In this document: piece by piece, positions 1-64,000 of the stretch
Layout of the letters: each line of letters begins with the position of its first letter
How positions within the stretch are numbered: position 1 is the stretch's first letter
Assembly: GCA_900473795.1 (NCBI GenBank)
Contig: UCMT01000007.1
Coordinates: 1-64,000 of the forward strand
Origin: Hyphomicrobiales bacterium
Lineage (GTDB): Bacteria > Pseudomonadota > Alphaproteobacteria > Rhizobiales > Rhizobiaceae
Direction: 5' to 3'
Length of the DNA: 64,000 bases
Notes under the pieces: model-generated
The model's database searches: none
What the model saw: only the letters and a program-made list of their open reading frames with translations
Told to the model about the DNA's origin: nothing
Program-made: the position numbers and the translations under genes

Positions 1-220
1 AGTCAACGGATTTCCGCAAGGTACCAGGCGATAGCCGCCAGATATTCTGCATAGTCTAGGGGTCGAGAACTCTACACCATAGAGGAGTCGATCCCTATGG
101 CCTCCGTCGTATCGATCCGGATGCGCAGCAACCTTGGCCTCTGTGATGCTGCCTGGATCGCGATCCTCGACCGGGAGATACATGGCGCGAGAGACTTCTA
201 GCTCCTGGAACAGTTCGTAA

Positions 221-382
221 TCATCCAGAGGTAGGGGAGGGGACACCCTCTGCAACCAGCGTAGCAGGATCGGGGCGGAATTCGATCACAGGGCCGGTTT
301 CCGGAACCGATGCAAACTGCTCGGCCGGTGCAACGTTGTTCCGCCTACCCGCAAAGAAGCCGATGGTTGAGGTCACATGCAT
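221..382 (-). CDS. possible 53-aa unknown ORF
   Basis: A short open frame beginning MHVTSTIGFFAGRR. It has no recognisable domain and no clear ribosome binding site, and it overlaps the 3' end of the next upstream frame by about 10 bases. It is listed only because it continues a run of small minus-strand genes. It could be chance. Confidence 0.2.
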   Translation of the reverse strand: MHVTSTIGFFAGRRNNVAPAEQFASVPETGPVIEFRPDPATLVAEGVPSPTSG

Positions 383-573
383 CCGGACAGAGCCCTTGGT
401 TTCCGGAGCCTGCGTCGTGTGACCATCCATGAAGTAGCATCATATGCTTCGTCGAGGAGGTCCCCTACCTCGTCGGATACACCTTTGGCACGCAAAGCTT
501 TCTCAAGGGTTCGGAAAGTCTCGACAGCTTCCTCCAGAAGTTCGTCGTTCTTCACGAGAGCCAAGAGCGACAT
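373..573 (-). CDS. small acidic protein of unknown function (66 aa)
   Basis: The translation starts MSLLALVKNDELLEEAVETF and is rich in Glu, Asp and Leu with an amphipathic helical pattern. It ends with a basic tail (RRRLRKPRALSGCM). I chose the internal ATG at 573 because GGAGAGGG lies a few bases upstream and the longer version begins with a Cys/Arg-rich stretch unlike a normal N-terminus. It lies about 20 bases downstream of the 593..892 gene on the same strand, so the two may form a small operon. I do not recognise a family. Confidence 0.45.
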   Translation of the reverse strand: MSLLALVKNDELLEEAVETFRTLEKALRAKGVSDEVGDLLDEAYDATSWMVTRRRLRKPRALSGCM

Positions 574-592
574 GATCGAATACCCTCTCCCA

Positions 593-892
593 TCACTCGG
601 TTTTCGCGCACAGGACACGCAATTTTCGGATCTCGTCAGCACATTCCAGAAGGATGTGGCTCATGAGCGCGTCGGGCATGTCGTCGATCTGCGGAAGAAG
701 AGTGTCGAGGCCTGCGACAACGCTTGACGGCATGGATACGACCTTACCCGTAGCCGCGAGTTGTTTCCACTGCTCCGCAATCATTCTTGTGGCGCGCCCG
801 ACCAGGCGCCGGCGTTCGAAGGTTGATACCTTTGAGACCTCGTTGGCCGACCGATATAGCTCACTCACAAAGTCGGGGATGGCAGAAGTCAT
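593..892 (-). CDS. hypothetical helical protein (99 aa)
   Basis: Starts MTSAIPDFVSELYRSANEV and is predicted all-helical by eye, with no signal peptide, cysteine motif or membrane segment. It is first in a possible two-gene unit with the 66-aa gene downstream. The coding strand is supported by normal amino-acid composition, whereas the opposite-strand frame over the same bases is Ser/Arg-rich. No family recognised. Confidence 0.5.
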   Translation of the reverse strand: MTSAIPDFVSELYRSANEVSKVSTFERRRLVGRATRMIAEQWKQLAATGKVVSMPSSVVAGLDTLLPQIDDMPDALMSHILLECADEIRKLRVLCAKTE

Positions 893-953
893 CGATTGGC
901 ACTTTCATTTGCTAAATCTTGCCGAGGTGACGCCCGGCATCCATACAGATGCG

Positions 954-1553
954 ATGACGCTTGATTCGAAAATATTCGTGGGCCTTAGATCTGCTCGCAA
1001 AAAGTCCTGCGAACCCACTGGCCCGAAATGCCAATGGGACGGTTGTGAAAAAGTTGGCGCGCATCGCGCCCCTGTGGGGCCGGGCGCTGAAGGCCTTTAT
1101 CTGTTGTTTTGTCTTGATCACGTCAAAGAATACAACAAGGGATACAGTTACACGACGGCTCCATCAAATGCGGACGTCGCCCGCTATCAGAAGGAAGCGA
1201 CAGCCGGCAGTCGTCCGACCTGGGGATCGAGAGTCAGCCAGCCGACCGAAATCCCGATCCCGTCGAAAGTCCGTTCTGGCTCTGCAAAGGCACTGAATGC
1301 CCGAAAAACCGCAGCACAACGCCAAGCGCAAAGGGCTGATCTGCAGAAACGAAAACTCAAAGTGCTCGAAGCCAAGGCCTTTGAGACACTCGGTCTTTCG
1401 CCCGAGGCAACACCGGAGGAAATCAGGCGCCGCTATAAGGAAAGGCTCAAAATGCACCATCCCGACGCCAACCAAGGTAACCGCAACTCCGAGGACGAGC
1501 TTCGCGCATCAATCGACGCGCACAAGATCCTTAAACTGAATGGATTTTGCTAA
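954..1553 (+). CDS. DnaJ (J-domain) family protein, 199 aa
   Basis: A likely co-chaperone that would recruit and stimulate an Hsp70 partner. The N-terminal half carries a conserved-looking block with CQWDGCEKVGAHRAPVGP and a later Cys/His (LLFCLDHVKEYNKGYSY), which could be a small metal site. A basic linker follows, and the C-terminal ~65 residues form a J-domain with helix II KERLKMH and the HPD motif in HHPDANQG. A much longer upstream open frame exists. I placed the start at ATG 954 (MTLDSKIF) because rhizobial proteins of this type, as I recall them, begin with a similar short leader. It is not next to dnaK or grpE, so its client or partner is unknown. Having the J-domain at the C-terminus marks it as an atypical, type III-like J-protein. 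Confidence 0.8.
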   Translation: MTLDSKIFVGLRSARKKSCEPTGPKCQWDGCEKVGAHRAPVGPGAEGLYLLFCLDHVKEYNKGYSYTTAPSNADVARYQKEATAGSRPTWGSRVSQPTEIPIPSKVRSGSAKALNARKTAAQRQAQRADLQKRKLKVLEAKAFETLGLSPEATPEEIRRRYKERLKMHHPDANQGNRNSEDELRASIDAHKILKLNGFC

Positions 1554-1697
1554 GGCTCACTCATTGAGCGTCAATCATGCCTTGGCCGACAGCACTGGTG
1601 CTGAAGTCGCCGAAGAGGCACCGACCATCCTCGGCGATATCAGGAATATGGTAAGGGAGCGGCCGTTGGCGTCGCCTGACTGAGAACGGCTGGCTCA

Positions 1698-1925
1698 TTA
1701 GTTCCTGAGCCTGCTAAACATTCGAGCGAAGCGGCGAAACTCGACCTCCTCATCCTCGAACCAGGCGTCCAGCCCACAGAATGCGACCGCAGTTGCTGCG
1801 TCACTGCCATAGAGCGCGACTGCTTCGGCGATGATGGCGTCGTCGGCCGGATCGCCGTGGTCGGCGGGTCGAGGGCTTGTTTGCTGCATTTTACTGGACC
1901 GGTATGGATTACGCGACACCATCAT
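1698..1925 (-). CDS. small unknown protein coupled to LysR gene (75 aa)
   Basis: The acidic C-terminal part (AIIAEAVALYGSDAATAVAF, then WFEDEEVEFRRFARMF) looks like a real folded helical protein. The ATG at 1925 overlaps the stop of the upstream LysR gene (ATGA), which suggests translational coupling. An alternative ATG at 1889 would remove the first 12 residues. Family unknown. Confidence 0.45.
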   Translation of the reverse strand: MMVSRNPYRSSKMQQTSPRPADHGDPADDAIIAEAVALYGSDAATAVAFCGLDAWFEDEEVEFRRFARMFSRLRN

Positions 1926-2902
1926 CTCCCGCGTATGAAGTTATTTTGAGTTCGTTGACAGACGCCCATCGCCGCCGAATCGTGGCTCGAGAGATCGCAA
2001 ATGCGCTGCAGGCTGTCTCGGCGGCCTACCAGCGAGCGGGCAATATCGATGATATCGTCCCGCGCGGCTGTCGGGTCCTCCGTGTTCCAGGCAACCCCCA
2101 TGCCGATCCTGAAGTCCACTCCCCTCACCTTGCGAAGCTCGAAATTGCGGTTAGGGAAATCCTTCGTCCACTGCGGCGCAAAGCCAATGCCAAGGCCGGC
2201 CGACACCAGCGATATCAGCGCAAACGTATCGTCGCAGCTGTAGGCGATGTTGCGGGCAAGATCGTGCTGGGCAAACATCTCGGCAAAGTAGCGCTCGGTG
2301 TAGGACAGGTTCTGGCGCGAGAACGAGATGATCTTCTGATCGCGCAGGTCCTCAATGCCGATCTCGTCGAGCCCGGCAAGCCGGCTGCCCTTGGCGACGG
2401 CCAAGAGATACTCGTCGTTGGCCATCGACAAGAAGCGCAAGGAGCCGATGTTTTCCACCGGCCGGATGAAGCCGAGGTTGATCTGGCCGCTTTCGAGATT
2501 GCGAATGATGTCGCCGGTCGAGCCGCTCTGGATCTGCAGCTGGATGTCGGGATACTTGCGGGCGATCCTCGACAGAAAGGCCGGCAGCACGCCAATCGTG
2601 GCCGGATAGATGGTGCCAATCCGGATCTTCCTCGCCGCCTTGCCGGCAACCGACCGGGTCACCTCGGCACTGACATCGATATCGCTGAGGATTCGCACAC
2701 ATCGCTCATAGAACGTTTCTCCCGCCACCGTCAGCTCGACCCGCCGGGTCGAACGGACAAACAGCTGGACGCCGAGCTCGCGCTCAAGCGCCTGGATCTG
2801 GGTCGACAACGCCGGCTGGGCAATATGCACCCGGGCCGCAGCCCGGCCGAAATGAAGCTCTTCGGCGACTGCGACGAAATAGGTTAGCTGGCGAAGTTCC
2901 AT
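1922..2902 (-). CDS. LysR family transcriptional regulator (326 aa)
   Basis: Residues 1-60 form a textbook LysR winged helix (MELRQLTYFVAVAEELHFGR ... AQPALSTQIQALERELG). The effector-binding domain starts near residue 90 (KIRIGTIYPATIGVLPAFL) and continues to about 300. The last ~25 residues (SSHDSAAMGVCQRTQNNFIR) go beyond the usual ~300-aa length and look like read-through into non-homologous sequence. No metabolic gene stands divergently next to it; the nearest plus-strand gene is the XRE regulator at 3024. The target and ligand cannot be deduced. Confidence 0.9.
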   Translation of the reverse strand: MELRQLTYFVAVAEELHFGRAAARVHIAQPALSTQIQALERELGVQLFVRSTRRVELTVAGETFYERCVRILSDIDVSAEVTRSVAGKAARKIRIGTIYPATIGVLPAFLSRIARKYPDIQLQIQSGSTGDIIRNLESGQINLGFIRPVENIGSLRFLSMANDEYLLAVAKGSRLAGLDEIGIEDLRDQKIISFSRQNLSYTERYFAEMFAQHDLARNIAYSCDDTFALISLVSAGLGIGFAPQWTKDFPNRNFELRKVRGVDFRIGMGVAWNTEDPTAARDDIIDIARSLVGRRDSLQRICDLSSHDSAAMGVCQRTQNNFIRGR

Positions 2903-3023
2903 CAGGCGCCCCGTGGTTGCCGCTGGGTCCAGAGATATGCAATCCCAGCTTCGCAGCCAGAATACTCATTTATGTATAGAATAGCCAGTTATTTGATTAT
3001 GGTCGCAGTGATCATGTGGTCGG

Positions 3024-3281
3024 ATGACACCGCGTGACCTTTTGGCTTGGAATGTTCGGAAGCTTCGCGTTAGGCGCGGGCTTTCACAGGAGCGCCTTGC
3101 CTTTGAGGCTGGTCTTGAGCGCGTTTCCATCTCTCAGCTTGAACGCAAACAAGTTAATCTCGGAGTGGATTCTCTTGGGAAAATTGCGGCCGCGCTTGAA
3201 TGCAAAATCTTTGAATTGCTGCTGGAGCCGGCGGAAGGTGAGAAAACACCAGAAAATCTTCGCCGCGGACGGCGGAGCTGA
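3024..3281 (+). CDS. XRE family helix-turn-helix regulator (85 aa)
   Basis: A short Cro/CI-type DNA-binding protein. Residues 5-65 form a HTH_3 domain (LAWNVRKLRVRRGLSQERLA, then GLERVSISQLERKQVNLGVD) followed by a short basic tail. It contains only the DNA-binding domain, so it probably acts as a small dimeric repressor. It starts 122 bases after the divergent LysR start at 2902, and the two may share the AT-rich promoter between them (2960-3010). Such regulators occur in prophages, islands and toxin systems, but no partner gene is visible. Confidence 0.85.
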   Translation: MTPRDLLAWNVRKLRVRRGLSQERLAFEAGLERVSISQLERKQVNLGVDSLGKIAAALECKIFELLLEPAEGEKTPENLRRGRRS

Positions 3282-3783
3282 GATCAGGGATTCGGTGCCT
3301 TTGTGTCGGCGTAGGGCTATGACCGCGTTGTAGCGTTCGAGGAAGGAGTTTCGTCGACCCTCTGTTGCTCGGGGCCGCCGCAAGGACATCTAAAGGCGGT
3401 TCCACAGGAGGTATTATGCGATCCTGTGCGCACAGATCGGGAACGCCGATCGTTTGTCTTCCGCTTTACGCCCAGGAGCGGACAACCCCGCGGGCCGCAA
3501 ATCCCAATTACCGTTCTCTCCAGCAATTCGATCCCGGTTTCGACCGGCTTAACCGATGCGGCGAAAGTGCTCTTCCGCCACATCCAGAATCCGCTCCCGA
3601 AAGAGGCCGACGTCAATTGCTCTGGGCGTAGCTCGGCTCATGAGGTCTCCATTCCGACGTTTCTAACCTACCGGCGTTCCTAGACGCCTCCGATTTTTGC
3701 CGGTGGTCCGCTTCTCTGACGCACATCGGTAGGCTTGGGAAATAGCCCGTGAAAAACCGGCGCGACGTCTTGAACACGGAACG
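3282..3783. other. gene-free interval with a dispersed repeat
   Basis: About 500 bases with no convincing gene; the open frames here are short, Arg/Ser/Pro-rich and lack ribosome binding sites. Bases about 3399-3485 resemble 36605-36695 (see the repeat entry). Confidence 0.6.
3399..3485 (+). repeat. dispersed ~85-bp repeat, copy 1
   Basis: Aligned by eye with 36605-36695. Both contain GTTCCA, then GAG.TATTAT, then GATCCTG, then GCACAGA.CG.GAACGC, and both end in a CTTCCGCTTT.CGCC.AG.AGCGG block. Both copies lie in gene-free DNA. It is either a diverged intergenic repeat family or a fragment of one lost gene. Confidence 0.4.
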
Positions 3784-6700
3784 CTACTCAGCGGCCATTG
3801 CCCTCGGTGGCTCCAGTTCTTCAATCGCTTCTCCGTGGCTCTCCTCTCTCGTTGGCTTGATCCGAAACCACACGGCGTAAAGTGCTGGCAGAAAGAGCAG
3901 GATCATCACTGTGCCCGCTGCCGTTCCGCCAATCAGTGTGTATGCCATCGACCCCCAGAACACCGAATGCGTTAAGGGTATGAAGGCGAGAATGGCTGCC
4001 AGCGCAGTCAGGATCACAGGTCGTGTCCGCTGCACCGTCGCTTCAATGACGGCATGATAGTCGTCGAGGCCAGCCGCCTGGTTTTCCTTGATTTGCTCAG
4101 TCAGGATCAGCGTGTTGCGCATGAGGATACCGGCCAATCCTATCAGTCCGAGAATGGCGTTGAAGCCGAAAGGCTGATTGAACAGGAGCAGGGTCGGGAC
4201 GACCCCGGCAAGCCCGAGGGGGGCGGTCAACATCACCATTGTCATCGTCGACAGGCTGCGCACCTGAAGGATAATGACAATCAACATGGCCGCGATCATT
4301 AGCGGAAAAACCTGGACGAGTGCGACATTGGCCTTGAGCGACTCCTCGATATTGCCACCCATCTCGATGCGATATCCAACCGGAAGCGATGCGATGAGCG
4401 GCTGAAGTGCCTTCATGACCTGCTGAGAAACTTCCGGGGGTTGCGTCGCCTCGTTGATATCGGAGCGTATCGTGATCACCGGCGTGCGGTCACGGCGCTT
4501 CAGGACAGGCTCCTCGAACCGGATCTCCGAATGCCCGATCTGATCGAGGGGGACCTGACGGCCATCCCTGCTCATGAGCGAGAAATCGCTCAGCCGTGAC
4601 GGATCAAGTCGGTTGTCACCTGCGCTGCGTGCGACAACGGGGACGTTGCGGATGTTGTCGCGCACCTGTGTGACCGGAATGCCGCTGAGCAGCAACTGCA
4701 TCTGCTGGGCTGCCTCAGAGGGTGAGAGACCGATCAGATTGAGCCGGTCCTGATCTGGAACAAACCGCAGCACAGGGGTTCGGTTGCCCCAATCCCGGTT
4801 GGCCTGTCGTACATCGGGTACACTTTTCATAATTGCCAGGGCTTGCTCGGAAATCTTGTACAACTCATCCTGATCCGGTCCCATGATCCGAAACTCGACC
4901 GGAAACGGCGTGTAGGGGCCGAATACAAGCTGCGTTACACGGATAGATGCTTCAGGAGCCAGCCCTTCCGAAATAGCGGCCCGAAGGCGGTGCTTTATAG
5001 CCTCGCGTGCATGAGCATCGGGCGTCAGCACAACGACCTTGGCGAAAGCAGGATCGGGAAGTTCCGGCGCCATGGCGAAGAAGAAGCGAGGTGCACCCTG
5101 GCCCACATAGCTGGTGACGATTTTCGCTTCCGGCTGAGTTTGCAGCCAGGCTTCGACTTTCTCTACTGCGGCTGTCGTGGTTTCGATGCTCGTACCTTCG
5201 GGCATACGAATTTCGACCAGCACCTCGGGCCGATCCGATGTCGGGAAGAACTGTTGTTTTACGCTTCCCATCCCGACGACCGAAACAGCCATCGTGATGC
5301 CGACCACAGCGCAAGTCACGAACTTGTGGCGAACCGCAAACTTGATGATGGAGCGCAGGCGCCGGTAGTTCGGCGTATCATAGATGGCGTGGTGTCCGCC
5401 TTCGACCGGTTTGATGTTCGGCAGCATTTTTACACCGAGGTATGGCGTAAAGGTCACCGCGATGATCCAGGAGACGATCAGCGCAAAGCCGACAACCCAG
5501 AAGATGTTGCCGGCGTATTCACCCGCAGTCGATCGTGCGAAGCCCACAGGCATCAGCCCGATAATCGTGACCAGCGTACCCGACAGCATCGGCGCCGCCG
5601 TATGGCTCCAGGCATAAGCGGCCGCCTTGATGCGGTCCATGCCCTCCTCCATTTTCACGACCATGACCTCGATGGCGATGATGGCGTCGTCCACGAGAAG
5701 GCCGAGCGCAAGGATCAAAGCGCCGAGCGTGATACGATCGAAAAACCGGCCAGTTTCCAGCATGATGAGGAAGACGACAGCAAGGGTGAGCGGCACAGCG
5801 AGCGCCACAACGATGCCGACGCGCCAGCCGAGTGCGACCAGACTTACGAACAGCACGACGCCAAGCGCCATGGCGAACTTCAGCATGAACTCGCCGACCG
5901 CCTCATCTATGTTGACGGCCTGATCGCTGACTTTCGTGAGCGTCATGCCGAGCGGCAGTGTCTGCGCGATCGCGGCGGACCGCGCTTCAAGCGCCTTGCC
6001 GAGCTCAAGGCCATTCCAGCCCGGTTGCATCACCGCACCCAACATGACTGTCGGCTCACCCTGATAGCGGATGATGTAGGTTGCGGGATCCTGATAGCCG
6101 CGCCGCACATCCGCCAGATCGGAGAGCTTCAGCGTCCGGCCGGCCGCAGCGATCGGCGTGTCGGCAATCGCCTGCACACTGTTATAGGCTCCGTCGAAAC
6201 GGATGAAAACCTGGGGGCCACGCGTGTCGATAGAGCCGGCCGGCGTGACCGTGTTCTGTCTCTGCAAAGCTGCGGCGATATCGGTTGCCGATATTCCGAG
6301 TGTTGCCAGCTTGGCATAGGAGAATTCGACGAAAATCTGTTCTGGGCGCTCTCCGAGAATGTTGATTTTCTTAACGCCCGGAACATGCAGGAGGTCCTGA
6401 CGGATGACCTCCGCCTGGCGAACGAGGTCGCGCATCGGCATCCCCTTCGCCTTCAGCGCGTAAAGTCCGAAGCTCACGTCCGAGTATTCATCATTGACAA
6501 AGGGACCCATGACGCCGGGCGGAAGATTTCGGGCTTCGTCGCCGAGCTTTTTGCGAGCCTGATAGAACTCTTCTGCGACGGCGCTTGCCGGAGTATTGTC
6601 CTGGAGTGTGACCGTGAGGAAGGCGTAGCCAGGCCGGGTCGTGGTCTCGACACGGTCGTACCACGTGAGTTCCTGGATACGCTTCTCAAGTGGCTCAGCG

Positions 6701-6894
6701 ACAAGGTCCTGCATTTCTCGCGCCGTAGCACCCGGCCAAACCGAGGTGACCGTCATGGTTTTGATGGTGAAGGAGGGATCCTCAGCCCGGCCCAGCTTGA
6801 CGAAGGCGTAGGCTCCTGCGACGGCCAAGAGGACGATGAAGAATAACGTGACGGCGCGTTCGCGGACAGCGATGGCGGAAAGATTGAAGCTCAT
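3784..6894 (-). CDS. RND efflux transporter, inner-membrane permease (1036 aa)
   Basis: The proton-driven pump subunit of a tripartite efflux system. Its length of 1036 aa is normal for the AcrB/HAE family. The first membrane helix is at residues ~12-32 (RAVTLFFIVLLAVAGAYAFV). The first periplasmic pore region contains VTSVWPGATAREMQDLVAEP. TM4 carries GALILALGLLVDDAIIAIEV with the two Asp residues needed for proton relay. A second repeat has TM helices near 535-555 and 860-1010. The start codon overlaps the stop of the adaptor gene (TAATG), so the two are translationally coupled. No outer-membrane TolC-like gene is present, so the pump must borrow one. The substrate is unknown; the sequence resembles the small-molecule type rather than the heavy-metal CusA type. 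Confidence 0.95.
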   Translation of the reverse strand: MSFNLSAIAVRERAVTLFFIVLLAVAGAYAFVKLGRAEDPSFTIKTMTVTSVWPGATAREMQDLVAEPLEKRIQELTWYDRVETTTRPGYAFLTVTLQDNTPASAVAEEFYQARKKLGDEARNLPPGVMGPFVNDEYSDVSFGLYALKAKGMPMRDLVRQAEVIRQDLLHVPGVKKINILGERPEQIFVEFSYAKLATLGISATDIAAALQRQNTVTPAGSIDTRGPQVFIRFDGAYNSVQAIADTPIAAAGRTLKLSDLADVRRGYQDPATYIIRYQGEPTVMLGAVMQPGWNGLELGKALEARSAAIAQTLPLGMTLTKVSDQAVNIDEAVGEFMLKFAMALGVVLFVSLVALGWRVGIVVALAVPLTLAVVFLIMLETGRFFDRITLGALILALGLLVDDAIIAIEVMVVKMEEGMDRIKAAAYAWSHTAAPMLSGTLVTIIGLMPVGFARSTAGEYAGNIFWVVGFALIVSWIIAVTFTPYLGVKMLPNIKPVEGGHHAIYDTPNYRRLRSIIKFAVRHKFVTCAVVGITMAVSVVGMGSVKQQFFPTSDRPEVLVEIRMPEGTSIETTTAAVEKVEAWLQTQPEAKIVTSYVGQGAPRFFFAMAPELPDPAFAKVVVLTPDAHAREAIKHRLRAAISEGLAPEASIRVTQLVFGPYTPFPVEFRIMGPDQDELYKISEQALAIMKSVPDVRQANRDWGNRTPVLRFVPDQDRLNLIGLSPSEAAQQMQLLLSGIPVTQVRDNIRNVPVVARSAGDNRLDPSRLSDFSLMSRDGRQVPLDQIGHSEIRFEEPVLKRRDRTPVITIRSDINEATQPPEVSQQVMKALQPLIASLPVGYRIEMGGNIEESLKANVALVQVFPLMIAAMLIVIILQVRSLSTMTMVMLTAPLGLAGVVPTLLLFNQPFGFNAILGLIGLAGILMRNTLILTEQIKENQAAGLDDYHAVIEATVQRTRPVILTALAAILAFIPLTHSVFWGSMAYTLIGGTAAGTVMILLFLPALYAVWFRIKPTREESHGEAIEELEPPRAMAAE

Positions 6895-8006
6895 TATTTC
6901 GTCACCTCTTGCTGCGAGGCAATCCTGACGGCCGCACCATCGTCGAGGAGATGCGCGCCCAGAGCGACAACCTGCTCGCCAATTCCAATTCCCGTGACAA
7001 ATGCCGTTTCTTCGCCGATCTGCTGAACTTTGACCGGGGTGAACTTCACGGTGGATGTGCCGCCATCAACAACCCACACACCCGTGCGGTTACCGTCGTC
7101 CAGGATGGAGCCTACGGGAACAGCGACCTCCAACTGCCTTTCCGCGTCCAGAATTTTAATCGTCACCGTCGAGCCGAGCGGAGCAGATGCGGCAGAGCCT
7201 TCAAGAACAAAACGCGCGTCGTAAGTGCGGGTTTGCGGATCGGCGGCATCGGAGATCTGTCGCAAACGAGCTTTTCCGCTGAGACCGTCGCCACCGTAGA
7301 CGTTGGCCTCGGCTTCGGACCCTATGTCGGGCCGCAGAGTCTCAGGGAGCCAGACAACAGCCTCACGCGGCCCAGACTGCGCGAGTTGAACGACCGTCTG
7401 GCCCGCAGCCACGACTTGCCCAGGATCCCCGAGAGTATCGACGACCGTTCCATCCGAGTCTGCAAGAAGAACGGTATAGGTGGCAGCGTTTTCCGCGACC
7501 TTTGCATCGGCTTCAGCCGCGGCAAGCTGTGCCGAGGCCGTATCGAGAGCCGCCTTTGCCTGTTCATAACGCTGTTGAGTGGCAGCCAATCCATTTTTCA
7601 CCAGCGTCGCATAGCGTTTCTCATCTGCCTGTGCCTGGGTCAGGACGGCACGCGCTGCGATAACCGTATTGCGCTTTGCTGTCAGCGCGAGCTGGAGATC
7701 GGTTTCATCAATGCGCATCAGGGCCTGGCCTTGTCTCACCTGCTGTCCAACATCGACCATCCTCTGGACGATTTTCCCCGGAACCCGAAACCCGAGGTTG
7801 CTCTGTACCCGCGAAGCGACCGTGCCGGTAAACGACCGCTCCGCCGCTTCAGTCTTTGTCGCCTCTGCCACCCTTACCAGTGGTGAAGCAGTCCTTGGGT
7901 CTGCAGTCTCGGCTTCCTGTTTCGGTGATTCGAAAACCAGGAAAAAGGCAGCCGCGCCCACCGCTGCCACGAGGCCCACGAAAGTCAGGACATGTTTGCG
8001 TTTCAT
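6894..8006 (-). CDS. RND efflux periplasmic adaptor (MFP) subunit (370 aa)
   Basis: It links the inner-membrane pump to an outer-membrane channel. An N-terminal signal-anchor (LTFVGLVAAVGAAAFFLVF) is followed by the first half of a biotinyl-lipoyl fold (GFRVPGKIVQRMVDVGQQVR), an alpha-helical hairpin at residues ~105-160 rich in Ala, Gln and Lys, the second lipoyl half (LADSDGTVVDTLGDPGQVVA), and beta-barrel and membrane-proximal domains to the end. I chose ATG 8006 (MKRKHVL) because a purine-rich AGAAGAGAAC precedes it and the longer version would put 25 hydrophilic residues before the signal sequence. It is divergent from the tetR gene and shares its operator region. Confidence 0.92.
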   Translation of the reverse strand: MKRKHVLTFVGLVAAVGAAAFFLVFESPKQEAETADPRTASPLVRVAEATKTEAAERSFTGTVASRVQSNLGFRVPGKIVQRMVDVGQQVRQGQALMRIDETDLQLALTAKRNTVIAARAVLTQAQADEKRYATLVKNGLAATQQRYEQAKAALDTASAQLAAAEADAKVAENAATYTVLLADSDGTVVDTLGDPGQVVAAGQTVVQLAQSGPREAVVWLPETLRPDIGSEAEANVYGGDGLSGKARLRQISDAADPQTRTYDARFVLEGSAASAPLGSTVTIKILDAERQLEVAVPVGSILDDGNRTGVWVVDGGTSTVKFTPVKVQQIGEETAFVTGIGIGEQVVALGAHLLDDGAAVRIASQQEVTK

Positions 8007-8041
8007 TTTAAGTTCTCTTCTTGACCAGCGATCGGGATGAT

Positions 8042-8091
8042 TTAGATTGCGATCTAACTCTATTTGAGCTATAGATGTCAAATGAAATCTA
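8042..8091. promoter_or_regulatory. TetR operators between RND pump and tetR
   Basis: Two inverted repeats lie in the 98-base divergent promoter: TTAGAT-TGCG-ATCTAA at 8042-8057 and TAGAT-N10-ATCTA at 8072-8091. The repeated half-site (T)TAGAT and the position between efflux genes and a tetR gene are what is expected for the TetR protein's own binding sites. A degraded relative of this arrangement is at 18555-18574. Confidence 0.65.
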
Positions 8092-8104
8092 AATGGAGAT
8101 CGTC

Positions 8105-8692
8105 ATGAGAGTAAGCCGCGCACAGGCTGAAGAAAATCGGGAGACCGTGATCAACGTCGCGAGCCGTCTGTTTCGAGAGCATGGCTTCGATGGGATCGGC
8201 CTGAAGGATCTGATGAAGGGAGCCGGTCTGACGCAGGGTGGGTTCTACAAGCAGTTCTCTTCGAAGGACGATCTCGCAGCCCAGGCGTCCAGGCGTGCAC
8301 TGGAAAGCGCTACGCGGAGATGGTCGACGGCGGCTGCGACCAGTTCCGATCCCCTTGAAGCAGTCATGGAGTTCTATCTCTCACCGGGCCATCTCGGGGA
8401 AAAGGCCGACGGTTGCCCTTTGGTGGCGTTGGGGTCGGACGCAGCGCGGCAGAATGCAGAAGTTAGACGCCCATTCGAGGATGGGATCCGGGCTCACTTT
8501 GAGGTTCTGGATGAACTGATGGGCGGCGCCCGAAGCTCCAATCCCAGCGGCAAGGCGATGGCGATACTGTCTCTCATGGTGGGCGCCGTCACGCTGTCGC
8601 GGATTATGGAAGACGAGAGTTTGTCGCAAGGCATCCTCGACGCAGTTGCTGGCGAAGTCAGGCGCATTGCGCATGGTAATGATGTCGCCTGA
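8105..8692 (+). CDS. TetR/AcrR family repressor (195 aa)
   Basis: A likely local repressor of the divergent RND pump. Residues 1-55 form the HTH (RAQAEENRETVINVASRLFR, then GFDGIGLKDLMKGAGLTQGG, then FYKQFSSKDDLA). The remaining ~140 residues form the all-helical ligand-binding and dimer domain (YLSPGHLGEKADGCPLVALG, typical of the YxaF/LmrA-like C-terminal family). ATG 8105 is preferred because GGAG lies 6-9 bases upstream; an earlier in-frame ATG at 8093 adds only MEIV. A toxic compound or metabolite exported by the pump is the usual ligand of such repressors. Confidence 0.92.
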   Translation: MRVSRAQAEENRETVINVASRLFREHGFDGIGLKDLMKGAGLTQGGFYKQFSSKDDLAAQASRRALESATRRWSTAAATSSDPLEAVMEFYLSPGHLGEKADGCPLVALGSDAARQNAEVRRPFEDGIRAHFEVLDELMGGARSSNPSGKAMAILSLMVGAVTLSRIMEDESLSQGILDAVAGEVRRIAHGNDVA

Positions 8693-8878
8693 AGGCTGTC
8701 GTTGGGTTCGGTGACCTGGTGCGGATAAGGACCCGCGTTGAGCTGCCGCGTTAATATGCGGGCAACAGCACTTTGGTCCCTGCGTAAATTGAATGTTTTG
8801 ACAATGGGCACTGGCCGTATCGTCGGCCGGCACGCTTGAGGTGTGCCTATTTTTAATGTGAAGACAGGTGGAAAACAG

Positions 8879-10144
8879 ATGCGTCGTATCGTTGTAACAG
8901 GAATGGGAGCTGTGAGCCCCCTTGGAGCCAAAGTCGATATCTCCTGGTCGCGCCTCCTTGCGGGTCGAAGCGGCATTCGGCGACTGGGAGACGATGTCGT
9001 CAGAGACCTCCCGTCGAAAATAGGGGGATTGGTCCCCTCGTTCGCCGAGGACCCTGAAGGCGGCTTCAATCCGGATACTGTCCTGGCGCCGAAGGATCAA
9101 CGCAAGGTCGACCGGTTCATCATTTTCGCACTGGCGGCCGCCGAAGAGGCGCTCGCGCAGGCGAAGTGGGAGCCGGTTTCAAATGATGACCGGCTGAGGA
9201 CCGCGACGATCATCGCGTCGGGTATCGGCGGCTTTCCTGCAATAACCGAAGCGGTCCGCACCGTCGATCAACGCGGTGTGCGGCGCCTTTCGCCCTTCAC
9301 CATACCGTCGTTTCTCGCCAACCTCGCAGCGGGACAAGTCTCGATCCGTTTCGGCTTCAAGGGTCCCCTCGGCGCGCCCGTGACGGCATGTGCTGCCGGT
9401 GTTCAGGCGATCGGTGATGCTGCCAGGCTAATCCGATCCAATGAAGCCGATATTGCGATATGCGGCGGAACAGAAGCCTGCATGAATATCGTCAGTCTTG
9501 GTGGTTTTGCCGCCGCCAGATCGCTATCGACCGGCTTCAACGAAACCCCGAGCCAGGCATCCCGCCCTTTCGACATGATGCGCGACGGCTTCGTTATGGG
9601 CGAGGGAGCGGGCGTGTTGGTCATCGAAGCGTTGAGCCATGCACTTGCTCGCGGTGCCACGCCGCTTGCCGAACTCGTCGGATACGGCACGACAGCCGAC
9701 GCCCATCACATTACCTCCGGTCCCGAAGACGGGAACGGCGCGCGCAGAGCCATGGAGATCGCTATCGCGCAGGCTGGAATAGCCGCGCATGAGATCGGTC
9801 ATCTGAACGCGCACGCCACCTCGACACCAGTTGGAGATCTCGGTGAGATCAGGGCCATCAAGACTGTGTTCGGTTCCGACAACACCATCGCTGTGAGCGG
9901 TACGAAATCAGCCACAGGACATCTGCTCGGCGCGGCTGGTGGACTGGAAGCTATCTTCACGATTTTGGCGCTCAAGAACCAGATCGCGCCACCGACCCTG
10001 AACCTGAGCTCTCCGGATCAGGAAGCCGACGGTATCGATTTCGTCGCAAACCAAGCGCGCCAATTAGACGCTGAATATGCAATATCCAACGGTTTCGGCT
10101 TTGGCGGGGTCAATGCCAGCGCACTCTTCAGACGGTGGACATAA
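8879..10144 (+). CDS. fabF: beta-ketoacyl-ACP synthase II family enzyme (421 aa)
   Basis: Catalyses decarboxylative Claisen condensation of malonyl-ACP with an acyl-ACP. It has the full Cys-His-His triad by position from the chosen start: Cys171 in VTACAAGVQ, His312 in NAHATSTPVGD and His348 in SATGHLLGAAGG. The N-terminal motif RIVVTGMGAVSPLG and the length are typical of FabF. The start at 8879 follows AGGTGG; an upstream in-frame ATG (8843) lacks a site. It stands alone, without acpP, fabG or fabZ, so it is probably an accessory copy (lipid modification, polyketide or oligosaccharide-lipid synthesis) rather than the housekeeping gene. That last point is inference. Confidence 0.9.
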   Translation: MRRIVVTGMGAVSPLGAKVDISWSRLLAGRSGIRRLGDDVVRDLPSKIGGLVPSFAEDPEGGFNPDTVLAPKDQRKVDRFIIFALAAAEEALAQAKWEPVSNDDRLRTATIIASGIGGFPAITEAVRTVDQRGVRRLSPFTIPSFLANLAAGQVSIRFGFKGPLGAPVTACAAGVQAIGDAARLIRSNEADIAICGGTEACMNIVSLGGFAAARSLSTGFNETPSQASRPFDMMRDGFVMGEGAGVLVIEALSHALARGATPLAELVGYGTTADAHHITSGPEDGNGARRAMEIAIAQAGIAAHEIGHLNAHATSTPVGDLGEIRAIKTVFGSDNTIAVSGTKSATGHLLGAAGGLEAIFTILALKNQIAPPTLNLSSPDQEADGIDFVANQARQLDAEYAISNGFGFGGVNASALFRRWT

Positions 10145-10233
10145 AGGGATCAGTGGTAGCAATCCACCGTTGGCTGACTCTCGTCGCCGTGGCCGCCCGC
10201 CTGAAACTAGCTTTGCTTGGGAGCTGACCTTCT

Positions 10234-11673
10234 ATGATCCAAACGATGGTTACTGCACCGAATAACGTCCCCTCCAGCCAAGGATTGCGGGCTCCACTGG
10301 GAGTTCTGGACGGCCCAATCACACCAACCCTCCTCCGATTGGCGCTTCCGACCGTTGTCGTTCTCGTGGTTCAAACACTTGTCGGGGTTGCCGAAACCTA
10401 CTTCATCAGTTTTCTTGGCACTGAAACGCTGGCAGGCGTCACTCTCGTCTTCCCAGTTCTCATGTTGATGCAGATGATGTCGAATGGCGGGATCGGCGGT
10501 GGTGTCTCTTCTGCGATTGCTCGGGCACTCGGGGCCAATCGTCACTCCGATGCCGACGGACTTGTCTGGCATTCAGTCGCCCTTGCCACCGCTTTCGGCG
10601 CTGTCTTCTCGCTCGCCGCCATCCTGTTCGGGTCATATCTGTACCGCTCAATGGGCGGATCCGGGGCGACACTCACAGCCGCCCTCACCTACTCAGGGAT
10701 TGTGTTTGCGGGCTCCATTCCTATCTGGATCACGGCACTACTGTCAGCGGCACTTCGCGGCGCCGGCAACGTCAAAGTGCCCGCACTGGTGATCGTCTCG
10801 GGCGCTGTTATTCTGTTGGCACTGTCGCCTCCCCTGATTTTTGGCTGGGGTCCGTTCCCACGGCTCGGCGTTGCCGGCGGCGGTGCTGCAGTCTTAATTT
10901 ATTACCTCTTGGCGGCAGTCGCGCTGTCGATTTACCTGCGATCGTCACGTAGCCCGGTGAAACTCAGAATTGTTCCGCTACAGGGTCGGTTGTTCATGGA
11001 CATATTGGGCGTCGGACTCCCTTCCGCTGTCGGTACGGTTCAGGTCAATCTCACGGTCACCTTCGTCACCGCTGCCGTTGGCCACTTCGGCGCTGATGCC
11101 ATCGCTGGATTTGGAATTGCGTCGCGCCTCGACTACCTTCAGATCCCCATCATTTTCGGCCTTGGGACAGCAATCGTAACGATGGTCGGCATCAATATGG
11201 GAGCAGACCAGGTCGAGCGTGCACGCAGGGTCGCCTGGATTGGCGCAGGGATTGCGTTTGGAGTCACACAGATCATCGGCCTCCTCGCTGCGCTGTTCCC
11301 GCATGTTTGGATGAAGCTGTTCACAAACGACCCGAACGTACAGGAAATGGGATCCCTTTATCTGCGAACGATAGCACCTGCATACGGGGCGATTGGATTG
11401 GGTCTGGCACTTTACTTCGCGAGCCAGGGAACCAATCGTGTGCTTCTTCCCGTACTGGCCGGAACCGTAAGGATGATTGTCGCTGCGGGTCTGGGATGGT
11501 CCGCGGTGATCTGGTATGGAGCGAGCGTCGGCGTCCTGTTCCAAACCGTCGCCGTGGCGGCGCTCGCTTACGGAATGCTCACAGCCGCAGCCGTTCTTCC
11601 GCGTCGGATGTTTCGAGCCCGAGGACTCCGAGCACAACCAAGTGTAAGTAAATCGACCGCGCCTAATGTTTGA
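10234..11673 (+). CDS. MATE family efflux transporter (479 aa)
   Basis: A multidrug and toxin extrusion permease coupling export to Na+ or H+ entry. About 12 hydrophobic helices can be counted in two homologous halves: the first starts near residue 30 (PTLLRLALPTVVVLVVQTLV) and the second near 250 (LFMDILGVGLPSAVGTVQVN). The family motifs of the first helices (VGVAETYFISFLGTETLAG) are present. The start ATG 10234 follows GGGAGCTGA. It is 89 bases downstream of the fabF-like gene on the same strand and could be cotranscribed, which would fit export of a lipid-like product, but nothing else supports that. Confidence 0.9.
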   Translation: MIQTMVTAPNNVPSSQGLRAPLGVLDGPITPTLLRLALPTVVVLVVQTLVGVAETYFISFLGTETLAGVTLVFPVLMLMQMMSNGGIGGGVSSAIARALGANRHSDADGLVWHSVALATAFGAVFSLAAILFGSYLYRSMGGSGATLTAALTYSGIVFAGSIPIWITALLSAALRGAGNVKVPALVIVSGAVILLALSPPLIFGWGPFPRLGVAGGGAAVLIYYLLAAVALSIYLRSSRSPVKLRIVPLQGRLFMDILGVGLPSAVGTVQVNLTVTFVTAAVGHFGADAIAGFGIASRLDYLQIPIIFGLGTAIVTMVGINMGADQVERARRVAWIGAGIAFGVTQIIGLLAALFPHVWMKLFTNDPNVQEMGSLYLRTIAPAYGAIGLGLALYFASQGTNRVLLPVLAGTVRMIVAAGLGWSAVIWYGASVGVLFQTVAVAALAYGMLTAAAVLPRRMFRARGLRAQPSVSKSTAPNV

Positions 11674-11677
11674 TCAA

Positions 11678-12670
11678 TCAAGCTGAATCTCTCACAACAA
11701 GTTTGCCCTGGAAATTCACTGTCTCCCTCGGCGCTCTTTCCAGAATCATGTCTATTGCCGCTTTGACCATTTGATCGGTCGGCTGCTCATAGGTTGTCAG
11801 GCCGTATGCTGGTGACGCCGCTGGGGCAGCGTTATCGAAGCCCACAATGGCAAGATCGTCCGGCACGCGTAACCCGAACTCGCTTCGGGCAACATCCATA
11901 GCTCCGAACGCGAGAGCATCGTTTTCGCACATGAGGACATCGATCCGGTCTTCCGGCGCAACTTGGGACAAATAGTCCCGGGCGGCCTGCGCGCCGGCTT
12001 CTGCGCTGTAACGCTCGGCAGACATCTCGACGAGTTCGACGCCGAGAGTGGTTCGCCAGAACTCCTTGAAGTTCCTCCGCCTGCCAAGCGCCGTAGACAA
12101 TGTACGCGCGCCGGCCATAAATCCCGGTCTCCGATACCCCCTTTCCAATAGGTGCTTGCCGATCTCGGCAATCGCCACGACCGCATCGCAGGAGATGGCG
12201 GGAACACCTTCGATCTGGCTATCTCGCGCGAGAACAAACATCGGAGGCCCACCGCGTCCCAGCTTATGATCTGTCAACATCTCGTCGCGAAACGCTGTGC
12301 CAAAGAGCACGATCGCATCAACCTGCCGCTGGTCGGCATTCAATATGGCATGCACATGGCTGTAGTGCTGATTGATATTGATCAGCATAGTCACGAGCCC
12401 CTCCGCCTGCAGGCTAGCGGTCAGCTTTTCAAGAAACGGAAGCTTGTGCGGGTTTGCAAAGTCATCAACGAGAACCGCGACCTGGTGTGTAGAATTGGTG
12501 GCAAGGCTCCTGGCCAACAGGTTCGGCCGATAATTGAGTCGTTCTGCCGCTTCCAGCACTTTGGCTTTGCTTGCTTCCGTGATCGATGCACCGGGGGTAA
12601 ATGCGCGGATAACCGTCCACTTTGAAACGCCGGCCTCCATCGCCACGTTCTGCGCCGTCGCTCGCTTCAT
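11678..12670 (-). CDS. LacI family transcriptional repressor (330 aa)
   Basis: The N-terminal HTH (MKRATAQNVAMEAGVSKWTV, then IRAFTPGASITEASKAKVLE) is followed by the hinge (AAERLNYRPNLLARSLAT) and a periplasmic-binding-protein-like sensor (HQVAVLVDDFANPHKLPFLE to the end). ATG 12670 is chosen because the DNA-binding domain begins there; the 104 residues encoded upstream in frame show no domain. Divergent to the sugar ABC operon, it is the evident local regulator. The matching palindromic operators are at 12769-12805. Confidence 0.92.
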   Translation of the reverse strand: MKRATAQNVAMEAGVSKWTVIRAFTPGASITEASKAKVLEAAERLNYRPNLLARSLATNSTHQVAVLVDDFANPHKLPFLEKLTASLQAEGLVTMLININQHYSHVHAILNADQRQVDAIVLFGTAFRDEMLTDHKLGRGGPPMFVLARDSQIEGVPAISCDAVVAIAEIGKHLLERGYRRPGFMAGARTLSTALGRRRNFKEFWRTTLGVELVEMSAERYSAEAGAQAARDYLSQVAPEDRIDVLMCENDALAFGAMDVARSEFGLRVPDDLAIVGFDNAAPAASPAYGLTTYEQPTDQMVKAAIDMILERAPRETVNFQGKLVVRDSA

Positions 12671-12768
12671 AGTCGAACCCCTCCGTTTTGAAACGTTTAT
12701 TCCATTTCTACCGGAATGCGAAATGAATGGTTGATTTCTTCTAGCAAGAATCCTATAGCTATGCACGT

Positions 12769-12805
12769 TTGCTACCGGTAGCAAAACAAATGCACCCGGT
12801 AGCAA
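12769..12805. promoter_or_regulatory. tandem LacI-type operators
   Basis: A perfect 16-base palindrome TTGCTACCGGTAGCAA at 12769-12784, and a second copy with 13/16 matches (ATGCACCCGGTAGCAA) at 12790-12805. The centres are 21 bases apart, two helical turns, on one face of the DNA. The central CCGG/CG-type palindrome is typical for LacI proteins. The pair sits 80 bases before the first ABC gene and about 100 bases before the lacI-type gene on the other strand, so both could be repressed. Confidence 0.75.
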
Positions 12806-12884
12806 GTTGGAGGACGCGCCGTCTGAGGCGTTTTTGGTGGTTCTCGCGCTGGGAGGCGCGGGACACCCTTTGGGAGGAATTTTT

Positions 12885-13832
12885 ATGAAATCGCTTATTA
12901 AGAAGCTTGCACTCGGTGTTTCGATCGTTGCAGCCGTTGCAGGTACCGGAAGCCTGGCGTCCGCAAATGACATCAAGATCATTGCTGTGACTCATGGCCA
13001 GGCGAACGACCCCTTCTGGTCGGTGGTCAAGAATGGTGTGACAGCCGGTGCGAAGGATGCCGGCGTTCAGGTTGATTATCGCGCTCCCGAAACGTTCGAT
13101 ATGGTGGCCATGAGCCAGCTGATCGACGCTGCGGTCAACCAGAAGCCCGATGGTCTGATCGTGTCGATCCCGGATGCTTCGGCTCTCGGACCGTCGATCG
13201 AAAAAGCCGTTGCTGCTGGTATTCCGGTGATTTCCATCAACTCTGGGTCCGATGTTTCCAAAAAGCTTGGCGCTTTGCTGCATGTCGGCCAGGACGAGTA
13301 CAGCGCAGGTAAGGCCGCGGGCGAAAAGCTGAACCAGATGGGCGGCAAGACCGGCATCTGCATAAACCAGGAGGTCGGAAACGTCTCGCTCGACCTGCGT
13401 TGCAAGGGCTTCTCGGATGGTTTCGGCGGCACTGTTACTGTGCTTCCTGTGTCAAACGATCCGGCGGAAGTCCAGGCCAAAGTCAAAGCCGCTCTGAGCG
13501 CCAACGATGCGGTCGACACCATCATGGCGTTGGGTGCAAGCACTGCCGGCGAGCCCGCTCTCGCAGCCGTCAAGGACGTTGGCAAGACCGGCAAGATCAG
13601 TGTGGCGACCTTTGATCTTTCTGCCGATTTCCTGAAAGCAGTCGATGCAGGCGAGGCCGCGTTTGCCATTGATCAGCAGCAGTTCCTGCAGGGTTACTTG
13701 CCGACGGTCTTTCTGGCCAACAACGCAAAATACGGCCTCATCCCGGGCGGCAACGTACCCTCGGGTCCGAACCTGATCACCAAGGACAAGGCGGCTCAGG
13801 TCGTCGAGCTGTCCGCAAAGGGTATCCGTTGA
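12885..13832 (+). CDS. sugar ABC transporter substrate-binding protein (315 aa)
   Basis: A periplasmic type-1 binding protein. A signal peptide (MKSLIKKLALGVSIVAAVAG ... LASA) is followed by a RbsB/FrcB-like fold (IIAVTHGQANDPFWSVVKNG, then VNQKPDGLIVSIPDASALG). ATG 12885 has an excellent GGGAGGA upstream; an in-frame upstream extension would bury the signal peptide. It is first in an operon with permease, ATPase, TIM-barrel isomerase-like and dehydrogenase genes. The ligand is unknown; the inositol-dehydrogenase-like gene suggests a polyol or hexose. Confidence 0.9.
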   Translation: MKSLIKKLALGVSIVAAVAGTGSLASANDIKIIAVTHGQANDPFWSVVKNGVTAGAKDAGVQVDYRAPETFDMVAMSQLIDAAVNQKPDGLIVSIPDASALGPSIEKAVAAGIPVISINSGSDVSKKLGALLHVGQDEYSAGKAAGEKLNQMGGKTGICINQEVGNVSLDLRCKGFSDGFGGTVTVLPVSNDPAEVQAKVKAALSANDAVDTIMALGASTAGEPALAAVKDVGKTGKISVATFDLSADFLKAVDAGEAAFAIDQQQFLQGYLPTVFLANNAKYGLIPGGNVPSGPNLITKDKAAQVVELSAKGIR

Positions 13833-13858
13833 TCCATCTCCAGCCGCGCTAGCGCGTA

Positions 13859-13889
13859 TCGGCAGCCCTGCCAACCGGAGGGCTGCCGA
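13859..13889 (+). terminator. intra-operon hairpin after binding-protein gene
   Basis: A perfect 11-bp stem, TCGGCAGCCCT paired with AGGGCTGCCGA around a 9-base loop, with no T-run after it. In this position (between a binding-protein gene and its permease) it may protect the upstream transcript end or cause partial termination, giving more binding protein than membrane subunits. Confidence 0.6.
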
Positions 13890-13945
13890 CCACCCTTTCG
13901 CATTGTCCTGCATGGCTGTGGCGTATGACGCCCACGGGAGGAACC

Positions 13946-15067
13946 ATGACCGAAATTAGCAGAATTCCCGCCACTTCGATTAAATCTGACGAACGCATGA
14001 AGAAGGTCAGTGTTCTGACAAGTCTGATGCGACGCCCCGAACTTGGTGCCGTTGCGGGCCTCTTGATGGTGGTGACCTTTTTCTTCTTCACCGCCGACGC
14101 GTCGATGTTCTCCTTGTCGGGCCTGATGACCATCCTGGCGCCGGCGTCCCAGTTGGGCATCCTCGCCATCGCAGCGTCCATGCTGATGATCGGTGGCGAG
14201 TTCGATCTCTCCATCGGCTCGATGGTGGCCTTCGCCGGTCTGATCTTCGGCGGCCTGCTGGTCAATTTTGGCCAGCCGCTCTGGATCGCAATCCTGTTTA
14301 CCCTACTCTTTGCCGCCGTGCTTGGCGCGGTCAACGGGCAGATCGTCATCCGCACGCGGCTTCCATCCTTCATCGTCACCCTCGCTTTCCTGTTCATCTT
14401 GCGGGGACTGACACTCGTCGGTCTCAAATGGGCCACCGGCGGATCGACGCAGCTTCGCGGTATTAGCGAAGCCGTTGGCGACACCTCCATTGCGAGCCTA
14501 TTCTCAGGCCTGGCCTTCCAAGGCTTCTTTGCCTGGCTTGCCGAAAACGACCTGATCGAGAAATTCGACAATGGCGTGCCGAAGGTCGCAGGCGTGCCGG
14601 TCTCCGTGGTCTGGTTCGTCGGTCTTGCCGGTGTAGCGACATGGGTCCTGTTGCGCACAAGGGTTGGAAACTGGATTTTTGCGGTTGGGGGCGATGCCAA
14701 CGCCGCCCGCAATTCTGGTGTGCCGGTCGACCGCGTCAAGACCGGTCTGTTTGCCTTGACGGCGTGCGCCGCCGCCCTCGTCGCCATCATCACGGTGCTC
14801 GATGCCGGATCGACTGACGCCCGGCGCGGTTTCCAGAAGGAGTTCGAAGCCATCATCGCAGCGGTGATCGGCGGAAGTCTGCTGACAGGCGGTTATGGTT
14901 CGGCCATCGGCGCGTTCTTCGGAGCCATCATTTTCGGCCTCGTCTCCATTGGCCTCACCTACACCAAGTTCGACTCCGACTGGTTCCAAGTCTTTCTCGG
15001 CTCGATGCTGCTGCTTGCCGTCCTCTTCAACAACTTCATTCGCCGCAAGGTCACAGGGGAGCGCTGA
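13946..15067 (+). CDS. sugar ABC transporter permease (373 aa)
   Basis: A BPD_transp_2 (RbsC/FrcC-like) integral membrane subunit with about 8-10 hydrophobic segments. It has the family blocks [20 protein letters not shown], then [18 protein letters not shown], and the cytoplasmic loop [20 protein letters not shown] that contacts the ATPase. ATG 13946 follows GGGAGGAACC. A region of about 40 residues ([20 protein letters not shown], then [13 protein letters not shown]) inserts between helices and is seen in FrcC-type permeases. Its single-domain ATPase partner lies 3 bases downstream. Confidence 0.9.
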
Positions 15068-15069
15068 GC

Positions 15070-15870
15070 ATGGCTGATATGAAATCCAATTCCGCAGCCC
15101 CGATCATCGAGGCCAAGGACATCGTGAAGCACTATGGCTCGGTCATCGCGCTGTCGGGAATCTCGATGAAGGTGCTGCAGGGCGAAGTCTTGTGCCTGCT
15201 CGGCGACAATGGCGCCGGCAAGTCGACGCTGATCAAGACGCTGTCCGGCGTGGTCAAACCGTCCGGCGGCGAATTGCTCGTCGATGGAAAGCCTGTGACG
15301 TTCTCCAGCCCCCGCGACGCGCTCGATGCCGGCATTGCCACTGTCTACCAGGATCTGGCGATGATCCCTTTGATGTCCGTGACGCGCAACTTCTTCATGG
15401 GACGCGAGCCGCGCAAGGGCATTCCACCTTTCCGCTACATCGATTTCAAGCATTGCGATGCCGTGACCCGTGAGGAAATGCACAAGATCGGGATCGATGT
15501 CCGCGATCCGAACCAGGCCGTCGGAACCCTGTCCGGCGGCGAACGGCAATGCGTGGCGATTGCCCGTGCGGTCTATTTCGGGGCGAAGGTTCTCATCCTC
15601 GACGAGCCGACGTCCGCGCTGGGGGTGGCACAGACGTCCATGGTTCTCAAATACATCAACCATGTGCAGCAGAAAGGCCTGGGGGTCATTTTCATCACGC
15701 ACAATGTGCGCCACGCCTTCGCCGTCGGCAATCGCTTCACCATCCTCAATCGCGGCAAGACGCTGGGCACCTATGCCAAGAGCGAGATTTCCATCGACGA
15801 GCTTCAAAACATGATGGCCGGCGGCAAGGAGTTGCAGGCGCTCTCCAACGAGCTCGGCGGCACCATCTAA
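15070..15870 (+). CDS. FrcA-like sugar ABC transporter ATP-binding protein (266 aa)
   Basis: A single nucleotide-binding domain. Walker [13 protein letters not shown] lies near residue 45, signature [14 protein letters not shown] near 155, and Walker [13 protein letters not shown] follows, with the H-loop in [12 protein letters not shown]. Most ribose-type importers use a double ATPase of ~500 aa; this half-size form fits the FrcA (fructose importer) subgroup and would act as a homodimer. It starts 3 bases after the permease stop with GGGAGCGC upstream, so it is part of the operon. Confidence 0.9.
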
Positions 15871-15892
15871 ATCACGAAACAGGATTGTAATA

Positions 15893-16693
15893 ATGACTGA
15901 CGAACATGCATCCTCTGGCGCTTTCACGCTGGCGGTCTGCGCGGAAATGGTTTTCCGCTCTATGCCGGTCACGGAAAGGCTGAAGCGGATCACCGAGCTT
16001 GGTTTTGTCGCCGAAATCTGGGACTGGACCAAGCATGACATTCCCGCTCTTGCCCGGTCCGGCGCGACGTTCTCGTCAATGACGGGGTACATCACCGGCA
16101 CGCTTGCAGACGATGAGGGTGCCGATGAGCTCATTAGGACGGCGCGCTTGTCTATCCCTGTAGCGAAGGAACTTGGTTGCCCCCGGCTCAATCTGCACGG
16201 GACGGGCCTCGACGGGCAGGGGCTACCGGTGGTCAAATCGGAATTCGTCTCCGGCTCTATGTGGCTGAAGGCGCGCGATACACTCAATCGAATTGCTGAT
16301 CTTGGCGAAGAAGAAGGCGTCACCTTCGTTCTCGAAAACCTCAACGAAGCAGTCGATCATGCGAAGACGCCCTTTGCCAAGGCCGCCGATACTATCGCCC
16401 TGGTCTCTGCGATCAATCGTCCGTCGCTGAAACTCAATCTCGATCTCTATCACGCGCAAATCGGAGAGGGAAATCTCATCGAGCTCTGCCGTCAGGCGTT
16501 GCCGTTCATCGGCGAGATCCAGGTGGCGGACGTGCCCGGTCGCAAGGAGCCAGGCACCGGAGAGATCAACTATCCGGCCATCGCTCGCTCGCTCAGTGAC
16601 ATGGGCTACACCGGCGTCATCGGTCTCGAAGCCTGGCCATCCGAGGATGACGAGCTCGCACTGAGCCGTTTCCGCCAGGCGTTCACACTTTAA
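15893..16693 (+). CDS. TIM-barrel (hydroxypyruvate isomerase-like) protein (266 aa)
   Basis: An AP-endonuclease-2/xylose-isomerase-like TIM barrel. The beta strands end in metal-binding acidic or His residues typical of the family: NLHGTG, then VLENLNEA (Glu), then LKLNLDLYHAQIGEG (Asp, His) and EIQVADVPGRKEPGTGEINY. The family members Hyi and OtnI isomerise small hydroxy-keto acids, and others act as sugar epimerases. It is encoded 22 bases after the ATPase, upstream of an inositol-dehydrogenase-like gene, which suggests a role in converting the imported sugar or polyol. The substrate cannot be assigned. Confidence 0.85.
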   Translation: MTDEHASSGAFTLAVCAEMVFRSMPVTERLKRITELGFVAEIWDWTKHDIPALARSGATFSSMTGYITGTLADDEGADELIRTARLSIPVAKELGCPRLNLHGTGLDGQGLPVVKSEFVSGSMWLKARDTLNRIADLGEEEGVTFVLENLNEAVDHAKTPFAKAADTIALVSAINRPSLKLNLDLYHAQIGEGNLIELCRQALPFIGEIQVADVPGRKEPGTGEINYPAIARSLSDMGYTGVIGLEAWPSEDDELALSRFRQAFTL

Positions 16694-16754
16694 CGATCCC
16701 TTTCTGCGCGGTGGTTCGTCAGGCACACGCGCTCACACGTCAAAAGGAATGAAC

Positions 16755-17753
16755 ATGCTGAAAGTCGGTCTTCTCGGTGCGGGACGAATTGGAAACGTCC
16801 ACGCCAAAGCGATCACGTCTAACCTCGGAAGCGAGCTTGTCGCAGTCTCGGATGTCAACACAGCCGCTGCTGCAAAACTGGCGGCGCAATATGGAGCCGA
16901 AGCGCGTTCCAGTTCCGACATTATCAACGATGCCGCTATCGACGCAGTGCTCATCGCGACATCGACGGATACCCACTCGGACCTGATCGAGGCGGCGACG
17001 GAGGCCGGCAAGGCGGTGCTGTGCGAGAAGCCCGTCGATCTCAGCCTTGAGCGCGCACGCGCATGCCAGATCGTGGCGGCTGCCACTGGCAAACCCGTGA
17101 TGGTCGGTTTCAACCGCCGCTTCGATCCAAACTTCGCGGCTCTCAAGACTGCCGCCGACCGGGGCGAGATCGGCAAGACGGAACTGCTGTCGATCACCTC
17201 CTTCGATCCTGCACCGCCTCCGGTGTCCTACGTAAGGGTCTCTGGCGGGTTGTTCCGGGACATGATGATCCACGACTTCGACATGGCATGCTGGATCTTC
17301 GGTGGAGCGCCTGAGACTGTCACTGCTATCGGAAGTTCGATCGTCGATGCGGATATCGGCGCCGCGGGTGACGTCGATACCGCCGCCGTCACGCTCAAGT
17401 TCGCCGATGGCCGCATCGCCGTCATCAAGAACAGCCGGCGAGCCGTCTACGGCTACGATCAGCGTATTGAGTTGTTGGGCTCGGAGGGTCTGCTCTCAGC
17501 CGGCAACATCCTGGAGAATACCTTGACCAAGGCCACCAAGGATGGAGTGACAGGCGCCAAGCCGGAATTCTTCTTCCTCGAACGCTACATGCGCGCATAC
17601 TCCATCGAATGGAACGCATTCGTCGAAGCCATTACGTCCGGATCGGCGCTGCCAGTTTCGCTTGATGACGGCGTCAAAGCGCTCGCTGTCGCGGAGGCGG
17701 CGGCACGGTCCCTGGCAACCGGGCAAACCGTTCGCCTCGCCGACGTATTCTGA
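16755..17753 (+). CDS. Gfo/Idh/MocA oxidoreductase, inositol 2-dehydrogenase-like (332 aa)
   Basis: An NAD(P)-dependent sugar or polyol dehydrogenase. The Rossmann motif GLLGAGRIGNVHAKAI is at the N-terminus. The conserved CEKPVDLSL (catalytic Lys) is near residue 95, and RDMMIHDFDMACW (catalytic Asp/His pair) near residue 172. It resembles IolG in size and motifs. ATG 16755 is better spaced from AAAGGA than the ATG two codons earlier. It is the last intact gene of the LacI-controlled operon, so the oxidised substrate is presumably what the ABC system imports. Without iolC, D, E or B, classic inositol breakdown is not complete here. Confidence 0.85.
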   Translation: MLKVGLLGAGRIGNVHAKAITSNLGSELVAVSDVNTAAAAKLAAQYGAEARSSSDIINDAAIDAVLIATSTDTHSDLIEAATEAGKAVLCEKPVDLSLERARACQIVAAATGKPVMVGFNRRFDPNFAALKTAADRGEIGKTELLSITSFDPAPPPVSYVRVSGGLFRDMMIHDFDMACWIFGGAPETVTAIGSSIVDADIGAAGDVDTAAVTLKFADGRIAVIKNSRRAVYGYDQRIELLGSEGLLSAGNILENTLTKATKDGVTGAKPEFFFLERYMRAYSIEWNAFVEAITSGSALPVSLDDGVKALAVAEAAARSLATGQTVRLADVF

Positions 17754-17769
17754 AGGCTGGTGGCGAGCC

Positions 17770-18093
17770 ATGCCTGCACTCGAAACGGCCATGGCTCCGG
17801 ATTCCACTTTCCGGAGCCTCAAAGACCAGATCGCTAAACGAGAGCTGCTCTTCCCCGCTCGGGTCGAGGAAGTTGCAAGATTGTGCTTGGATTGTCCCGA
17901 AGTGCTTGCCTTTAGCTCTGCCAATAACATTGCAAAACGTGCCGGGGTCTCAAGCTCGACGGTGTTGAGGTTTGTCAGTATGATCGGCTTCTCGAACATC
18001 AAAGAAGCACGTGAGATGTTTCAGAATGAAGTTCGGTTTCGATCCCGTTTTCGAAACGGAACTGACCGGCGAGAAAAAGACGCGGTCGATTAA
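17770..18093 (+). pseudogene. truncated RpiR family regulator (HTH only)
   Basis: The 107-codon frame encodes an RpiR N-terminal helix-turn-helix (SLKDQIAKRELLFPARVEEV, then NIAKRAGVSSSTVLRFVSMI, then GFSNIKEAREMFQNEVR). It stops about where a linker to the C-terminal SIS sugar-phosphate-binding domain should begin; the usual length is ~280 aa. The sequence after FRSRFRNGTDRREK is not RpiR-like, so the gene has been cut and its 3' part replaced. It could still bind DNA but would have lost ligand control. It follows the dehydrogenase gene by 16 bases and may originally have regulated a linked sugar-phosphate gene. Confidence 0.75.
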
Positions 18094-18109
18094 ACAACAA
18101 AGAGAGTGC

Positions 18110-18530
18110 GGCGACCGCCTCTTCGTGGCCAACTGCTGCCTGGACGGCAAGACCGCGGCCCGCCGCCTGTGAACCGTAAAAAGTCCTCAAGTGCAAATAC
18201 TTTACCCACCCCGGGATGAACAGATCATCGAGACCGTCACCTCCTGGCCGGAGCTTGACAACGCGTAAAGCGAGTCCCGATAGCCTGGCATGAAGAATGC
18301 CACGGGACGCCCTCGGCGAAACCCGTGCCGACCTGCGGCGGCGTGCAGGTGACGGTGACCTCCAGCAGATCGCGTCGATCGAGGCGCAGTAGACCATCAT
18401 GCGAAGTGCCCTCTCCCAGACTGCCCCGTTCGATTGGACGTCCGCTTCCTCTGGAAATGCCGCGGTTGCAAGCAACAGCGCCGCCGGAGCGATGCGCCTA
18501 AGATTTGCGTATCACATCTCCTTTTTAGAT
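18110..18530 (-). pseudogene. possible relic of an RND adaptor gene
   Basis: Reading leftward from about 18530, a lipoprotein-like start (RIAPAALLLATAAF) appears after a stop-interrupted MIRKS, followed by broken frames. Together with the tetR-like promoter relic at 18525-18615 facing the other way, this looks like the left arm of a former efflux/tetR pair. The protein match is weak; the inference rests mainly on layout and on the shared promoter sequence. Confidence 0.3.
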
Positions 18531-18615
18531 TGCGTTCGAGCTCTATATCGTGCATAGATTTCTAGCGAAATCTAAAAGGGAGGTGACGCTGCGCGTAGGT
18601 CGCAGACAGCCCGCC
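18525..18615 (+). promoter_or_regulatory. relic tetR promoter/operator in front of SDR gene
   Basis: This stretch aligns with 8040-8130. Both begin TTAGATTGCG and both carry a 20-base inverted repeat TAGAT-N10-ATCTA ahead of an Arg-Val-x-Arg coding start. Here the arms are improved to TAGATTTC-TAGC-GAAATCTA at 18555-18574. The coding remnant RVGRRQPA corresponds to RVSRAQAE of the intact TetR. The operator may still be functional and could place the SDR gene under the TetR protein encoded at 8105. Confidence 0.5.
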
Positions 18616-18660
18616 CGACATTTTCAAAACGCGATTCAGTACACAGAAAGAAGTGATCCC

Positions 18661-19476
18661 ATGAACAAGACCAATCTTGGCGTCGCCCTGGTGACTGGGG
18701 CATCCACCGGCATTGGGTATGTAACGGCCGCGGCCCTGCAGAACGCGGGCTTTAGCGTGTTCGGAACCAGCCGCCGTCTCGCAGCCCAGAGGAGCGACGG
18801 CGTTTCCATGCTGACTTGCGACGTGACCGATGACGCGTCCGTGGCGAAACTGGTTGATGACGTGCTGGCGGAGGCCGGGCGGATCGATCTTCTTGTCAAT
18901 AATGCTGGCATGGGCCTGCTTGGTGGCGCGGAGGAGTCTTCAATGACCCAGGCTAAGTCGCTGTTCGACGTGAACGTCTTCGGCGTTTTCCGCATGACCA
19001 ACGCGGTGTTGCCGGCAATGCGACGCCAAGGGAAGGGCAGAATCGTTAATTTGAGTTCGGTACAGGGGTTCATCCCCGCTCCCTATTTCGCGCTCTACTC
19101 GTCGACCAAACATGCCATCGAGGGTTATTCCGAATCGCTCGATCACGAATTGCGCGCCTTCGGCATTCGCGTTTCGCTGGTGGAGCCCGCCTATACCCGG
19201 ACGTCATTCGAAGACAATCTCGTCAAGCCGGATCAGTTGCTTGATATCTATGACTCTGCGCGCGCTGGCATGAATGTAGTCGTGCGGAAAGCGATGGAAA
19301 AAGGCGACGCGCCCGACGTGGTGGCCAAGGCCGTTTTGGCGGCTGCGACCGATCCCACTCCGAAGAGGCGCTATGCGGCCGGAAAAATGGCACGCCAGGT
19401 CAGTTTTCTGCGCCGTTTCGTACCCGCATTCGCATTCGACAAGAGCCTGCGAAAGCAGGTCGGGCTGCCGGTCTGA
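18661..19476 (+). CDS. short-chain dehydrogenase/reductase (271 aa)
   Basis: A classical SDR oxidoreductase. The cofactor motif GASTGIGYVTAAAL is near residue 14, NNAG near 80, and the catalytic Ser-Tyr-Lys as NLSSVQGF and YSSTKHAIEGYSESL. The C-terminal half has features of the family that accepts lipids or retinol-like substrates (DHELRAFGIRVSLVEPAYTR). ATG 18661 follows AGAAAGAAGTG. It lies directly after a relic TetR operator, an arrangement common for SDR genes controlled by TetR proteins. The substrate is unknown. Confidence 0.88.
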   Translation: MNKTNLGVALVTGASTGIGYVTAAALQNAGFSVFGTSRRLAAQRSDGVSMLTCDVTDDASVAKLVDDVLAEAGRIDLLVNNAGMGLLGGAEESSMTQAKSLFDVNVFGVFRMTNAVLPAMRRQGKGRIVNLSSVQGFIPAPYFALYSSTKHAIEGYSESLDHELRAFGIRVSLVEPAYTRTSFEDNLVKPDQLLDIYDSARAGMNVVVRKAMEKGDAPDVVAKAVLAAATDPTPKRRYAAGKMARQVSFLRRFVPAFAFDKSLRKQVGLPV

Positions 19477-19499
19477 CATCGGCGACATCTTATTCCGCT

Positions 19500-19955
19500 C
19501 GACGAGGCAGGCGTTTTGCACGGCGCGGGAAATATGGGCCTGACAACAGCGGAGCCCACCAGCTCAACCAAATCCTCCAGGACTTTGCTGTTGATCGTCC
19601 GCCTCTTGCCCGCCAGCCTTCTGAAGGTCAAAAATACGCGTCCCGCCGGCCCCGGGTCGTCGCCGGGCGCGGTGAGCAGAACGGCGTCGCGAAGAGCCGT
19701 TCCTTCTCATTGCGGCCGACGAAACGCCCTGCGGATTGCGCATATTTGAGCGCCTGGCGCGCGCCAACAGTCGGCGCAAACAGGTTCGACACGGACGAGA
19801 TCTTCCAAGGATTTCAGTGCGGTGCCAGCGGCGAAGGCAGCGTTGGATTCGACAAGATCGCGCCCGCGCGACAAGGCCCAGTCCGGCGGGGCGCCCAGAT
19901 TGATGACTTCGAAGTTAGAGCCAGAAACGAATCCATGGCGCGGAGCATAAACCAA
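19500..19955 (-). pseudogene. DUF1403 family protein, frameshifted and truncated
   Basis: The N-terminal part (PPDWALSRGRDLVESNAAFA, then AGTALKSLEDLVR) reads in one frame from 19955. A more distal part (FRRLAGKRRTINSKVLEDLV) reads in another frame near 19560-19630, with the linking part in a third frame. The 3' half of a normal DUF1403 protein is missing. From memory, DUF1403 genes in rhizobia often stand divergent to a tyrosine integrase, which is the situation here with the integrase at 20048. The family's function is unknown. Confidence 0.6.
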
Positions 19956-20000
19956 ACGTGCGGTTTAGCTCCCAGGACACACTCTGTCGCCAATAAATAA

Positions 20001-20027
20001 TGTCCGATAAGATTGCCTTATCGGACA
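20001..20027. promoter_or_regulatory. perfect palindrome in integrase promoter
   Basis: TGTCCGATAAG and its exact complement CTTATCGGACA are separated by ATTGC. It lies 20 bases before the integrase start and 46 bases before the former DUF1403 start, in an AT-rich promoter (TTTATATAAAG just after it). It is most likely an operator for a repressor controlling the integrase, or a recombinase core site. No dedicated repressor is adjacent. Confidence 0.65.
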
Positions 20028-20047
20028 TTCTGTACTTTATATAAAGA

Positions 20048-21160
20048 ATGGCCCAAATCAGCGATCAGAACCCCGAAAAACACCCCGCGGAGAGCGCTGC
20101 GCCGTCTGACAGCACGGCGCATTCTGGTGATGTTTCTGGGCTGCCGTCGCCGACCGACAATGCATCGTCCCTACCCAGCCATCTCAAAGAGCTGGCCGAT
20201 CGCGCCCGCACCTATGTCGAGGCCGCCAGTTCCCCCAATACCCGTCGCGCCTACGCTTCCGACTGGAAGCATTTCGCTGCCTGGTGCCGGCGCCAGAATG
20301 TTTCGCCCCTCCCTCCGGATCCGCAAGTCGTTGGCCTCTACATAACTGCCTGCGCCTCCGGAACCGCCGAGCGCAGCATGAAGGCAAACTCCGTCTCGAC
20401 CATCGAACGGCGCCTTTCGGCCATCAGCTGGAACTGCACCCAGCGGGGCATGCCGCTCGATCGCAAGGACCGCGCCATCGCCACGGTGATGGCCGGCATT
20501 CGCAACACGCACGCCGCCCCGCCCCGGCAGAAGGAAGCCATTCTGCCGGAAGACCTGATCGCCATGCTGGAGACGCTGGACCGCGGAACCCTGCGCGGCC
20601 TGCGCGACCGGGCGATGCTGCTGATCGGCTTTGCCGGCGGCCTGCGCCGCTCGGAAATCGTCGGGCTTGATCTTGGCCGCGACCAAACCGAGGACGGCCG
20701 CGGCTGGATCGAGATCCTCGACAAAGGAGTGCTGGTGACGTTGCGCGGCAAGACCGGCTGGCGCGAGGTGGAGGTCGGCCGCGGCTCCTCCGACACCACC
20801 TGCCCTATCGTGGCCGTCGAAACCTGGATCAAGTTTGGAAAGCTCGCCAAAGGTCCCCTCTTCCGCCGCGTCCGGGGCCAAGGCAAGGATGTCGGCCCGG
20901 ACCGCCTCAACGACAAGGAGGTCGCCCGCCTCGTCAAGGCGGCGGCGCTTGCCGCCGGTGTTCGCGGTGACCTCAGCGAAGGGGAGCGGGCGGCGAAATT
21001 CTCCGGCCATTCGCTGCGCGCCGGCCTTGCCTCCTCGGCCGAGGTCGACGAACGCTACGTCCAGAAGCAGCTCGGCCATGCCTCCGCCGAGATGACCCGA
21101 AAATACCAGCGCCGCAGGGACCGGTTCCGCATCAATCTGACAAAGGCTGCCGGGCTCTGA
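20048..21160 (+). CDS. tyrosine-type site-specific integrase (370 aa)
   Basis: A DNA recombinase. An N-terminal SAM-like core-binding domain spans residues ~35-145 (ARTYVEAASSPNTRRAYASD, then WKHFAAWCRRQNVSPLPPD). The catalytic domain has the first Arg in GFAGGLRRSEIVGLD (near residue 200), HxxR in GHSLRAGLASSAEV, the GH of KQLGHAS and the nucleophile Tyr in MTRKYQRRRDRF, so it appears intact. The first ~35 residues are Ser/Pro-rich and disordered. The start has no clear Shine-Dalgarno sequence and the promoter is overlapped by a palindrome. It marks a mobile or formerly mobile segment; no att repeats could be identified by eye. Confidence 0.9.
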   Translation: MAQISDQNPEKHPAESAAPSDSTAHSGDVSGLPSPTDNASSLPSHLKELADRARTYVEAASSPNTRRAYASDWKHFAAWCRRQNVSPLPPDPQVVGLYITACASGTAERSMKANSVSTIERRLSAISWNCTQRGMPLDRKDRAIATVMAGIRNTHAAPPRQKEAILPEDLIAMLETLDRGTLRGLRDRAMLLIGFAGGLRRSEIVGLDLGRDQTEDGRGWIEILDKGVLVTLRGKTGWREVEVGRGSSDTTCPIVAVETWIKFGKLAKGPLFRRVRGQGKDVGPDRLNDKEVARLVKAAALAAGVRGDLSEGERAAKFSGHSLRAGLASSAEVDERYVQKQLGHASAEMTRKYQRRRDRFRINLTKAAGL

Positions 21161-21648
21161 AAAGGCCCCTCCCCTGCTCGAAGTGAACCGACAGGTCAAA
21201 TTTGAGGGACGGAATTTCAGCTTACGGCTTCAATTGAAATCGGGAAGTAATAGCCACAGGCCGCGTCGGAAACCGGGATGATCAGGGTGGTCATGGCCAA
21301 CTTTGACAAATCGTAACGCATTGAATTTATGGTAAATGATTTGTTAAACGGACGCTAGATGATAGTTTGTGTCCGTCACCGCATAGTCCACTTCGTTGAG
21401 GGTATCACAATCGATAGGGATCAAGTATCGATAGTGAAGGATTTCGAGTCGCAGAGAGGGTAAAGTTGGGGCAAATCACCGCCCTGGCGCGGTCGAACGG
21501 ACTGACGTCCCCCTGTCCGCCGTCGGAGTGGAGTTTGTTCTAGCGTTGTCCGTTGGATGGTCGCTAAACCATGTTGCCATGTCTGTGCGCCTTTTGTGGC
21601 CGACATGCGAGCTCGGCCTAATCGAATTCGAGAACCGAAAGCAATTCA
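21161..21648. other. gene-free interval downstream of integrase
   Basis: About 490 bases with no convincing gene. It contains AT-rich stretches (21305-21360) that could hold the serA promoter or an attachment region. No repeat was recognised. Confidence 0.5.
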
Positions 21649-22887
21649 ATGACCCGACATCTTTCTCTTGCGCGCGATCGGATTTCCGTACTTCTGCTTG
21701 AAGGCATTAGCCAGAGCGCTGTGGACTACTTTTCGTCATCCGGCTACGTCAATGTGACTCATCTGCCGAAGGCTCTGGATGACAAGGATCTCAAAAGTCT
21801 CATAGCCGACGCGCATATTGTCGGAATTCGTTCGCGCACGCATCTGACAGAGGAAATTTTCAGTTCCGCCAAAAAGCTTATTGCCGTCGGTTGTTTTTCT
21901 GTGGGGACAAATCAGGTCGACCTGGATGCGGCCCGCCGACGTGGCATCCCCGTATTCAACGCTCCTTATTCGAACACCCGCTCGGTCGCCGAGCTTGTGA
22001 TCGGTGAGATCATCATGCTGACCCGCCGGATTTTCCCGCGTTCGGCTTCTGCTCATGAGGGCGGATGGGAAAAATCCGCCGTAGGCAGTCGTGAGGTGCG
22101 CGGAAAAACGCTGGGCATCGTCGGCTACGGCAACATCGGTTCGCAGCTTAGCGTTCTTGCGGAAAGCATGGGTATGAACGTGCGCTATTTTGATCCCTCA
22201 GACAAGCTTCGTCACGGCAACTCAGAATCGATGGCGACGCTCGGCGAGCTTCTCGAAATCTCAGATTTCGTGACAATGCACGTTCCCGAAACCAGTTCGA
22301 CGCAAAACATGATAACGGAGACCGAACTGCGCAGAATGAAAAAGGACGCCCTTTTCATCAATAATTCGCGCGGAACCGTGGTGGATCTTGAAGCGCTAGC
22401 GAAGGTTTTAAAAGACGGACATCTCGCAGGCGCGGCTGTGGACGTGTTCCCGAAAGAGCCGGCATCAAATAAAGAACGTTTCGAAACGCCGCTGCAGGGT
22501 TTGGACAATGTAATTCTGACGCCGCATATTGGCGGGTCTACAGAAGAAGCCCAGGAGCGCATCGGAGGGGAAGTCTCCAGGAAGCTTGTGGAGTATTCCG
22601 ACGTCGGCTCGACGCTGGGCGCCGTCAATTTTCCGCAGGTTCAACTGCCGCCACGTCCAAACGGCACGCGTTTCATCCATGTTCATGAGAACCGCCCTGG
22701 CATGCTCAACAGTCTGAATACGATTTTTTCGTCCCGTGCACTTAATATCGTCGGTGAGTTCCTGCAGACGCACGGCGAAACGGGTTATGTGGTCATTGAA
22801 GCCGAGGGCGTTGGCCAGACAGCGGGTGACATACTGGATGAGCTACGCCAGATCCCTGGAACGATACGAGCTCGATTGCTTTACTGA
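21649..22887 (+). CDS. serA: D-3-phosphoglycerate dehydrogenase-like enzyme (412 aa)
   Basis: NAD-dependent 2-hydroxyacid dehydrogenase of the SerA type with a C-terminal ACT domain. The catalytic domain halves surround a Rossmann fold (LGIVGYGNIGSQLSVLAESM, near residue 150). Catalytic Arg is in FINNSRGTVVDLEAL, Glu near VDVFPKEPAS and His in LTPHIGGSTEEAQ. The ACT region starts about residue 340 (IHVHENRPGMLNSLNTIFSS) and normally binds serine for feedback inhibition. The size matches E. coli-type SerA (410 aa). It is an isolated gene next to an integrase, so it may be an extra copy; whether it uses 3-phosphoglycerate or another 2-hydroxyacid is not certain. Confidence 0.88.
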   Translation: MTRHLSLARDRISVLLLEGISQSAVDYFSSSGYVNVTHLPKALDDKDLKSLIADAHIVGIRSRTHLTEEIFSSAKKLIAVGCFSVGTNQVDLDAARRRGIPVFNAPYSNTRSVAELVIGEIIMLTRRIFPRSASAHEGGWEKSAVGSREVRGKTLGIVGYGNIGSQLSVLAESMGMNVRYFDPSDKLRHGNSESMATLGELLEISDFVTMHVPETSSTQNMITETELRRMKKDALFINNSRGTVVDLEALAKVLKDGHLAGAAVDVFPKEPASNKERFETPLQGLDNVILTPHIGGSTEEAQERIGGEVSRKLVEYSDVGSTLGAVNFPQVQLPPRPNGTRFIHVHENRPGMLNSLNTIFSSRALNIVGEFLQTHGETGYVVIEAEGVGQTAGDILDELRQIPGTIRARLLY

Positions 22888-23279
22888 CGCCGGTGGAAAA
22901 TTGGCATTCTCTAGATTTTTCTCACACAGTTTATCGCCATCATCGACCAAAGCAGATTGCGATTCCACGCAGTGAGGGTAAGTCTCGTCAAATAGGAAAA
23001 GCCAAATCACAGCGCCCAATACCATCAAGCCGAAGCCCAAAGCCCTGCCCTCCCCCGCCGATCCGGTGCTGCGCCGTGCCGACGAACTCGATGCGCTCGA
23101 TGCCATCTCGGGTTTCATTCCCCTTTAGTCTTAAAGGACAGCCCATACCATCGAGCGTAGCTCCGGAACACCCGTCATGTTCGGTGACGATCAGCCGATC
23201 CGGCGGGACTGGGGAATATGGAGTTGCGATAGAGCGTATAAAAAGAGTCGGCCATTGGAGGGAAATACAGCCCCCACGG
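22888..23279. other. gene-free interval with unassigned coding-like remnant
   Basis: About 390 bases. A coding-like stretch near 23045-23125 reads SPADPVLRRADELDALDAIS in one plus frame without a start, probably the trace of a lost gene. Nothing else was recognised. Confidence 0.4.
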
Positions 23280-24002
23280 CTACTTCACATACAGCGCGCT
23301 TGATCTCTCAAGGTGCACTAACATTGCGACTTCGGCCCTATCGGCATCCGCTGCTGCCAGTCGATCTACTATCTTCTCGTGTTCAACAAGCGTGAACTTT
23401 TCCTTGCCGGTCCAAATGAGCATGTCGGTGTGATATTCCTTGAGCCAGGCTAACATCGCCTCGCTGACTGCAACGAAGATCGGATTGCCCGAGATCCGGG
23501 CGATGCGGGTGTGAAATTGCATATCGGCGGAAATGAATTCTTCGGCTTTTCCCAATGATCGCCGCTGCCGTTCGAGGATTTCGCGCAGTTCTTCGATGTC
23601 CCGCTCGGTGGCTTTTGCGGCTGCTTCGCGCGCCATCCCTCGCTCGAAAAAGATACGCGCGTTTTTCAGGTGTTCCAGCGAGTCGGATGATCGCGACAAC
23701 ATGATCTTCGCGGTCGCATCGACTTGCCGGAAGATGGACTGCGCGGTCAACTCCAAAACCTTCGCCCGCTCGCCGTGAGAAATCGCGACCAGGCCCATGT
23801 TCGCCAGCGATTGCATCGCTTCGCGTATCGCGGGGCGGCCGACGCCAAAGCGCTCCATGAGGACACGTTCCGACGGCATGTCGTCGCCCGGCTTCAATTC
23901 ACCCGATATAATCATCCGCTCAAGACGGTCAAACACTTCATCGGAGAGTTTGCGCCTCACGATCTGCTCTACTGGCTGGCTCATGCTGACTCGCTGGGTC
24001 AA
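23280..24002 (-). CDS. GntR/FadR-family regulator, NanR-like (240 aa)
   Basis: Residues ~15-80 form a winged helix (EVFDRLERMIISGELKPGDD, then MPSERVLMERFGVGRPAIRE). Residues ~100-230 form an FCD ligand-binding domain with the metal-type His and Asp residues (ADMQFHTRIARISGNPIFVA, EHEKIVDRLAAAD). The initiation codon at 24002 is TTG with a very strong GGAGG seven bases upstream; an ATG at 23984 is the alternative. Divergent from the apiose-type operon, it is the likely local regulator. GGTATA, the half-site known for NanR, is contained in the operators at 24111 and 28093. The inducer would be a pathway intermediate. Confidence 0.9.
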   Translation of the reverse strand: MTQRVSMSQPVEQIVRRKLSDEVFDRLERMIISGELKPGDDMPSERVLMERFGVGRPAIREAMQSLANMGLVAISHGERAKVLELTAQSIFRQVDATAKIMLSRSSDSLEHLKNARIFFERGMAREAAAKATERDIEELREILERQRRSLGKAEEFISADMQFHTRIARISGNPIFVAVSEAMLAWLKEYHTDMLIWTGKEKFTLVEHEKIVDRLAAADADRAEVAMLVHLERSSALYVK

Positions 24003-24110
24003 GGTCTTCCTCCTTATGCACCTGAGCTCACTGGCAAGGAAAGATCAAGTCGCCGTTTTAAGCCGAAAACTTTCCAGGGATAACCTAAAACATCTTGCGC
24101 GAATTGGAAT

Positions 24111-24133
24111 ACTCATTATACCAGATAATGAGT
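24111..24133. promoter_or_regulatory. GntR/NanR-type operator of oiaX promoter
   Basis: A palindrome with 9-base arms ACTCATTAT and ATAATGAGT around ACCAG. The 14 bases ACTCATTATACCAG recur exactly at 28093-28106, before apnO. On the opposite strand the element reads CTGGTATAATGAGT, containing GGTATA. It sits in the divergent promoter between the GntR gene and the RuBisCO-like gene. Confidence 0.75.
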
Positions 24134-24179
24134 TGGCGTCATCAATGAGCATGTTGGCGAGAGGAGCAACGGACAATTC

Positions 24180-25436
24180 ATGATGATCACCCTCACCTAC
24201 CGTATTGAAACGCCCGGCAGCGTCGACGCCATGGCGGAAAAGATCGCCAGCGACCAGTCGACAGGTACCTTCGTACCGGTTCCAGGTGAGACACAGGAAC
24301 TGAAGGCCCGCGTCGCCGCCCGTGTGCTCGCCATTCGTCCCCTTCCCGATGCGCCGTCCCCAAGCTGGCCGGAGGCACCGGCGGGGTACGGCATCATCCA
24401 CCGCGCCGACGCAGATATCGCCTTCCCGCTCGATGCCATCGGCACCGATCTCTCCGCTTTGATGACCATTGCTGTCGGCGGCATCTTTTCCATTCGCGGC
24501 ATGACTGGCCTGAGGGTTGTGGATCTCAAGCTGCCCGAAGCCTATCGCGGCGCCTATCCCGGCCCGCAGTTCGGTCTTGTCGGGAGCCGGAAGCTCACCG
24601 GCGTCTACGACCGCCCGATCATCGGCACCATCGTCAAGCCTGCGCTTGGCCTGCGTCCGCAGGAAACCGCGGAACTCGTCGGCGAACTCATCCAATCCGG
24701 CGTCGATTTCATAAAGGACGACGAGAAACTCATGAGCCCGGTCTATTCTCCGCTCAAGGAACGCGTTGCCGCCATCATGCCCAAGATCCTCGATCATGAG
24801 CAGAAGACCGGCAAGAAGGTGATGTATGCGTTCGGCATCTCGCACACCGATCCGGACGAGATGATGCGAAACCACGACCTCGTTCTGAAGGCGGGTGGGA
24901 ACTGCGCCGTCATCAACATCAACTCCATCGGCATGGGCGGCATGGCATTTGTGCGCAAACGCTCTGGCCTCGCGTTGCACGCTCATCGCAACGGCTGGGA
25001 CGTGCTGACGCGCCATCCCGGCATTGGTTTCGATTTCAAGGTCTGGCAGCAATTCTGGCGGCTGCTCGGCGTCGACCAGTTCCAGATCAACGGCATCGGC
25101 GTTAAGTACTGGGAACCGGACGAGAGCTTCGTCGAATCTTTCAAGGCTGTCACTACGCCGCTGTTCGACGCGTCCGACTGCGCGCTCCCCGTTGCAGGCT
25201 CGGGTCAATGGGGCGGGCAAGCACCGGAAACCTATCACCGCACCGGCCGCACGACTGATCTTCTCTATCTGTGCGGCGGCGGCATCGTCAGCCATCCGGG
25301 CGGGCCTGCCGCCGGCGTACATGCCGTGCAACAGGCCTGGCAAGCAGCGGTTGCCGATATCCCGCTCGAAACCTTTGCCAAGGACCATCCGGAGCTGGCG
25401 GCATCGCTTAGGAAATTCGGCGGCAAAGGCGAGTGA
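24180..25436 (+). CDS. oiaX: RuBisCO-like protein, probable 3-oxo-isoapionate-4-phosphate decarboxylase (418 aa)
   Basis: A form IV RuBisCO large-subunit homologue. The N-terminal domain covers residues 1-130 and the TIM barrel the rest. The active-site strand GTIVKPALG and the carbamylation motif GVDFIKDDEKLMS (Lys, Asp and Glu kept) are present, as is the His/Arg pair in LALHAHRNG. It lacks the residues and small subunit of true CO2-fixing enzymes, and its neighbours are a sugar-acid kinase and tetrose-phosphate isomerases. Known RLPs of D-apiose catabolism are OiaX (decarboxylase to L-erythrulose-1-P) and OiaT (transcarboxylase/hydrolase giving 3-phosphoglycerate and glycolate). Two downstream tetrulose-phosphate isomerases favour OiaX. 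The family call is firm; the exact reaction is inferred from context. Confidence 0.85.
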   Translation: MMITLTYRIETPGSVDAMAEKIASDQSTGTFVPVPGETQELKARVAARVLAIRPLPDAPSPSWPEAPAGYGIIHRADADIAFPLDAIGTDLSALMTIAVGGIFSIRGMTGLRVVDLKLPEAYRGAYPGPQFGLVGSRKLTGVYDRPIIGTIVKPALGLRPQETAELVGELIQSGVDFIKDDEKLMSPVYSPLKERVAAIMPKILDHEQKTGKKVMYAFGISHTDPDEMMRNHDLVLKAGGNCAVININSIGMGGMAFVRKRSGLALHAHRNGWDVLTRHPGIGFDFKVWQQFWRLLGVDQFQINGIGVKYWEPDESFVESFKAVTTPLFDASDCALPVAGSGQWGGQAPETYHRTGRTTDLLYLCGGGIVSHPGGPAAGVHAVQQAWQAAVADIPLETFAKDHPELAASLRKFGGKGE

Positions 25437-25441
25437 GACCC

Positions 25442-26782
25442 ATGACGAAACACGATCCGCTTCTTTCCTATTACGGCGACGACCTCACCGGCTCCACCGA
25501 TGTGATGGAAGCGCTCGCCTCCAGCGGCGTGGAGACCGTCCTGTTCATGGACATTCCGGATGAAGGTCTTCTGCAGCGCTTCGGCCATTGCCGCGCCATC
25601 GGTCTTGCAGGCACGAGCCGCAGTCAAGCCCCGGACTGGATGGATGAACACCTGACGCCCGCCCTGGCATGGTTGAAAAGCCTGAATGCCGCTATCTGCC
25701 ATTATAAGGTTTGCTCGACCTTCGACTCGAGCCCGCAGATCGGCAGTATCGGTAAGGCGGTCGAGATCGGAAAAAGACTGTTCGATCAGGCCTATGTTCC
25801 CCTCATCGTCGGCGCGCCGCAACTGAAACGCTATACAGCCTTCGGCCATCTCTTCGCCGCCTATCAGGGCGAGGTCTATCGCATCGACCGTCATCCCGTG
25901 ATGAACCGCCACCCTGTGACCCCCATGGCGGAGGCAGACCTGCGCTTGCACCTCAAGGGACAGACGGAGCTTGAGGCCCGGCTTGCCGATCTCTCGATGC
26001 TGGCCGCCGCAGACGCCGATGACAGAATCGATGCCCTCTGCAAAAGCGCAGACGGCATTATACTGTTCGACGTCGACAGCGCCGAAAGCCAGGTCAATGC
26101 CGGTCGCCAGCTCTGGCGGCGGAACCCCGGCAATGGCTGGTTCGTCTGTGGTTCGTCGGGCGTCGAATACGCACTCCTTACCGCCTGGTCGCAAGCCGGG
26201 CTGACGCAAGGACGCAGGACGTTTCCGCTCCCCGGAAAGGTCGACCGCATCGCGATAGTTTCCGGTAGCGTCTCGCCCACCACCGAACGCCAGATCCGCC
26301 ACGCAACCGAAAACGGCTTTACCGGCATCAACCTCGACCCGATGGAACTCCTTGGAGAGGACAGCAACGCTGCGCTGGAACGAGCCATCGCCGCCGGCAT
26401 CGAATGTCTGCAAAAGGGCCGCAGCGTGATCCTCCACACTGCGCTGGGCCCGTCTGCCGACCGTGGCAGCATTATTGACAGGATCGCTGGCAGCCGCCAT
26501 CGCCTTGGCCGGATGATCGGCAAAATTCTGTGCCGCCTGGTTGAGGAACAGTACCTGACGCGCGCTGTCATTGCTGGCGGCGACACGTCAAGCCATGCGT
26601 TACGAGAGCTGAGCGTCGAGGCGCTGACGACCTTGCTACCGCTGCCCCAGACGCCCGGCTCCCCCCTTTGCACGGCCCACGGCAGACATGCACCGACGAA
26701 CGGTCTGCAGATCGCCCTGAAGGGCGGCCAGGTGGGTTCGGATGCCTATTTCTCGCAGATCCGGGACGGCGTGCAGGCGTAA
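25442..26782 (+). CDS. oiaK: four-carbon acid sugar kinase family, probable 3-oxo-isoapionate kinase (446 aa)
   Basis: A DUF1537-type kinase. The N-terminal substrate-binding domain starts SYYGDDLTGSTDVMEALASS, with the family DDLTGSxD motif. The C-terminal nucleotide-binding domain has VIAGGDTSSHALRELSVEAL and a GQVGSDAYFSQIRDG ending. These kinases phosphorylate four-carbon and branched sugar acids. Here, one base pair of context away from the RLP gene (the frames nearly overlap at 25434-25442), the expected reaction is ATP-dependent formation of 3-oxo-isoapionate-4-phosphate. I chose ATG 25442 over a GTG at 25433. The substrate is inferred from the operon. Confidence 0.82.
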   Translation: MTKHDPLLSYYGDDLTGSTDVMEALASSGVETVLFMDIPDEGLLQRFGHCRAIGLAGTSRSQAPDWMDEHLTPALAWLKSLNAAICHYKVCSTFDSSPQIGSIGKAVEIGKRLFDQAYVPLIVGAPQLKRYTAFGHLFAAYQGEVYRIDRHPVMNRHPVTPMAEADLRLHLKGQTELEARLADLSMLAAADADDRIDALCKSADGIILFDVDSAESQVNAGRQLWRRNPGNGWFVCGSSGVEYALLTAWSQAGLTQGRRTFPLPGKVDRIAIVSGSVSPTTERQIRHATENGFTGINLDPMELLGEDSNAALERAIAAGIECLQKGRSVILHTALGPSADRGSIIDRIAGSRHRLGRMIGKILCRLVEEQYLTRAVIAGGDTSSHALRELSVEALTTLLPLPQTPGSPLCTAHGRHAPTNGLQIALKGGQVGSDAYFSQIRDGVQA

Positions 26783-26800
26783 TCGAGGGGGAATGAAACG

Positions 26801-27562
26801 ATGACGTTCTGGGTAGGGACGAGCTTCAAGATGAACAAGCTGCTCTCGGAGGCTCTCGCCTTTGCGAATGCTCTTGTCGTTACGGATGCCGCGCGCGATG
26901 CGCGCATTCAGCGCTTTGTCATCCCGCCGTTCACCGCCGCGCGTGAGGTCAAGGCGGCGCTGAAGGGTACCTCGGTGAAGATTGGAGCCCAGAACATGCA
27001 CTGGGACGATGCCGGCGCCTGGACCGGCGAGATCTCTGCGCCGATGCTGGTCGATTGCGGGCTCGATCTGGTCGAACTTGGCCATAGCGAGCGCCGAGAA
27101 TTCTTCGGCGAGACGGACGAGACTGTTGGATTGAAGGTCGAGAGCGCCGTGCGTCATGCTTTGATTCCGCTGATCTGCATCGGCGAGACGCTTGTGGAGC
27201 GCGAGAGCGGGCGGGCGGACGCGGTGCTGAAGGCGCAGGTCGAAGGTGCGCTTGGGCGGCTTCAGGGCGAGGCTAAGAATGCTGACATCCTGCTCGCCTA
27301 CGAGCCGGTCTGGGCGATCGGCGTCAAGGGCATTCCGGCATCCTCGGACTATGCCGATGCGCGCCATGCGAAAATCTCCGCAGCCGCGCAAGCCGTGCTC
27401 GGGCGCAAAATCCCGGTGCTCTATGGCGGTAGCGTCAATCCAGACAATTGCGTGGAGTTCGCCGCCTGCGCCCATATCGACGGGCTGTTCATCGGCCGCT
27501 CGGCCTGGGCGGTTTCCGGCTATCTCGACATTCTTGGCCGCGTCTCCAAGGCGCTCCCCTGA
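26801..27562 (+). CDS. lerI: triose-phosphate-isomerase-like, probable L-erythrulose-1-phosphate isomerase (253 aa)
   Basis: A TpiA homologue with all catalytic parts: the N-terminal Lys in WVGTSFKMNK, the electrophilic His in ELGHSERREFFGETD, the base Glu in LLAYEPVWAIG, the flexible loop just after it and the phosphate-binding YGGSVNPDN. The sequence around the first strand (TSFKMNK instead of GNWKMN) is the form of the tetrulose-phosphate isomerases LerI/EryH rather than glycolytic TpiA. Placed in the middle of the operon, it would convert L-erythrulose-1-P to D-erythrulose-4-P. Its start follows GAGGGGGAATG. Confidence 0.82.
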   Translation: MTFWVGTSFKMNKLLSEALAFANALVVTDAARDARIQRFVIPPFTAAREVKAALKGTSVKIGAQNMHWDDAGAWTGEISAPMLVDCGLDLVELGHSERREFFGETDETVGLKVESAVRHALIPLICIGETLVERESGRADAVLKAQVEGALGRLQGEAKNADILLAYEPVWAIGVKGIPASSDYADARHAKISAAAQAVLGRKIPVLYGGSVNPDNCVEFAACAHIDGLFIGRSAWAVSGYLDILGRVSKALP

Positions 27563-27592
27563 ACCAGGTTACGACAAACGGAAGGACATCCC

Positions 27593-28030
27593 ATGAATAT
27601 CGCCATCGGAGCAGACAGCGCGGGCAAGCCGCTGCTCGAGGTCATAGCCGCCCATTTAGCCACCCGGCCGCACCTTAAGGTCAGCGACCTCAGCCAATCC
27701 GGCTACTATGCCGACCTGGCGTTGGCGCTGGCGCAGACCATCATCGATGGTCAGAACGAGCGCGGCATTCTGATCTGCGGCACGGGCATCGGCGTAGCGA
27801 TTTCGGCTAACAAGGTGCCCGGCATCCGCGCCGCTCTGACCCACGACACCTATTCGGCTGAACGCGCGGCGAAGTCTAACAACGCGCAGATCATCACCAT
27901 GGGTGCCCGCGTCATCGGCCCGGAACTTGCCAAGAGGATCGTCGACAAATGGCTGGAATCCGACTTCGACCCCAACGGCGCGTCCGCCGAAAATGTCGAG
28001 GCCATCAACCGACTGGACAGGGTGAAGTAA
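27593..28030 (+). CDS. derI: RpiB-like isomerase, probable D-erythrulose-4-phosphate isomerase (145 aa)
   Basis: A LacAB/RpiB family sugar-phosphate isomerase of normal size. The start [20 protein letters not shown] carries the family Asp. The active loop [20 protein letters not shown] is in the middle; in this subgroup the Cys of CGTG acts as the base. The stretch [20 protein letters not shown] with His and Arg binds phosphate. In this operon it would isomerise D-erythrulose-4-P to D-erythrose-4-P, which enters the pentose phosphate pathway. Generic ribose-5-phosphate isomerase activity cannot be excluded from sequence alone. Confidence 0.82.
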
Positions 28031-28092
28031 GCGAGCAAGCGGGCTGCGAGGCCGGTGAGGAAAAATTCGTCGTTCTACTGATATACTGATTG

Positions 28093-28106
28093 ACTCATTA
28101 TACCAG
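28093..28106. promoter_or_regulatory. second GntR operator half-site, before apnO
   Basis: An exact copy of ACTCATTATACCAG from 24111-24124. The second arm is degenerate here (ATATAGTCA). It lies 40 bases before the apnO start within the 115-base gap after derI, and suggests an internal promoter or operator so that the two halves of the cluster are co-regulated. Confidence 0.65.
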
Positions 28107-28145
28107 TCGCATATAGTCATCGCAAACAGACATAAGCGAGGAAAA

Positions 28146-28973
28146 ATGACGTCAATTGCTCTCTTCGGCGCCGGCGGCAAAATGGGCTACCGGCTGGCCA
28201 AGAACCTAAAAGGCTCGCGCTTTGACGTGCGCCACATCGAAGTCAGCGACGCGGGTCAGGCGCGGCTGAAAAACGATCTCGAGATCTCCTGCGTGCCGGC
28301 CAATGCCGGGCTGGATGGCGCCGACGTCGTCATTCTCGCCGTTCCGGATACGGCAATCGGCAAGGTCGCGGCCAGCATCGTCGACAAGCTCGTAGCCGGC
28401 ACCATGGTTGTGGCTCTCGACGCGGCCGCCCCCTTTGCCGGCCACCTGCCGGTGCGGGCCGATCTCACCTATTTCGTCACCCATCCCTGCCATCCGCCGA
28501 TCTTCAACGACGAAACGGACATGGCCGCGAAGCGGGATCATTTCGGCGGTCTGTTTGCCAAGCAGCATATCGTTTCCGCCCTGATGCAGGGACCGGAAGA
28601 GGCCTACGGCCTCGGCGAAGAGATCGCCAAGGTCATCTGGTCGCCGGTCATGCGCTCGCATCGCGTTACTGTCGAGCAGATGGCAATGCTGGAGCCGGGC
28701 CTATCGGAAACCGTCTGCGCCTCGCTGCTGGTCGTCATGAAGCAGGCCATGGACGAGTGTGTGAAACGCGGTGTGCCGGAGGAGGCCGCTCGTGACTTCC
28801 TGCTCGGCCACATGAACGTGCTCGGCGCCGTGATCTTCGGCGAAGTGCAGGGCGTGTTCTCCGATGCCTGCAACAAAGCCATTGAATTCGGCATCCCGGC
28901 GCTGATGCGCGACGACTGGAAAAAAGTCTTCGAACCACAGGAGATCGCCGAGAGCATTCGGCGCATCACCTGA
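28146..28973 (+). CDS. apnO: probable D-apionate oxidoisomerase (275 aa)
   Basis: An NAD(P)-binding protein of the 6-phosphogluconate/ketol-acid dehydrogenase superfamily. The Rossmann motif ALFGAGGKMGYRLAKNLKGS is at the N-terminus, VVILAVPDTAIGKVA follows, and a conserved block YFVTHPCHPPIFNDETDM and a helical C-terminal domain (EEAARDFLLGHMNVLGAVIF) complete it. This pattern fits the ApnO family, which oxidises D-apionate and migrates a hydroxymethyl group to give 3-oxo-isoapionate. It is preceded by AGCGAGGAAAA and by an operator half-site. The assignment relies on family memory plus neighbours. Confidence 0.8.
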   Translation: MTSIALFGAGGKMGYRLAKNLKGSRFDVRHIEVSDAGQARLKNDLEISCVPANAGLDGADVVILAVPDTAIGKVAASIVDKLVAGTMVVALDAAAPFAGHLPVRADLTYFVTHPCHPPIFNDETDMAAKRDHFGGLFAKQHIVSALMQGPEEAYGLGEEIAKVIWSPVMRSHRVTVEQMAMLEPGLSETVCASLLVVMKQAMDECVKRGVPEEAARDFLLGHMNVLGAVIFGEVQGVFSDACNKAIEFGIPALMRDDWKKVFEPQEIAESIRRIT

Positions 28974-28978
28974 TCGCC

Positions 28979-29993
<1,015 letters not shown>

Positions 29994-30010
29994 TCCTCCC
30001 AAAGAATGCG

Positions 30011-30037
30011 CGCAGGGCGGACACACTCCGTCCTGCG
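30011..30037 (+). terminator. hairpin between binding protein and DUF2291 gene
   Basis: An 11-bp stem (CGCAGGGCGGA with TCCGTCCTGCG, one G-T pair) and a CACAC loop, followed by TTTATTT. It resembles a leaky rho-independent terminator, which would raise binding-protein mRNA over the downstream transporter genes. Confidence 0.6.
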
Positions 30038-30066
30038 TTTATTTCCATGCGCCGGAGCAGAATTCC

Positions 30067-30711
30067 ATGCCGAACTTCGTGACAGCCGCCGCAATCTCGC
30101 TCGCCATCGTGCTGGCCGTGCCCGGTTGCAAGATCATCAAGACGCCGACGCCCGAAGAGGCCGCAGAAGCTGCAAGCGGCGGGTTCAATCCCGATCGCCA
30201 GGTCGCGGAAGTATGGGGAGCAAAAGTCATTCCGTTCCTGGAAACGCGCGCCGGAACCTTCCAGGAGGTTTCCGCTCTGTCGAAATCCGATCTCGATGCC
30301 GCCGCGGCAAAATACGGCCACAAGGAAAAGGACGGCACGGCCCCCTGGACATTTGCCGCGAAAGTCTCCGGCACGATCGTTAAGGCCGAAACGAAATCCC
30401 GTGCTGCCTACCTCGACACTGATGTCGATGGCGACGGCAAGGCGGATGTGCGCGTCCAGATCGGCCCGGTCATCAAGGGCACCGCGATCCGCGACAGCCT
30501 CGACTTCGTCAATTTCAACGAATTCAAGAACCAGATCCAGTGGGCTGAATTCGGCAAGGCCTTCAACATCCATGTCAACGGCTTGACGCTCGAAAAGCTG
30601 CCGCGCGAAGGCCTCGAAGGCAACCATGTGGAAGCGCTCGGCGCCTATCCCCTGCCGTCCGCTGGCCAGCCGGCGTTGCTGACGCCCGCCACCATTACGA
30701 TCGGCGGCTGA
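30067..30711 (+). CDS. DUF2291 lipoprotein of sugar ABC cassette (214 aa)
   Basis: The start MPNFVTAAAISLAIVLAVPG ends in a lipobox (VPGC), so the protein should be a membrane-anchored periplasmic lipoprotein. The body contains a conserved beta-rich domain (WGAKVIPFLETRAGTFQEVS, AAKVSGTIVKAETKSRAAYL, then VQIGPVIKGTAIRDSLDFVN). Such DUF2291 proteins accompany ribose-type ABC systems in rhizobia and other bacteria, but their task is not known to me. The stop is one base before the ATPase start, so it is firmly part of the operon. Confidence 0.85.
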   Translation: MPNFVTAAAISLAIVLAVPGCKIIKTPTPEEAAEAASGGFNPDRQVAEVWGAKVIPFLETRAGTFQEVSALSKSDLDAAAAKYGHKEKDGTAPWTFAAKVSGTIVKAETKSRAAYLDTDVDGDGKADVRVQIGPVIKGTAIRDSLDFVNFNEFKNQIQWAEFGKAFNIHVNGLTLEKLPREGLEGNHVEALGAYPLPSAGQPALLTPATITIGG

Positions 30712-30712
30712 C

Positions 30713-32269
30713 ATGGCAGCCGAGACACACGAGACCATCCTAAAGCTCGACGACGTGACGAAAGTCTATTCTGGCATCGTCGCAGTCAAGCATGCGAGCC
30801 TCGAACTGAAGCGCGGCGCGGTCAACGTGCTCGTCGGCGAAAACGGCGCCGGCAAGTCGACGCTGATGCGCATGATCGCCGGCGTCGAGAAACCTTCTCT
30901 CGGCCGCATCCTGCTCGATGGCAAGGAAGTCGAGTTCAACTCCCCGGCCGATGCGCAGAGGCATGGCATCGGCATGGTGTTCCAGGAACTCAATCTGTTC
31001 GGCAACCTCTCGGCCGCCGAAAACATCTTCGCGACCCGGGAGATCACCCGCGGCATTCGCGGCATCGATCACAAAGCGCAGGTCGAAAAGGCCAATCATT
31101 TCCTCGACAAGCTGGATGCCGGCATCAGCGCCGAGACCATGGTCGAGGACCTGCCGATCGGCCAGCAGCAGCTCGTCGAAATCGCCAAGGCGATCTCGCT
31201 CGACACCCGCATCCTTATTCTCGACGAGCCGACCTCGGCCCTGTCTGCCGCCGAAGTCGATATCCTGTTCAAAGTGATCGGCGAACTGAAGGCACAAGGC
31301 GTCGCCATCGTCTATATCTCGCATCGGCTCGAGGAGCTGATGCGCATCGGCGACTACATCACCGTGCTGCGCGACGGCCAGATCACCGGCCAGGCGATGG
31401 TGCGCGACATCGACACCAAGTGGATCGTCCGCTCGATGATCGGCTCGGATGCCAAGGATTTCGCCAAATCCGTCGATCACAAGCTCGGCAAGGAAGCCTT
31501 TCGCGTCGAAGACATCTGCCTGCCGCGCCGGACCGGCGGCCTCGCCGTCGATCATCTGTCGATCTCGGTCAAGACAGGCGAAGTGCTGGGGATCTATGGC
31601 CTGATGGGCGCCGGCCGTAGCGAGTTCTTCGAATGCGTCATTGGCCAGCATGCGCACTCCACCGGCAAGATCTTCGTCGCCGGCGAAGAGATCGTCGCCA
31701 AGGATACCTCCACCCGTATCCGCAAGGGACTTGCCCTCATCCCGGAAGACCGGCAACGCGAAGGCCTTGTGCAGGTCCTGTCGATCGCCTCCAATCTAAC
31801 GCTGGCGAGCCTCGAAAAATTCGTGAAATTCGGCTTCCACATTTCCGGCGAGCGCGAGCAGGCGGCTGTCAAGGAGCAGGTCCGCAACCTCTCGATCAAG
31901 GCGCCGAATCCAGATTTCGACGTCACCTCAATGTCCGGCGGCAACCAGCAGAAGGTCGTGATTGGCAAGGCGCTGATGACCAATCCGAAGGTGCTGCTGA
32001 TGGACGAGCCGAGCCGCGGCATCGATGTCGGCGCCAAGGCGGATGTCTTCCGCACCATGCGCAGGCTCGCCGGTGAAGGCCTCGCCATCCTGTTTTCCAC
32101 CTCCGACCTCGAGGAGGTCATGGCGCTGTCCGACCGCATCGCCGTGATGAGCAACGGCAAGGTAGCGACGATCCTTGACCGGGCGGATGCCACCGAAGAG
32201 CTCATCGTCAAGGCTGCGTCCGAGGGACACAAATCGGCCGAACACAAAACCATTGGGGAAATTGCGTGA
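30713..32269 (+). CDS. sugar ABC transporter ATP-binding protein, double NBD (518 aa)
   Basis: An RbsA/MglA-like ATPase. The first domain has Walker [15 protein letters not shown] near residue 42, the unusual signature LPIGQQQLVEIAKA and Walker [13 protein letters not shown]. The second has a degenerate P-loop (LMGAGRSEFFECVIG, near 300), the signature MSGGNQQKVVIGKAL and Walker B VLLMDEPSRGIDVG. The second site lacks the normal Walker A Lys, as usual in this family. The 3' end overlaps the permease start (ATGA). Confidence 0.92.
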   Translation: MAAETHETILKLDDVTKVYSGIVAVKHASLELKRGAVNVLVGENGAGKSTLMRMIAGVEKPSLGRILLDGKEVEFNSPADAQRHGIGMVFQELNLFGNLSAAENIFATREITRGIRGIDHKAQVEKANHFLDKLDAGISAETMVEDLPIGQQQLVEIAKAISLDTRILILDEPTSALSAAEVDILFKVIGELKAQGVAIVYISHRLEELMRIGDYITVLRDGQITGQAMVRDIDTKWIVRSMIGSDAKDFAKSVDHKLGKEAFRVEDICLPRRTGGLAVDHLSISVKTGEVLGIYGLMGAGRSEFFECVIGQHAHSTGKIFVAGEEIVAKDTSTRIRKGLALIPEDRQREGLVQVLSIASNLTLASLEKFVKFGFHISGEREQAAVKEQVRNLSIKAPNPDFDVTSMSGGNQQKVVIGKALMTNPKVLLMDEPSRGIDVGAKADVFRTMRRLAGEGLAILFSTSDLEEVMALSDRIAVMSNGKVATILDRADATEELIVKAASEGHKSAEHKTIGEIA

Positions 32270-33333
32270 TGACCACGGCAACCGTGACCGAAAATGCACC
32301 GGCAACCGATAGCGGCTCCATCCTTTTGACGCTGATGAAGCTCAGGACGTTCATTGCGCTCTTTGCCGTCATCGCCTTCTTCTCGATCTTCGCGCCGAAC
32401 TTTCTGTCGACAGCCAATATCATCCTGATGTCGAAGCATGTGGCGCTGAATGCTTTCCTCGCCATGGGCATGACTTTCGTCATCATCACCGGCGGCATCG
32501 ACCTTTCGGTCGGCTCGATCGTCGGCCTTTGCGGCATGGTCGCCGGCGGTCTGATCCTCAACGGCATCGATCTGCAGTTCGGCTATACGATGTATTTCAA
32601 CGTCGTCGAGGTCTGCCTGATCACCCTCGCCGTCGGCGTCGTCATTGGTGCGGTCAACGGACTGCTCATTACCAAACTCAACGTCGCCCCCTTCATCGCC
32701 ACGCTCGGCACGCTCTACGTCGCCCGCGGCTTCGCGCTGCTCTCGTCCGACGGCCAGACCTTCCCGAACCTCGTCGGCAAGACCGAGCTTTCCACCACCG
32801 GCTTCGGCTTCCTCGGCTCCGGCCGCATCATCGGCCTGCCGGTGTCGATCTGGATCCTGATCGTCGTTGCGCTCGCCGCCGCCTATGTCGCCAAATATGT
32901 GCCGATCGGCCGCCAGATCTTCGCTGTCGGCGGCAACGAGCGCGCCGCTCGCATGTCCGGCATCCGCGTCGATCGTGTCAAGATGTTCGTCTACATGTTC
33001 TCCGGCTTCTGCGCCGCGATCGTCGGCATAGTCATCTCCTCCGAACTGATGGCCTCGCACCCGGCAACCGGCAACTCGTTCGAGCTTAACGCAATCGCCG
33101 CAGCCGTTCTCGGTGGCACCTCGATGTCCGGAGGTCGCGGCACGATCGGTGGCACCATCATCGGCGCCTTCGTCATTGGCATCCTGTCCGATGGCCTGGT
33201 GATGATGGGTGTTTCCTCCTTCTGGCAGATGGTGATCAAGGGTATCGTCATCATCGTTGCGGTGGTGGTCGACCAAGCCCAGCGCCGCTTGCAGCAGCAG
33301 GTGACGTTGATGCAATTGGCAAAGAAGGGTTGA
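32266..33333 (+). CDS. sugar ABC transporter permease, RbsC-like (355 aa)
   Basis: An integral membrane subunit with 8-10 hydrophobic segments (RTFIALFAVIAFFSIFAPNF near residue 27). It has the family loops FLAMGMTFVIITGGIDLSVG and FAVGGNERAARMSGIRVDRV that face the ATPase. The ATGA overlap with the ATPase gene indicates coupling. It completes a full importer (binding protein, DUF2291, ATPase, permease) inside the D-apiose-type locus. Confidence 0.92.
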   Translation: MMTTATVTENAPATDSGSILLTLMKLRTFIALFAVIAFFSIFAPNFLSTANIILMSKHVALNAFLAMGMTFVIITGGIDLSVGSIVGLCGMVAGGLILNGIDLQFGYTMYFNVVEVCLITLAVGVVIGAVNGLLITKLNVAPFIATLGTLYVARGFALLSSDGQTFPNLVGKTELSTTGFGFLGSGRIIGLPVSIWILIVVALAAAYVAKYVPIGRQIFAVGGNERAARMSGIRVDRVKMFVYMFSGFCAAIVGIVISSELMASHPATGNSFELNAIAAAVLGGTSMSGGRGTIGGTIIGAFVIGILSDGLVMMGVSSFWQMVIKGIVIIVAVVVDQAQRRLQQQVTLMQLAKKG

Positions 33334-33338
33334 AAAGA

Positions 33339-34373
33339 ATGATGGAATTGCGTGGCGCCCTGATCGGTTGCGGCTTCTTCGCCGTCAATCAGATGCATGG
33401 CTGGAGGGATGTCAACGGCGCGTCCATCGTCGCTATTTGCGACCGCGACCCCGAGCGGCTGAAGCTCGTCGGCGACCAGTTCGGCGTCGACCGCCGCTAT
33501 ACTGATGCGAGGCAGATGTTTACAAATGGCGGCTTCGATTTCGTCGATATCGCAACCACGGTCAACAGTCATCGCACACTGGTGGAAATGGCCGTCGCCC
33601 ACAAGGTTCCTGCCATCTGCCAGAAGCCGTTTGCCCCGACGCTTGCGGATGCCAAGGCCATGGTCGCCGCCTGCGAGGCTGCCGGCATTCCCCTCATGAT
33701 CCACGAGAATTTCCGCTGGCAGACACCGATCCAGGCCGTCCGCAAGGCGCTGGACTCGGGCGCGATCGGCGCGCCGTTCTGGGGCCGCTTCTCCTTCCGC
33801 TCCGGCTACGACGTCTTTTCCGGCCAGCCTTACCTTGCGGAAGGCAAGCGCTTCATCATCGAGGACCTCGGCATCCACACACTGGATATCGCCCGCTATA
33901 TCCTTGGCGACGTGACGAGCCTGTCCGCGCGAACCAAGCGCGTTAATCCGAAAATCCGCGGCGAGGACGTGGCGACCATCCTGCTCGACCACAACAGCGG
34001 CGCCACCTCCATTGTCGATGTCAGCTATGCAACCAGACAATCCGTCGAACCCTTCCCGGAAACGCTGATCGAGCTCGACGGTACGCAGGGCTCGCTGCGC
34101 CTGTCGCAAGGCTACGAGCTGCAGGTCACCAATGCCGAGGGAACGACGAACACCGACGTCGCGCCAATCTTGCTGCCCTGGGCTTCGCGGCCGTGGCACA
34201 ATATCCAGGAAAGCGTCTTTGCCATCCAGCAGCACTGGGCCGATTGCCTCCGCCGCCAAGAAGAAACGTGCACCTCCGGCGCCGACAATCTGAAGACCTT
34301 CGCCCTCGTCGAAGCCGCCTATGAAAGCGCCGCCTCCAAGGCGACCGTCGAGGTCCGGACCTTGCTGAAATGA
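33339..34373 (+). CDS. apsD: Gfo/Idh/MocA oxidoreductase, probable D-apiose dehydrogenase (344 aa)
   Basis: An NAD(P)-dependent dehydrogenase. The N-terminal Rossmann segment is RGALIGCGFFAVNQMHGWRD. The CxKPF-type catalytic Lys is in ICQKPFAPTLADAKAM (near residue 95). The substrate domain has IIEDLGIHTLDIARYIL with the His/Asp pair. In the apiose route this family member oxidises D-apiose to D-apionolactone. The frame extends 3 codons upstream to a TTG, but ATG 33339 has AAGGG at correct spacing. Its stop overlaps the next ATG (ATGA), tying it to the lactonase-like gene. Confidence 0.83.
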   Translation: MMELRGALIGCGFFAVNQMHGWRDVNGASIVAICDRDPERLKLVGDQFGVDRRYTDARQMFTNGGFDFVDIATTVNSHRTLVEMAVAHKVPAICQKPFAPTLADAKAMVAACEAAGIPLMIHENFRWQTPIQAVRKALDSGAIGAPFWGRFSFRSGYDVFSGQPYLAEGKRFIIEDLGIHTLDIARYILGDVTSLSARTKRVNPKIRGEDVATILLDHNSGATSIVDVSYATRQSVEPFPETLIELDGTQGSLRLSQGYELQVTNAEGTTNTDVAPILLPWASRPWHNIQESVFAIQQHWADCLRRQEETCTSGADNLKTFALVEAAYESAASKATVEVRTLLK

Positions 34374-36316
34374 GCGACACGGCAACTGCCTTTCAGCTTT
34401 ACGGAACCATCAAGGCCGAACCCGTCCCGCGTCTCCTGCGGGCCGGAAAACTGACGGCACAATTCGCTGGCGGCAATCTTCGTGCCATCACTTACGACGG
34501 CGTCGAAGTCCTGCGCGCCATTTCCTATGTGGTCCGCGACCGCGACTGGGGCACCTACAACCCCACGCTGTCTAACCTTGCTGTCACCGAAACGGAGAGC
34601 GGCTTCACCGTCTCCTACGACGCCCGTTGCGACGGCCCGAACGGCACGGTTCTCGACATTGTTGCAATGATCGAAGCAGGTGCCGGTGGCAAACTGACGT
34701 TCAGGAGCAGCGCCTGTTCCGCCACAGGCTTCGAGACCAATCGCTGCGGCTTCTGCATGCTGCATCCCATCATCGGCGTCGCAGGAACGCCAGTCTCCGT
34801 CGAGCATGTCGATGGCGAGATTGAGAACACCAAACTGCCCGTTCTCATAGATCCCTGGCAGCCCGTCAAAAACCTGCGCGCCATCACCCATACAGCACTT
34901 CCCGACGTCAGCGTCGAATGCCGCATGGAAGGCGACACGTTCGAGATGGAAGACCAACGCAACTGGTCGGACGCCTCCTACAAGACCTATGTTCGCCCAT
35001 TGTCCCTGCCCTGGCCCTATAAGATTCTGGAAAACGAGCCCATCCTCCAGCAAATCACCCTGACAATCACCGACCGCCGCGCCGCTTCGGGCGATCGCCC
35101 CGCCTCGGCCGAAAACTCCAGCGTCATCCGGCTAACGCCCGGGACTGCGTCCGGCACGATGCCCGGCATCAGCCTGGTGATTACCCCGGAGGAAGTCGAA
35201 GCCAGTCTCGCTGCCCTCGCGCGCCAGGATGGGCCAAAGGTTCAGGACCTGCTCTTCCACTTCGACCCCGCAGCCGGTCACGACGCCGCCGCCTTCAAGG
35301 GTTTTGCCGAGATTGCCGCCATCCACGGCGGCACGACAACGCTCGAATTCGCCGTCCCCTGCCAACGCCTGCTGGATGAGGAAATGCTGGGGATTGCCGC
35401 GTGGATGCGCGCCGCTGATTTCGCACCTAATGCCATCATGGTTTGCCCCTCTGTCGATCGCCAATCGACCCCGCCCGGTAGCAAATGGCCGGATTGTCCA
35501 CCGCTCGAGGATGTCTACGCAGCCGCAGCGAACGCATTTCCCGGCATTCGCCTCGGCGGCGGCATGCTCTCCTATTTCACCGAACTCAACCGCAAGCGCG
35601 TTCCAGCCGGAAATCTTGGTTTCGTCAGCCACTGCACCAGTCCCATTGTGCATTCGGCCGACGATCTCAGCATCATGCAGACACTTGAGGCACTACCCTT
35701 CATCACGAAGTCGGTCCGTGCCATCTATGGCGACAAGCCGTACCGGCTCGGCCCCTCCACCATCGCCATGCGACAAAACCCCTATGGCAGCCGCACGATG
35801 GACAACCCAGATTGCTGCCGCGTCCCGATGGCCAACCGTGATCCCCGCCACACCGGTCTGTTCGCCGCCGCCTTCGCCACCGGCTACGCCGCCTCAGTGC
35901 TGGATGCAGGTATCGAGACACTGACGCTATCAGCCCTCACCGGACCGTTTGGCCTCTTTGCTGGAAAAGACGAGCCGATCACCGAAGGCGGAAGACGACC
36001 GCTCTTTCATATTGTGGCCGGCCTGGCGGAACTGGCAGGGCAGCAGTGCCGTACCGTCGTTGCCTCCCATCCGCAAAAAGTCATGTCTTTCAGAACTGAA
36101 ATCGAAAAGGAGGCCACTCTGTGGATCGTCAATCTCGGCGCTCACGCACTAACGGTGGACATGAGCGAGTTGGTTAATCCAACGCGCGCTCAACTGATTG
36201 TGCTTGACGGGGATACAATGAGGAAAGCGACGAAATCCGGAGTAAAGTCAGTTGGAATCGTAAGGGCTCAGCTAAGACTTTCGCCTTTTGCCGTTGCCCG
36301 TGTCCACACCGCATGA
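34370..36316 (+). CDS. apnL: probable D-apionate lactonase (648 aa)
   Basis: A large protein unlike classical lactonases. An N-terminal beta-rich domain (LTAQFAGGNLRAITYDGVEV, near residue 28) is followed by a TIM-barrel-like part (HFDPAAGHDAAAFKGFAEIA; FVSHCTSPIVHSADDLSIMQ; RLGPSTIAMRQNPYGSRTMD) and a small beta domain at the end. It is always, as far as I recall, found beside apsD and apnO, where ApnL hydrolyses D-apionolactone to D-apionate. The size (~620-650 aa) and position as last gene of the cluster agree. It is cytoplasmic: no signal peptide is visible. The catalytic residues cannot be named from sequence alone. Confidence 0.8.
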   Translation: MSDTATAFQLYGTIKAEPVPRLLRAGKLTAQFAGGNLRAITYDGVEVLRAISYVVRDRDWGTYNPTLSNLAVTETESGFTVSYDARCDGPNGTVLDIVAMIEAGAGGKLTFRSSACSATGFETNRCGFCMLHPIIGVAGTPVSVEHVDGEIENTKLPVLIDPWQPVKNLRAITHTALPDVSVECRMEGDTFEMEDQRNWSDASYKTYVRPLSLPWPYKILENEPILQQITLTITDRRAASGDRPASAENSSVIRLTPGTASGTMPGISLVITPEEVEASLAALARQDGPKVQDLLFHFDPAAGHDAAAFKGFAEIAAIHGGTTTLEFAVPCQRLLDEEMLGIAAWMRAADFAPNAIMVCPSVDRQSTPPGSKWPDCPPLEDVYAAAANAFPGIRLGGGMLSYFTELNRKRVPAGNLGFVSHCTSPIVHSADDLSIMQTLEALPFITKSVRAIYGDKPYRLGPSTIAMRQNPYGSRTMDNPDCCRVPMANRDPRHTGLFAAAFATGYAASVLDAGIETLTLSALTGPFGLFAGKDEPITEGGRRPLFHIVAGLAELAGQQCRTVVASHPQKVMSFRTEIEKEATLWIVNLGAHALTVDMSELVNPTRAQLIVLDGDTMRKATKSGVKSVGIVRAQLRLSPFAVARVHTA

Positions 36317-36981
36317 CATCCTTGAGCCACCTTCGTAATTTCATCACCGGCAACTTGACCGCGCCAGTGATGCGAGGGGTCGGCACCTCGTCAGTGCTGA
36401 CCGTGTGAGGACGTCGCTTCCCGCAAAACGTTATCCCCTGAATGGGTGTCTGCAGCTCAGACCATGCGGCAGGGTATAACGCTGACGCTGCGATGGCAGG
36501 AAGACAAGCCGGAACGATCTAGTAGGGCGGACATGTTGCAAAGCCGGCCTACGATGGCATTGAAAACCGTACATCGGCGGCAGGCCAAGATCGGTCCAAA
36601 ATACGTTCCATGTGAGATATTATTTGATCCTGCGAGCACAGAACGAGAACGCATGTTCGCTTCCGCTTTGCGCCAAGAAGCGGTCATTGTACATGTTGAT
36701 TGCACTGGTCAAAATGAGGCCGAGAGAGGACTGGCAGCTTCGAGACTCGAATCGTCAGAAGCGGACATTCAGGCTCCTTGGGGGCATCGACGTGATCTGA
36801 CCCTGAGCGGGCTTTCGGAACACCTGCGTCAAACGGACGACCGCCGACAGAACAGTCATTGCCCGGATCTGCACGGCGGCTCGCCCACATGAGACATCGC
36901 CCAAGATCGCTCCGAAAAGAAGCGAAAAGTTCCGTCTTGCCCACTGTCTTCCTGCTATAGTGGAGAAGAGGAGACGGCTCA
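36317..36981. other. gene-free interval
   Basis: About 660 bases between the lactonase gene and the cyclase. Frames are short and unconvincing. It holds copy 2 of the dispersed repeat (36605-36695) and, at its end, the cyclase promoter (TATAGT near 36955 and a GAGGAG ribosome site). Confidence 0.55.
36605..36695 (+). repeat. dispersed ~85-bp repeat, copy 2
   Basis: Matches 3399-3485 (see there). The copy is followed by further sequence that no longer aligns. Short echoes of its end (GAATGACCGCT) occur in the gene-free DNA near 38985 and 42465 on either strand. Confidence 0.4.
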
Positions 36982-38757
36982 ATGGGCGAGAATCGCAAGC
37001 TGGCCGCAATTCTGGCCGCCGACGTGGTCGGATACAGCAGGCTCGCAAGCGCGGACGAAGATCGTATTCTGGCGAGGTTGCGGGCACTGCGTAGCGACCT
37101 GATCGATCCAACTATAGCTGTGCACAACGGGCGCGTGATCAAGCGCACAGGCGATGGGGCATTGGTCGAATTCCGCAGCGTGGTGGACGCCGTCCGCTGC
37201 GCCGTCGAGGTGCAGAATGCCATGGTCGAACGCAATGCCGGCGTGCCCCAAGACCGCCGTATTGAGTTCCGAATCGGCATCCATTTGGGGGATGTGGTCG
37301 AGGAAAGCGACGGTGACCTGATGGGCGACGGCGTCAATATCGCGTCGCGCCTGGAGGGCGTCGCAGCGCCGGGCGCCATTTGCGTGTCGGAAGATGCCTA
37401 TCGCCAAGTCAAGGCCAGGCTCGATCTCTCTGTCACCGACCTCGGCAGCACACAGCTCAAGAACATCGCCGAGCCGATTCGGATCTATTCGCTCCAGGTC
37501 GGCGTCGCCGCACTGGCAAAGTCAACAGTGACCGCCTACGCCGCCGCTGGGCGCGTGCCAGCTGCATCGCCGCCGGCGTTCTCGATTGCGGTGCTGCCCT
37601 TCGCCAACATGAGCGGTGATGCCGAGCAAGAATACTTCGCCGATGGCATCTCCGAAGACATCATCACGGCTCTGTCGAAGCTGTCGCAGCTGTTCGTCAT
37701 CGCCCGCAACTCGTCGTTCACCTTCAAGGGCCGGAACGTGAACGTCCAAGAGGTGGGCCGCGGCCTTGGCGTGCGCTACGTGCTGGAGGGCAGTGTCCGC
37801 AAATCGGGCAGCAGGGTGCGGATCACCGCACAGCTGATCGACGCGACATCAGGCGGCCATCTGTGGGCGGAGCGTTTCGATCGCGACCTGACCGACATCT
37901 TTGCCGTGCAGGACGACGTAACGCAGCAGATTGTCGGCGCGCTCGCGCTCAACCTGAGAGAGGGCGACCAGCAGCGGCTGGCTGCGGAGCAGACCGAGAG
38001 CCTGGAAGCGTATGACTGCTTCCTTCGGGGCCGTGAACACATGTGGAGGTTGACGAGAGAGCAAAACACGCAGGGCCGGGAACTGTTGCAACGCGCCATC
38101 GAGCTTGACCCGAAATTCGTTCCGGCCTACGCGTTCCTCGCCGTCACACATGGGCTGGCCTACATCAACCAGTGGAGCCAATCGCCGTCGAAATCGCTTG
38201 AACAGGCGATTGAGGCTGCCACGCGGGCGGTGGCGCTCGACGATCAATATCCCTACGCACATTGGGCGCTCGGCGTCGTCAAACTGCACTTGCGACAGCA
38301 CGACGTGGCCATCGCCGAGGCCGAACGCGTGATCGCGCTTGCTCCCAATTTTGTCGAGGGGTACGAGAATCTCGGCAACGCACTGCACTATGCCGGAAGG
38401 TCGGCCGAGGCGCTCGCCTATTTCGAGCGGGCAATGGCCCTGAACCCCTATTACCCGGACCTGTTCCTGCACTTCTACGCGCAGGCGATGTTTCAGCTAG
38501 GCAGGTACGAGGAGGCCGTCGTCATCCTGAAGCGGCGGCTCGTCCGTAATCCAGACACAGACGTCTCGCGAGTGCTGCTGGCGGCGAGCTATGGTCACTT
38601 GGGGCGCTTCGAGGAGGCGCGCGGTGAGTGGGCGGAAGTGTTCCGAATCAATCCCGATTATTCCCTGGAGCACAGGCGCAAAGTACTGCCCTACAAGAAC
38701 CCTGCCGATTTCGAACGCATTGTGGACGGCCTGCGGCAGGCTGGCCTGACTAGCTGA
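36982..38757 (+). CDS. class III adenylate cyclase with TolB-like and TPR regions (591 aa)
   Basis: A probable cAMP-producing signalling protein. Residues 5-170 form a class III cyclase domain (RKLAAILAADVVGYSRLASA with the metal Asp; KRTGDGALVEFRSVVDAV with the second Asp; GDGVNIASRLEGVA). Residues ~200-330 form a TolB-N-like domain (IAVLPFANMSGDAEQEYFAD, GISEDIITALSKL, VRYVLEGSVRKSG). From ~350 to the end there are TPR-type helix pairs (NPYYPDLFLHFYAQAMFQLG). No transmembrane helix is visible, so it is cytoplasmic. Rhizobia carry many such cyclases, mostly with unknown signals. Confidence 0.88.
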   Translation: MGENRKLAAILAADVVGYSRLASADEDRILARLRALRSDLIDPTIAVHNGRVIKRTGDGALVEFRSVVDAVRCAVEVQNAMVERNAGVPQDRRIEFRIGIHLGDVVEESDGDLMGDGVNIASRLEGVAAPGAICVSEDAYRQVKARLDLSVTDLGSTQLKNIAEPIRIYSLQVGVAALAKSTVTAYAAAGRVPAASPPAFSIAVLPFANMSGDAEQEYFADGISEDIITALSKLSQLFVIARNSSFTFKGRNVNVQEVGRGLGVRYVLEGSVRKSGSRVRITAQLIDATSGGHLWAERFDRDLTDIFAVQDDVTQQIVGALALNLREGDQQRLAAEQTESLEAYDCFLRGREHMWRLTREQNTQGRELLQRAIELDPKFVPAYAFLAVTHGLAYINQWSQSPSKSLEQAIEAATRAVALDDQYPYAHWALGVVKLHLRQHDVAIAEAERVIALAPNFVEGYENLGNALHYAGRSAEALAYFERAMALNPYYPDLFLHFYAQAMFQLGRYEEAVVILKRRLVRNPDTDVSRVLLAASYGHLGRFEEARGEWAEVFRINPDYSLEHRRKVLPYKNPADFERIVDGLRQAGLTS

Positions 38758-39066
38758 TTGTTTTGCCGCCAGCGGCAATGGGCCACAGTTTCTGTGCGGG
38801 GTCCACCGATGCATGTTGTCTGGTTTTGGGCCGGATGGTTCGCATCAGATTGTCCGAGAGACGTGCTCATGGGGCGCTAGACCAAGACTAGTGCAGGCGG
38901 CTGTGGGTGGAACCAGGGACAACTCCTCGACGCAAGCGATCATTGGTCCGGATGACCGCTTCTGGCGTCCTACGCCAGCTCAGTGAATGACCGCTCTTGC
39001 AAACTTTGGAATTGGAAAACGTTCCGTTGATACGTGCAGCCCCACTGTGGGCGGGGCCGCACGCGC
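38758..39066. other. gene-free interval
   Basis: About 310 bases with only short, unconvincing frames. A GAATGACCGCT-type echo of the dispersed repeat is at about 38980. Confidence 0.45.
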
Positions 39067-39696
39067 TCAGATCTCAGTATGCTCCGCTAGTTCCAGTGCA
39101 TCCTCAATGTCCACTCCAAGGTACTTGACCGTATTTTCGATCTTGGTGTGCCCCAACAGGATTTGAATCGCGCGAAGATTGCCTGTCGCCTTGTAGATCA
39201 TTTGCGGCTTTAGTGCGCCGAAGCGAGTGCGTGCCGTAGTCTTCGCGTCGTAGACCAATTGCGGTCACCCATTCGTCGACCAATCGGGCATATTGGCGAG
39301 TACTCAGATGATCGGTATGGTCGACTCGACTGGGAAAGGCGTAGTCGTCAACTGTTCCACCTCGCCGCTCAAGCCATGCAAGCAAACTTGCCCTCACGTC
39401 CGCCGTGATTTCGAACTGAACCGGACGGCCGGTCTTTTGCTGGACGACCATGGCTCGGGTTCGAATTTCCGTTCCTGTCACGAGGCTTCCGATTTTCATT
39501 TTGACGAGATCGCAACCACGCAGCTTGCTGTCGATTGCGAGGTCAAACAAGGCGCGATCTCTCATGCGTCCCTGTCGAGGAAGAAGCGGATCGCCCAAAT
39601 CTGGCGCTGTTTTAGCGGCTTCTTGACGCCGACCTTTCGGCCCGCGTTCCAAGCCGGTCGTCCCAGTGCGTTAGGATCATATTGTGCAATACCCAT
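39067..39696 (-). pseudogene. tyrosine integrase with two frameshifts
   Basis: Reading from ATG 39696 (ribosome site GGAGAAC), the protein MGIAQYDPNALGRPAWNAGR continues to KKPLKQRQIWAIRFFLDR. A first frameshift near 39565 moves it to the frame MRDRALFDLAIDSKLRGCDL (39560 down to 39245). A second near 39240 moves it to MIYKATGNLRAIQILLGHTK. When joined the pieces give a small integrase of ~205 aa with Arg (SKLRGCDL), HSLRRT, LGHT and the Tyr of VKYLGVD. The catalytic residues are all still encoded, so the breaks are the only obvious damage. It lies between the two cyclase genes. Confidence 0.8.
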
Positions 39697-39991
39697 TTTC
39701 GTTCTCCTTTGACCAACATTGGCCGCGAGAGGAACTCATGAGAACACTGATGGGGCCGACACCAGTCCGTCCCCTTCCAGGACAGCCCAACAGGAAAGCG
39801 GAATTGCATCCCCTCGTGCGAAGGTCCGTTAATGGCCGCCCTGAGCGGACACTCCGACAAGGTCCAATCCAGCCAATAAATCTGGCACGAGCGAGGAAAC
39901 CAGTGTAGCCTTTGGAGGTTGAGAGGTTGGGATTTCCCCACCCCTGAGTAAAGCAATAGCGAGGCCATCTACACCCTCTGGAGAGGTGGTT

Positions 39992-42301
39992 ATGGAAGCA
40001 GTTCGCGCGGAACGGCGACTGGTTGCAATCCTTGCCGTAGACATTGTTGGTTATTCGCGACTCATCGAAGCTGACGAGGCCGGGACCCTGGCAGCAATGA
40101 AGGCGTGGCGTGGCGAAACCTTCGATCCCTTTCTGGAGAAGTATCACGGACGCATCGTGAAACTTATGGGCGACGGAGCGATCGTGGAGTTCGGCTCCGT
40201 CGTCGACGCCGTCTCTTGTGCAGTCGCGTCTCAAAGCAGGTCCGCGACATACCAAGCGGATTTCGCATCCCAACATAGACTTCTTCTCCGTATGGGCATC
40301 AACCTTGGCGATGTCGTCGTCGACGGGGATGATTTGCTGGGCGATGGCGTCAACGTCGCAGCGCGGCTTGAACAAATGTGCGAGCCGGGAGGGCTTTTCG
40401 TATCCGGCACTGCTTTCGATCACTTGCAGGGCAACTTCGATTTGCCGCTGGAATTCATCGGCGAGCAGCATGTGAAGAATATCCAGCGGCCTGTCCGTGT
40501 CTACCGGGTGAGGTTTGACGGAAATACCCCGCTCCCGCGCTTCAACGTCAGGAGCTTTCGCAGTTGGAGAATACCGGCTGCTCTGGCCTTTTTACTCCTA
40601 GCAAGCGCCTCCGCGGCATGGCTGGTGCAGAAGCGCGAGAATGCCGACGCGGCTTCCGTTGCGCATATGGCCTTTCCGCTACCCAAAAAGCCTTCGATCG
40701 CTTTCCTGCCATTCGAAAGCTTGAGCTCCGATAGCGAACAGAGCTATTTCGCTGACGGGATGACCGACGACCTGATCACCGAACTCTCAAAACTGTCTGG
40801 CATCTTCGTGATCGCGCGCAACTCGACCTTTGCCTACAAAGGCAGGTCCAACAGTGTGCAGCAGGTGGCCAAGGACCTGGGCGTCCAATACATTCTGGAG
40901 GGCAGCGTACGTCGAGAGGGAAACCATGTTCGCGTCAATGCCCAATTGATCGACACGATCGACGGACATCACCTCTGGGCCGAGCGCTATGATGGTGAAA
41001 TGAGCGGCGTCTTCAAGCTGCAGGACAGGGTGATAGGGCAGATTGTTTCGACGCTTTCTGTAAGGCTGACGAGTGCCGAACAGAGCGTCGAAGCACTCCC
41101 AGAAACGACGAGTCCACAAGCATACGATGCTTTGCTTCAGGGCTGGGAGCATCTTCGCCGTGACAACGAGGCGGAAACAGTGACGGCCACCGCCTTCTTC
41201 CAGAAGGCGATAATATTCGATCCGAACTATAGCCGCGCCTATGCGTCGTTGGCGGCAGCAAACTGGAGGGCCAGCGTCTTATCCTTGAATATTTCCCGTA
41301 GGGAGAGCGCCTCCCGGAACCTTGACAGAAATCTTGCGAAGGCCATGGAGAATCCTACGCCGCTTGCCTATGCGGTATCAGCGCAATGGCTGGCTGAGCA
41401 AGGGCGTTATGATGAAGCATTCTCTGCCATCGAAAGGGCGATGAAGCTCGCCCCGAATGATCCCGACAACCACGTCACTATGGCGCGTGTTCTTAACTCG
41501 ACGGGACATGCCGCAGAGGCAGAACAGCAAGTGCGTCGGGCGATGAGAATTGATCCTCATCCTCCGCAGGCAACGCTTCGCATGCTCGCGATCACGCTCT
41601 TTTCACAAGGCAAATACGACGAAGCCGTCCAAACCTTTCAGCGTGTGATCGAGAAGAAGTCTGATCTCTTGCCGGATTACGCTACGATGATATCGAGTTA
41701 CGGACATCTCGTACGCACCGACGGCGTTCAGGTGCTGATCGACAAGTACAACAAAGTTGCTGTCTCCTTGATGGTCGATCCGCTCACGGTCCAGGAAAGT
41801 GCATTTAGTTGGTATGGTAACGTGTTCAGCTATCATAGGCCTTACATTGAGCGCTTGCAGGAAGGGCTGCGCAAGGCCGGCGTGCCCGAGGGGGCAGGCA
41901 CCGACCTTGCTTTTGACGACTACGCCAAGTTCATGACGCTGACGAAAGGCGAACTCAGTGTCGCCAAGACAATAAAAATCGATGTTGCGGAAGCGAGGAC
42001 GCTGCTCGACCGGGGTGTGCCCTTCATCGATGTGCGTGCCCCACTGAATTTTGACAACGGCCATCTGCCAAAAGCCATCAACTTGTCGCTGGTCACCGAC
42101 CTTTCAAAGGAAAGTCTCGCCAAGGTAGCGAGCAAAGAAGACGAACTCGCCTTCTATTGTCAGGGCAGACGTTGCAACTATGCCGCCTTTGCGTCGGCGA
42201 AGGCGCATGCCTGGGGATACACCCACATCTACTATTTTGCCGGAGGTCTTTTGGAGTGGGAAGACGAGGGATTTCCGCTTGTAATAGAGGTTAAGAGGTA
42301 G
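39992..42301 (+). CDS. adenylate cyclase-TolB-like-TPR-rhodanese fusion (769 aa)
   Basis: A four-part signalling protein. Residues ~8-170 are a class III cyclase (LVAILAVDIVGYSRLIEADE, KLMGDGAIVEFGSVVDAV, GDGVNVAARLEQMCEPGG). One membrane helix is near 190-210 (IPAALAFLLLASASAAWLVQ). A TolB-like domain follows (IAFLPFESLSSDSEQSYFAD, VQYILEGSVRREGNHVRVNA), then TPR-like repeats (370-600). Finally a rhodanese domain occupies about 650-769 (VPFIDVRAPLNFDNGHLPKA and the active loop YCQGRRCNYAA with the Cys near 723). ATG 39992 is chosen because GGAG lies 9 bases before it. The helix would put the TolB/TPR/rhodanese part on the other side of the membrane from the cyclase. The rhodanese end is unusual for this cyclase type. 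Confidence 0.88.
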   Translation: MEAVRAERRLVAILAVDIVGYSRLIEADEAGTLAAMKAWRGETFDPFLEKYHGRIVKLMGDGAIVEFGSVVDAVSCAVASQSRSATYQADFASQHRLLLRMGINLGDVVVDGDDLLGDGVNVAARLEQMCEPGGLFVSGTAFDHLQGNFDLPLEFIGEQHVKNIQRPVRVYRVRFDGNTPLPRFNVRSFRSWRIPAALAFLLLASASAAWLVQKRENADAASVAHMAFPLPKKPSIAFLPFESLSSDSEQSYFADGMTDDLITELSKLSGIFVIARNSTFAYKGRSNSVQQVAKDLGVQYILEGSVRREGNHVRVNAQLIDTIDGHHLWAERYDGEMSGVFKLQDRVIGQIVSTLSVRLTSAEQSVEALPETTSPQAYDALLQGWEHLRRDNEAETVTATAFFQKAIIFDPNYSRAYASLAAANWRASVLSLNISRRESASRNLDRNLAKAMENPTPLAYAVSAQWLAEQGRYDEAFSAIERAMKLAPNDPDNHVTMARVLNSTGHAAEAEQQVRRAMRIDPHPPQATLRMLAITLFSQGKYDEAVQTFQRVIEKKSDLLPDYATMISSYGHLVRTDGVQVLIDKYNKVAVSLMVDPLTVQESAFSWYGNVFSYHRPYIERLQEGLRKAGVPEGAGTDLAFDDYAKFMTLTKGELSVAKTIKIDVAEARTLLDRGVPFIDVRAPLNFDNGHLPKAINLSLVTDLSKESLAKVASKEDELAFYCQGRRCNYAAFASAKAHAWGYTHIYYFAGGLLEWEDEGFPLVIEVKR
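42046..42070 (+). repeat. 25-bp direct repeat, copy A (inside rhodanese domain)
   Basis: The 25 bases encoding FDNGHLP of the rhodanese domain are repeated exactly at 42502-42526. Flanks on both sides differ completely. Confidence 0.85.
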
Positions 42302-43221
42302 CGAGGCAGGAATTGTCACGCCAAGTTAGAGATGGACTATTGCCATCCGCATCTCAATGACTGCTTGTTGGCGCTTTTCGAACGCGTCACTCCCGAGCAG
42401 ACCGTCGGCTCTCAGGAACTCGATCGTTTGCTCGACCGAGTTGAAGGCGCAAAGCGGTCATTCGCGCCAACCGATGGGGGTCTAGGCCTCGATTGCTCGC
42501 AGAATTTTGACAACGGCCATCTGCCAGCCAGGAGGGCACGTCAGCGTCATGCCAAAGTCACAGCTGAAACAGTCTCGCCCGTCATTAGTTCCAAGCACGC
42601 GGCCAAAGAAATCCCCTGCCAAAATTCCAGGATGCAAGAGCGTGCACCAAGGTGATTGAAGCGTAGCTAAATGATAGCCCCGGGCGCTGGACTTAACTTG
42701 CCGTTCGGGACGTAATTCGGATTGACCTGCCGTGATGCCTGTGGCTTCGGTCACGTAGTGACGTTCGCTCCCGGTTTCCCACTCTCCTCAAGAGCGCAGT
42801 CGGGTTGAACATCTTGGCCAGACGCGTGTGTCGATACGACCGTCGAACCACGATCTGTGTCTTGCCTGTCCTCTTTTCCATTGTCCTGTCCAATTCGCGT
42901 CGATTAAAGTTGTCGTGTTTGTTTATGTGAATTTTTGTTAACCAATACAATGGTTTGCTCCGATTGCCAAAAGGCGCGATCCGCTGGGAGCTTTCTGGTG
43001 GCTTATGAGCGAGCGAACGTATCGGCGAAATGAAATTCGTCGATAAAGCGCAATCATTTCCACCCGACTCCGAGGGCCACCTTACGCCAACGCCGAGAGT
43101 GTTGGCCAACAGCGTCGCTATTTCACAGGCATGAATGCCTATTCACCGCCTTCCGGAACATCGGAAGACGACCTGTTGCGCTTGGCCGCAAGCGAGAATT
43201 ACAGCAATTCAAGGAGCTAAT
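42302..43221. other. 920-base gene-free interval before mcp
   Basis: No convincing gene. It contains repeat copy B (42502-42526), an echo of the dispersed repeat near 42460, and an AT-rich segment (42895-42960) probably carrying a promoter. An Arg-rich minus-strand frame starting near 42890 (MEKRTGKTQIVVRRSYRH) has no support. Confidence 0.5.
42502..42526 (+). repeat. 25-bp direct repeat, copy B (downstream gene-free DNA)
   Basis: An exact copy of 42046-42070, located 200 bases after the stop of the cyclase-rhodanese gene. It still reads NFDNGHLPA in the same kind of frame but without a surrounding rhodanese sequence. Confidence 0.85.
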
Positions 43222-45180
43222 ATGTTTTTCTTCAAGAACGCGAGTGTCCGAACAAAGCTTGCCGTGTCTTCGGCTGTCGGAATCTTTCTCATCATTTGTA
43301 TGATCGTAAATCAACAGCTGGCGGGGCACGAGATAGGGTTGGCGAACCAAGCAGTTGATCGGGAACAGGTAATCCTGAGCGGCATCCAGACAGCCTCCCT
43401 GTCTCTCGCAGAAATGCGCGTTTCCGCTCGCGATGTTGACGTCGCAATAACTGGTGAGGAATTGGAAACGGCACTCAATCGTGCCAAGACAGCTAGTCAG
43501 CAGGCCTGGGATGGCCTCGATCAACCCATAAGCATTGCCTTAAAGCCGGACGTTCTCAACGATATCCGCAACAGCCTGAGAGCTTATGAAGCGTTGATTA
43601 CCAGACGCGCCTCCTCCCTATCTGCCGCTATGATGAAAAAGCAGGGATTGGCACTTAGCCAAGCAGAGGTCACTGCGGCGTTGGCTGTCGTTTCGAACAA
43701 CGAGATCGGACAGACAATGAATCAAGCGCGCGTGGCAACCGAGGCTTCCATCACGAATGCGCGTCATTTTACCGAAGAAGCAAAAGGAGTGTTAGCTGCT
43801 ACGGTCTCAAGGGCCGGCTTGATCGCGTTAATCGTTGGTATTGGCGTCGTTCTTGTTCTTATCGCCTCGGCCATCGGCCTGATGTTTAGTATCGCCAAAC
43901 CTATCCAAACCATGACCATAGCGATGCAGCGCCTGTCGCACGGCGAGCTCGATATCGATGTGGGCCAAATCTCGCGTCGAGACGAAATCGGCGAAATGGC
44001 AGCAGCCGTCGAAATCTTTCGCACGAATGCACTTGCAAACCAAAAACTAGAACAGGAAGCCGAAGCCAATCGCAGCATGTCCGAAGAGGAACGCCGCCGC
44101 CAAGCCGATGCGGACCGGCGCCGCGCGGAGGAAATGGCGCAAGCGACAGAAGGTCTTGGGACAGGTCTCAAGCATTTGGCCAGCGGTGATTTGTCGTACC
44201 AGCTTTCCGCGCCGTTCGCGTCGGAGTTTGAAACCCTGCGTGCGGACTTCAATGCAGCTGTAGTTCAACTCGCTAACACACTGCATGCTGTTGCTCATGC
44301 CACGGGGGCGATAGATAACGGCATACGGGAAATCGGCCAGAGCGCGGGAGACCTGTCGAAGCGGACCGAACAGCAGGCCGCCTCGCTCGAGGAGACCGCT
44401 GCCGCCCTCGATGAGATCACCGCCAATGTCGGCTCGTCGACGAAGCTCACCGAAGAGGCCCGCACGGTTGCAACGCAGGCCAACCAGAGTGCAGCGCAAT
44501 CGGCCGAAGTCGTCTCGCATGCCGAGGAGGCGATGCGCCGGATCGAGGAGAGCTCCCAGCAGATTTCCAACATCATCGGCGTCATCGACGAGATCGCCTT
44601 CCAGACCAACCTTCTGGCGCTCAATGCTGGCGTCGAGGCGGCGCGGGCCGGCGATGCCGGCAAGGGCTTTGCCGTCGTCGCCCAGGAAGTGCGCGAACTG
44701 GCGCAGCGTTCCGCCCAGGCCGCGAAAGAAATCAAGGGGCTGATCCGCAACTCGACGGTGGAAGTCGAAAGCGGTGTCAAGCTGGTGCGCGATACCGGCG
44801 AGGCGCTGAACGTCATCGGCGGCTTCATCGGCCAGATCAACAGCCATATGAACGCGATCGCCGTTTCGGCAAAGGAGCAGGCGACGGGACTGGCCGAGAT
44901 CAACACGGCGGTCAATTCGATGGACCAGGGCACCCAGCAGAATGCGGCGATGGTCGAACAGTCGACTGCGGCGGCCGCGAGCCTTGCGCAGGAGGCGGCC
45001 AAGCTGCGCGATCTCGTCGCCCAGTTCAAGCTTGAAGGCGCTGCCTCCCAGCCGCGTGCGGTGGACCCGACCAGCCGGCCGGTCGTTTCGCCGGCCCGTG
45101 CGCTCGGCAACAAACTCGCCAGCGCCTTCGGCGGCAGAACCGCCACAGCGGCGGTAACACAGGTATGGGAGGACTTTTGA
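43222..45180 (+). CDS. methyl-accepting chemotaxis protein (652 aa)
   Basis: A membrane chemoreceptor. TM1 lies at residues ~12-30 ([20 protein letters not shown]). A helical periplasmic sensor of about 170 residues follows (four-helix-bundle type by pattern), then TM2 near 200-222 ([20 protein letters not shown]), HAMP ([35 protein letters not shown]) and a long cytoplasmic coiled coil. Its tip is the invariant [20 protein letters not shown]. The protein ends in VWEDF, an xWxxF-type tether for CheR/CheB. Start ATG 43222 has AAGGAG upstream. The stop overlaps the cheW start (TGATG). The signalling half is nearly identical to that of the MCP at 54044. Confidence 0.93.
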
Positions 45181-45659
45181 TGGATGATCCTCAGCATCGC
45201 CGCGAACTACGCTCGAGCAGTGCGCTGGAAATTATCGCCTTCCATCTTGGCGACCAGCAATTCTGCATTAAGACAACCGCGATACGGGAGATCCGAGGAT
45301 GGGCAGCGGCAACGCCGCTGCCCCATTCACCGCCGCATGTTCTCGGCGTGATGAACCTGCGGGGTTCGGTCATTCCTGTGATAAACTTGGCAACGATGCT
45401 CGATGTCCGCAGTGCGGCGGAAACAAGTCGCAGTGCAATCGTCGTCGCCGAGATCGGGACAAACATCGTTGGTCTGATCGTTGATCGCGTCTCCGACATC
45501 CTGTCGATCAGCGGCGAACTGATCCAGCCCGTGCCCGATCTAGGGACCGCATTCGATCCCGCCTTCTCACACGGTATCATCCCTCTCGAAGAGGGCATGG
45601 TTTGCTTCTTGAACCTCGATCATATGTTCGCAAACCTCGACATGGCGCTTGCGGCCTAA
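45180..45659 (+). CDS. cheW: CheW chemotaxis coupling protein (159 aa)
   Basis: It links receptors to the CheA kinase. It has a single CheW domain (IIAFHLGDQQFCIKTTAIRE, then VLGVMNLRGSVIPVINLATM, then GLIVDRVSDILSISGELIQP). The ATG at 45180 shares its A with the mcp TGA stop, so it is translated by coupling with the receptor. This dedicated CheW probably serves the adjacent receptor. A close relative is encoded at 53568..54044. Confidence 0.93.
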   Translation: MDDPQHRRELRSSSALEIIAFHLGDQQFCIKTTAIREIRGWAAATPLPHSPPHVLGVMNLRGSVIPVINLATMLDVRSAAETSRSAIVVAEIGTNIVGLIVDRVSDILSISGELIQPVPDLGTAFDPAFSHGIIPLEEGMVCFLNLDHMFANLDMALAA

Positions 45660-45712
45660 CAGCTCACTTGCGTTTAGCAATCCGTCAACCACGAATTCAA
45701 GGGACTTAGAAG

Positions 45713-45961
45713 ATGCCTCATGTTGTCGCATTTCCATCACGTGAAGCGACTCGATCATTCAGCGTCGGTACGACCGCGCTCTCAGATGCAACAGTGGATG
45801 CCGCCATTCAGCAGCTGCTGGAGCATGACCGCGAGAAATTGATCAAAGCAGCCAACTATCTGGAGGCGCTCTGTGCAAATCTCAGCCGCCATGTCCTCGC
45901 GAGATCGCACTTGTCGGTCGTTGCCGAAGGTTCCTCGTCAAGCTCAACTGAGGCCGTGTAA
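45713..45961 (+). CDS. small MCP/CheW-associated protein, unknown (82 aa)
   Basis: A short soluble protein with one amphipathic helix-rich segment (TVDAAIQQLLEHDREKLIKA, then ANYLEALCANLSR) and a Ser-rich, Val-ended tail. A homologue follows the second mcp-cheW pair (53256..53492) with the same core (L-x-x-[ED]-R-[ED]-K ... NYLEAL-x-A-x-L) and a similar -TxxV end. Repeated linkage to mcp and cheW suggests a role in this receptor array. I do not recognise a named family. Confidence 0.65.
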   Translation: MPHVVAFPSREATRSFSVGTTALSDATVDAAIQQLLEHDREKLIKAANYLEALCANLSRHVLARSHLSVVAEGSSSSSTEAV

Positions 45962-45978
45962 GCCCGGCTTAGCAACCT

Positions 45979-45995
45979 GGGACCGCAACGGTCCC
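45979..45995 (+). terminator. hairpin after chemotaxis module
   Basis: A perfect 7-bp stem GGGACCG/CGGTCCC with a CAA loop, 18 bases after the small gene's stop. No T-run follows, so termination may be inefficient. Confidence 0.45.
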
Positions 45996-46086
45996 GGTCG
46001 GTGAGATGGGCCACACCAGCGGCGCGCAAAGAGGCTTGCCTGTCGGGCTATCTGTTTCAATATTTTCCGGGCTCGGGTGAGCAGCG

Positions 46087-47091
46087 TCAAATAATGAGAG
46101 ACCGTTTTTTGGTGTCGGATGGATTTTCGCCGTAGGTAGCTCTATAGGTGGCGGAAAAGCGACCGAAATGACAGAAGCCCCACTTGCGGCATACCTCTCT
46201 GACCGACTGATGGTTCAAGGGATCCAGAAGATCCTGTCGGACCGCCTGTAAGCGTATTGTTCGCAGATAGGCCGCAGGCGTCGTTTGCTTGAAAGCGCGG
46301 AAGCCGTTTTCAAGAGCGCGAATGGAAACGCCGGCCGCCTCAGCCACCATCTGCGTTACAATGGGTCTGTCGAGGTTGGCCTGCATGAAGTCGATTGCGC
46401 GGCGGACGTGCCGGGGCGCGATGCTGAAGGGTTTCTCATCCAACAACGTCGAGAAGCGGTGCGGGATCGATCGTACTACCAGACCAGCGAGCACTTCGGT
46501 CAGTTGCGACAACGCGATCGGGGATTGGAGCAATGGTCCGTTGTCGCGCATCCCGATGACGAACGTGTGGACAACGCTGCCGATCAATTGGCCAGATCGG
46601 GTGGAAAGGTCCACCACAGGTGACAGGTCCAGCGCTCCGGTAAACGGTCTTTCAAATACCGTGGTAATAGTCTGTGCAATCACCGTCCAGTTCAGGCGAA
46701 GTACGTCTGACAGATGGGGTTCCCCCCTTACGTCAAAACGCTCTGCCTCGTGAGAGTTCACCAGCAGCATCCGGTTAGGGGCGCCTTCGATTATCCTTCC
46801 GCCGAGGGTTGCGTTGACTGCACCGGTGTGTGGTAAGATAAATGATAGCCATTCCGGAGTTTCGGGGACGGCTCTCAGCTGAAAGGCCGACGGATAGTGG
46901 CCTGTGACCACCGTTGTGGTACCAGCAGATCGGATATCTGATTTCCAGAGGAACGTTCGTGCCGGATCGGAAGGCCTGGCATCGAATGGGCCGAAATTTT
47001 TAGCGTAGGTCTCGACCATCTGCTCAAAAGTTGACCCTTGGAACCGGGGTGCAAAGCCAAATAATGCGTTTTCGGGCATGCAGGCAATCAA
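46087..47091 (-). CDS. AraC family transcriptional regulator (334 aa)
   Basis: The C-terminal ~100 residues contain the two AraC HTH motifs (AIDFMQANLDRPIVTQMVAE, then AAGVSIRALENGFRAFKQTT, and VREVCRKWGFCHFGRFSATY). The N-terminal ~200 residues match the AraC_binding_2 (cupin-like) sensor type (LPHTGAVNATLGGRIIEGAP). An ATG four codons inside (MPENALFG) is an alternative start; neither has a strong ribosome site. Regulators of this subgroup often control degradation of aromatic or amine compounds. No obviously linked target is adjacent. Confidence 0.88.
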   Translation of the reverse strand: MIACMPENALFGFAPRFQGSTFEQMVETYAKNFGPFDARPSDPARTFLWKSDIRSAGTTTVVTGHYPSAFQLRAVPETPEWLSFILPHTGAVNATLGGRIIEGAPNRMLLVNSHEAERFDVRGEPHLSDVLRLNWTVIAQTITTVFERPFTGALDLSPVVDLSTRSGQLIGSVVHTFVIGMRDNGPLLQSPIALSQLTEVLAGLVVRSIPHRFSTLLDEKPFSIAPRHVRRAIDFMQANLDRPIVTQMVAEAAGVSIRALENGFRAFKQTTPAAYLRTIRLQAVRQDLLDPLNHQSVREVCRKWGFCHFGRFSATYRATYGENPSDTKKRSLII

Positions 47092-47376
47092 TCGAAATAA
47101 GATGTTGCGGGAAATAACAAGGCAACGCCTCGTCGGTCGAAGGCGAATTGTTCATGCGAATGGAAGCAAATCCCGTGCCAAATTTCCGGGATGTAAGAGT
47201 GTTCACCCAAGGCTCGAAGGCAGTGCTATGCGGCCTCCTCGGCAGTCTCGGCCTCGATTTCGTCTGTTTCGCGCGTGGCCGCTTCTTAGAAAGGCCAGAA
47301 GCCGGCGAGATACGTGGCGGTTGCCTCCTCCCTGAGGCATCCACATCGATCGACAAGGGGCTTCGACTCGCAGGCC

Positions 47377-48300
47377 TCAAAGACCTTCAAAACGGTTCGT
47401 CAGCCAGTCTCTGAAAATCAAGGCGACTTTTCTGCGGTTCGGGGCACTTGGCGTTACCGCGTAGAAGCGCCTCCCTGTCTTCAGGGTGCGGTCAAGAGCA
47501 ATTACGAGGCGCTTATCTCGAATGGGCCTATCAATGAGAGGTCGCCAACCGAGCGCGATGCCTTCACCGTTTTCCGCAGCTTTCATCGCGACAAGGGAAT
47601 CGTTGACCTGCAGCGACGTTGGCAAAGTTGGCGGGGCGCCGACGCCTGTGGCTCGCAACCACTCGGCCCAACCGATCCTGAAGCGATACGGGTCAACGTA
47701 GTGTATAAGCCGATGAAACAAGATGTCGCTGGCAAGTGATAGAGGCTCGCTCTTCGCCAGATAATCCGGGCTGCAAACAGGCAATATTTCCTCGGCCCAC
47801 AGTGGAACGGCATCACAATCCGGCCAGTTTCCATCGCCAAGCCGAATGTGAACGTCGATGTTGCTCGTGGTCATAACTGGATCGCGGTCCAGGCACCTCA
47901 GGTCAATCATTAAGTCAGGATGGGTCTGGCGAAACTCCGGCAACCGCGGCATCAGCCACTCTGTTGCCATGACCGTAGAGGCGCTGATTACGAGCGTGTC
48001 TCGGCGCGGCATGCCGGCGATATCGTCAAGCGTCTCGGCGATCGAGGCAAATCCCCCCGATACCGCCGAATAAAGTCGCTGGCCTTGTGTTGTCAGGCTC
48101 AGGGCCCGCCTTTCCCGAACGAAAAGCGCGTGGCCGAGGGAAATCTCGAGTTGTCTGATCCCGTGACTGACCGCAGGCTGGGTGATGGACAGTTCCGTGG
48201 CGGCTTTCGAAAAGTTCAGATATCTCGCCGCAGCCTCGAACAGGATCAGGCTGTGGAGGGAGGGAATTGTCCGTCGTAGCGAATGACTATCATGGCTCAT
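47377..48300 (-). CDS. LysR family regulator, GcvA-like (307 aa)
   Basis: The HTH at residues 10-65 (IPSLHSLILFEAAARYLNFS, then KAATELSITQPAVSHGIRQL) is followed by an effector domain ending at about 300. The wording of the HTH and DNA-contact helices is that of the GcvA/AmpR-like subgroup. It is divergent from the flavoprotein gene at 48582 across ~280 bases, the classic LysR arrangement, so it probably regulates that gene in response to an amine-derived ligand. Confidence 0.9.
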   Translation of the reverse strand: MSHDSHSLRRTIPSLHSLILFEAAARYLNFSKAATELSITQPAVSHGIRQLEISLGHALFVRERRALSLTTQGQRLYSAVSGGFASIAETLDDIAGMPRRDTLVISASTVMATEWLMPRLPEFRQTHPDLMIDLRCLDRDPVMTTSNIDVHIRLGDGNWPDCDAVPLWAEEILPVCSPDYLAKSEPLSLASDILFHRLIHYVDPYRFRIGWAEWLRATGVGAPPTLPTSLQVNDSLVAMKAAENGEGIALGWRPLIDRPIRDKRLVIALDRTLKTGRRFYAVTPSAPNRRKVALIFRDWLTNRFEGL

Positions 48301-48581
48301 GTGTTCAAGTTCTTCGCCGTTCGAAAATTGTGGTGCACGGCATCCCTGTCACACGGTGCAAGACTGCGCGCCGATACAGAGACGAACACCTAATCGTTCT
48401 CGTGGTCAACAAGCCTAGCGGCCGATCCTCGACGGTCTTTGTCGATCTCGCCTCATACTTCCATGAATTTAATTGCCCTTTACGGGACCGCACCCTCGCC
48501 GGACAGTGTTCTCCAAGCGCCCGAACTCGACGTTGGGAGAACAGGCAGCAACAAAAATAAACCGTCATGGGAACAATTGAG

Positions 48582-50621
48582 ATGTCAAACGATCCGTTGC
48601 TCCAGCCGTTTCAACTCAAGCATTTGACACTCCGAAACAGGATGATGTCGACGGCGCACGAACCGGGATACACGGAGGATGGCCTCCCGAAGGAGCGCTA
48701 CCGTCTCTACCATTCGGAAAAGGCCAAAGGCGGGATAGCCATGACGATGATCGGCGGTTCGTCCGTCGTCGACATCGATAGTCCCCAGGCGTTCGGCAAT
48801 ATCCAACTCCACAAAGACGAGTCCGTGAAGTGGCTTCGAGAGCTTGCCGACGACGTTCACGACCACGGCGCTGCCGTGATGATTCAAATCACTCACCTCG
48901 GAAGCCGAACCAACTGGAACAAAGGCGATTGGCTTCCGATCATCGATGCTTCCCACATCCAGGAGCCCGCGCATCGCGCCTATCCCAAGGCGATGGAAGA
49001 TTGGGATTTCGAGCGCGTGATTACCGCATATGCCGACAGCGCCGAGCGGGTCAAAGACGCGGGGCTTGACGGTATCGAGCTTGAGTGCGCCTCGCATCTC
49101 ATCGCGCATTTTTGGTCTCCGGCAACAAACAAGCGGGATGATGAATACGGTGGCTCGCTCGAGAACCGGATGCGCCTGGTGAACGATATTCTAACCGCCA
49201 TCCGCAAGCGTATCGGCCTCGAGTTCATTGTCGGCGTCCGTATGGTCTGCGATGAGGTTTGGAATAAAGGGCTCTCGCGCGACGAAGGTGTGGAGATTGC
49301 CCTTCGATTGAAGGCGGGCGGATTGATCGATTTCGTCAACGTCATTCGCGGCCACGTCTCAGAAGACGAGGCCTTGAGTCATGTGATTCCGAACATGGGA
49401 ACCCCATCTGCTCCCCATCTCGATTTCGCCGGAGAGGTTCGTCGGGATGTGAAGATACCGACCTTCCATGCGGCAAGAATTCAGGACGTGGCGACCGCGC
49501 GACATGCGATCGCGAGCGGCAAGCTTGACATGGTCGCCATGACACGCGCGCACCTTGCCGATCCTCACATCATCCGCAAAGTGATCGAAGGGAAGGAGGA
49601 TCAAATTCGCCCCTGTGTCGGCATGGGGTACTGTATCGACTCCATCTACCCTGCTGGCAATGCCACGTGCGTGCACAATGCGGCGACTGGTCGGGAGGGC
49701 AGCCTCGCGCATGTGATCAGGAAGACCAACGGACCCATGCACAAGATTGTGGTCGTCGGAGCGGGACCGGGCGGTCTTGAGGCTGCACGGGTCGCAGCCG
49801 AGCGGGGCCACAAGGTCACGGTCTTTGAGGCTGGACCAAAAGCTGGCGGACAAATTCTAATAACCGCGGCACTGAAGCGACGTCGCGAAATCCTTGGGAT
49901 CGTGGACTGGCGCTTGTCTGAATGCGAGCGCCTTGGCGTCGAATTCCACTACAATCGCTTCGTCGATGAGAGTGACGTTGTGGCTGAAGAACCTGACGTC
50001 GTGGTCGTAGCTACGGGTGGACTGCCTAATGTTGACTGTCTTGAGGAAGGACAGGAGCTCGCGACGACCAGTTGGGACATCCTCGGCGGAAGCGTTCAGC
50101 CTGCAAAAAATGTGCTGGTCTACGACGACAATGGTTCGCACCCCGCCATGACGATCGCAGAGTTTCTGGTCGACGCGGGCTCGAATCTTGAAGTTGTCAC
50201 GCCTGCGCGAACCCTTGCGCCTGATATCGGGGCAACGAGCTACCCCGCCTATTTCCGTGCTCTCAACAAAGCGGGGGCAAAGATCACCTTGAACCTGCAC
50301 ATTGAGCGCCTCGAAAGTCGCGGCAACAGGATCGCAGCCATATTTTTCGACGAGTATGCCAAGCTCTGGGTCGAAAAAGAGGTGGACCAGGTTGTCGTCG
50401 AAAGCGGGACGAAGCCGATGGACGAACTCTATTTCTCGCTCAAGCCGCTCTCCCGGAACCAAGGTGAAATCGACTATCGGGCTTTCATAGCGGGCAAGCC
50501 GCAATTTGTAGCCAATAACCCCGGTGGAAAGTTTCAGCTGTTTCGGATTGGCGATGCGGTCGCAAGCAGGAACATCCACGCGGCCATATACGACGCGCAT
50601 CGATTCATGGCCGCGGTTTGA
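48582..50621 (+). CDS. Old Yellow Enzyme/FAD flavoprotein, amine-demethylase type (679 aa)
   Basis: It is built like trimethylamine dehydrogenase and DgcA. An N-terminal FMN TIM barrel (residues 1-340: PLLQPFQLKHLTLRNRMMST, EYGGSLENRMRLVNDILTAI) is followed by a Cys cluster for a 4Fe-4S centre (RPCVGMGYCIDSIYPAGNAT, then CVHNAA) and a C-terminal FAD/NAD domain (KIVVVGAGPGGLEAARVAAE near 390; NVLVYDDNGSHPAMTIAEFL). Such proteins demethylate dimethylglycine, stachydrine or related N-methyl compounds. The ATG at 48582 has GGGAAC nine bases upstream; an in-frame ATG at 48567 adds five residues. A betaine-type binding protein follows, which supports a quaternary-amine role. Confidence 0.87.
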   Translation: MSNDPLLQPFQLKHLTLRNRMMSTAHEPGYTEDGLPKERYRLYHSEKAKGGIAMTMIGGSSVVDIDSPQAFGNIQLHKDESVKWLRELADDVHDHGAAVMIQITHLGSRTNWNKGDWLPIIDASHIQEPAHRAYPKAMEDWDFERVITAYADSAERVKDAGLDGIELECASHLIAHFWSPATNKRDDEYGGSLENRMRLVNDILTAIRKRIGLEFIVGVRMVCDEVWNKGLSRDEGVEIALRLKAGGLIDFVNVIRGHVSEDEALSHVIPNMGTPSAPHLDFAGEVRRDVKIPTFHAARIQDVATARHAIASGKLDMVAMTRAHLADPHIIRKVIEGKEDQIRPCVGMGYCIDSIYPAGNATCVHNAATGREGSLAHVIRKTNGPMHKIVVVGAGPGGLEAARVAAERGHKVTVFEAGPKAGGQILITAALKRRREILGIVDWRLSECERLGVEFHYNRFVDESDVVAEEPDVVVVATGGLPNVDCLEEGQELATTSWDILGGSVQPAKNVLVYDDNGSHPAMTIAEFLVDAGSNLEVVTPARTLAPDIGATSYPAYFRALNKAGAKITLNLHIERLESRGNRIAAIFFDEYAKLWVEKEVDQVVVESGTKPMDELYFSLKPLSRNQGEIDYRAFIAGKPQFVANNPGGKFQLFRIGDAVASRNIHAAIYDAHRFMAAV

Positions 50622-50756
50622 TCACGGCCGTGGGTTTGAAGATCCGATCGCAGGAATTGCGTGCAGGCCGTTGGGACGACCTCGCCGCGCAATCATGGAG
50701 GCCAAGCGGACCGCTGGTGTTTCATGAAAAGGGGAACGAAAACTAGGAGCAAGAAA

Positions 50757-51608
50757 ATGAAGAAGTTCTGGAAAATGCTTTGTGCCGCGGCCATGGTTGG
50801 AATGACCATGCTGCCCGCGCATGCGGAAGAAAAGATCATCACCATCGGCACGATGCAGTGGGAAGACCTGGGGTCGATCACCGGTGTCACCAAGAAGGTA
50901 CTGGAAGATTCCGGCTACACCGTCAAAGTTGTGTCGTTCTCCGAATGGGGCATCGCCTACGCCGCTCTCGGCAAGGGCGATATTCAGGTTCTCGCCTCGC
51001 TGACCGACTACGTCGCACAGGACTATTGGGATAAGAACAAGAAGAAGCTGGAGAAGATATCGCCGGTTTCGTTTGGCCTGTACCAGGCTATTGCGGTTCC
51101 GAATTATGTGCCGATCGACTCCATGGAGCAGTTGAACGCCAACGCCGACAAGTTCGGCGGCAAGATCGTCGGTATCGAGCCGGGTTCAGGCCTCATGCGC
51201 GATGCCACCAACTCCGTCAAAACCTATGACCTCAAGCTACAGCTTGTCGAAGGCAGCACGGCTGCGATGACGGCTGAATTGAAGTCGGCCATCGACCGCA
51301 AGGAATGGATTGCCGTGACGCTCTGGGAACCGTCGTGGATGATGCAGAAGTACCCGGTCAAGTTTCTGAAAGACCCGAAGGCGATATTTCCGCTGGCGCA
51401 GACCTACAACTGGATAGCCAAGAGCGGCTTCTCCGCCGAGAACCCGCATGCGCGCGAAGTCATCGCCAGCGTCTATCTCCCACTCGCAGAAATCACCGCG
51501 ATATCAGGCGCAATCGCTGACGGCAAGACAATAGACGAGGCGGTCAAGGATTGGACCGACAGCCATGCCGACCTCTTGAAGCGTTGGGAGAATATCAAAT
51601 CGGAGTAA
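50757..51608 (+). CDS. glycine betaine/proline-type ABC substrate-binding protein (283 aa)
   Basis: A periplasmic OpuAC-family protein. The signal peptide is MKKFWKMLCAAAMVGMTMLP ... AHA-EE. The body has TIGTMQWEDLGSITGVTKKV, then VLASLTDYVAQDYW, then IVGIEPGSGLMRDATNSVKT and VTLWEPSWMMQKYPVKFLKD (aromatic residues for the quaternary ammonium box). ATG 50757 follows AGGAGC. No permease or ATPase gene is adjacent, so it must feed a transporter encoded elsewhere or be a leftover of a cassette. It is followed by a strong hairpin. Confidence 0.9.
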   Translation: MKKFWKMLCAAAMVGMTMLPAHAEEKIITIGTMQWEDLGSITGVTKKVLEDSGYTVKVVSFSEWGIAYAALGKGDIQVLASLTDYVAQDYWDKNKKKLEKISPVSFGLYQAIAVPNYVPIDSMEQLNANADKFGGKIVGIEPGSGLMRDATNSVKTYDLKLQLVEGSTAAMTAELKSAIDRKEWIAVTLWEPSWMMQKYPVKFLKDPKAIFPLAQTYNWIAKSGFSAENPHAREVIASVYLPLAEITAISGAIADGKTIDEAVKDWTDSHADLLKRWENIKSE

Positions 51609-51616
51609 CATCTAAC

Positions 51617-51648
51617 GGCCGGGCCGCTGAGCAATCGGCGGCCCGGCC
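51617..51648 (+). terminator. strong hairpin after binding-protein gene
   Basis: A perfect 11-bp GC stem, GGCCGGGCCGC with GCGGCCCGGCC, and a 10-base loop, 9 bases after the stop, followed by TGACTTTGC. A likely transcription terminator. Confidence 0.7.
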
Positions 51649-51666
51649 TGACTTTGCGTGGAGAGA

Positions 51667-52227
51667 TTACCCCGGAAGTGCTTGGAGATTTCGCATGACG
51701 GGTATCCGCAAGGCTTCGGGGTCTCGCATCTGCCCGTTACGGATTGAAGCCAATATTGACGAGGACCCCGACTTCCGACACGTCGAACTGCGTGTTTGGA
51801 TCGGATGTCTCGCAAGCTTTTGCAGTGCTTCAACGACCGCGACCGTGTGCCGGCTGTTTCGACTTTGCGGAAGCATCCAGACTGCGATTGTTAGTTTAAG
51901 CGACGCAACCTCATTAAACGGTGCCACCAAAGCGCCGCTGGTCCGATAGGGCTGCACCAAGGATTTACGTCCCATGAGCACGCCCAATCCCAATAGAGCC
52001 TCTTCGGCGATTGCATATAACGAGAATCCTGGGCCAGAACGAGGAGCAAATGCCTGTTCTGACATTGCCGCAGCGCTCCAAATCTTCCAATCTTCCCAAC
52101 ATGTGCGATACAAGTCACGAGAGCTATCCCAGTGCTGCTCGATGAGTTGCGTGCTCATGGATTTCGATGGAGCTTTCGTTGTGAAGGAGCCGTCGTGCAC
52201 TGAGACGTGCCCCGAGATTTGATCCAA
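51667..52227 (-). pseudogene. LysR regulator, C-terminal fragment
   Basis: The readable part (WEDWKIWSAAAMSEQAFAPR, then SGPGFSLYAIAEEALLGLGV, then LMGRKSLVQPYRTSGALVAP) is the second half of a GcvA-type effector domain. The N-terminal HTH and the first half of the effector domain are absent, and the start of this frame (MDQISGHVSVHDGS) has no DNA-binding features. The last ~50 residues after QPIQTRSST are also not LysR-like. A dead remnant. Confidence 0.65.
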
Positions 52228-52291
52228 AGATGAAGATCACGTTTACCACCCCATCTTCGAGACCAATTGCCTCTAGGGTAAGGCGTGCAGC

Positions 52292-52715
52292 CTAGACGTC
52301 CACCGCTATCTGCAGGCCTTCGGGAGCGGCATACATCGCCATGTTTCGGCGCGACAAATCCAGATGCGCGCGGATCAGCGCTTCCGCGCGGTCTGCGTCA
52401 TGGTTTGCGATTGCGTCGATTTCGTCATGCTGACGCGATGCTTCACGGAGTTCCTCCAGCATTTTAGTGCTGTTTGGCTTGTAGAAGATCTTTGCGATGC
52501 GCGCGTGATCGATCGCTAGGCGGCGTAGAAAGGACGAAGACGTTGTTGGCGATCTCGCCTATGCGGAGGTGGAACCGATCATTGCAGAACACGACCGTCG
52601 ACGTCGTTGCGGTCAACCGCGTCGTCGCGAAAGTCGTCCTGTATTTCCCGCAGTCCTGCGATGTCGGCTTTTGTTGCGTGTTCAGCGGCCAGCCTTGTGG
52701 CCGCGCCTTCCATAC
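52292..52715 (-). pseudogene. GntR regulator, FCD-domain remnant
   Basis: Reading leftward, one frame gives GAATRLAAEHATKADIAGLR and EIQDDFRDDAVDRNDVDGRV. After a frameshift a second gives RLAIDHARIAKIFYKPNSTK and the ending ALIRAHLDLSRRNMAMYAAP ... GLQIAVDV before a stop at 52292. Together they are the C-terminal FCD domain of a GntR protein. The DNA-binding half is missing. It is part of a decayed region between two intact blocks. Confidence 0.6.
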
Positions 52716-52736
52716 ACGATAGCCGATTAAGATGGA

Positions 52737-52771
52737 TTGAGCCCGCGGCGCATAATGCGTCGCGGGCTCAA
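52737..52771. terminator. long inverted repeat
   Basis: TTGAGCCCGCGGCGCA pairs with TGCGTCGCGGGCTCAA (15 of 16 bases) around TAA. It is symmetrical enough to work in either direction. It could be a terminator of the lost genes or a small palindromic repeat. Confidence 0.5.
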
Positions 52772-52801
52772 TGAGCGAACTACATGGAGAGTGGAACGCT
52801 C

Positions 52802-53023
52802 TTAGCTCGCCATGACAGCGACTGACGCTTTTTGATGCGACCGTTTCATTCCGGCTCGCCTTCCCTCGTAAAACGCATAGGGTGCCTGCCTTGGGGCGAG
52901 GCCACCTCCGATCTCGACAAACGCGACGCCGAGATCAGCCAGTTCCAGCGCAAGCCAGTTTGCAGTAACATTGGTGGTCACAAAGACGAGGCTATCGGCA
53001 TCGCGCGGCCAAGGCATCGTCAT
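52802..53023 (-). pseudogene. flavoprotein (OYE/FAD) C-terminal fragment
   Basis: The frame reads PRDADSLVFVTTNVTANWLA, then LELADLGVAFVEIGGGLAPR, then QAPYAFYEGRRAGM. This is the terminal part of the NAD/FAD domain of amine-demethylating flavoproteins, comparable to the end of the enzyme at 48582. The upstream sequence to 53240 shows broken frames only. It suggests that a second demethylase gene once stood here. Confidence 0.5.
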
Positions 53024-53255
53024 TCACGACGATCTTCTCTCCCAGGTCGCGCTCACCGGTGACTATCTCTGGAACGAAATTGAGCGACCCAACGGGGGCC
53101 CAGTATCAACGGCCTTGCGCGCCAACATTTCCACCGATTCGAAGCCGCAGTCACACCGGCGTTGTCGGTCGAGTTCCGCCGCGGTGAAGAGGCCTACCTC
53201 CAGAGGGGATTGTGTCTGGTGCGCACCGTCCGAAGACTAAGAGATCGAGTTGGTC

Positions 53256-53492
53256 TCAGACGGTTTGGGTTGAGTTGTGCCGCGTCGCGTCGGCGATCAT
53301 CGCGAGGGCTGTGCCGCCCTTAGTTTCGGCCAGCAACCTTGCATGTAGAGCCTCCAGATAGTTGGTTATCTGGCGTACCTTGTCGCGTTCTTGTTGGAGC
53401 ATTTTCTGTACTTCGAGGTCCGCCGAAGCGATTGTATCGGCGTCCTGTCGACGGTTTTGGTTATCAGGTGAAAACATGATGGCACGGGACAT
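53256..53492 (-). CDS. small MCP/CheW-associated protein, unknown (78 aa)
   Basis: A homologue of the small gene at 45713. The core is DLEVQKMLQQERDKVRQITN, then YLEALHARLLAET, and the end is NSTQTV. It is mostly helical, with no signal peptide. AAGAGAAC precedes the ATG. It lies 75 bases downstream of cheW in the second receptor module, in the same order as in the first. Function unknown; physical association with receptor or CheW is a reasonable guess only. Confidence 0.65.
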   Translation of the reverse strand: MSRAIMFSPDNQNRRQDADTIASADLEVQKMLQQERDKVRQITNYLEALHARLLAETKGGTALAMIADATRHNSTQTV

Positions 53493-53567
53493 TTGATGTT
53501 CTCTTTTTGCCTGTTGCCAGTGCGGGCGGCTTCCGTATGGAAGCGGCCCGCGTTTGACGGTCAGAGC

Positions 53568-54044
53568 TCAGGCTGCACTCGCGGTGTCATCGAGATTGGC
53601 GAACATGTGGTCGAGGTCGAGGAAACAGACCATGCCGCGTTCGAGCGGAATGATCCCGTGGGAGAAGCGGGGATCGAAGCTTACCCCGAGATCGGGCACC
53701 GGTTGGATCTGGTCGCCTCGGATTGACAGGATGTCCGACACCTGGTCGACAACAAGACCAATGATACTTCGGCCCACTTCCGCGACGACGATGGCGGCGC
53801 GGGCTGTGTCGACATTGCTGCGAACCCCGAGCCGGGCGGCCAGGTCGATGATCGGGATGACCGATCCACGAAGATTCATCACGCCAATGACATCTGCCGG
53901 AGCATGGGGCAGCGGCGTTGCCGCTGCCCATCCCCGGATTTCCCGGATCGACGTGGTCTTGATGCAGAACTGCTGGTCACCGAGATGGAAGGCGATGATT
54001 TCCAGCGTTTCCGCCTGTCCGGGGGCCGAAGACGAACGCTGCAT
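53568..54044 (-). CDS. cheW: CheW chemotaxis coupling protein (158 aa)
   Basis: One CheW domain (LEIIAFHLGDQQFCIKTTSI, then VIGVMNLRGSVIPIIDLAAR, then GLVVDQVSDILSIRGDQIQP). The ATG at 54044 overlaps the TGA stop of the upstream mcp gene, exactly as in the other module. The two CheW proteins share long identical stretches and the same C-terminal pattern (GMVCFL-x-LDHMFANLD). Confidence 0.93.
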   Translation of the reverse strand: MQRSSSAPGQAETLEIIAFHLGDQQFCIKTTSIREIRGWAAATPLPHAPADVIGVMNLRGSVIPIIDLAARLGVRSNVDTARAAIVVAEVGRSIIGLVVDQVSDILSIRGDQIQPVPDLGVSFDPRFSHGIIPLERGMVCFLDLDHMFANLDDTASAA

Positions 54045-55975
54045 CAGAAATCCTCCCACTCGGAGGCGACTGCCGCCGCGGCTGCGCCCCGGCCATCGAA
54101 GGCTCGGGCAACCTTGTTGCCAAGCGCCCGAGCGGGTGAGGCGACAGGCTTTGCCGTCTCACCGGCTGCGCGCGGGCCGGAGGCACCTTCGAGCTTGAAG
54201 CGAGCGACCAGGTCGCGAAGCTTGGCCGCCTCTTGTGCGAGGCTCGCGGCCGCAGCGGTCGATTCTTCCACCATCGCCGCATTCTGTTGCGTGCTCTGGT
54301 CCATCGAATTGACGGCGGTATTGATTTCGGCAAGCCCAGTGGACTGCTCCTTCGCAGAGACAGCGATCGAATTCATGTGGCTGTTGACCTGGCCGATGAA
54401 GCCGCCGATGACGTTCAGCGCCTCGCCGGTGTCGCGCACCAGCTTGACACCGCTTTCCACCTCCGTCGTCGAGTTGCGGATCAGGCCCTTGATTTCCTTA
54501 GCGGCCTGCGCCGAGCGCTGGGCGAGTTCGCGCACTTCCTGCGCAACGACAGCAAAGCCCTTGCCGGCGTCACCCGCACGCGCCGCCTCGACGCCGGCGT
54601 TGAGCGCCAGGAGATTGGTCTGGAAGGCGATCTCGTCGATCACGCCGATGATGTTGGAGATCTGCTGCGAGCTCTCCTCAATCCGGCGCATCGCCTCTTC
54701 GGCGTGCGAGACCACCTCGGCCGATTTCGCAGCACTCTGGTTGGCCTGGGTCGCGACGGTGCGCGCCTCTTCCGTCAGCTTGGTCGAGGAGCCGACATTG
54801 GCGGTGATCTGGTCGAGAGCGGCGGCGGTCTCTTCGAGCGATGCGGCTTGCTGCTCCGTCCGCTTGGCGAGGTCCTGCGCGCCCGACGCGATCTCGCGGG
54901 TGCCATTGTTCATCGTGCCGATGCTATCGGCGATGGAAGACAGCGCGGTGCGGAGCTGGCTGATCGACTGGTTGAAATCCTGGCGTAGCGGTTCGAAGGC
55001 AGGCGCGAAAGCCTCGTCAAGCTGGAAGGCGAGGTCACCGCCCGCGAGGCGCTTCAGACCGGTGCCGATATTTTGCGTGGCGAAGGCCAACTGACCGGCC
55101 TCGGTTGCCTTGATCCGGTCGATCTCCGCCTGCTCCCGCGCCTGCCGTTCCCGAGTGGCGGCAGCTTCCGCTTCGAGTTCGCGATTCGTGATCGCTGCCT
55201 GACGAAACACTTCCAGAGCGCCGGCCATGGCGCCGACTTCGTCCTTCCGGTGCGCGCCGGCAATGGCGACCGAGGTGTCGCCTTCGGCAAGCTTGCCCAT
55301 GGTGCCAGTCATGCCGACGAGTGGACGGACCATGGCTCGGTTCAGCACAAACAGCATGAAAAGGCTGAAGACGATCAGGGCGACGGAGCCAGTAGTAATT
55401 ACGGTGCGAGCGGTTGCCGCCGCCTGTGCCGCTTCCTCCGAGCGCTTCACGAGGAGTTCCTGCTCGACGGCCTTGATATCCGCCGCCTTGGAGCGGATCT
55501 GATCCATCCATTTCTTGCCAACGCCGGAAACTTCGAGATCGCGTGCTTGCTGAATGGTCTCCTTTGAAGCCATCAATTTGGTTTCGCGGACGACGACATC
55601 CTGGGTCCAGCCGGTGACCAGGGTATCCAGTTCATCGAGACGCTTCTGCTGCGCCGGGTTGTCGGACGTGAGCTTGCGGATCCTCTCGAAACTATCCAGA
55701 TAGGACTTGGCGCCAGCCTTTTGCGGGGCAAGGAAATCCACATTTGCGGAGAGAAGATAACCGCGCATGCCGGTTTCCTGGTCGACCATTGCCGCGACGA
55801 TGTTATCGACGGTGCCGAGCACTGCATGGGTGTGCTCCGTCCATCCGGCCGCCGCTTCCTGCGTGGTTAGGGACCTGTAGCTTACGACGTTGATGATTGT
55901 CCCAACGCCCAGCATTAAAAAAAACACCAGGGCGATCTTGCCGAGGATTCTGATGTTGTTGAAAAAGGACAGCAC
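54044..55975 (-). CDS. methyl-accepting chemotaxis protein with CHASE3-like sensor (643 aa)
   Basis: TM1 is at residues ~10-30 ([20 protein letters not shown]). A CHASE3-type periplasmic helical domain follows ([20 protein letters not shown]). TM2 is near 195-215 ([20 protein letters not shown]), then HAMP ([20 protein letters not shown]) and the signalling coiled coil with [20 protein letters not shown]. It ends in EWEDF, an xWxxF-type CheR/CheB tether. I start it at GTG 55975 ([10 protein letters not shown]) because GGAG lies six bases upstream; the longer frame adds 34 Arg/Pro-rich residues before the membrane helix. Its signalling half is almost identical to that of the MCP at 43222, while the sensor halves are unrelated. 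Confidence 0.92.
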
Positions 55976-56077
55976 TGGATACTCCAATTCAGGCTCGACG
56001 CTCCGGCGCCCGCGGATCCTGGATCGGCGGGGCGGATGGTGATAGGGGCATGTGTGGAAAAAGCCGCCACGAATCAT

Positions 56078-56526
56078 TCAAGCGACAGAAGCAGGCCCTA
56101 CGGTGGGAATAGCGGCCCTTTGACTCTGAGGCCTATTGCCATCTGCGCGAGTTAAGAAAACGCTAATGCTTCCGCGCGACGGCACCAAAGCTGCGAGATG
56201 TGGATAGGCTTGCGAGAATCGGACATGCAGTTCCGAGCAGGCTGGACAATTTTGAGCTACACCGTTGCTGATCGCGAATCCGAGCGAAGGCGGAGGCCTG
56301 GCACACGAATGGGTGGCGGCGGGTTTACGCCGAAACTCGATCACCGAAGACGAGTCAGCCGGTCCGGGCGTCTCGATACTAACGCCAGCTTCGCTGCAGC
56401 GGCGGCTGGATGCGCACTGTCGACCACGACTGGCAACTGCAACGCTGGTATTTCAGAGCGTGGCGGTCGCGCGGGTTCTATCTTCGATGAATCGGTCTCA
56501 GGGTCATTACCGGAGAAGGCGCGCAG
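56078..56526. other. gene-free interval
   Basis: About 450 bases between the mcp start and the resolvase remnant. Frames are Arg/Ser-rich and unconvincing. It probably contains the mcp promoter and debris of the mobile element. Confidence 0.45.
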
Positions 56527-56764
56527 ATTGACCACGACAGCCTCCGGCCGCATGGTGTTCGGCATCTTCGCAACGCTCGCGGAGTTCGAACGGGATCTGA
56601 TCCGCGAGCGAACCATGGCAGGACTTGCCGCCGCCAGAGCACGAGGTCGCAAGGGAGGTCGGAAGTTCGCTCGCACCAAAGCGCAAATGCGGCTTGCCCA
56701 GGCAGCCATGGCGCAGCGTGACCCATCCTTTTCCGACCTTTGCGAGGAGCTTGGGAGCGCGTAA
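56527..56764 (+). pseudogene. serine recombinase (resolvase) remnant
   Basis: The frame contains TTTASGRMVFGIFATLAEFE, then RDLIRERTMAGLAAARARGR, then KGGRKFARTKAQMRLAQAAM. This is the end of a Tn3-type resolvase catalytic domain, its long E-helix and the start of the C-terminal HTH. The catalytic Ser-containing N-terminal half is missing, and the frame stops (ELGSA) inside the HTH. A footprint of a transposon or invertase. Confidence 0.75.
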
Positions 56765-56771
56765 TGCTAGC

Positions 56772-57638
56772 TCAAAGCTCGAACTGATAGGTCTCCGGCA
56801 CAAACCGATACCCATTGCCGCTCTTTTCCGCATAGCCGACTGCCGGATAGGGCATGTGATAGCCGACGAAAGGCAGCTTCTCGGTCGCAATCATGTCGAA
56901 CACCTTCCGGCGCGTCGCGGCCGCGGCGGCCTTATCCGCGTCGAAACGCACCTCCCAGTCCGGATGCTGCAGCGACAGCACATAGTGGTTGGCAGTGTCG
57001 CCGGTGATGAACAGGCCTTTGCCTTCTGACTCGAGGCGGAAGATCAGGTGCCCCGGCGAATGGCCGAAGGCCTCGTGCGCCACGATGCCCGGCACCACTT
57101 CCGAGCCTTCCTTGATGAAGGTCATCTTCTCGACCAGCGGCACGATATTTTTGAGCACGCCCTTGTGGCCGTTCTCGGCCGGGGTTCCGGCACGCGCCGG
57201 ATCCTTCCAGAAATCATACTCGACCTGGCCGGCGAAATAGCGGGCTTTCTCGAAGGCTGGCTTGCCGCCCTCCATCAGGCCGTTGATATGGTCGCCATGC
57301 ATGTGGGTCAGCACGACCGCGGTCACCTGCCCTGGCTCATAGCCGAGCGACTGCAGGCCGGCGATCAGCTGGCCGTTGCCATTGACGCGGCCGCCTTCGC
57401 CGAAGCCGGTGTCGAAGAGGATGACTTCGCTGCCGGTATCGATCAAAACCGGTGCGAAAGAATCGATGAACTTGTCCGCAGCCAGCATGTTGGCTTCGAG
57501 TGCTGCGGCCACATCTTCCGGCTTCTGGTTGGTGCCGAATGTCTCGTGCGGCTTCTCCCCTACGACCTTGCCGTCGCGGATGGTGCTGACGGCGAATTTG
57601 CCGACCTTGAAGCTCTTGGTCTGGGGTTGGGTGGCCAT
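56772..57638 (-). CDS. MBL-fold metallo-hydrolase with damaged leader (288 aa)
   Basis: A zinc hydrolase. The motif HMHGDHINGLMEG (HxHxDH) is near residue 112, followed by AHEAFGHSPGHLIFRL (third metal His) and LFITGDTANH (bridging Asp). The family includes quorum-quenching lactonases and other esterases; the substrate is unknown. ATG 57638 is the first usable in-frame start. Upstream, the same frame encodes RTLFVTTAAALAAPAILSRA, then SFAQDASENP, a Tat/Sec-type signal, but there is no start codon before a stop at 57780. A TTG-initiated frame at 57750 (MASSNIS) would join it after a 2-base insertion, giving an SRRTLF Tat motif. Exported before the damage, it may now stay in the cytoplasm. Confidence 0.85.
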   Translation of the reverse strand: MATQPQTKSFKVGKFAVSTIRDGKVVGEKPHETFGTNQKPEDVAAALEANMLAADKFIDSFAPVLIDTGSEVILFDTGFGEGGRVNGNGQLIAGLQSLGYEPGQVTAVVLTHMHGDHINGLMEGGKPAFEKARYFAGQVEYDFWKDPARAGTPAENGHKGVLKNIVPLVEKMTFIKEGSEVVPGIVAHEAFGHSPGHLIFRLESEGKGLFITGDTANHYVLSLQHPDWEVRFDADKAAAAATRRKVFDMIATEKLPFVGYHMPYPAVGYAEKSGNGYRFVPETYQFEL

Positions 57639-57774
57639 GGGATTTTCGCTTGCGTCCTGGGCGAAGCTCGCCCGGCTGAGAATGGCAGGCGCGGCGAGCG
57701 CCGCGGCGGTGGTGACGAAAAGAGTTCGCGGAAATATTAGAAGAGGCCAACGAAGAGTGATGCAGCGTTGGGAT

Positions 57775-57858
57775 TTAGCCTACCAACATGAACACTGCAG
57801 CCCAGAATAGGCAGGACAGTTCACCTGCAACCAAAAATCCAATGATGGAGTCGTTCAT
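57775..57858 (-). CDS. 27-aa single-helix membrane ORF
   Basis: The peptide starts MNDSIIGFLVAGELSCLFWA and ends VFMLVG. Nearly the whole length is one hydrophobic helix with a single Glu. A strong GAGGAGG stands five bases before the ATG, rare for a chance ORF. It precedes the MBL gene on the same strand and overlaps the region where that gene's leader has decayed. No family is known to me. Confidence 0.45.
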   Translation of the reverse strand: MNDSIIGFLVAGELSCLFWAAVFMLVG

Positions 57859-58205
57859 GAGATCCTCCTCGGGCAACCTCCATTGCCATGTGGCGACTTT
57901 AAGGCACGGAAAAAACCTGCGCTACCCCTGATTCTAACTAGCAGCGAACGACAACGGTTCGCGGCGGGTGGCTTCGAGGTCTGATTCCATCGTCTTCCCC
58001 TCATGCCGGGATGATTGCCTTGGTCTGCCCGCCGATAACGGCGGTTTCACGCATGGCAACGGCTCGGTCCTCGGCGCACTTGAATGAATATGTCCAGAGA
58101 TCGACGCTTTCTGCCGTAATAAGATTACGCAGTTTATTTAGAGAGCTGCAGCGTCCTTGCGCTCCGTATCCGGCCCCGGGGCGCTGCAGCGGAAAGGTGA
58201 GGCCA
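57859..58205. other. gene-free interval
   Basis: About 350 bases. A minus-strand coding-like stretch (58001-58130, ITAESVDLWTYSFKCAEDRA) has no normal start codon and may be a remnant of a small protein. A short inverted repeat CGTAAT-AAG-ATTACG is at about 58117-58131. Confidence 0.4.
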
Positions 58206-58453
58206 ATGAAAAGGTTAGCAATCGTTGCCTTGTCGCTGGTGACGGCGCTGACGAGCGTCCCGCCGGCCATGGCGCTTCCCACCATTGCCGTGCCGAAGAT
58301 CGAAGTCGCCGAGGCGCAGACGGTCCAGTACAGGCGTTACCGCGGCGGCTACAATCGTGATACAGGGGCGGCTATCGAGGCTACCGCGGGCATAGACACC
58401 ACAACGGTGACGACGATTGGGCTTATTGCAAAGGCCCTACGCCGGCTTGGTAG
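58206..58453 (+). pseudogene. BA14K-like secreted protein, single frameshift
   Basis: The signal peptide MKRLAIVALSLVTALTSVPP ... AMA and the following VAEAQTVQYRRYRGGYNR are typical of small Arg/Gly/Tyr-rich rhizobial exported proteins. After NR the Gly/Tyr/Arg repeat continues only in the +1 frame (YRGGYRGYRGHRHHNGDDDW, ending at TAG 58451). One missing G near 58360 explains this. Without correction the frame runs on to 58469 with an unrelated tail. A real mutation or a sequencing error. Confidence 0.6.
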
Positions 58454-58540
58454 GTCTCGAGATTTTTAGGGAATCAAGGACCAAAAGCAGTGAGAGGACG
58501 CTTGCTTTTATCAGAGAGCAAATATCGCTGCGGCCAGTGA

Positions 58541-58890
58541 TCAATCGTTTGCGGCATCGCAGACAAAGGTGTTGCGCGCCAAGGGTTTGATCCGTGCGAT
58601 CTCCGAACCACTGTCGGTCACGCGTAGATCGACGTCGAACCAGCCATTCTGGTTGATGAGATCAAGAAGCGAGATCGCGAGCCTCCCGGCGCAGACCGGA
58701 TTCGTGCGGAGATCGATGGGTTCGCCGTCTTCTCCCGCCAGCCGCATGACCATTTCGCCATCATCCATGGGACGGAACACATCGCGCTGACGAAACCGAC
58801 AACGTCTTGCTCTGTTAGACCCAACGGCGATGGCCGCCGATCGTCGAAGAGTGCATGGGCGCCTGATTTCGCGCTGGCTGTAAAGGGCAT
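58541..58890 (-). pseudogene. hypothetical stress protein gene, probable frameshift
   Basis: ATG 58890 has GGGAGAG five bases upstream and starts MPFTASAKSGAHALFDDRRP, then SPLGLTEQD. Past ~58800 that frame becomes Trp/Ser-rich, while another frame continues with protein-like sequence (RFRQRDVFRPMDDGEMVMRL, then AGEDGEPIDLRTNPVCAGRL, then AISLLDLINQNGWFDVDLRV) to the stop at 58541. A one-base deletion near 58800 would join them. An EcfG-type promoter lies 76 bases before the ATG. Alternatively a GTG at 58918 starts the second frame directly, but it has no ribosome site. Confidence 0.5.
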
Positions 58891-58965
58891 GGTTCTCTCC
58901 CGAGGTGTCGGAAGCCACGATCAGTGCCCGCGACGTCCTAAAGGCCGTCCGGCGGCAATGCCCTC

Positions 58966-58990
58966 AACGGAGGCAGAGCAATTTGGTTCC
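58966..58990 (-). promoter_or_regulatory. EcfG-type stress promoter (minus strand)
   Basis: On the minus strand GGAAC (58990-58986), 17 bases, then GTT (58968-58966), preceded by C. This is the consensus recognised by the general-stress sigma factor EcfG/RpoE2. It faces the gene at 58541..58890. Confidence 0.65.
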
Positions 58991-59021
58991 GATCCAGTTA
59001 TTTGGCAATCGCGGCGATGCG

Positions 59022-59046
59022 GGAACCATCCATTCACACCCTAGTT
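59022..59046 (+). promoter_or_regulatory. EcfG-type stress promoter for DUF6766 gene
   Basis: GGAAC (59022-59026), 17 bases, GTT (59044-59046), ending 26 bases before the DUF6766 start. It is back to back with the minus-strand copy at 58966-58990. Confidence 0.7.
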
Positions 59047-59072
59047 TGTGTAGTTCACAAAGGGGAGAGAAC

Positions 59073-59732
59073 ATGAAAACCTTGCGCGACAACAGCCTCA
59101 CAATCGTGCTCGTTACCCTGACGCTTCTCACCATCGGCGGCATGCTTCTCACAGGATGGTCGGTCTACGATCATGAACTCGCCGATCACGCCGCAAACCT
59201 GATCGGCCTCGCGGCTTACGCGAAGTCCGGGCACTTCCTGTCGTCTCTGTTCGAAAACTGGGAGTCCGAGTTCCTGCAAATGTCGGCGTATGTGATGCTG
59301 ACGGCGTTTCTGTTTCAGCGGGGATCCAGCGAATCGAAAGACCCGGACAAAGTCGCTGACCAAGACGAGGATCCTGCAGTCAAGCAGGACGATAGCGAAG
59401 CTCCGTGGCCCGTCCGCCTCGGCGGCTTTGCCCAGGGCGTGTATTCCTACTCGTTGGGGATCGCTCTCGGCTTCCTTTTTGTGCTGACATTCATCCTCCA
59501 CCTGCGATACAGCGCAGACGCGGAAAATGCCGAAGCCATGATGCACGGCCAGCCAACAGTCTCCATCGCCGAGCACGTCGTTAGCGGCCAATTCTGGTTC
59601 GAATCCCTGCAAAACTGGCAGAGCGAGTTCCTCTCGACGGCCGTCATTGTCGTGCTCTCGATATTCCTGCGTTTCAGAGGCTCTCCGGAATCTAAGCCCG
59701 TCGCTGCACCGCATGCCGAGACTGGTGCCTAG
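59073..59732 (+). CDS. DUF6766 family membrane protein (219 aa)
   Basis: An inner-membrane protein of unknown task. TM1 is at residues ~10-30 (LTIVLVTLTLLTIGGMLLTG). The conserved block SGHFLSSLFENWESEFLQMS leads into TM2 (AYVMLTAFLF). An acidic loop (ESKDPDKVADQDEDPAVKQD) follows, then TM3 (YSLGIALGFLFVLTFILHLR). A second copy of the ExWESEF motif (FWFESLQNWQSEFLSTAVIV) precedes TM4. The internal duplication is clear. ATG 59073 follows AGGGGAGAG; the longer frame adds 56 residues without hydrophobic content. An EcfG promoter immediately upstream indicates stress control. Confidence 0.85.
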   Translation: MKTLRDNSLTIVLVTLTLLTIGGMLLTGWSVYDHELADHAANLIGLAAYAKSGHFLSSLFENWESEFLQMSAYVMLTAFLFQRGSSESKDPDKVADQDEDPAVKQDDSEAPWPVRLGGFAQGVYSYSLGIALGFLFVLTFILHLRYSADAENAEAMMHGQPTVSIAEHVVSGQFWFESLQNWQSEFLSTAVIVVLSIFLRFRGSPESKPVAAPHAETGA

Positions 59733-59754
59733 TGGAATTGCGAGTCTAAATAGG

Positions 59755-59782
59755 AAGGGCCGCCTCGCAGGAGACGGCCCTT
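59755..59782. terminator. bidirectional terminator
   Basis: An AAGGGCCG/CGGCCCTT 8-bp stem with a 12-base loop followed by CTTTTAATT, between the convergent DUF6766 and DUF892 genes. It is suited to end both transcripts. Confidence 0.75.
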
Positions 59783-59800
59783 CTTTTAATTGCGACGCGA

Positions 59801-60304
59801 TCAGGCGACCTTCTTGTTCGCGCCCTTCGGATTTGCCGAAGCTTCGCCGAGTTGGGTCAGCTTCTGATCAGTGGCGAGTTCTTCCTGCAGATTCGCATCG
59901 AACAGTGCGACAGCATCAGTGTAGCCGAGCTGCGTCGCCCAGGACTTCAATGTGCCGTAGCGGGCGATCTCGTAGTGCTCGACTGCCTGAGCGGACGAGA
60001 TGAGGCCAGCGTCGAGCGCGACGGAACCCTTGTACTCTTCGATGATCTCCTCGCCTTCGGCGATAATGCCCTGAATGGCCTCGCACGTCTTTCCGCGAGC
60101 GGGTTTCCCGATGATCTCGAACACCTGCTGCAGGCGTTCGATCTGGCCTTCGGTCTCGTCCTTGTGCTTCAGGAAGGCCGCCTTGCCGTCAGGGGACTGT
60201 GCCGCGCGTGCCATTTTCGGCAGCGCTTTCAGAATCTGCTTTTCTGCGAAATAAATGTCCTTGAGCGTATCAAGGAACAGGTCGTCCAGTGTTTTCTCAG
60301 CCAT
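59801..60304 (-). CDS. DUF892 ferritin-like protein, YciE/YciF type (167 aa)
   Basis: A four-helix ferritin-like protein. It starts MAEKTLDDLFLDTLKDIYFA, then EKQILKALPKMARAAQSPDG. The metal-binding Glu/His residues lie in KHKDETEGQIERLQQVFEII, then EGEEIIEEYKG and AVEHYEIARYGTLKSWATQL. Members are stress-induced in enterobacteria and rhizobia. ATG 60304 has GAGGAGACC upstream. An EcfG-type promoter (60339-60363) is 35 bases before it, consistent with general stress expression. Confidence 0.92.
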   Translation of the reverse strand: MAEKTLDDLFLDTLKDIYFAEKQILKALPKMARAAQSPDGKAAFLKHKDETEGQIERLQQVFEIIGKPARGKTCEAIQGIIAEGEEIIEEYKGSVALDAGLISSAQAVEHYEIARYGTLKSWATQLGYTDAVALFDANLQEELATDQKLTQLGEASANPKGANKKVA

Positions 60305-60338
60305 TTCGGTCTCCTCGGTGGGGTTGATAGCGCCAGTC

Positions 60339-60363
60339 AACTCACACCGGGTGCTTTGGTTCC
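60339..60363 (-). promoter_or_regulatory. EcfG-type stress promoter for DUF892 gene
   Basis: On the minus strand GGAAC (60363-60359), 17 bases, GTT (60341-60339). The same spacing as the three other sites of this cluster. Confidence 0.7.
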
Positions 60364-60891
60364 GAAGATTCCAACCGGCATTCTTTCAGCAGACATGTCA
60401 AACTTCCAACCATGCGCAAAACAAACTCAGACTGCGCGGGCCGTCTCCGATGGGAGATTTTCGAGCAGCGGAAGAGCTTTGCACCGCTACGATTGAAGGA
60501 AAGCGGAAGGCTGATCGCATCAAGACACCGCCAGCCCCACCACGCCTGATCACTGACGACGTGTTCCATTTACAAGGCCCCGTCGCTTCTGCGTCAAGAA
60601 AGTCCACACTTATTGTCGGTCCGACGCGCTCCCCGGAACGCCATCACAGTGGAGCATCTCGACGCCCAAGACGACTGACCGGGAAGCCCCTCCATGGCGC
60701 CATCCTGATCCCTAAATCGAAACTTGAATCTCATTCCTGCCCTCCTCGGACTCGCCGCATGAAGCAGCGATGGCTCTAGGGCCGTGCGAGAAATCTCCAA
60801 CCGAGTTCTCTTTTTGATTCAAAGGAATTTGACGCGCTGACCGCTTCGCCTGAGAACGGATTAGTTCGGCGAATAAGAAGTGGGTGGACCG
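60364..60891. other. gene-free interval
   Basis: About 530 bases without a convincing gene in either direction; frames are Arg/Ser-rich. Nothing else recognised. Confidence 0.5.
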
Positions 60892-61338
60892 TCAGACTTG
60901 AACGGGCTTGATCGTATCGACGCTAATTTCGCCCTTGAGCACCCCACGTCTAAGATCGCGTCTGGCGTGCTCCACCTCAATGACAGTGTAGGGCTTTTCC
61001 GACCTGAACGCGCTCGCGTTGCTTGTCGTCACATCCTCGGCGGGAGCTGAATCAATTTCCATGAAGTCGAGCTCACGTTCGGTGGCGACGATGCGCGCAT
61101 CGCCTGCGGTCCGCGCGGCAACCACCACTTCACCCTGATACGGCGAGTTGTCCCACCGGGGATCGTGGGCGTCCGCTATGGGAACGAGGCGATAGATATT
61201 CAGAAGTTCTGGCTCATTGCCCTCGGTGGTTGACGAGTCGAGGATTTGGGCGCGGCTCTCGACAGACTGACCGAATTCGCTCGGGCTGGTTCCAGTGGAA
61301 CGGCCAAGATGGCTCTGGTCGCTTGTTGCGTTCGACAT
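60892..61338 (-). CDS. hypothetical protein of stress cluster (148 aa)
   Basis: An acidic, partly disordered N-terminal half (SNATSDQSHLGRSTGTSPSE) is followed by a compact segment (LNIYRLVPIADAHDPRWDNS, then PYQGEVVVAARTAGDARIVA, then TERELDFMEID). ATG 61338 (AGGAGC upstream) is preferred to one 8 codons earlier. No signal or membrane segment. It follows the 72-aa gene by 37 bases and is probably the last gene of the operon promoted at 62312-62336. Family unknown. Confidence 0.65.
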   Translation of the reverse strand: MSNATSDQSHLGRSTGTSPSEFGQSVESRAQILDSSTTEGNEPELLNIYRLVPIADAHDPRWDNSPYQGEVVVAARTAGDARIVATERELDFMEIDSAPAEDVTTSNASAFRSEKPYTVIEVEHARRDLRRGVLKGEISVDTIKPVQV

Positions 61339-61375
61339 CGGGAGGCTCCTCATGAGTAACATTGTCGGAAGGGAA

Positions 61376-61594
61376 TCAGACGGCGTTTATCCCTGGCAGG
61401 AACTTCTCGACGTCCTTGCGCTGGGCATCGGGCAAGCCTTCAATCTCGTCACGCCAGAAGTCCTCCGCCTCTGCTGTGTCTTCTGCCCATTCTCTGGTCG
61501 AGACGAGGTTATCGTCGAGTACTGCGCGGCGCTTGCCACCGAGCCTGATGTATTCCGCAGCCAGATCTTTCGATCGATTGGCGGTGGTGCTCAT
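61376..61594 (-). CDS. small acidic hypothetical protein (72 aa)
   Basis: Starts MSTTANRSKDLAAEYIRLGG; the rest is rich in Asp, Glu and Trp (NLVSTREWAEDTAEAEDFWR) and ends FLPGINAV. The ATG overlaps the stop of the upstream gene (ATGA), so it is translationally coupled. I do not recognise a family. Location in the EcfG-type cluster suggests a stress role. Confidence 0.6.
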   Translation of the reverse strand: MSTTANRSKDLAAEYIRLGGKRRAVLDDNLVSTREWAEDTAEAEDFWRDEIEGLPDAQRKDVEKFLPGINAV

Positions 61595-61866
61595 CGTGTG
61601 ACCCCATATAAAAAGCCCAGCAAGCCCGCAGCTACCGCAGCCGTGATCGGCTGCGCCCGCACCTTGCGGCGGAATTCTTTGATCGCCAGACGCCCGGCTC
61701 CCGAGGCCGCTTCATGGAGCGAATCCTGCAACCTAGCGACTTCCGCCCGCAATGCGCTGAGCTCGTCCTGATTGTCCGCTTTCCGGTCTGTCGCAGCTAG
61801 CGCTTCGTCAACGAGCGGCGCTGCCTCTTCGATCAGAGTGTTCGGTGCGGCCTGGTCATCCATCAT
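61591..61866 (-). CDS. DUF883/ElaB-like membrane-anchored protein (91 aa)
   Basis: A central coiled coil (DELSALRAEVARLQDSLHEA) and a C-terminal hydrophobic anchor preceded by basic residues (FRRKVRAQPITAAVAAGLLG, then FLYGVTR). This is the layout of the YqjD/ElaB family of C-tail-anchored, stress- or stationary-phase proteins, some of which bind ribosomes. Start at 61866 or the adjacent Met codon. It is coupled to the next gene by an ATGA overlap. Confidence 0.7.
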   Translation of the reverse strand: MMDDQAAPNTLIEEAAPLVDEALAATDRKADNQDELSALRAEVARLQDSLHEAASGAGRLAIKEFRRKVRAQPITAAVAAGLLGFLYGVTR

Positions 61867-61888
61867 GTCGAAACTCCTGCCGAGCTGT

Positions 61889-62284
61889 TCACTGCGTCTT
61901 CTCGGTCCCCGCCGGGGCCACCGATTGCGAATCGCCGCCCGTGCCGGATTCAGCCGTGGGATCACGGTCTGTTGGCGCGGTCTGTATGGTTTCTCCAACG
62001 GGAGGGGTGTTATCGATGACCTTCTGATCGGTCGGTGTGACCACCGCCTTCGTATCGGTCGTCGTCGTTTGCTTCGTGGCCGTGGTGGCGTCGTTGTCGA
62101 CAGCCTCTCCATACATGCCCGCGATAGCCCAGGCGACGATGGCGAGAATGAGACCGCCTATCAGAACCATCAGTACTGGTCGCCCAAGCAATCCCTGCCG
62201 TGCCTGCACCGGCGTAGCCTCCACCACCTTTTGCGTATCCGTGGTCGAAACCGTATCGCCGCGTTCGTCCTTATAGGTGCTCAT
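61889..62284 (-). CDS. single-pass membrane protein with Thr/Asp-rich tail (131 aa)
   Basis: Starts MSTYKDERGDTVSTTDTQKV. It has a single hydrophobic segment near residues 38-58 (PVLMVLIGGLILAIVAWAIA) and a long periplasmic, low-complexity tail rich in Thr, Asp, Pro and Gly (TATKQTTTTDTKAVVTPTDQ). ATG 62284 follows GAGGAATATT. It is first gene of the small operon and directly behind an EcfG-type promoter. No family recognised. Confidence 0.7.
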   Translation of the reverse strand: MSTYKDERGDTVSTTDTQKVVEATPVQARQGLLGRPVLMVLIGGLILAIVAWAIAGMYGEAVDNDATTATKQTTTTDTKAVVTPTDQKVIDNTPPVGETIQTAPTDRDPTAESGTGGDSQSVAPAGTEKTQ

Positions 62285-62311
62285 GGAATATTCCTCGTGG
62301 TCACCTCCCGT

Positions 62312-62336
62312 AACCACCGGCGCGCTTGAATGTTCC
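62312..62336 (-). promoter_or_regulatory. EcfG-type stress promoter for the 62284-60892 operon
   Basis: On the minus strand GGAAC (62336-62332), 17 bases, GTT (62314-62312), 28 bases before the ATG at 62284. Confidence 0.7.
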
Positions 62337-62418
62337 GCCACCTTCAGTAGCGGAGTGCGATATTCGCCGGATCTCGTCGAGACAATCCTCAAACTGGGCG
62401 ATAGCCTGCGAATTCAGG

Positions 62419-62480
62419 ATGAGCCGCTATGATCTGACCGACTTTGAATGGCGCGTAATTGCGCCGCTCCTACCGATGAA
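62419..62480 (+). mobile_element. IS5-family transposase N-terminal scar
   Basis: From ATG 62419 the frame reads MSRYDLTDFEWRVIAPLLP, the start of IS5/IS1182-type transposases, and departs from the family after about 20 codons. The rest of the element is missing. The fragment is antisense to the last codons of the phosphatase gene. Confidence 0.65.
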
Positions 62481-63038
62481 AGCTGCTTCCCCGCCGGAGA
62501 GCCTATAGAAACCATTCTGCGGAACAGGTAGCTCCAGCATCTCTCGTCGGGACAGGCCAAGGTATACACCTCTGATCAGGCGACCGGTCAGCCCATGCGA
62601 AACCGCAATTGTGGGCGCTGATATTTCCGAAAGCCATGTTCCCACACGCGAACAAGCATCGTCGAACGTCTCGCCGTCCGGAGACCGAAAATACCAGTCG
62701 AAGGCATCCGCACCGTTTAAGGCACCTGGATATTCAACGTCTATTTCGTAGTGGGTCATGCCATCCCACGACCCCACCGTCACTTCCATCAAGCGCGGCT
62801 CATCTTTTGTAACCAGTGGAACGGACCGAACAATGCGAGCCGCTGTCTCCTTTGTCCGACCAAGGGGGCTGACATGAAATTCGAACTGTTCTTCACGTCC
62901 CCGGATCGCGCTAGCCAAAAGATTTCCCGCTTCATCAGCCTGCTCGATCCCACGCGGCGTAAGTTGCGAATCCTTTCGCCCCTGAAATCGGCCCGCCGCG
63001 TTCCAGACAGTTTCGCCATGTCGTAAAAGATAAATCAT
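62427..63038 (-). CDS. histidine phosphatase (phosphoglycerate mutase-like), 203 aa
   Basis: The catalytic RHG motif is in MIYLLRHGETVWNAAGRFQG, the second Arg in GRTKETAARIV, and the second His in TIAVSHGLTGRLIRG. The family includes broad-specificity sugar-phosphate phosphatases and cofactor-dependent mutases; the small size favours a phosphatase. The final ~15 residues (GRSGAITRHSKSVRS) are encoded by the complement of the IS5-family scar, so the original C-terminus has been replaced. Activity may survive because the catalytic core is complete. Confidence 0.88.
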   Translation of the reverse strand: MIYLLRHGETVWNAAGRFQGRKDSQLTPRGIEQADEAGNLLASAIRGREEQFEFHVSPLGRTKETAARIVRSVPLVTKDEPRLMEVTVGSWDGMTHYEIDVEYPGALNGADAFDWYFRSPDGETFDDACSRVGTWLSEISAPTIAVSHGLTGRLIRGVYLGLSRREMLELPVPQNGFYRLSGGEAAFIGRSGAITRHSKSVRS

Positions 63039-63216
63039 TCTGCATTGTCCAACGCGTCAGCCACCGGCTCATTCCCGATGGAAATGGGCAACTTTGTCAA
63101 TTGAATGTTGCGGTTTGCACAACTTTCAATTACCGCGCATTTGGGACCTCTGCCATGGTCGCGAGGTGGCTCGAAACCGCCGTCCCCTTCCCCAACGAGC
63201 TACCGCCATTCGCAAA

Positions 63217-63720
63217 TCAAGCACGTTCGCCACTCTGGATCGAAAGGCGTCCTCTTTCCGCAAGTTCATCTGCGCGTTCATTGCCTTCAATGCCGAAATG
63301 ACCTTTGCACCAGGCAATGGTCACCAAGGGGTTGGGTGATAATTGAAGATCGATTGCCTTCCAAAGTGCCGAGTTGGCTATAGTTCGGCTGCGGACATTC
63401 GCTTTCGGGACGATTTTCTTCCAGCCGTTGTTCTTCCAGATATGTCGCCAGCTGTTGCAGCCTTTAATTGCGTAGATGGAATCGGACCAGATGACGGCTG
63501 GCTCACCCTTGGCATTGCTATTGATCCATATCGCTGCGTTGAGCAGGGCGATCAATTCCGTTGAATTGTTCGCGGAATTCTGCACGCCTCCGAAGCCGGA
63601 GGCGATTTCCACGGCATCACGGTATGCGACAAATGCCCATCCCCCTCCTCCGGAATTTGGTTCGTAACAACCGTCCGCGAAGACATGAAGGCCGTTTGGC
63701 GTTTCCGGTAACAAGCGCAC
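63217..63720 (-). CDS. ribonuclease HI family protein (167 aa)
   Basis: Degrades RNA in RNA-DNA hybrids. The acidic metal site is complete: Asp in LHVFADGCYEPNSGGGGWAF, Glu in NNSTELIALLNAA, Asp in WSDSIYAIKG and the last Asp in WCKGHFGIEGNERADELAER, with the adjacent flexible-loop His. The length is typical of RNase HI. It stands alone and is probably an extra copy of rnhA from mobile DNA; the housekeeping gene is usually elsewhere. Confidence 0.9.
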   Translation of the reverse strand: MRLLPETPNGLHVFADGCYEPNSGGGGWAFVAYRDAVEIASGFGGVQNSANNSTELIALLNAAIWINSNAKGEPAVIWSDSIYAIKGCNSWRHIWKNNGWKKIVPKANVRSRTIANSALWKAIDLQLSPNPLVTIAWCKGHFGIEGNERADELAERGRLSIQSGERA

Positions 63721-63742
63721 CTACCTCCGTGGGCGGGGAATT

Positions 63743-64000
63743 TCAGGCGTTCAGTGGCGACGTAATCACCCCTCGCCTCACGATTAATGGAATCGCCAGG
63801 AACGCCATTGCCCCAACCATACCGATCAAAGCGACGATCCACAAAGAGGGAACGACACCTACTGCGGACAGCGATGCCGACATGGAAACCGGGGCAATTG
63901 CCGACGTGAATTGTTTCGCCGAGGTGCACCAGCCGAGACGCTTGCCGTAGCCTTCGCGGCCGAACAGTTCCAAGGGCAGTGTACCGCCAACAATGCTCGT
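63743..64000 (-). CDS. MFS transporter, C-terminal part (runs off window)
   Basis: The last two hydrophobic helices of a 12-TM major facilitator protein are visible (FTSAIAPVSMSASLSAVGVV; SLWIVALIGMVGAMAFLAIP), preceded by the TM11 loop LPLELFGREGYGKRLGW. The start lies beyond position 64000. The substrate cannot be told. Confidence 0.75.
   Translation of the reverse strand, partial: TSIVGGTLPLELFGREGYGKRLGWCTSAKQFTSAIAPVSMSASLSAVGVVPSLWIVALIGMVGAMAFLAIPLIVRRGVITSPLNA

Follow-up and report, generated by a model that had tools for sequence, protein, structure and literature searches.

Gene sets for D-apiose catabolism have already been described. In PMC6302742, the RuBisCO-like protein (RLP) of strain K84 (R. 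rhizogenes; Agrobacterium radiobacter K84) is reported as the decarboxylase OiaX, which acts on the same compound as OiaT. A strain with ApnL, ApsD, ApnO, OiaK and OiaX genes is reported to grow on D-apiose (PMC11747546). Here, we describe a locus at positions 23280–36316 of the window (the whole 64-kb stretch of DNA analysed) that is a well-formed, ordinary member of this known system. Its novelty is low, because OiaX is common (87 of 394 sampled Rhizobiaceae genomes) and has already been named by NCBI.

Content and conservation of the locus

The locus consists of 12 intact genes (Table 1), whose families were assigned with Pfam and NCBIfam profile matches. All genes named by the first-pass annotation are open frames, in the order and within the coordinates it gave (ORF list, Pfam, NCBIfam), and the step-by-step fit to the published D-apiose route that it proposed is supported, with OiaX, ApnL and DerI passing curated NCBIfam cut-offs. 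The DUF2291 gene within the ABC importer operon was absent from its gene list. Gene content, order and family membership are direct observations, as are the co-occurrence counts and conserved elements described below. No tRNA genes, a possible island marker, are present in the window.

Table 1. Genes and operator-like elements of the locus, in window coordinates
Feature	Coordinates	Strand	Evidence or remark
GntR/FCD regulator, NanR subfamily	23280..24002	-	divergent from oiaX; FCD 79.1, GntR 68.6 bits (Pfam)
operator-like element 1 (20-mer)	24104..24123	+	upstream of oiaX
oiaX, predicted 3-oxo-isoapionate-4-phosphate decarboxylase (RLP)	24180..25436	+	NF042437 769.9 bits; RLP tree
oiaK, predicted 3-oxo-isoapionate kinase	25433..26782	+	SBD_N/NBD_C four-carbon acid sugar kinase (Pfam); best model NF042436, below cut-off
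lerI (TpiB/TIM-like), predicted L-erythrulose-1-phosphate isomerase	26801..27562	+	TIM 235.5 bits; synteny
derI (RpiB-like), predicted D-erythrulose-4-phosphate isomerase	27593..28030	+	NF051858 243.0 bits
operator-like element 2 (13-base core)	28093..28105	+	upstream of apnO
apnO, predicted D-apionate oxidoisomerase	28146..28973	+	PGDH_C 243.4 bits; synteny
importer periplasmic sugar-binding protein (SBP)	29052..29993	+	543 bits to 5ibq/4ry0
DUF2291 predicted periplasmic lipoprotein, importer-associated	30067..30711	+	PF10054 197 bits
sugar ABC transporter ATPase, two ABC domains	30713..32269	+	ABC_tran, two stretches
ABC permease	32266..33333	+	BPD_transp_2 147.6 bits
apsD, predicted D-apiose dehydrogenase (Gfo/Idh/MocA)	33330..34373	+	Pfam domains; synteny
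apnL, predicted D-apionate lactonase	34370..36316	+	NF049900 950.1 bits

The closest arrangement is that of Rhizobium etli CFN 42 plasmid p42f (RHE_RS26580-RS26635), where 12 of 12 genes occur in the same order, lerI-derI included, with identities of 55–89%. The two loci differ directly after apnL, where R. etli carries dhaK-dhaL and the window carries adenylate-cyclase/TPR genes. The family scores and the order of all 12 genes kept in R. etli exclude chance. Among the best 80 relatives from a genome scan, in which some gene shortfall is due to contig ends (e.g. L082), the regulator is found in 80, oiaK in 79, apsD and apnL in 78 each, apnO in 74, and both DUF2291 and the complete SBP/ATPase/permease set in 68. 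The locus is thus very probably a full set of genes for oxidative breakdown of D-apiose by the OiaX route, with the RLP as a decarboxylase.

The enzymes differ in how their predicted names are supported. ApnL passes NF049900 (950.1 bits versus a cut-off of 750); at 648 aa it exceeds the 595-position model, and with relatives of 604–647 aa, its longer predicted C-terminus is ordinary variation. For OiaK, the best of three NCBIfam models is NF042436, which scores 474.1 against a cut-off of 700 and also stays below cut-off on three other kinases (R. etli, 473.2; L148, 471.1; an R. rhizogenes fragment, 430.4). The oiaK start overlaps oiaX by 4 nt, and the two genes are adjacent in 79 of 80 relatives. 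ApnO, a PGDH_C protein (243.4 bits), is 89% identical to the R. etli syntenic gene product; no curated NCBIfam model singles it out, and its solved relatives 5t57 and 3c24 are not named as D-apionate oxidoisomerase. ApsD has Gfo/Idh/MocA domains and 79% identity to its R. etli counterpart, with none of its nine NCBIfam matches over cut-off. With OiaK below cut-off and ApsD, ApnO and LerI lacking a discriminating curated model, these four names are predictions from synteny and domains. The first-pass annotation also expected automatic names to mislead. This no longer applies to the RLP, which current NCBI annotation of relatives already calls OiaX, but it does for the kinase, isomerases, dehydrogenases and lactonase, whose names there are still generic.

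For the source organism, we infer each reaction and substrate, as well as the link between regulator and operator. The ABC importer would take up D-apiose, which ApsD would oxidize to apionolactone. Opening of the lactone ring by ApnL would yield D-apionate, and ApnO would convert this by rearrangement and oxidation into 3-oxo-isoapionate, the predicted substrate for phosphorylation by OiaK. The resulting beta-keto acid would lose CO2 on OiaX via a metal-stabilised enediolate, giving L-erythrulose 1-phosphate. Finally, LerI and DerI would convert this product into D-erythrose 4-phosphate, which would enter the pentose phosphate pathway.

The divergent regulator and a conserved operator-like element

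The regulator passes the NanR subfamily model NF003011 (356.1 versus a cut-off of 260, NCBIfam). Its start is listed as TTG, with an ATG a few codons inside. A conserved core, ACTCAT[T/C]ATACCA, precedes both oiaX and apnO. Element 1 recurs with 0–3 mismatches upstream of oiaX in all 80 relatives, while a control stretch 3 kb away always has at least 7, and, allowing up to 2 mismatches, 73 of 74 sequences have the core of element 2 ahead of apnO. The exact T-form core has two copies in the 6.4 Mb genome, before oiaX and before apnO only. The 121 Rhizobiaceae genomes sampled for the core contain 33 exact matches, and an OiaX gene is no more than 13 kb away from 28 of these. A scan of the oiaX intergenic region for palindromes of 14–20 bases with up to 2 mismatches returned none.

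In PMC8012715, the operator of Escherichia coli NanR is given as (GGTATA)3. The window regulator falls in the same subfamily model, and GGTATA is present in both elements in its reverse-complement form, TATACC. Unlike the E. coli operator described there, each element has one half-site rather than three direct repeats, and the linked genes concern apiose rather than sialic acid. A search of mostly open-access literature for apiose and GntR found nothing.

These elements are candidate operators that may control the locus. There would be two transcription starts, one for oiaX-oiaK-lerI-derI and one for apnO-importer-apsD-apnL, each with one operator copy. The divergent GntR protein, of NanR type, probably acts on both through these copies. 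Since the link between GntR protein and element is predicted from sequence, the 13-base element might instead be part of a promoter only, or the operator of another regulator. TATACC could be a -10 box, because TTGC lies ~17 nt upstream in many relatives, and before apnO CATACC replaces TATACC in most relatives. However, a promoter box would be shorter and more variable than this core, which also marks both ends of the regulon and has the regulator gene as its neighbour in 80 of 80 relatives; this alternative is therefore rather unlikely.

The importer and its substrate

The importer SBP shares 87% identity with RHE_PF00037 of R. etli, a protein of solved structure (5ibq/4ry0), and 5ibq is presumably a complex with alpha-D-apiose. 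A single-sequence fold of the SBP was poor (mean pLDDT 40.1) and set aside, and an alignment-based model (mean pLDDT 86.4) was used.

As the substrate is assigned from genes, the main substrate could be another branched sugar or sugar acid (e.g. D-apionate or one of the related lactones). In its title, 4ry0 presents the R. etli SBP as a ribose transporter protein, and an OiaX score alone is no proof of apiose use, because OiaX-type genes also occur in loci L171-L173 without apsD, apnL or apnO nearby. Against this, the window locus joins ApsD-type, ApnL and importer genes, as do the loci of most of the 80 relatives, and we regard a main substrate other than D-apiose as very improbable.

The RuBisCO-like protein and the tetrulose-phosphate isomerases

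The reading of the RLP as the decarboxylase OiaX rather than OiaT, already favoured in the first-pass annotation, is supported by a curated model, the tree and co-occurrence. The RLP passes the curated OiaX model NF042437 (769.9 bits versus a cut-off of 700, NCBIfam), on which the tested RLPs of the other class score 425–451 bits. In a midpoint-rooted tree of 53 RLPs chosen from those retrieved, it falls in a 35-row clade (support 100/100; long branches outside it) together with R. rhizogenes L047 and L061, rather than with other RLP groups, the placement that the first pass had named as speaking against it. L047 and L061 are 84% identical to the window RLP; through them, the K84 OiaX of PMC6302742 is judged to belong to the same clade. 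Within the clade, 25 alignment positions are nearly invariant and absent from the 18 other RLPs, while the RuBisCO-type catalytic positions (K153, K179-D180-D181-E182, H267, H269 and K309) are kept in all 53. A LerI-type isomerase is found in 84 of 87 OiaX genomes, versus 5 of 41 with only the more distant RLP class (read off the genome table, best E roughly 1e-114 to 1e-140, without OiaX) and 33 of 266 others; the underlying genome lists total 87 and 122, matching the tallies of the scans. Fisher values for these contrasts take no account of relatedness and are not read as probabilities. At the cut used, the exceptions are G280, G312 and G328, the draft assembly of G312 being 77% complete. 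That the RLP is instead OiaT, a transcarboxylase/hydrolase yielding 3-phosphoglycerate and glycolate with both isomerases as passengers, is scarcely credible. OiaT does act on the same compound (PMC6302742), and Rhizobiaceae RLPs L148-L151 and L155-L157 do have similar kinase and apnO genes as neighbours, with no lerI-derI. Yet the OiaX score, the separate clade with its own residues and the LerI counts all oppose it, in a comparison made with RLPs of the other class, two of which matched no curated OiaT model in NCBIfam.

The isomerase genes accompanying this putative OiaX are closely packed, with derI starting 30 nt after lerI. DerI passes NF051858 narrowly (243.0 versus a cut-off of 240, NCBIfam) and is encoded by the sole PF02502 gene in the source genome. 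LerI, named triose-phosphate isomerase by NCBIfam, is 70% identical to the R. etli syntenic gene product and 38% to the other of the two TIM proteins in the genome. Of 80 relatives, 20 have the pair inside the locus; unlike the window, the L047 and L061 loci lack it. In PMC3599248, an eryR-tpiB-rpiB module belongs to erythritol loci; its neighbouring tpiB-rpiB genes match lerI-derI in kind and in order. In contrast to that module, the window pair sits inside an apiose locus and is the only such pair in the genome. By its gene arrangement, lerI-derI is a movable module.

We give even odds to a broader proposal. In it, the rhizobial apiose loci would form one regulon, defined by an operator present at two sites (ACTCAT[T/C]ATACCA) and recognised by a NanR-type regulator sensing an apiose intermediate. 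As the operator also stands at some loci with the other class of RLP, this regulation would be older than the split between OiaX and OiaT, whereas the tetrulose-phosphate isomerases would be a transferable erythritol-type module, carried or borrowed. The candidate operator offers an inexpensive and specific way to spot apiose regulons, given the nearness of most exact matches to OiaX genes, and the lerI-derI pattern suggests that a pathway can carry its own last two steps or lean on those of another. The locus confirms how to read such gene sets and provides a clean, complete case of RuBisCO-fold chemistry predicted to serve carbon breakdown, not fixation.

Gene content, identities and surroundings of the locus

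The D-apiose locus consists of 12 intact open reading frames, namely one divergent GntR/FCD regulator and 11 co-directional genes, with 4-nt overlaps at four gene junctions. Pfam and NCBIfam place the first five of these 11 in RuBisCO-like protein (RLP), four-carbon acid sugar kinase, TIM-family isomerase, RpiB-family isomerase and PGDH_C oxidoreductase families, and the next six in periplasmic binding protein, DUF2291, sugar ABC ATPase, permease, Gfo/Idh/MocA dehydrogenase and D-apionate lactonase families. Frames and both databases bear out the gene list of the first-pass annotation, whose single omission was the DUF2291 gene. This gene encodes a predicted lipoprotein within the importer operon; it occurs in 68 of the best 80 relatives, as does the whole set of binding protein, ATPase and permease genes (68/80).

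Coordinates of features in the window
Feature	Position	Remark
Integrase gene, phage-type	20048-21160	
D-apiose locus	23280-36316	12 genes
Operator-like 20-mer	24104-24123	upstream of oiaX
DUF2291 gene	30067-30711	
Class III adenylate-cyclase/TPR protein	36982-38757	directly downstream
Integrase gene, phage-type	39104-39652	just 182 aa
Class III adenylate-cyclase/TPR protein	39986-42301	directly downstream

The curated equivalog models were passed by OiaX (769.9, cut-off 700), ApnL (950.1, cut-off 750) and, narrowly, DerI (243.0, cut-off 240). The best model for the kinase is OiaK, at 474.1 and below the cut-off of 700. Because the kinases of the R. etli locus (473.2) and of a locus with the other, more distant RLP class (471.1), as well as an R. 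rhizogenes kinase fragment (430.4), also score below 700, this cut-off seems to shut out the entire kinase branch. ApsD, ApnO and LerI are putative assignments, based on domain and gene position; the generic NCBIfam name of LerI is triose-phosphate isomerase, while oiaX is already used for the RLP gene in NCBI records.

The importer binding protein scores 543 bits against the solved chains 5ibq, which we take to hold alpha-D-apiose, and 4ry0, titled R. etli RHE_PF00037, ribose transporter solute-binding protein (87% identical to the window protein by Foldseek). Aligned with 5ibq, the binding protein encoded in the R. etli locus is identical at every residue shown of its mature part. This locus, on p42f of R. 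etli CFN 42, shares all 12 genes in identical order, at 55-89% protein identity. An RLP match is found in 366 PLSDB records (plasmids alone), with at least 80% of the query covered in 328, and in 87 of 394 sampled Rhizobiaceae genomes an RLP exceeds the OiaX cut-off; among named relatives, the genome scan places Rhizobium giardinii H152 closest (OiaX 97%). The first-pass observation of the locus is confirmed and was well interpreted, and the locus is ordinary.

Phage-type integrase genes lie on either side of the region, and no tRNA genes were found in the 64-kb window. The first integrase and an adjoining serA-like gene are absent from the 10 kb upstream of the nearest relative's locus. One of the two downstream cyclase/TPR proteins has a rhodanese domain.

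The RuBisCO-like protein and the proposed pathway

The source genome (6,385,884 bases, 101 contigs) has one RuBisCO-family gene. A tree of 53 selected RLPs puts its product in a clade of 35 rows (support 100/100) that also contains the RLPs of two R. rhizogenes loci (L047 and L061). The 18 rows outside this clade are 39-49% identical to the window RLP, and their long branches drew a warning from the program. RLP scores are bimodal across the 394 genomes, with OiaX-clade genes at 730-800 bits and the next at 464 and lower. K153, K179-D180-D181-E182, H267, H269 and K309 are identical in all 53 aligned RLPs; by alignment with archaeal RuBisCO 3kdo and RuBisCO residue numbering, we take these to be the metal site and the loop-6 lysine of RuBisCO. 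Another 25 residues vary hardly at all within the OiaX clade and are absent from the outside RLPs. The RLP of K84, a strain of R. rhizogenes, is the decarboxylase OiaX according to the relevant passage of PMC6302742, its enzymes and organisms being taken as listed respectively.

In the proposed pathway, imported D-apiose would be converted by ApsD, ApnL and ApnO into 3-oxo-isoapionate, which OiaK would phosphorylate. OiaX would then decarboxylate the beta-keto acid, a likely counterpart of the carboxylated intermediate in RuBisCO chemistry taken in reverse, and LerI and DerI would yield erythrose 4-phosphate.

Three loci (L171-L173, in genomes G328, G202 and G302) encode RLPs over the OiaX cut-off, about 68% identical to the window RLP. 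Homologues of apsD, apnL and apnO are absent from the 17 kb examined, the kinase is different (31%) and so is the importer; these OiaX-type decarboxylases possibly act on another substrate.

The lerI-derI isomerase pair

The two isomerases had earlier been read as a sign that the RLP is the decarboxylase OiaX rather than OiaT, and co-occurrence sustains this argument: a LerI-type TIM (E <=1e-75 to the window LerI) is present in 84 of 87 OiaX genomes, compared with 5 of 41 with the other RLP class only and 33 of 266 others (raw counts that ignore kinship). The three OiaX genomes lacking it are G280, G312 (77% complete) and G328.

Of the best 80 relatives, 20 have both lerI and derI within the locus, two have derI alone (L053 and L068, between oiaK and apnO) and five have an upstream pair within the sequence retrieved. 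Neither isomerase occurs in the sequence retrieved around the remaining 53 loci, and therefore most loci must draw on a pair elsewhere. One such pair, similar in kind, is tpiB-rpiB in the eryR-tpiB-rpiB arrangement of erythritol loci, with A. radiobacter listed among the carriers (PMC3599248). The source genome has just one TIM besides LerI, 38% identical to it, and no RpiB-family gene besides derI, so the locus pair is its sole one. A 61-row DerI tree groups the window sequence with in-locus genes in a clade of 45 rows, which also takes in pairs from genomes without OiaX (e.g. L119, at 88%); upstream-type pairs form a second clade of 16 rows.

An operator-like element and probable transcription units

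All 80 relatives have the 20-mer in the 600 bases preceding oiaX: 43 loci without a mismatch, 17 with one, 16 with two and 4 with three. A control stretch taken 3 kb away gave at best 7 mismatches. Core columns in an alignment of 71 distinct sequences are near 2 bits, and flanks mostly well below 1. In 73 of 74 sequences the 13-base core, ACTCATTATACCA, returns with two or fewer mismatches 35-44 bases before the start of apnO (one mismatch in 56, mostly CATACC replacing TATACC). At this threshold it was not found before the binding protein, oiaK, lerI, permease, DUF2291 or apnL genes of relatives; it precedes apsD in 4 of 78, at loci that lack apnO in its usual position. Genome-wide, the exact core has two copies, both at this locus, and none when read backwards.

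A search of 121 sampled Rhizobiaceae genomes for ACTCATYATACCA gave 33 places, spread over 21 genomes (2 places for the reversed control); it is present in 18 of 24 OiaX genomes versus 3 of 97 others. Within 13 kb, 28 places have an OiaX gene, two an other-class RLP gene and three neither (G094:C17:212009, G026:C1:2864153 and G111:C38:43805); the last are either chance matches or additional regulon members.

The regulator beside the element belongs to the NanR subfamily (NCBIfam). E. coli NanR binds GGTATA repeats (PMC8012715), and this repeat is the reverse complement of TATACC in the window element. We infer that the adjacent NanR-type regulator binds the element. The copy before apnO probably divides the gene set into two transcription units, so that lerI-derI could come and go with the importer half undisturbed. 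All that this analysis adds lies in this regulatory element and the lerI-derI module pattern.
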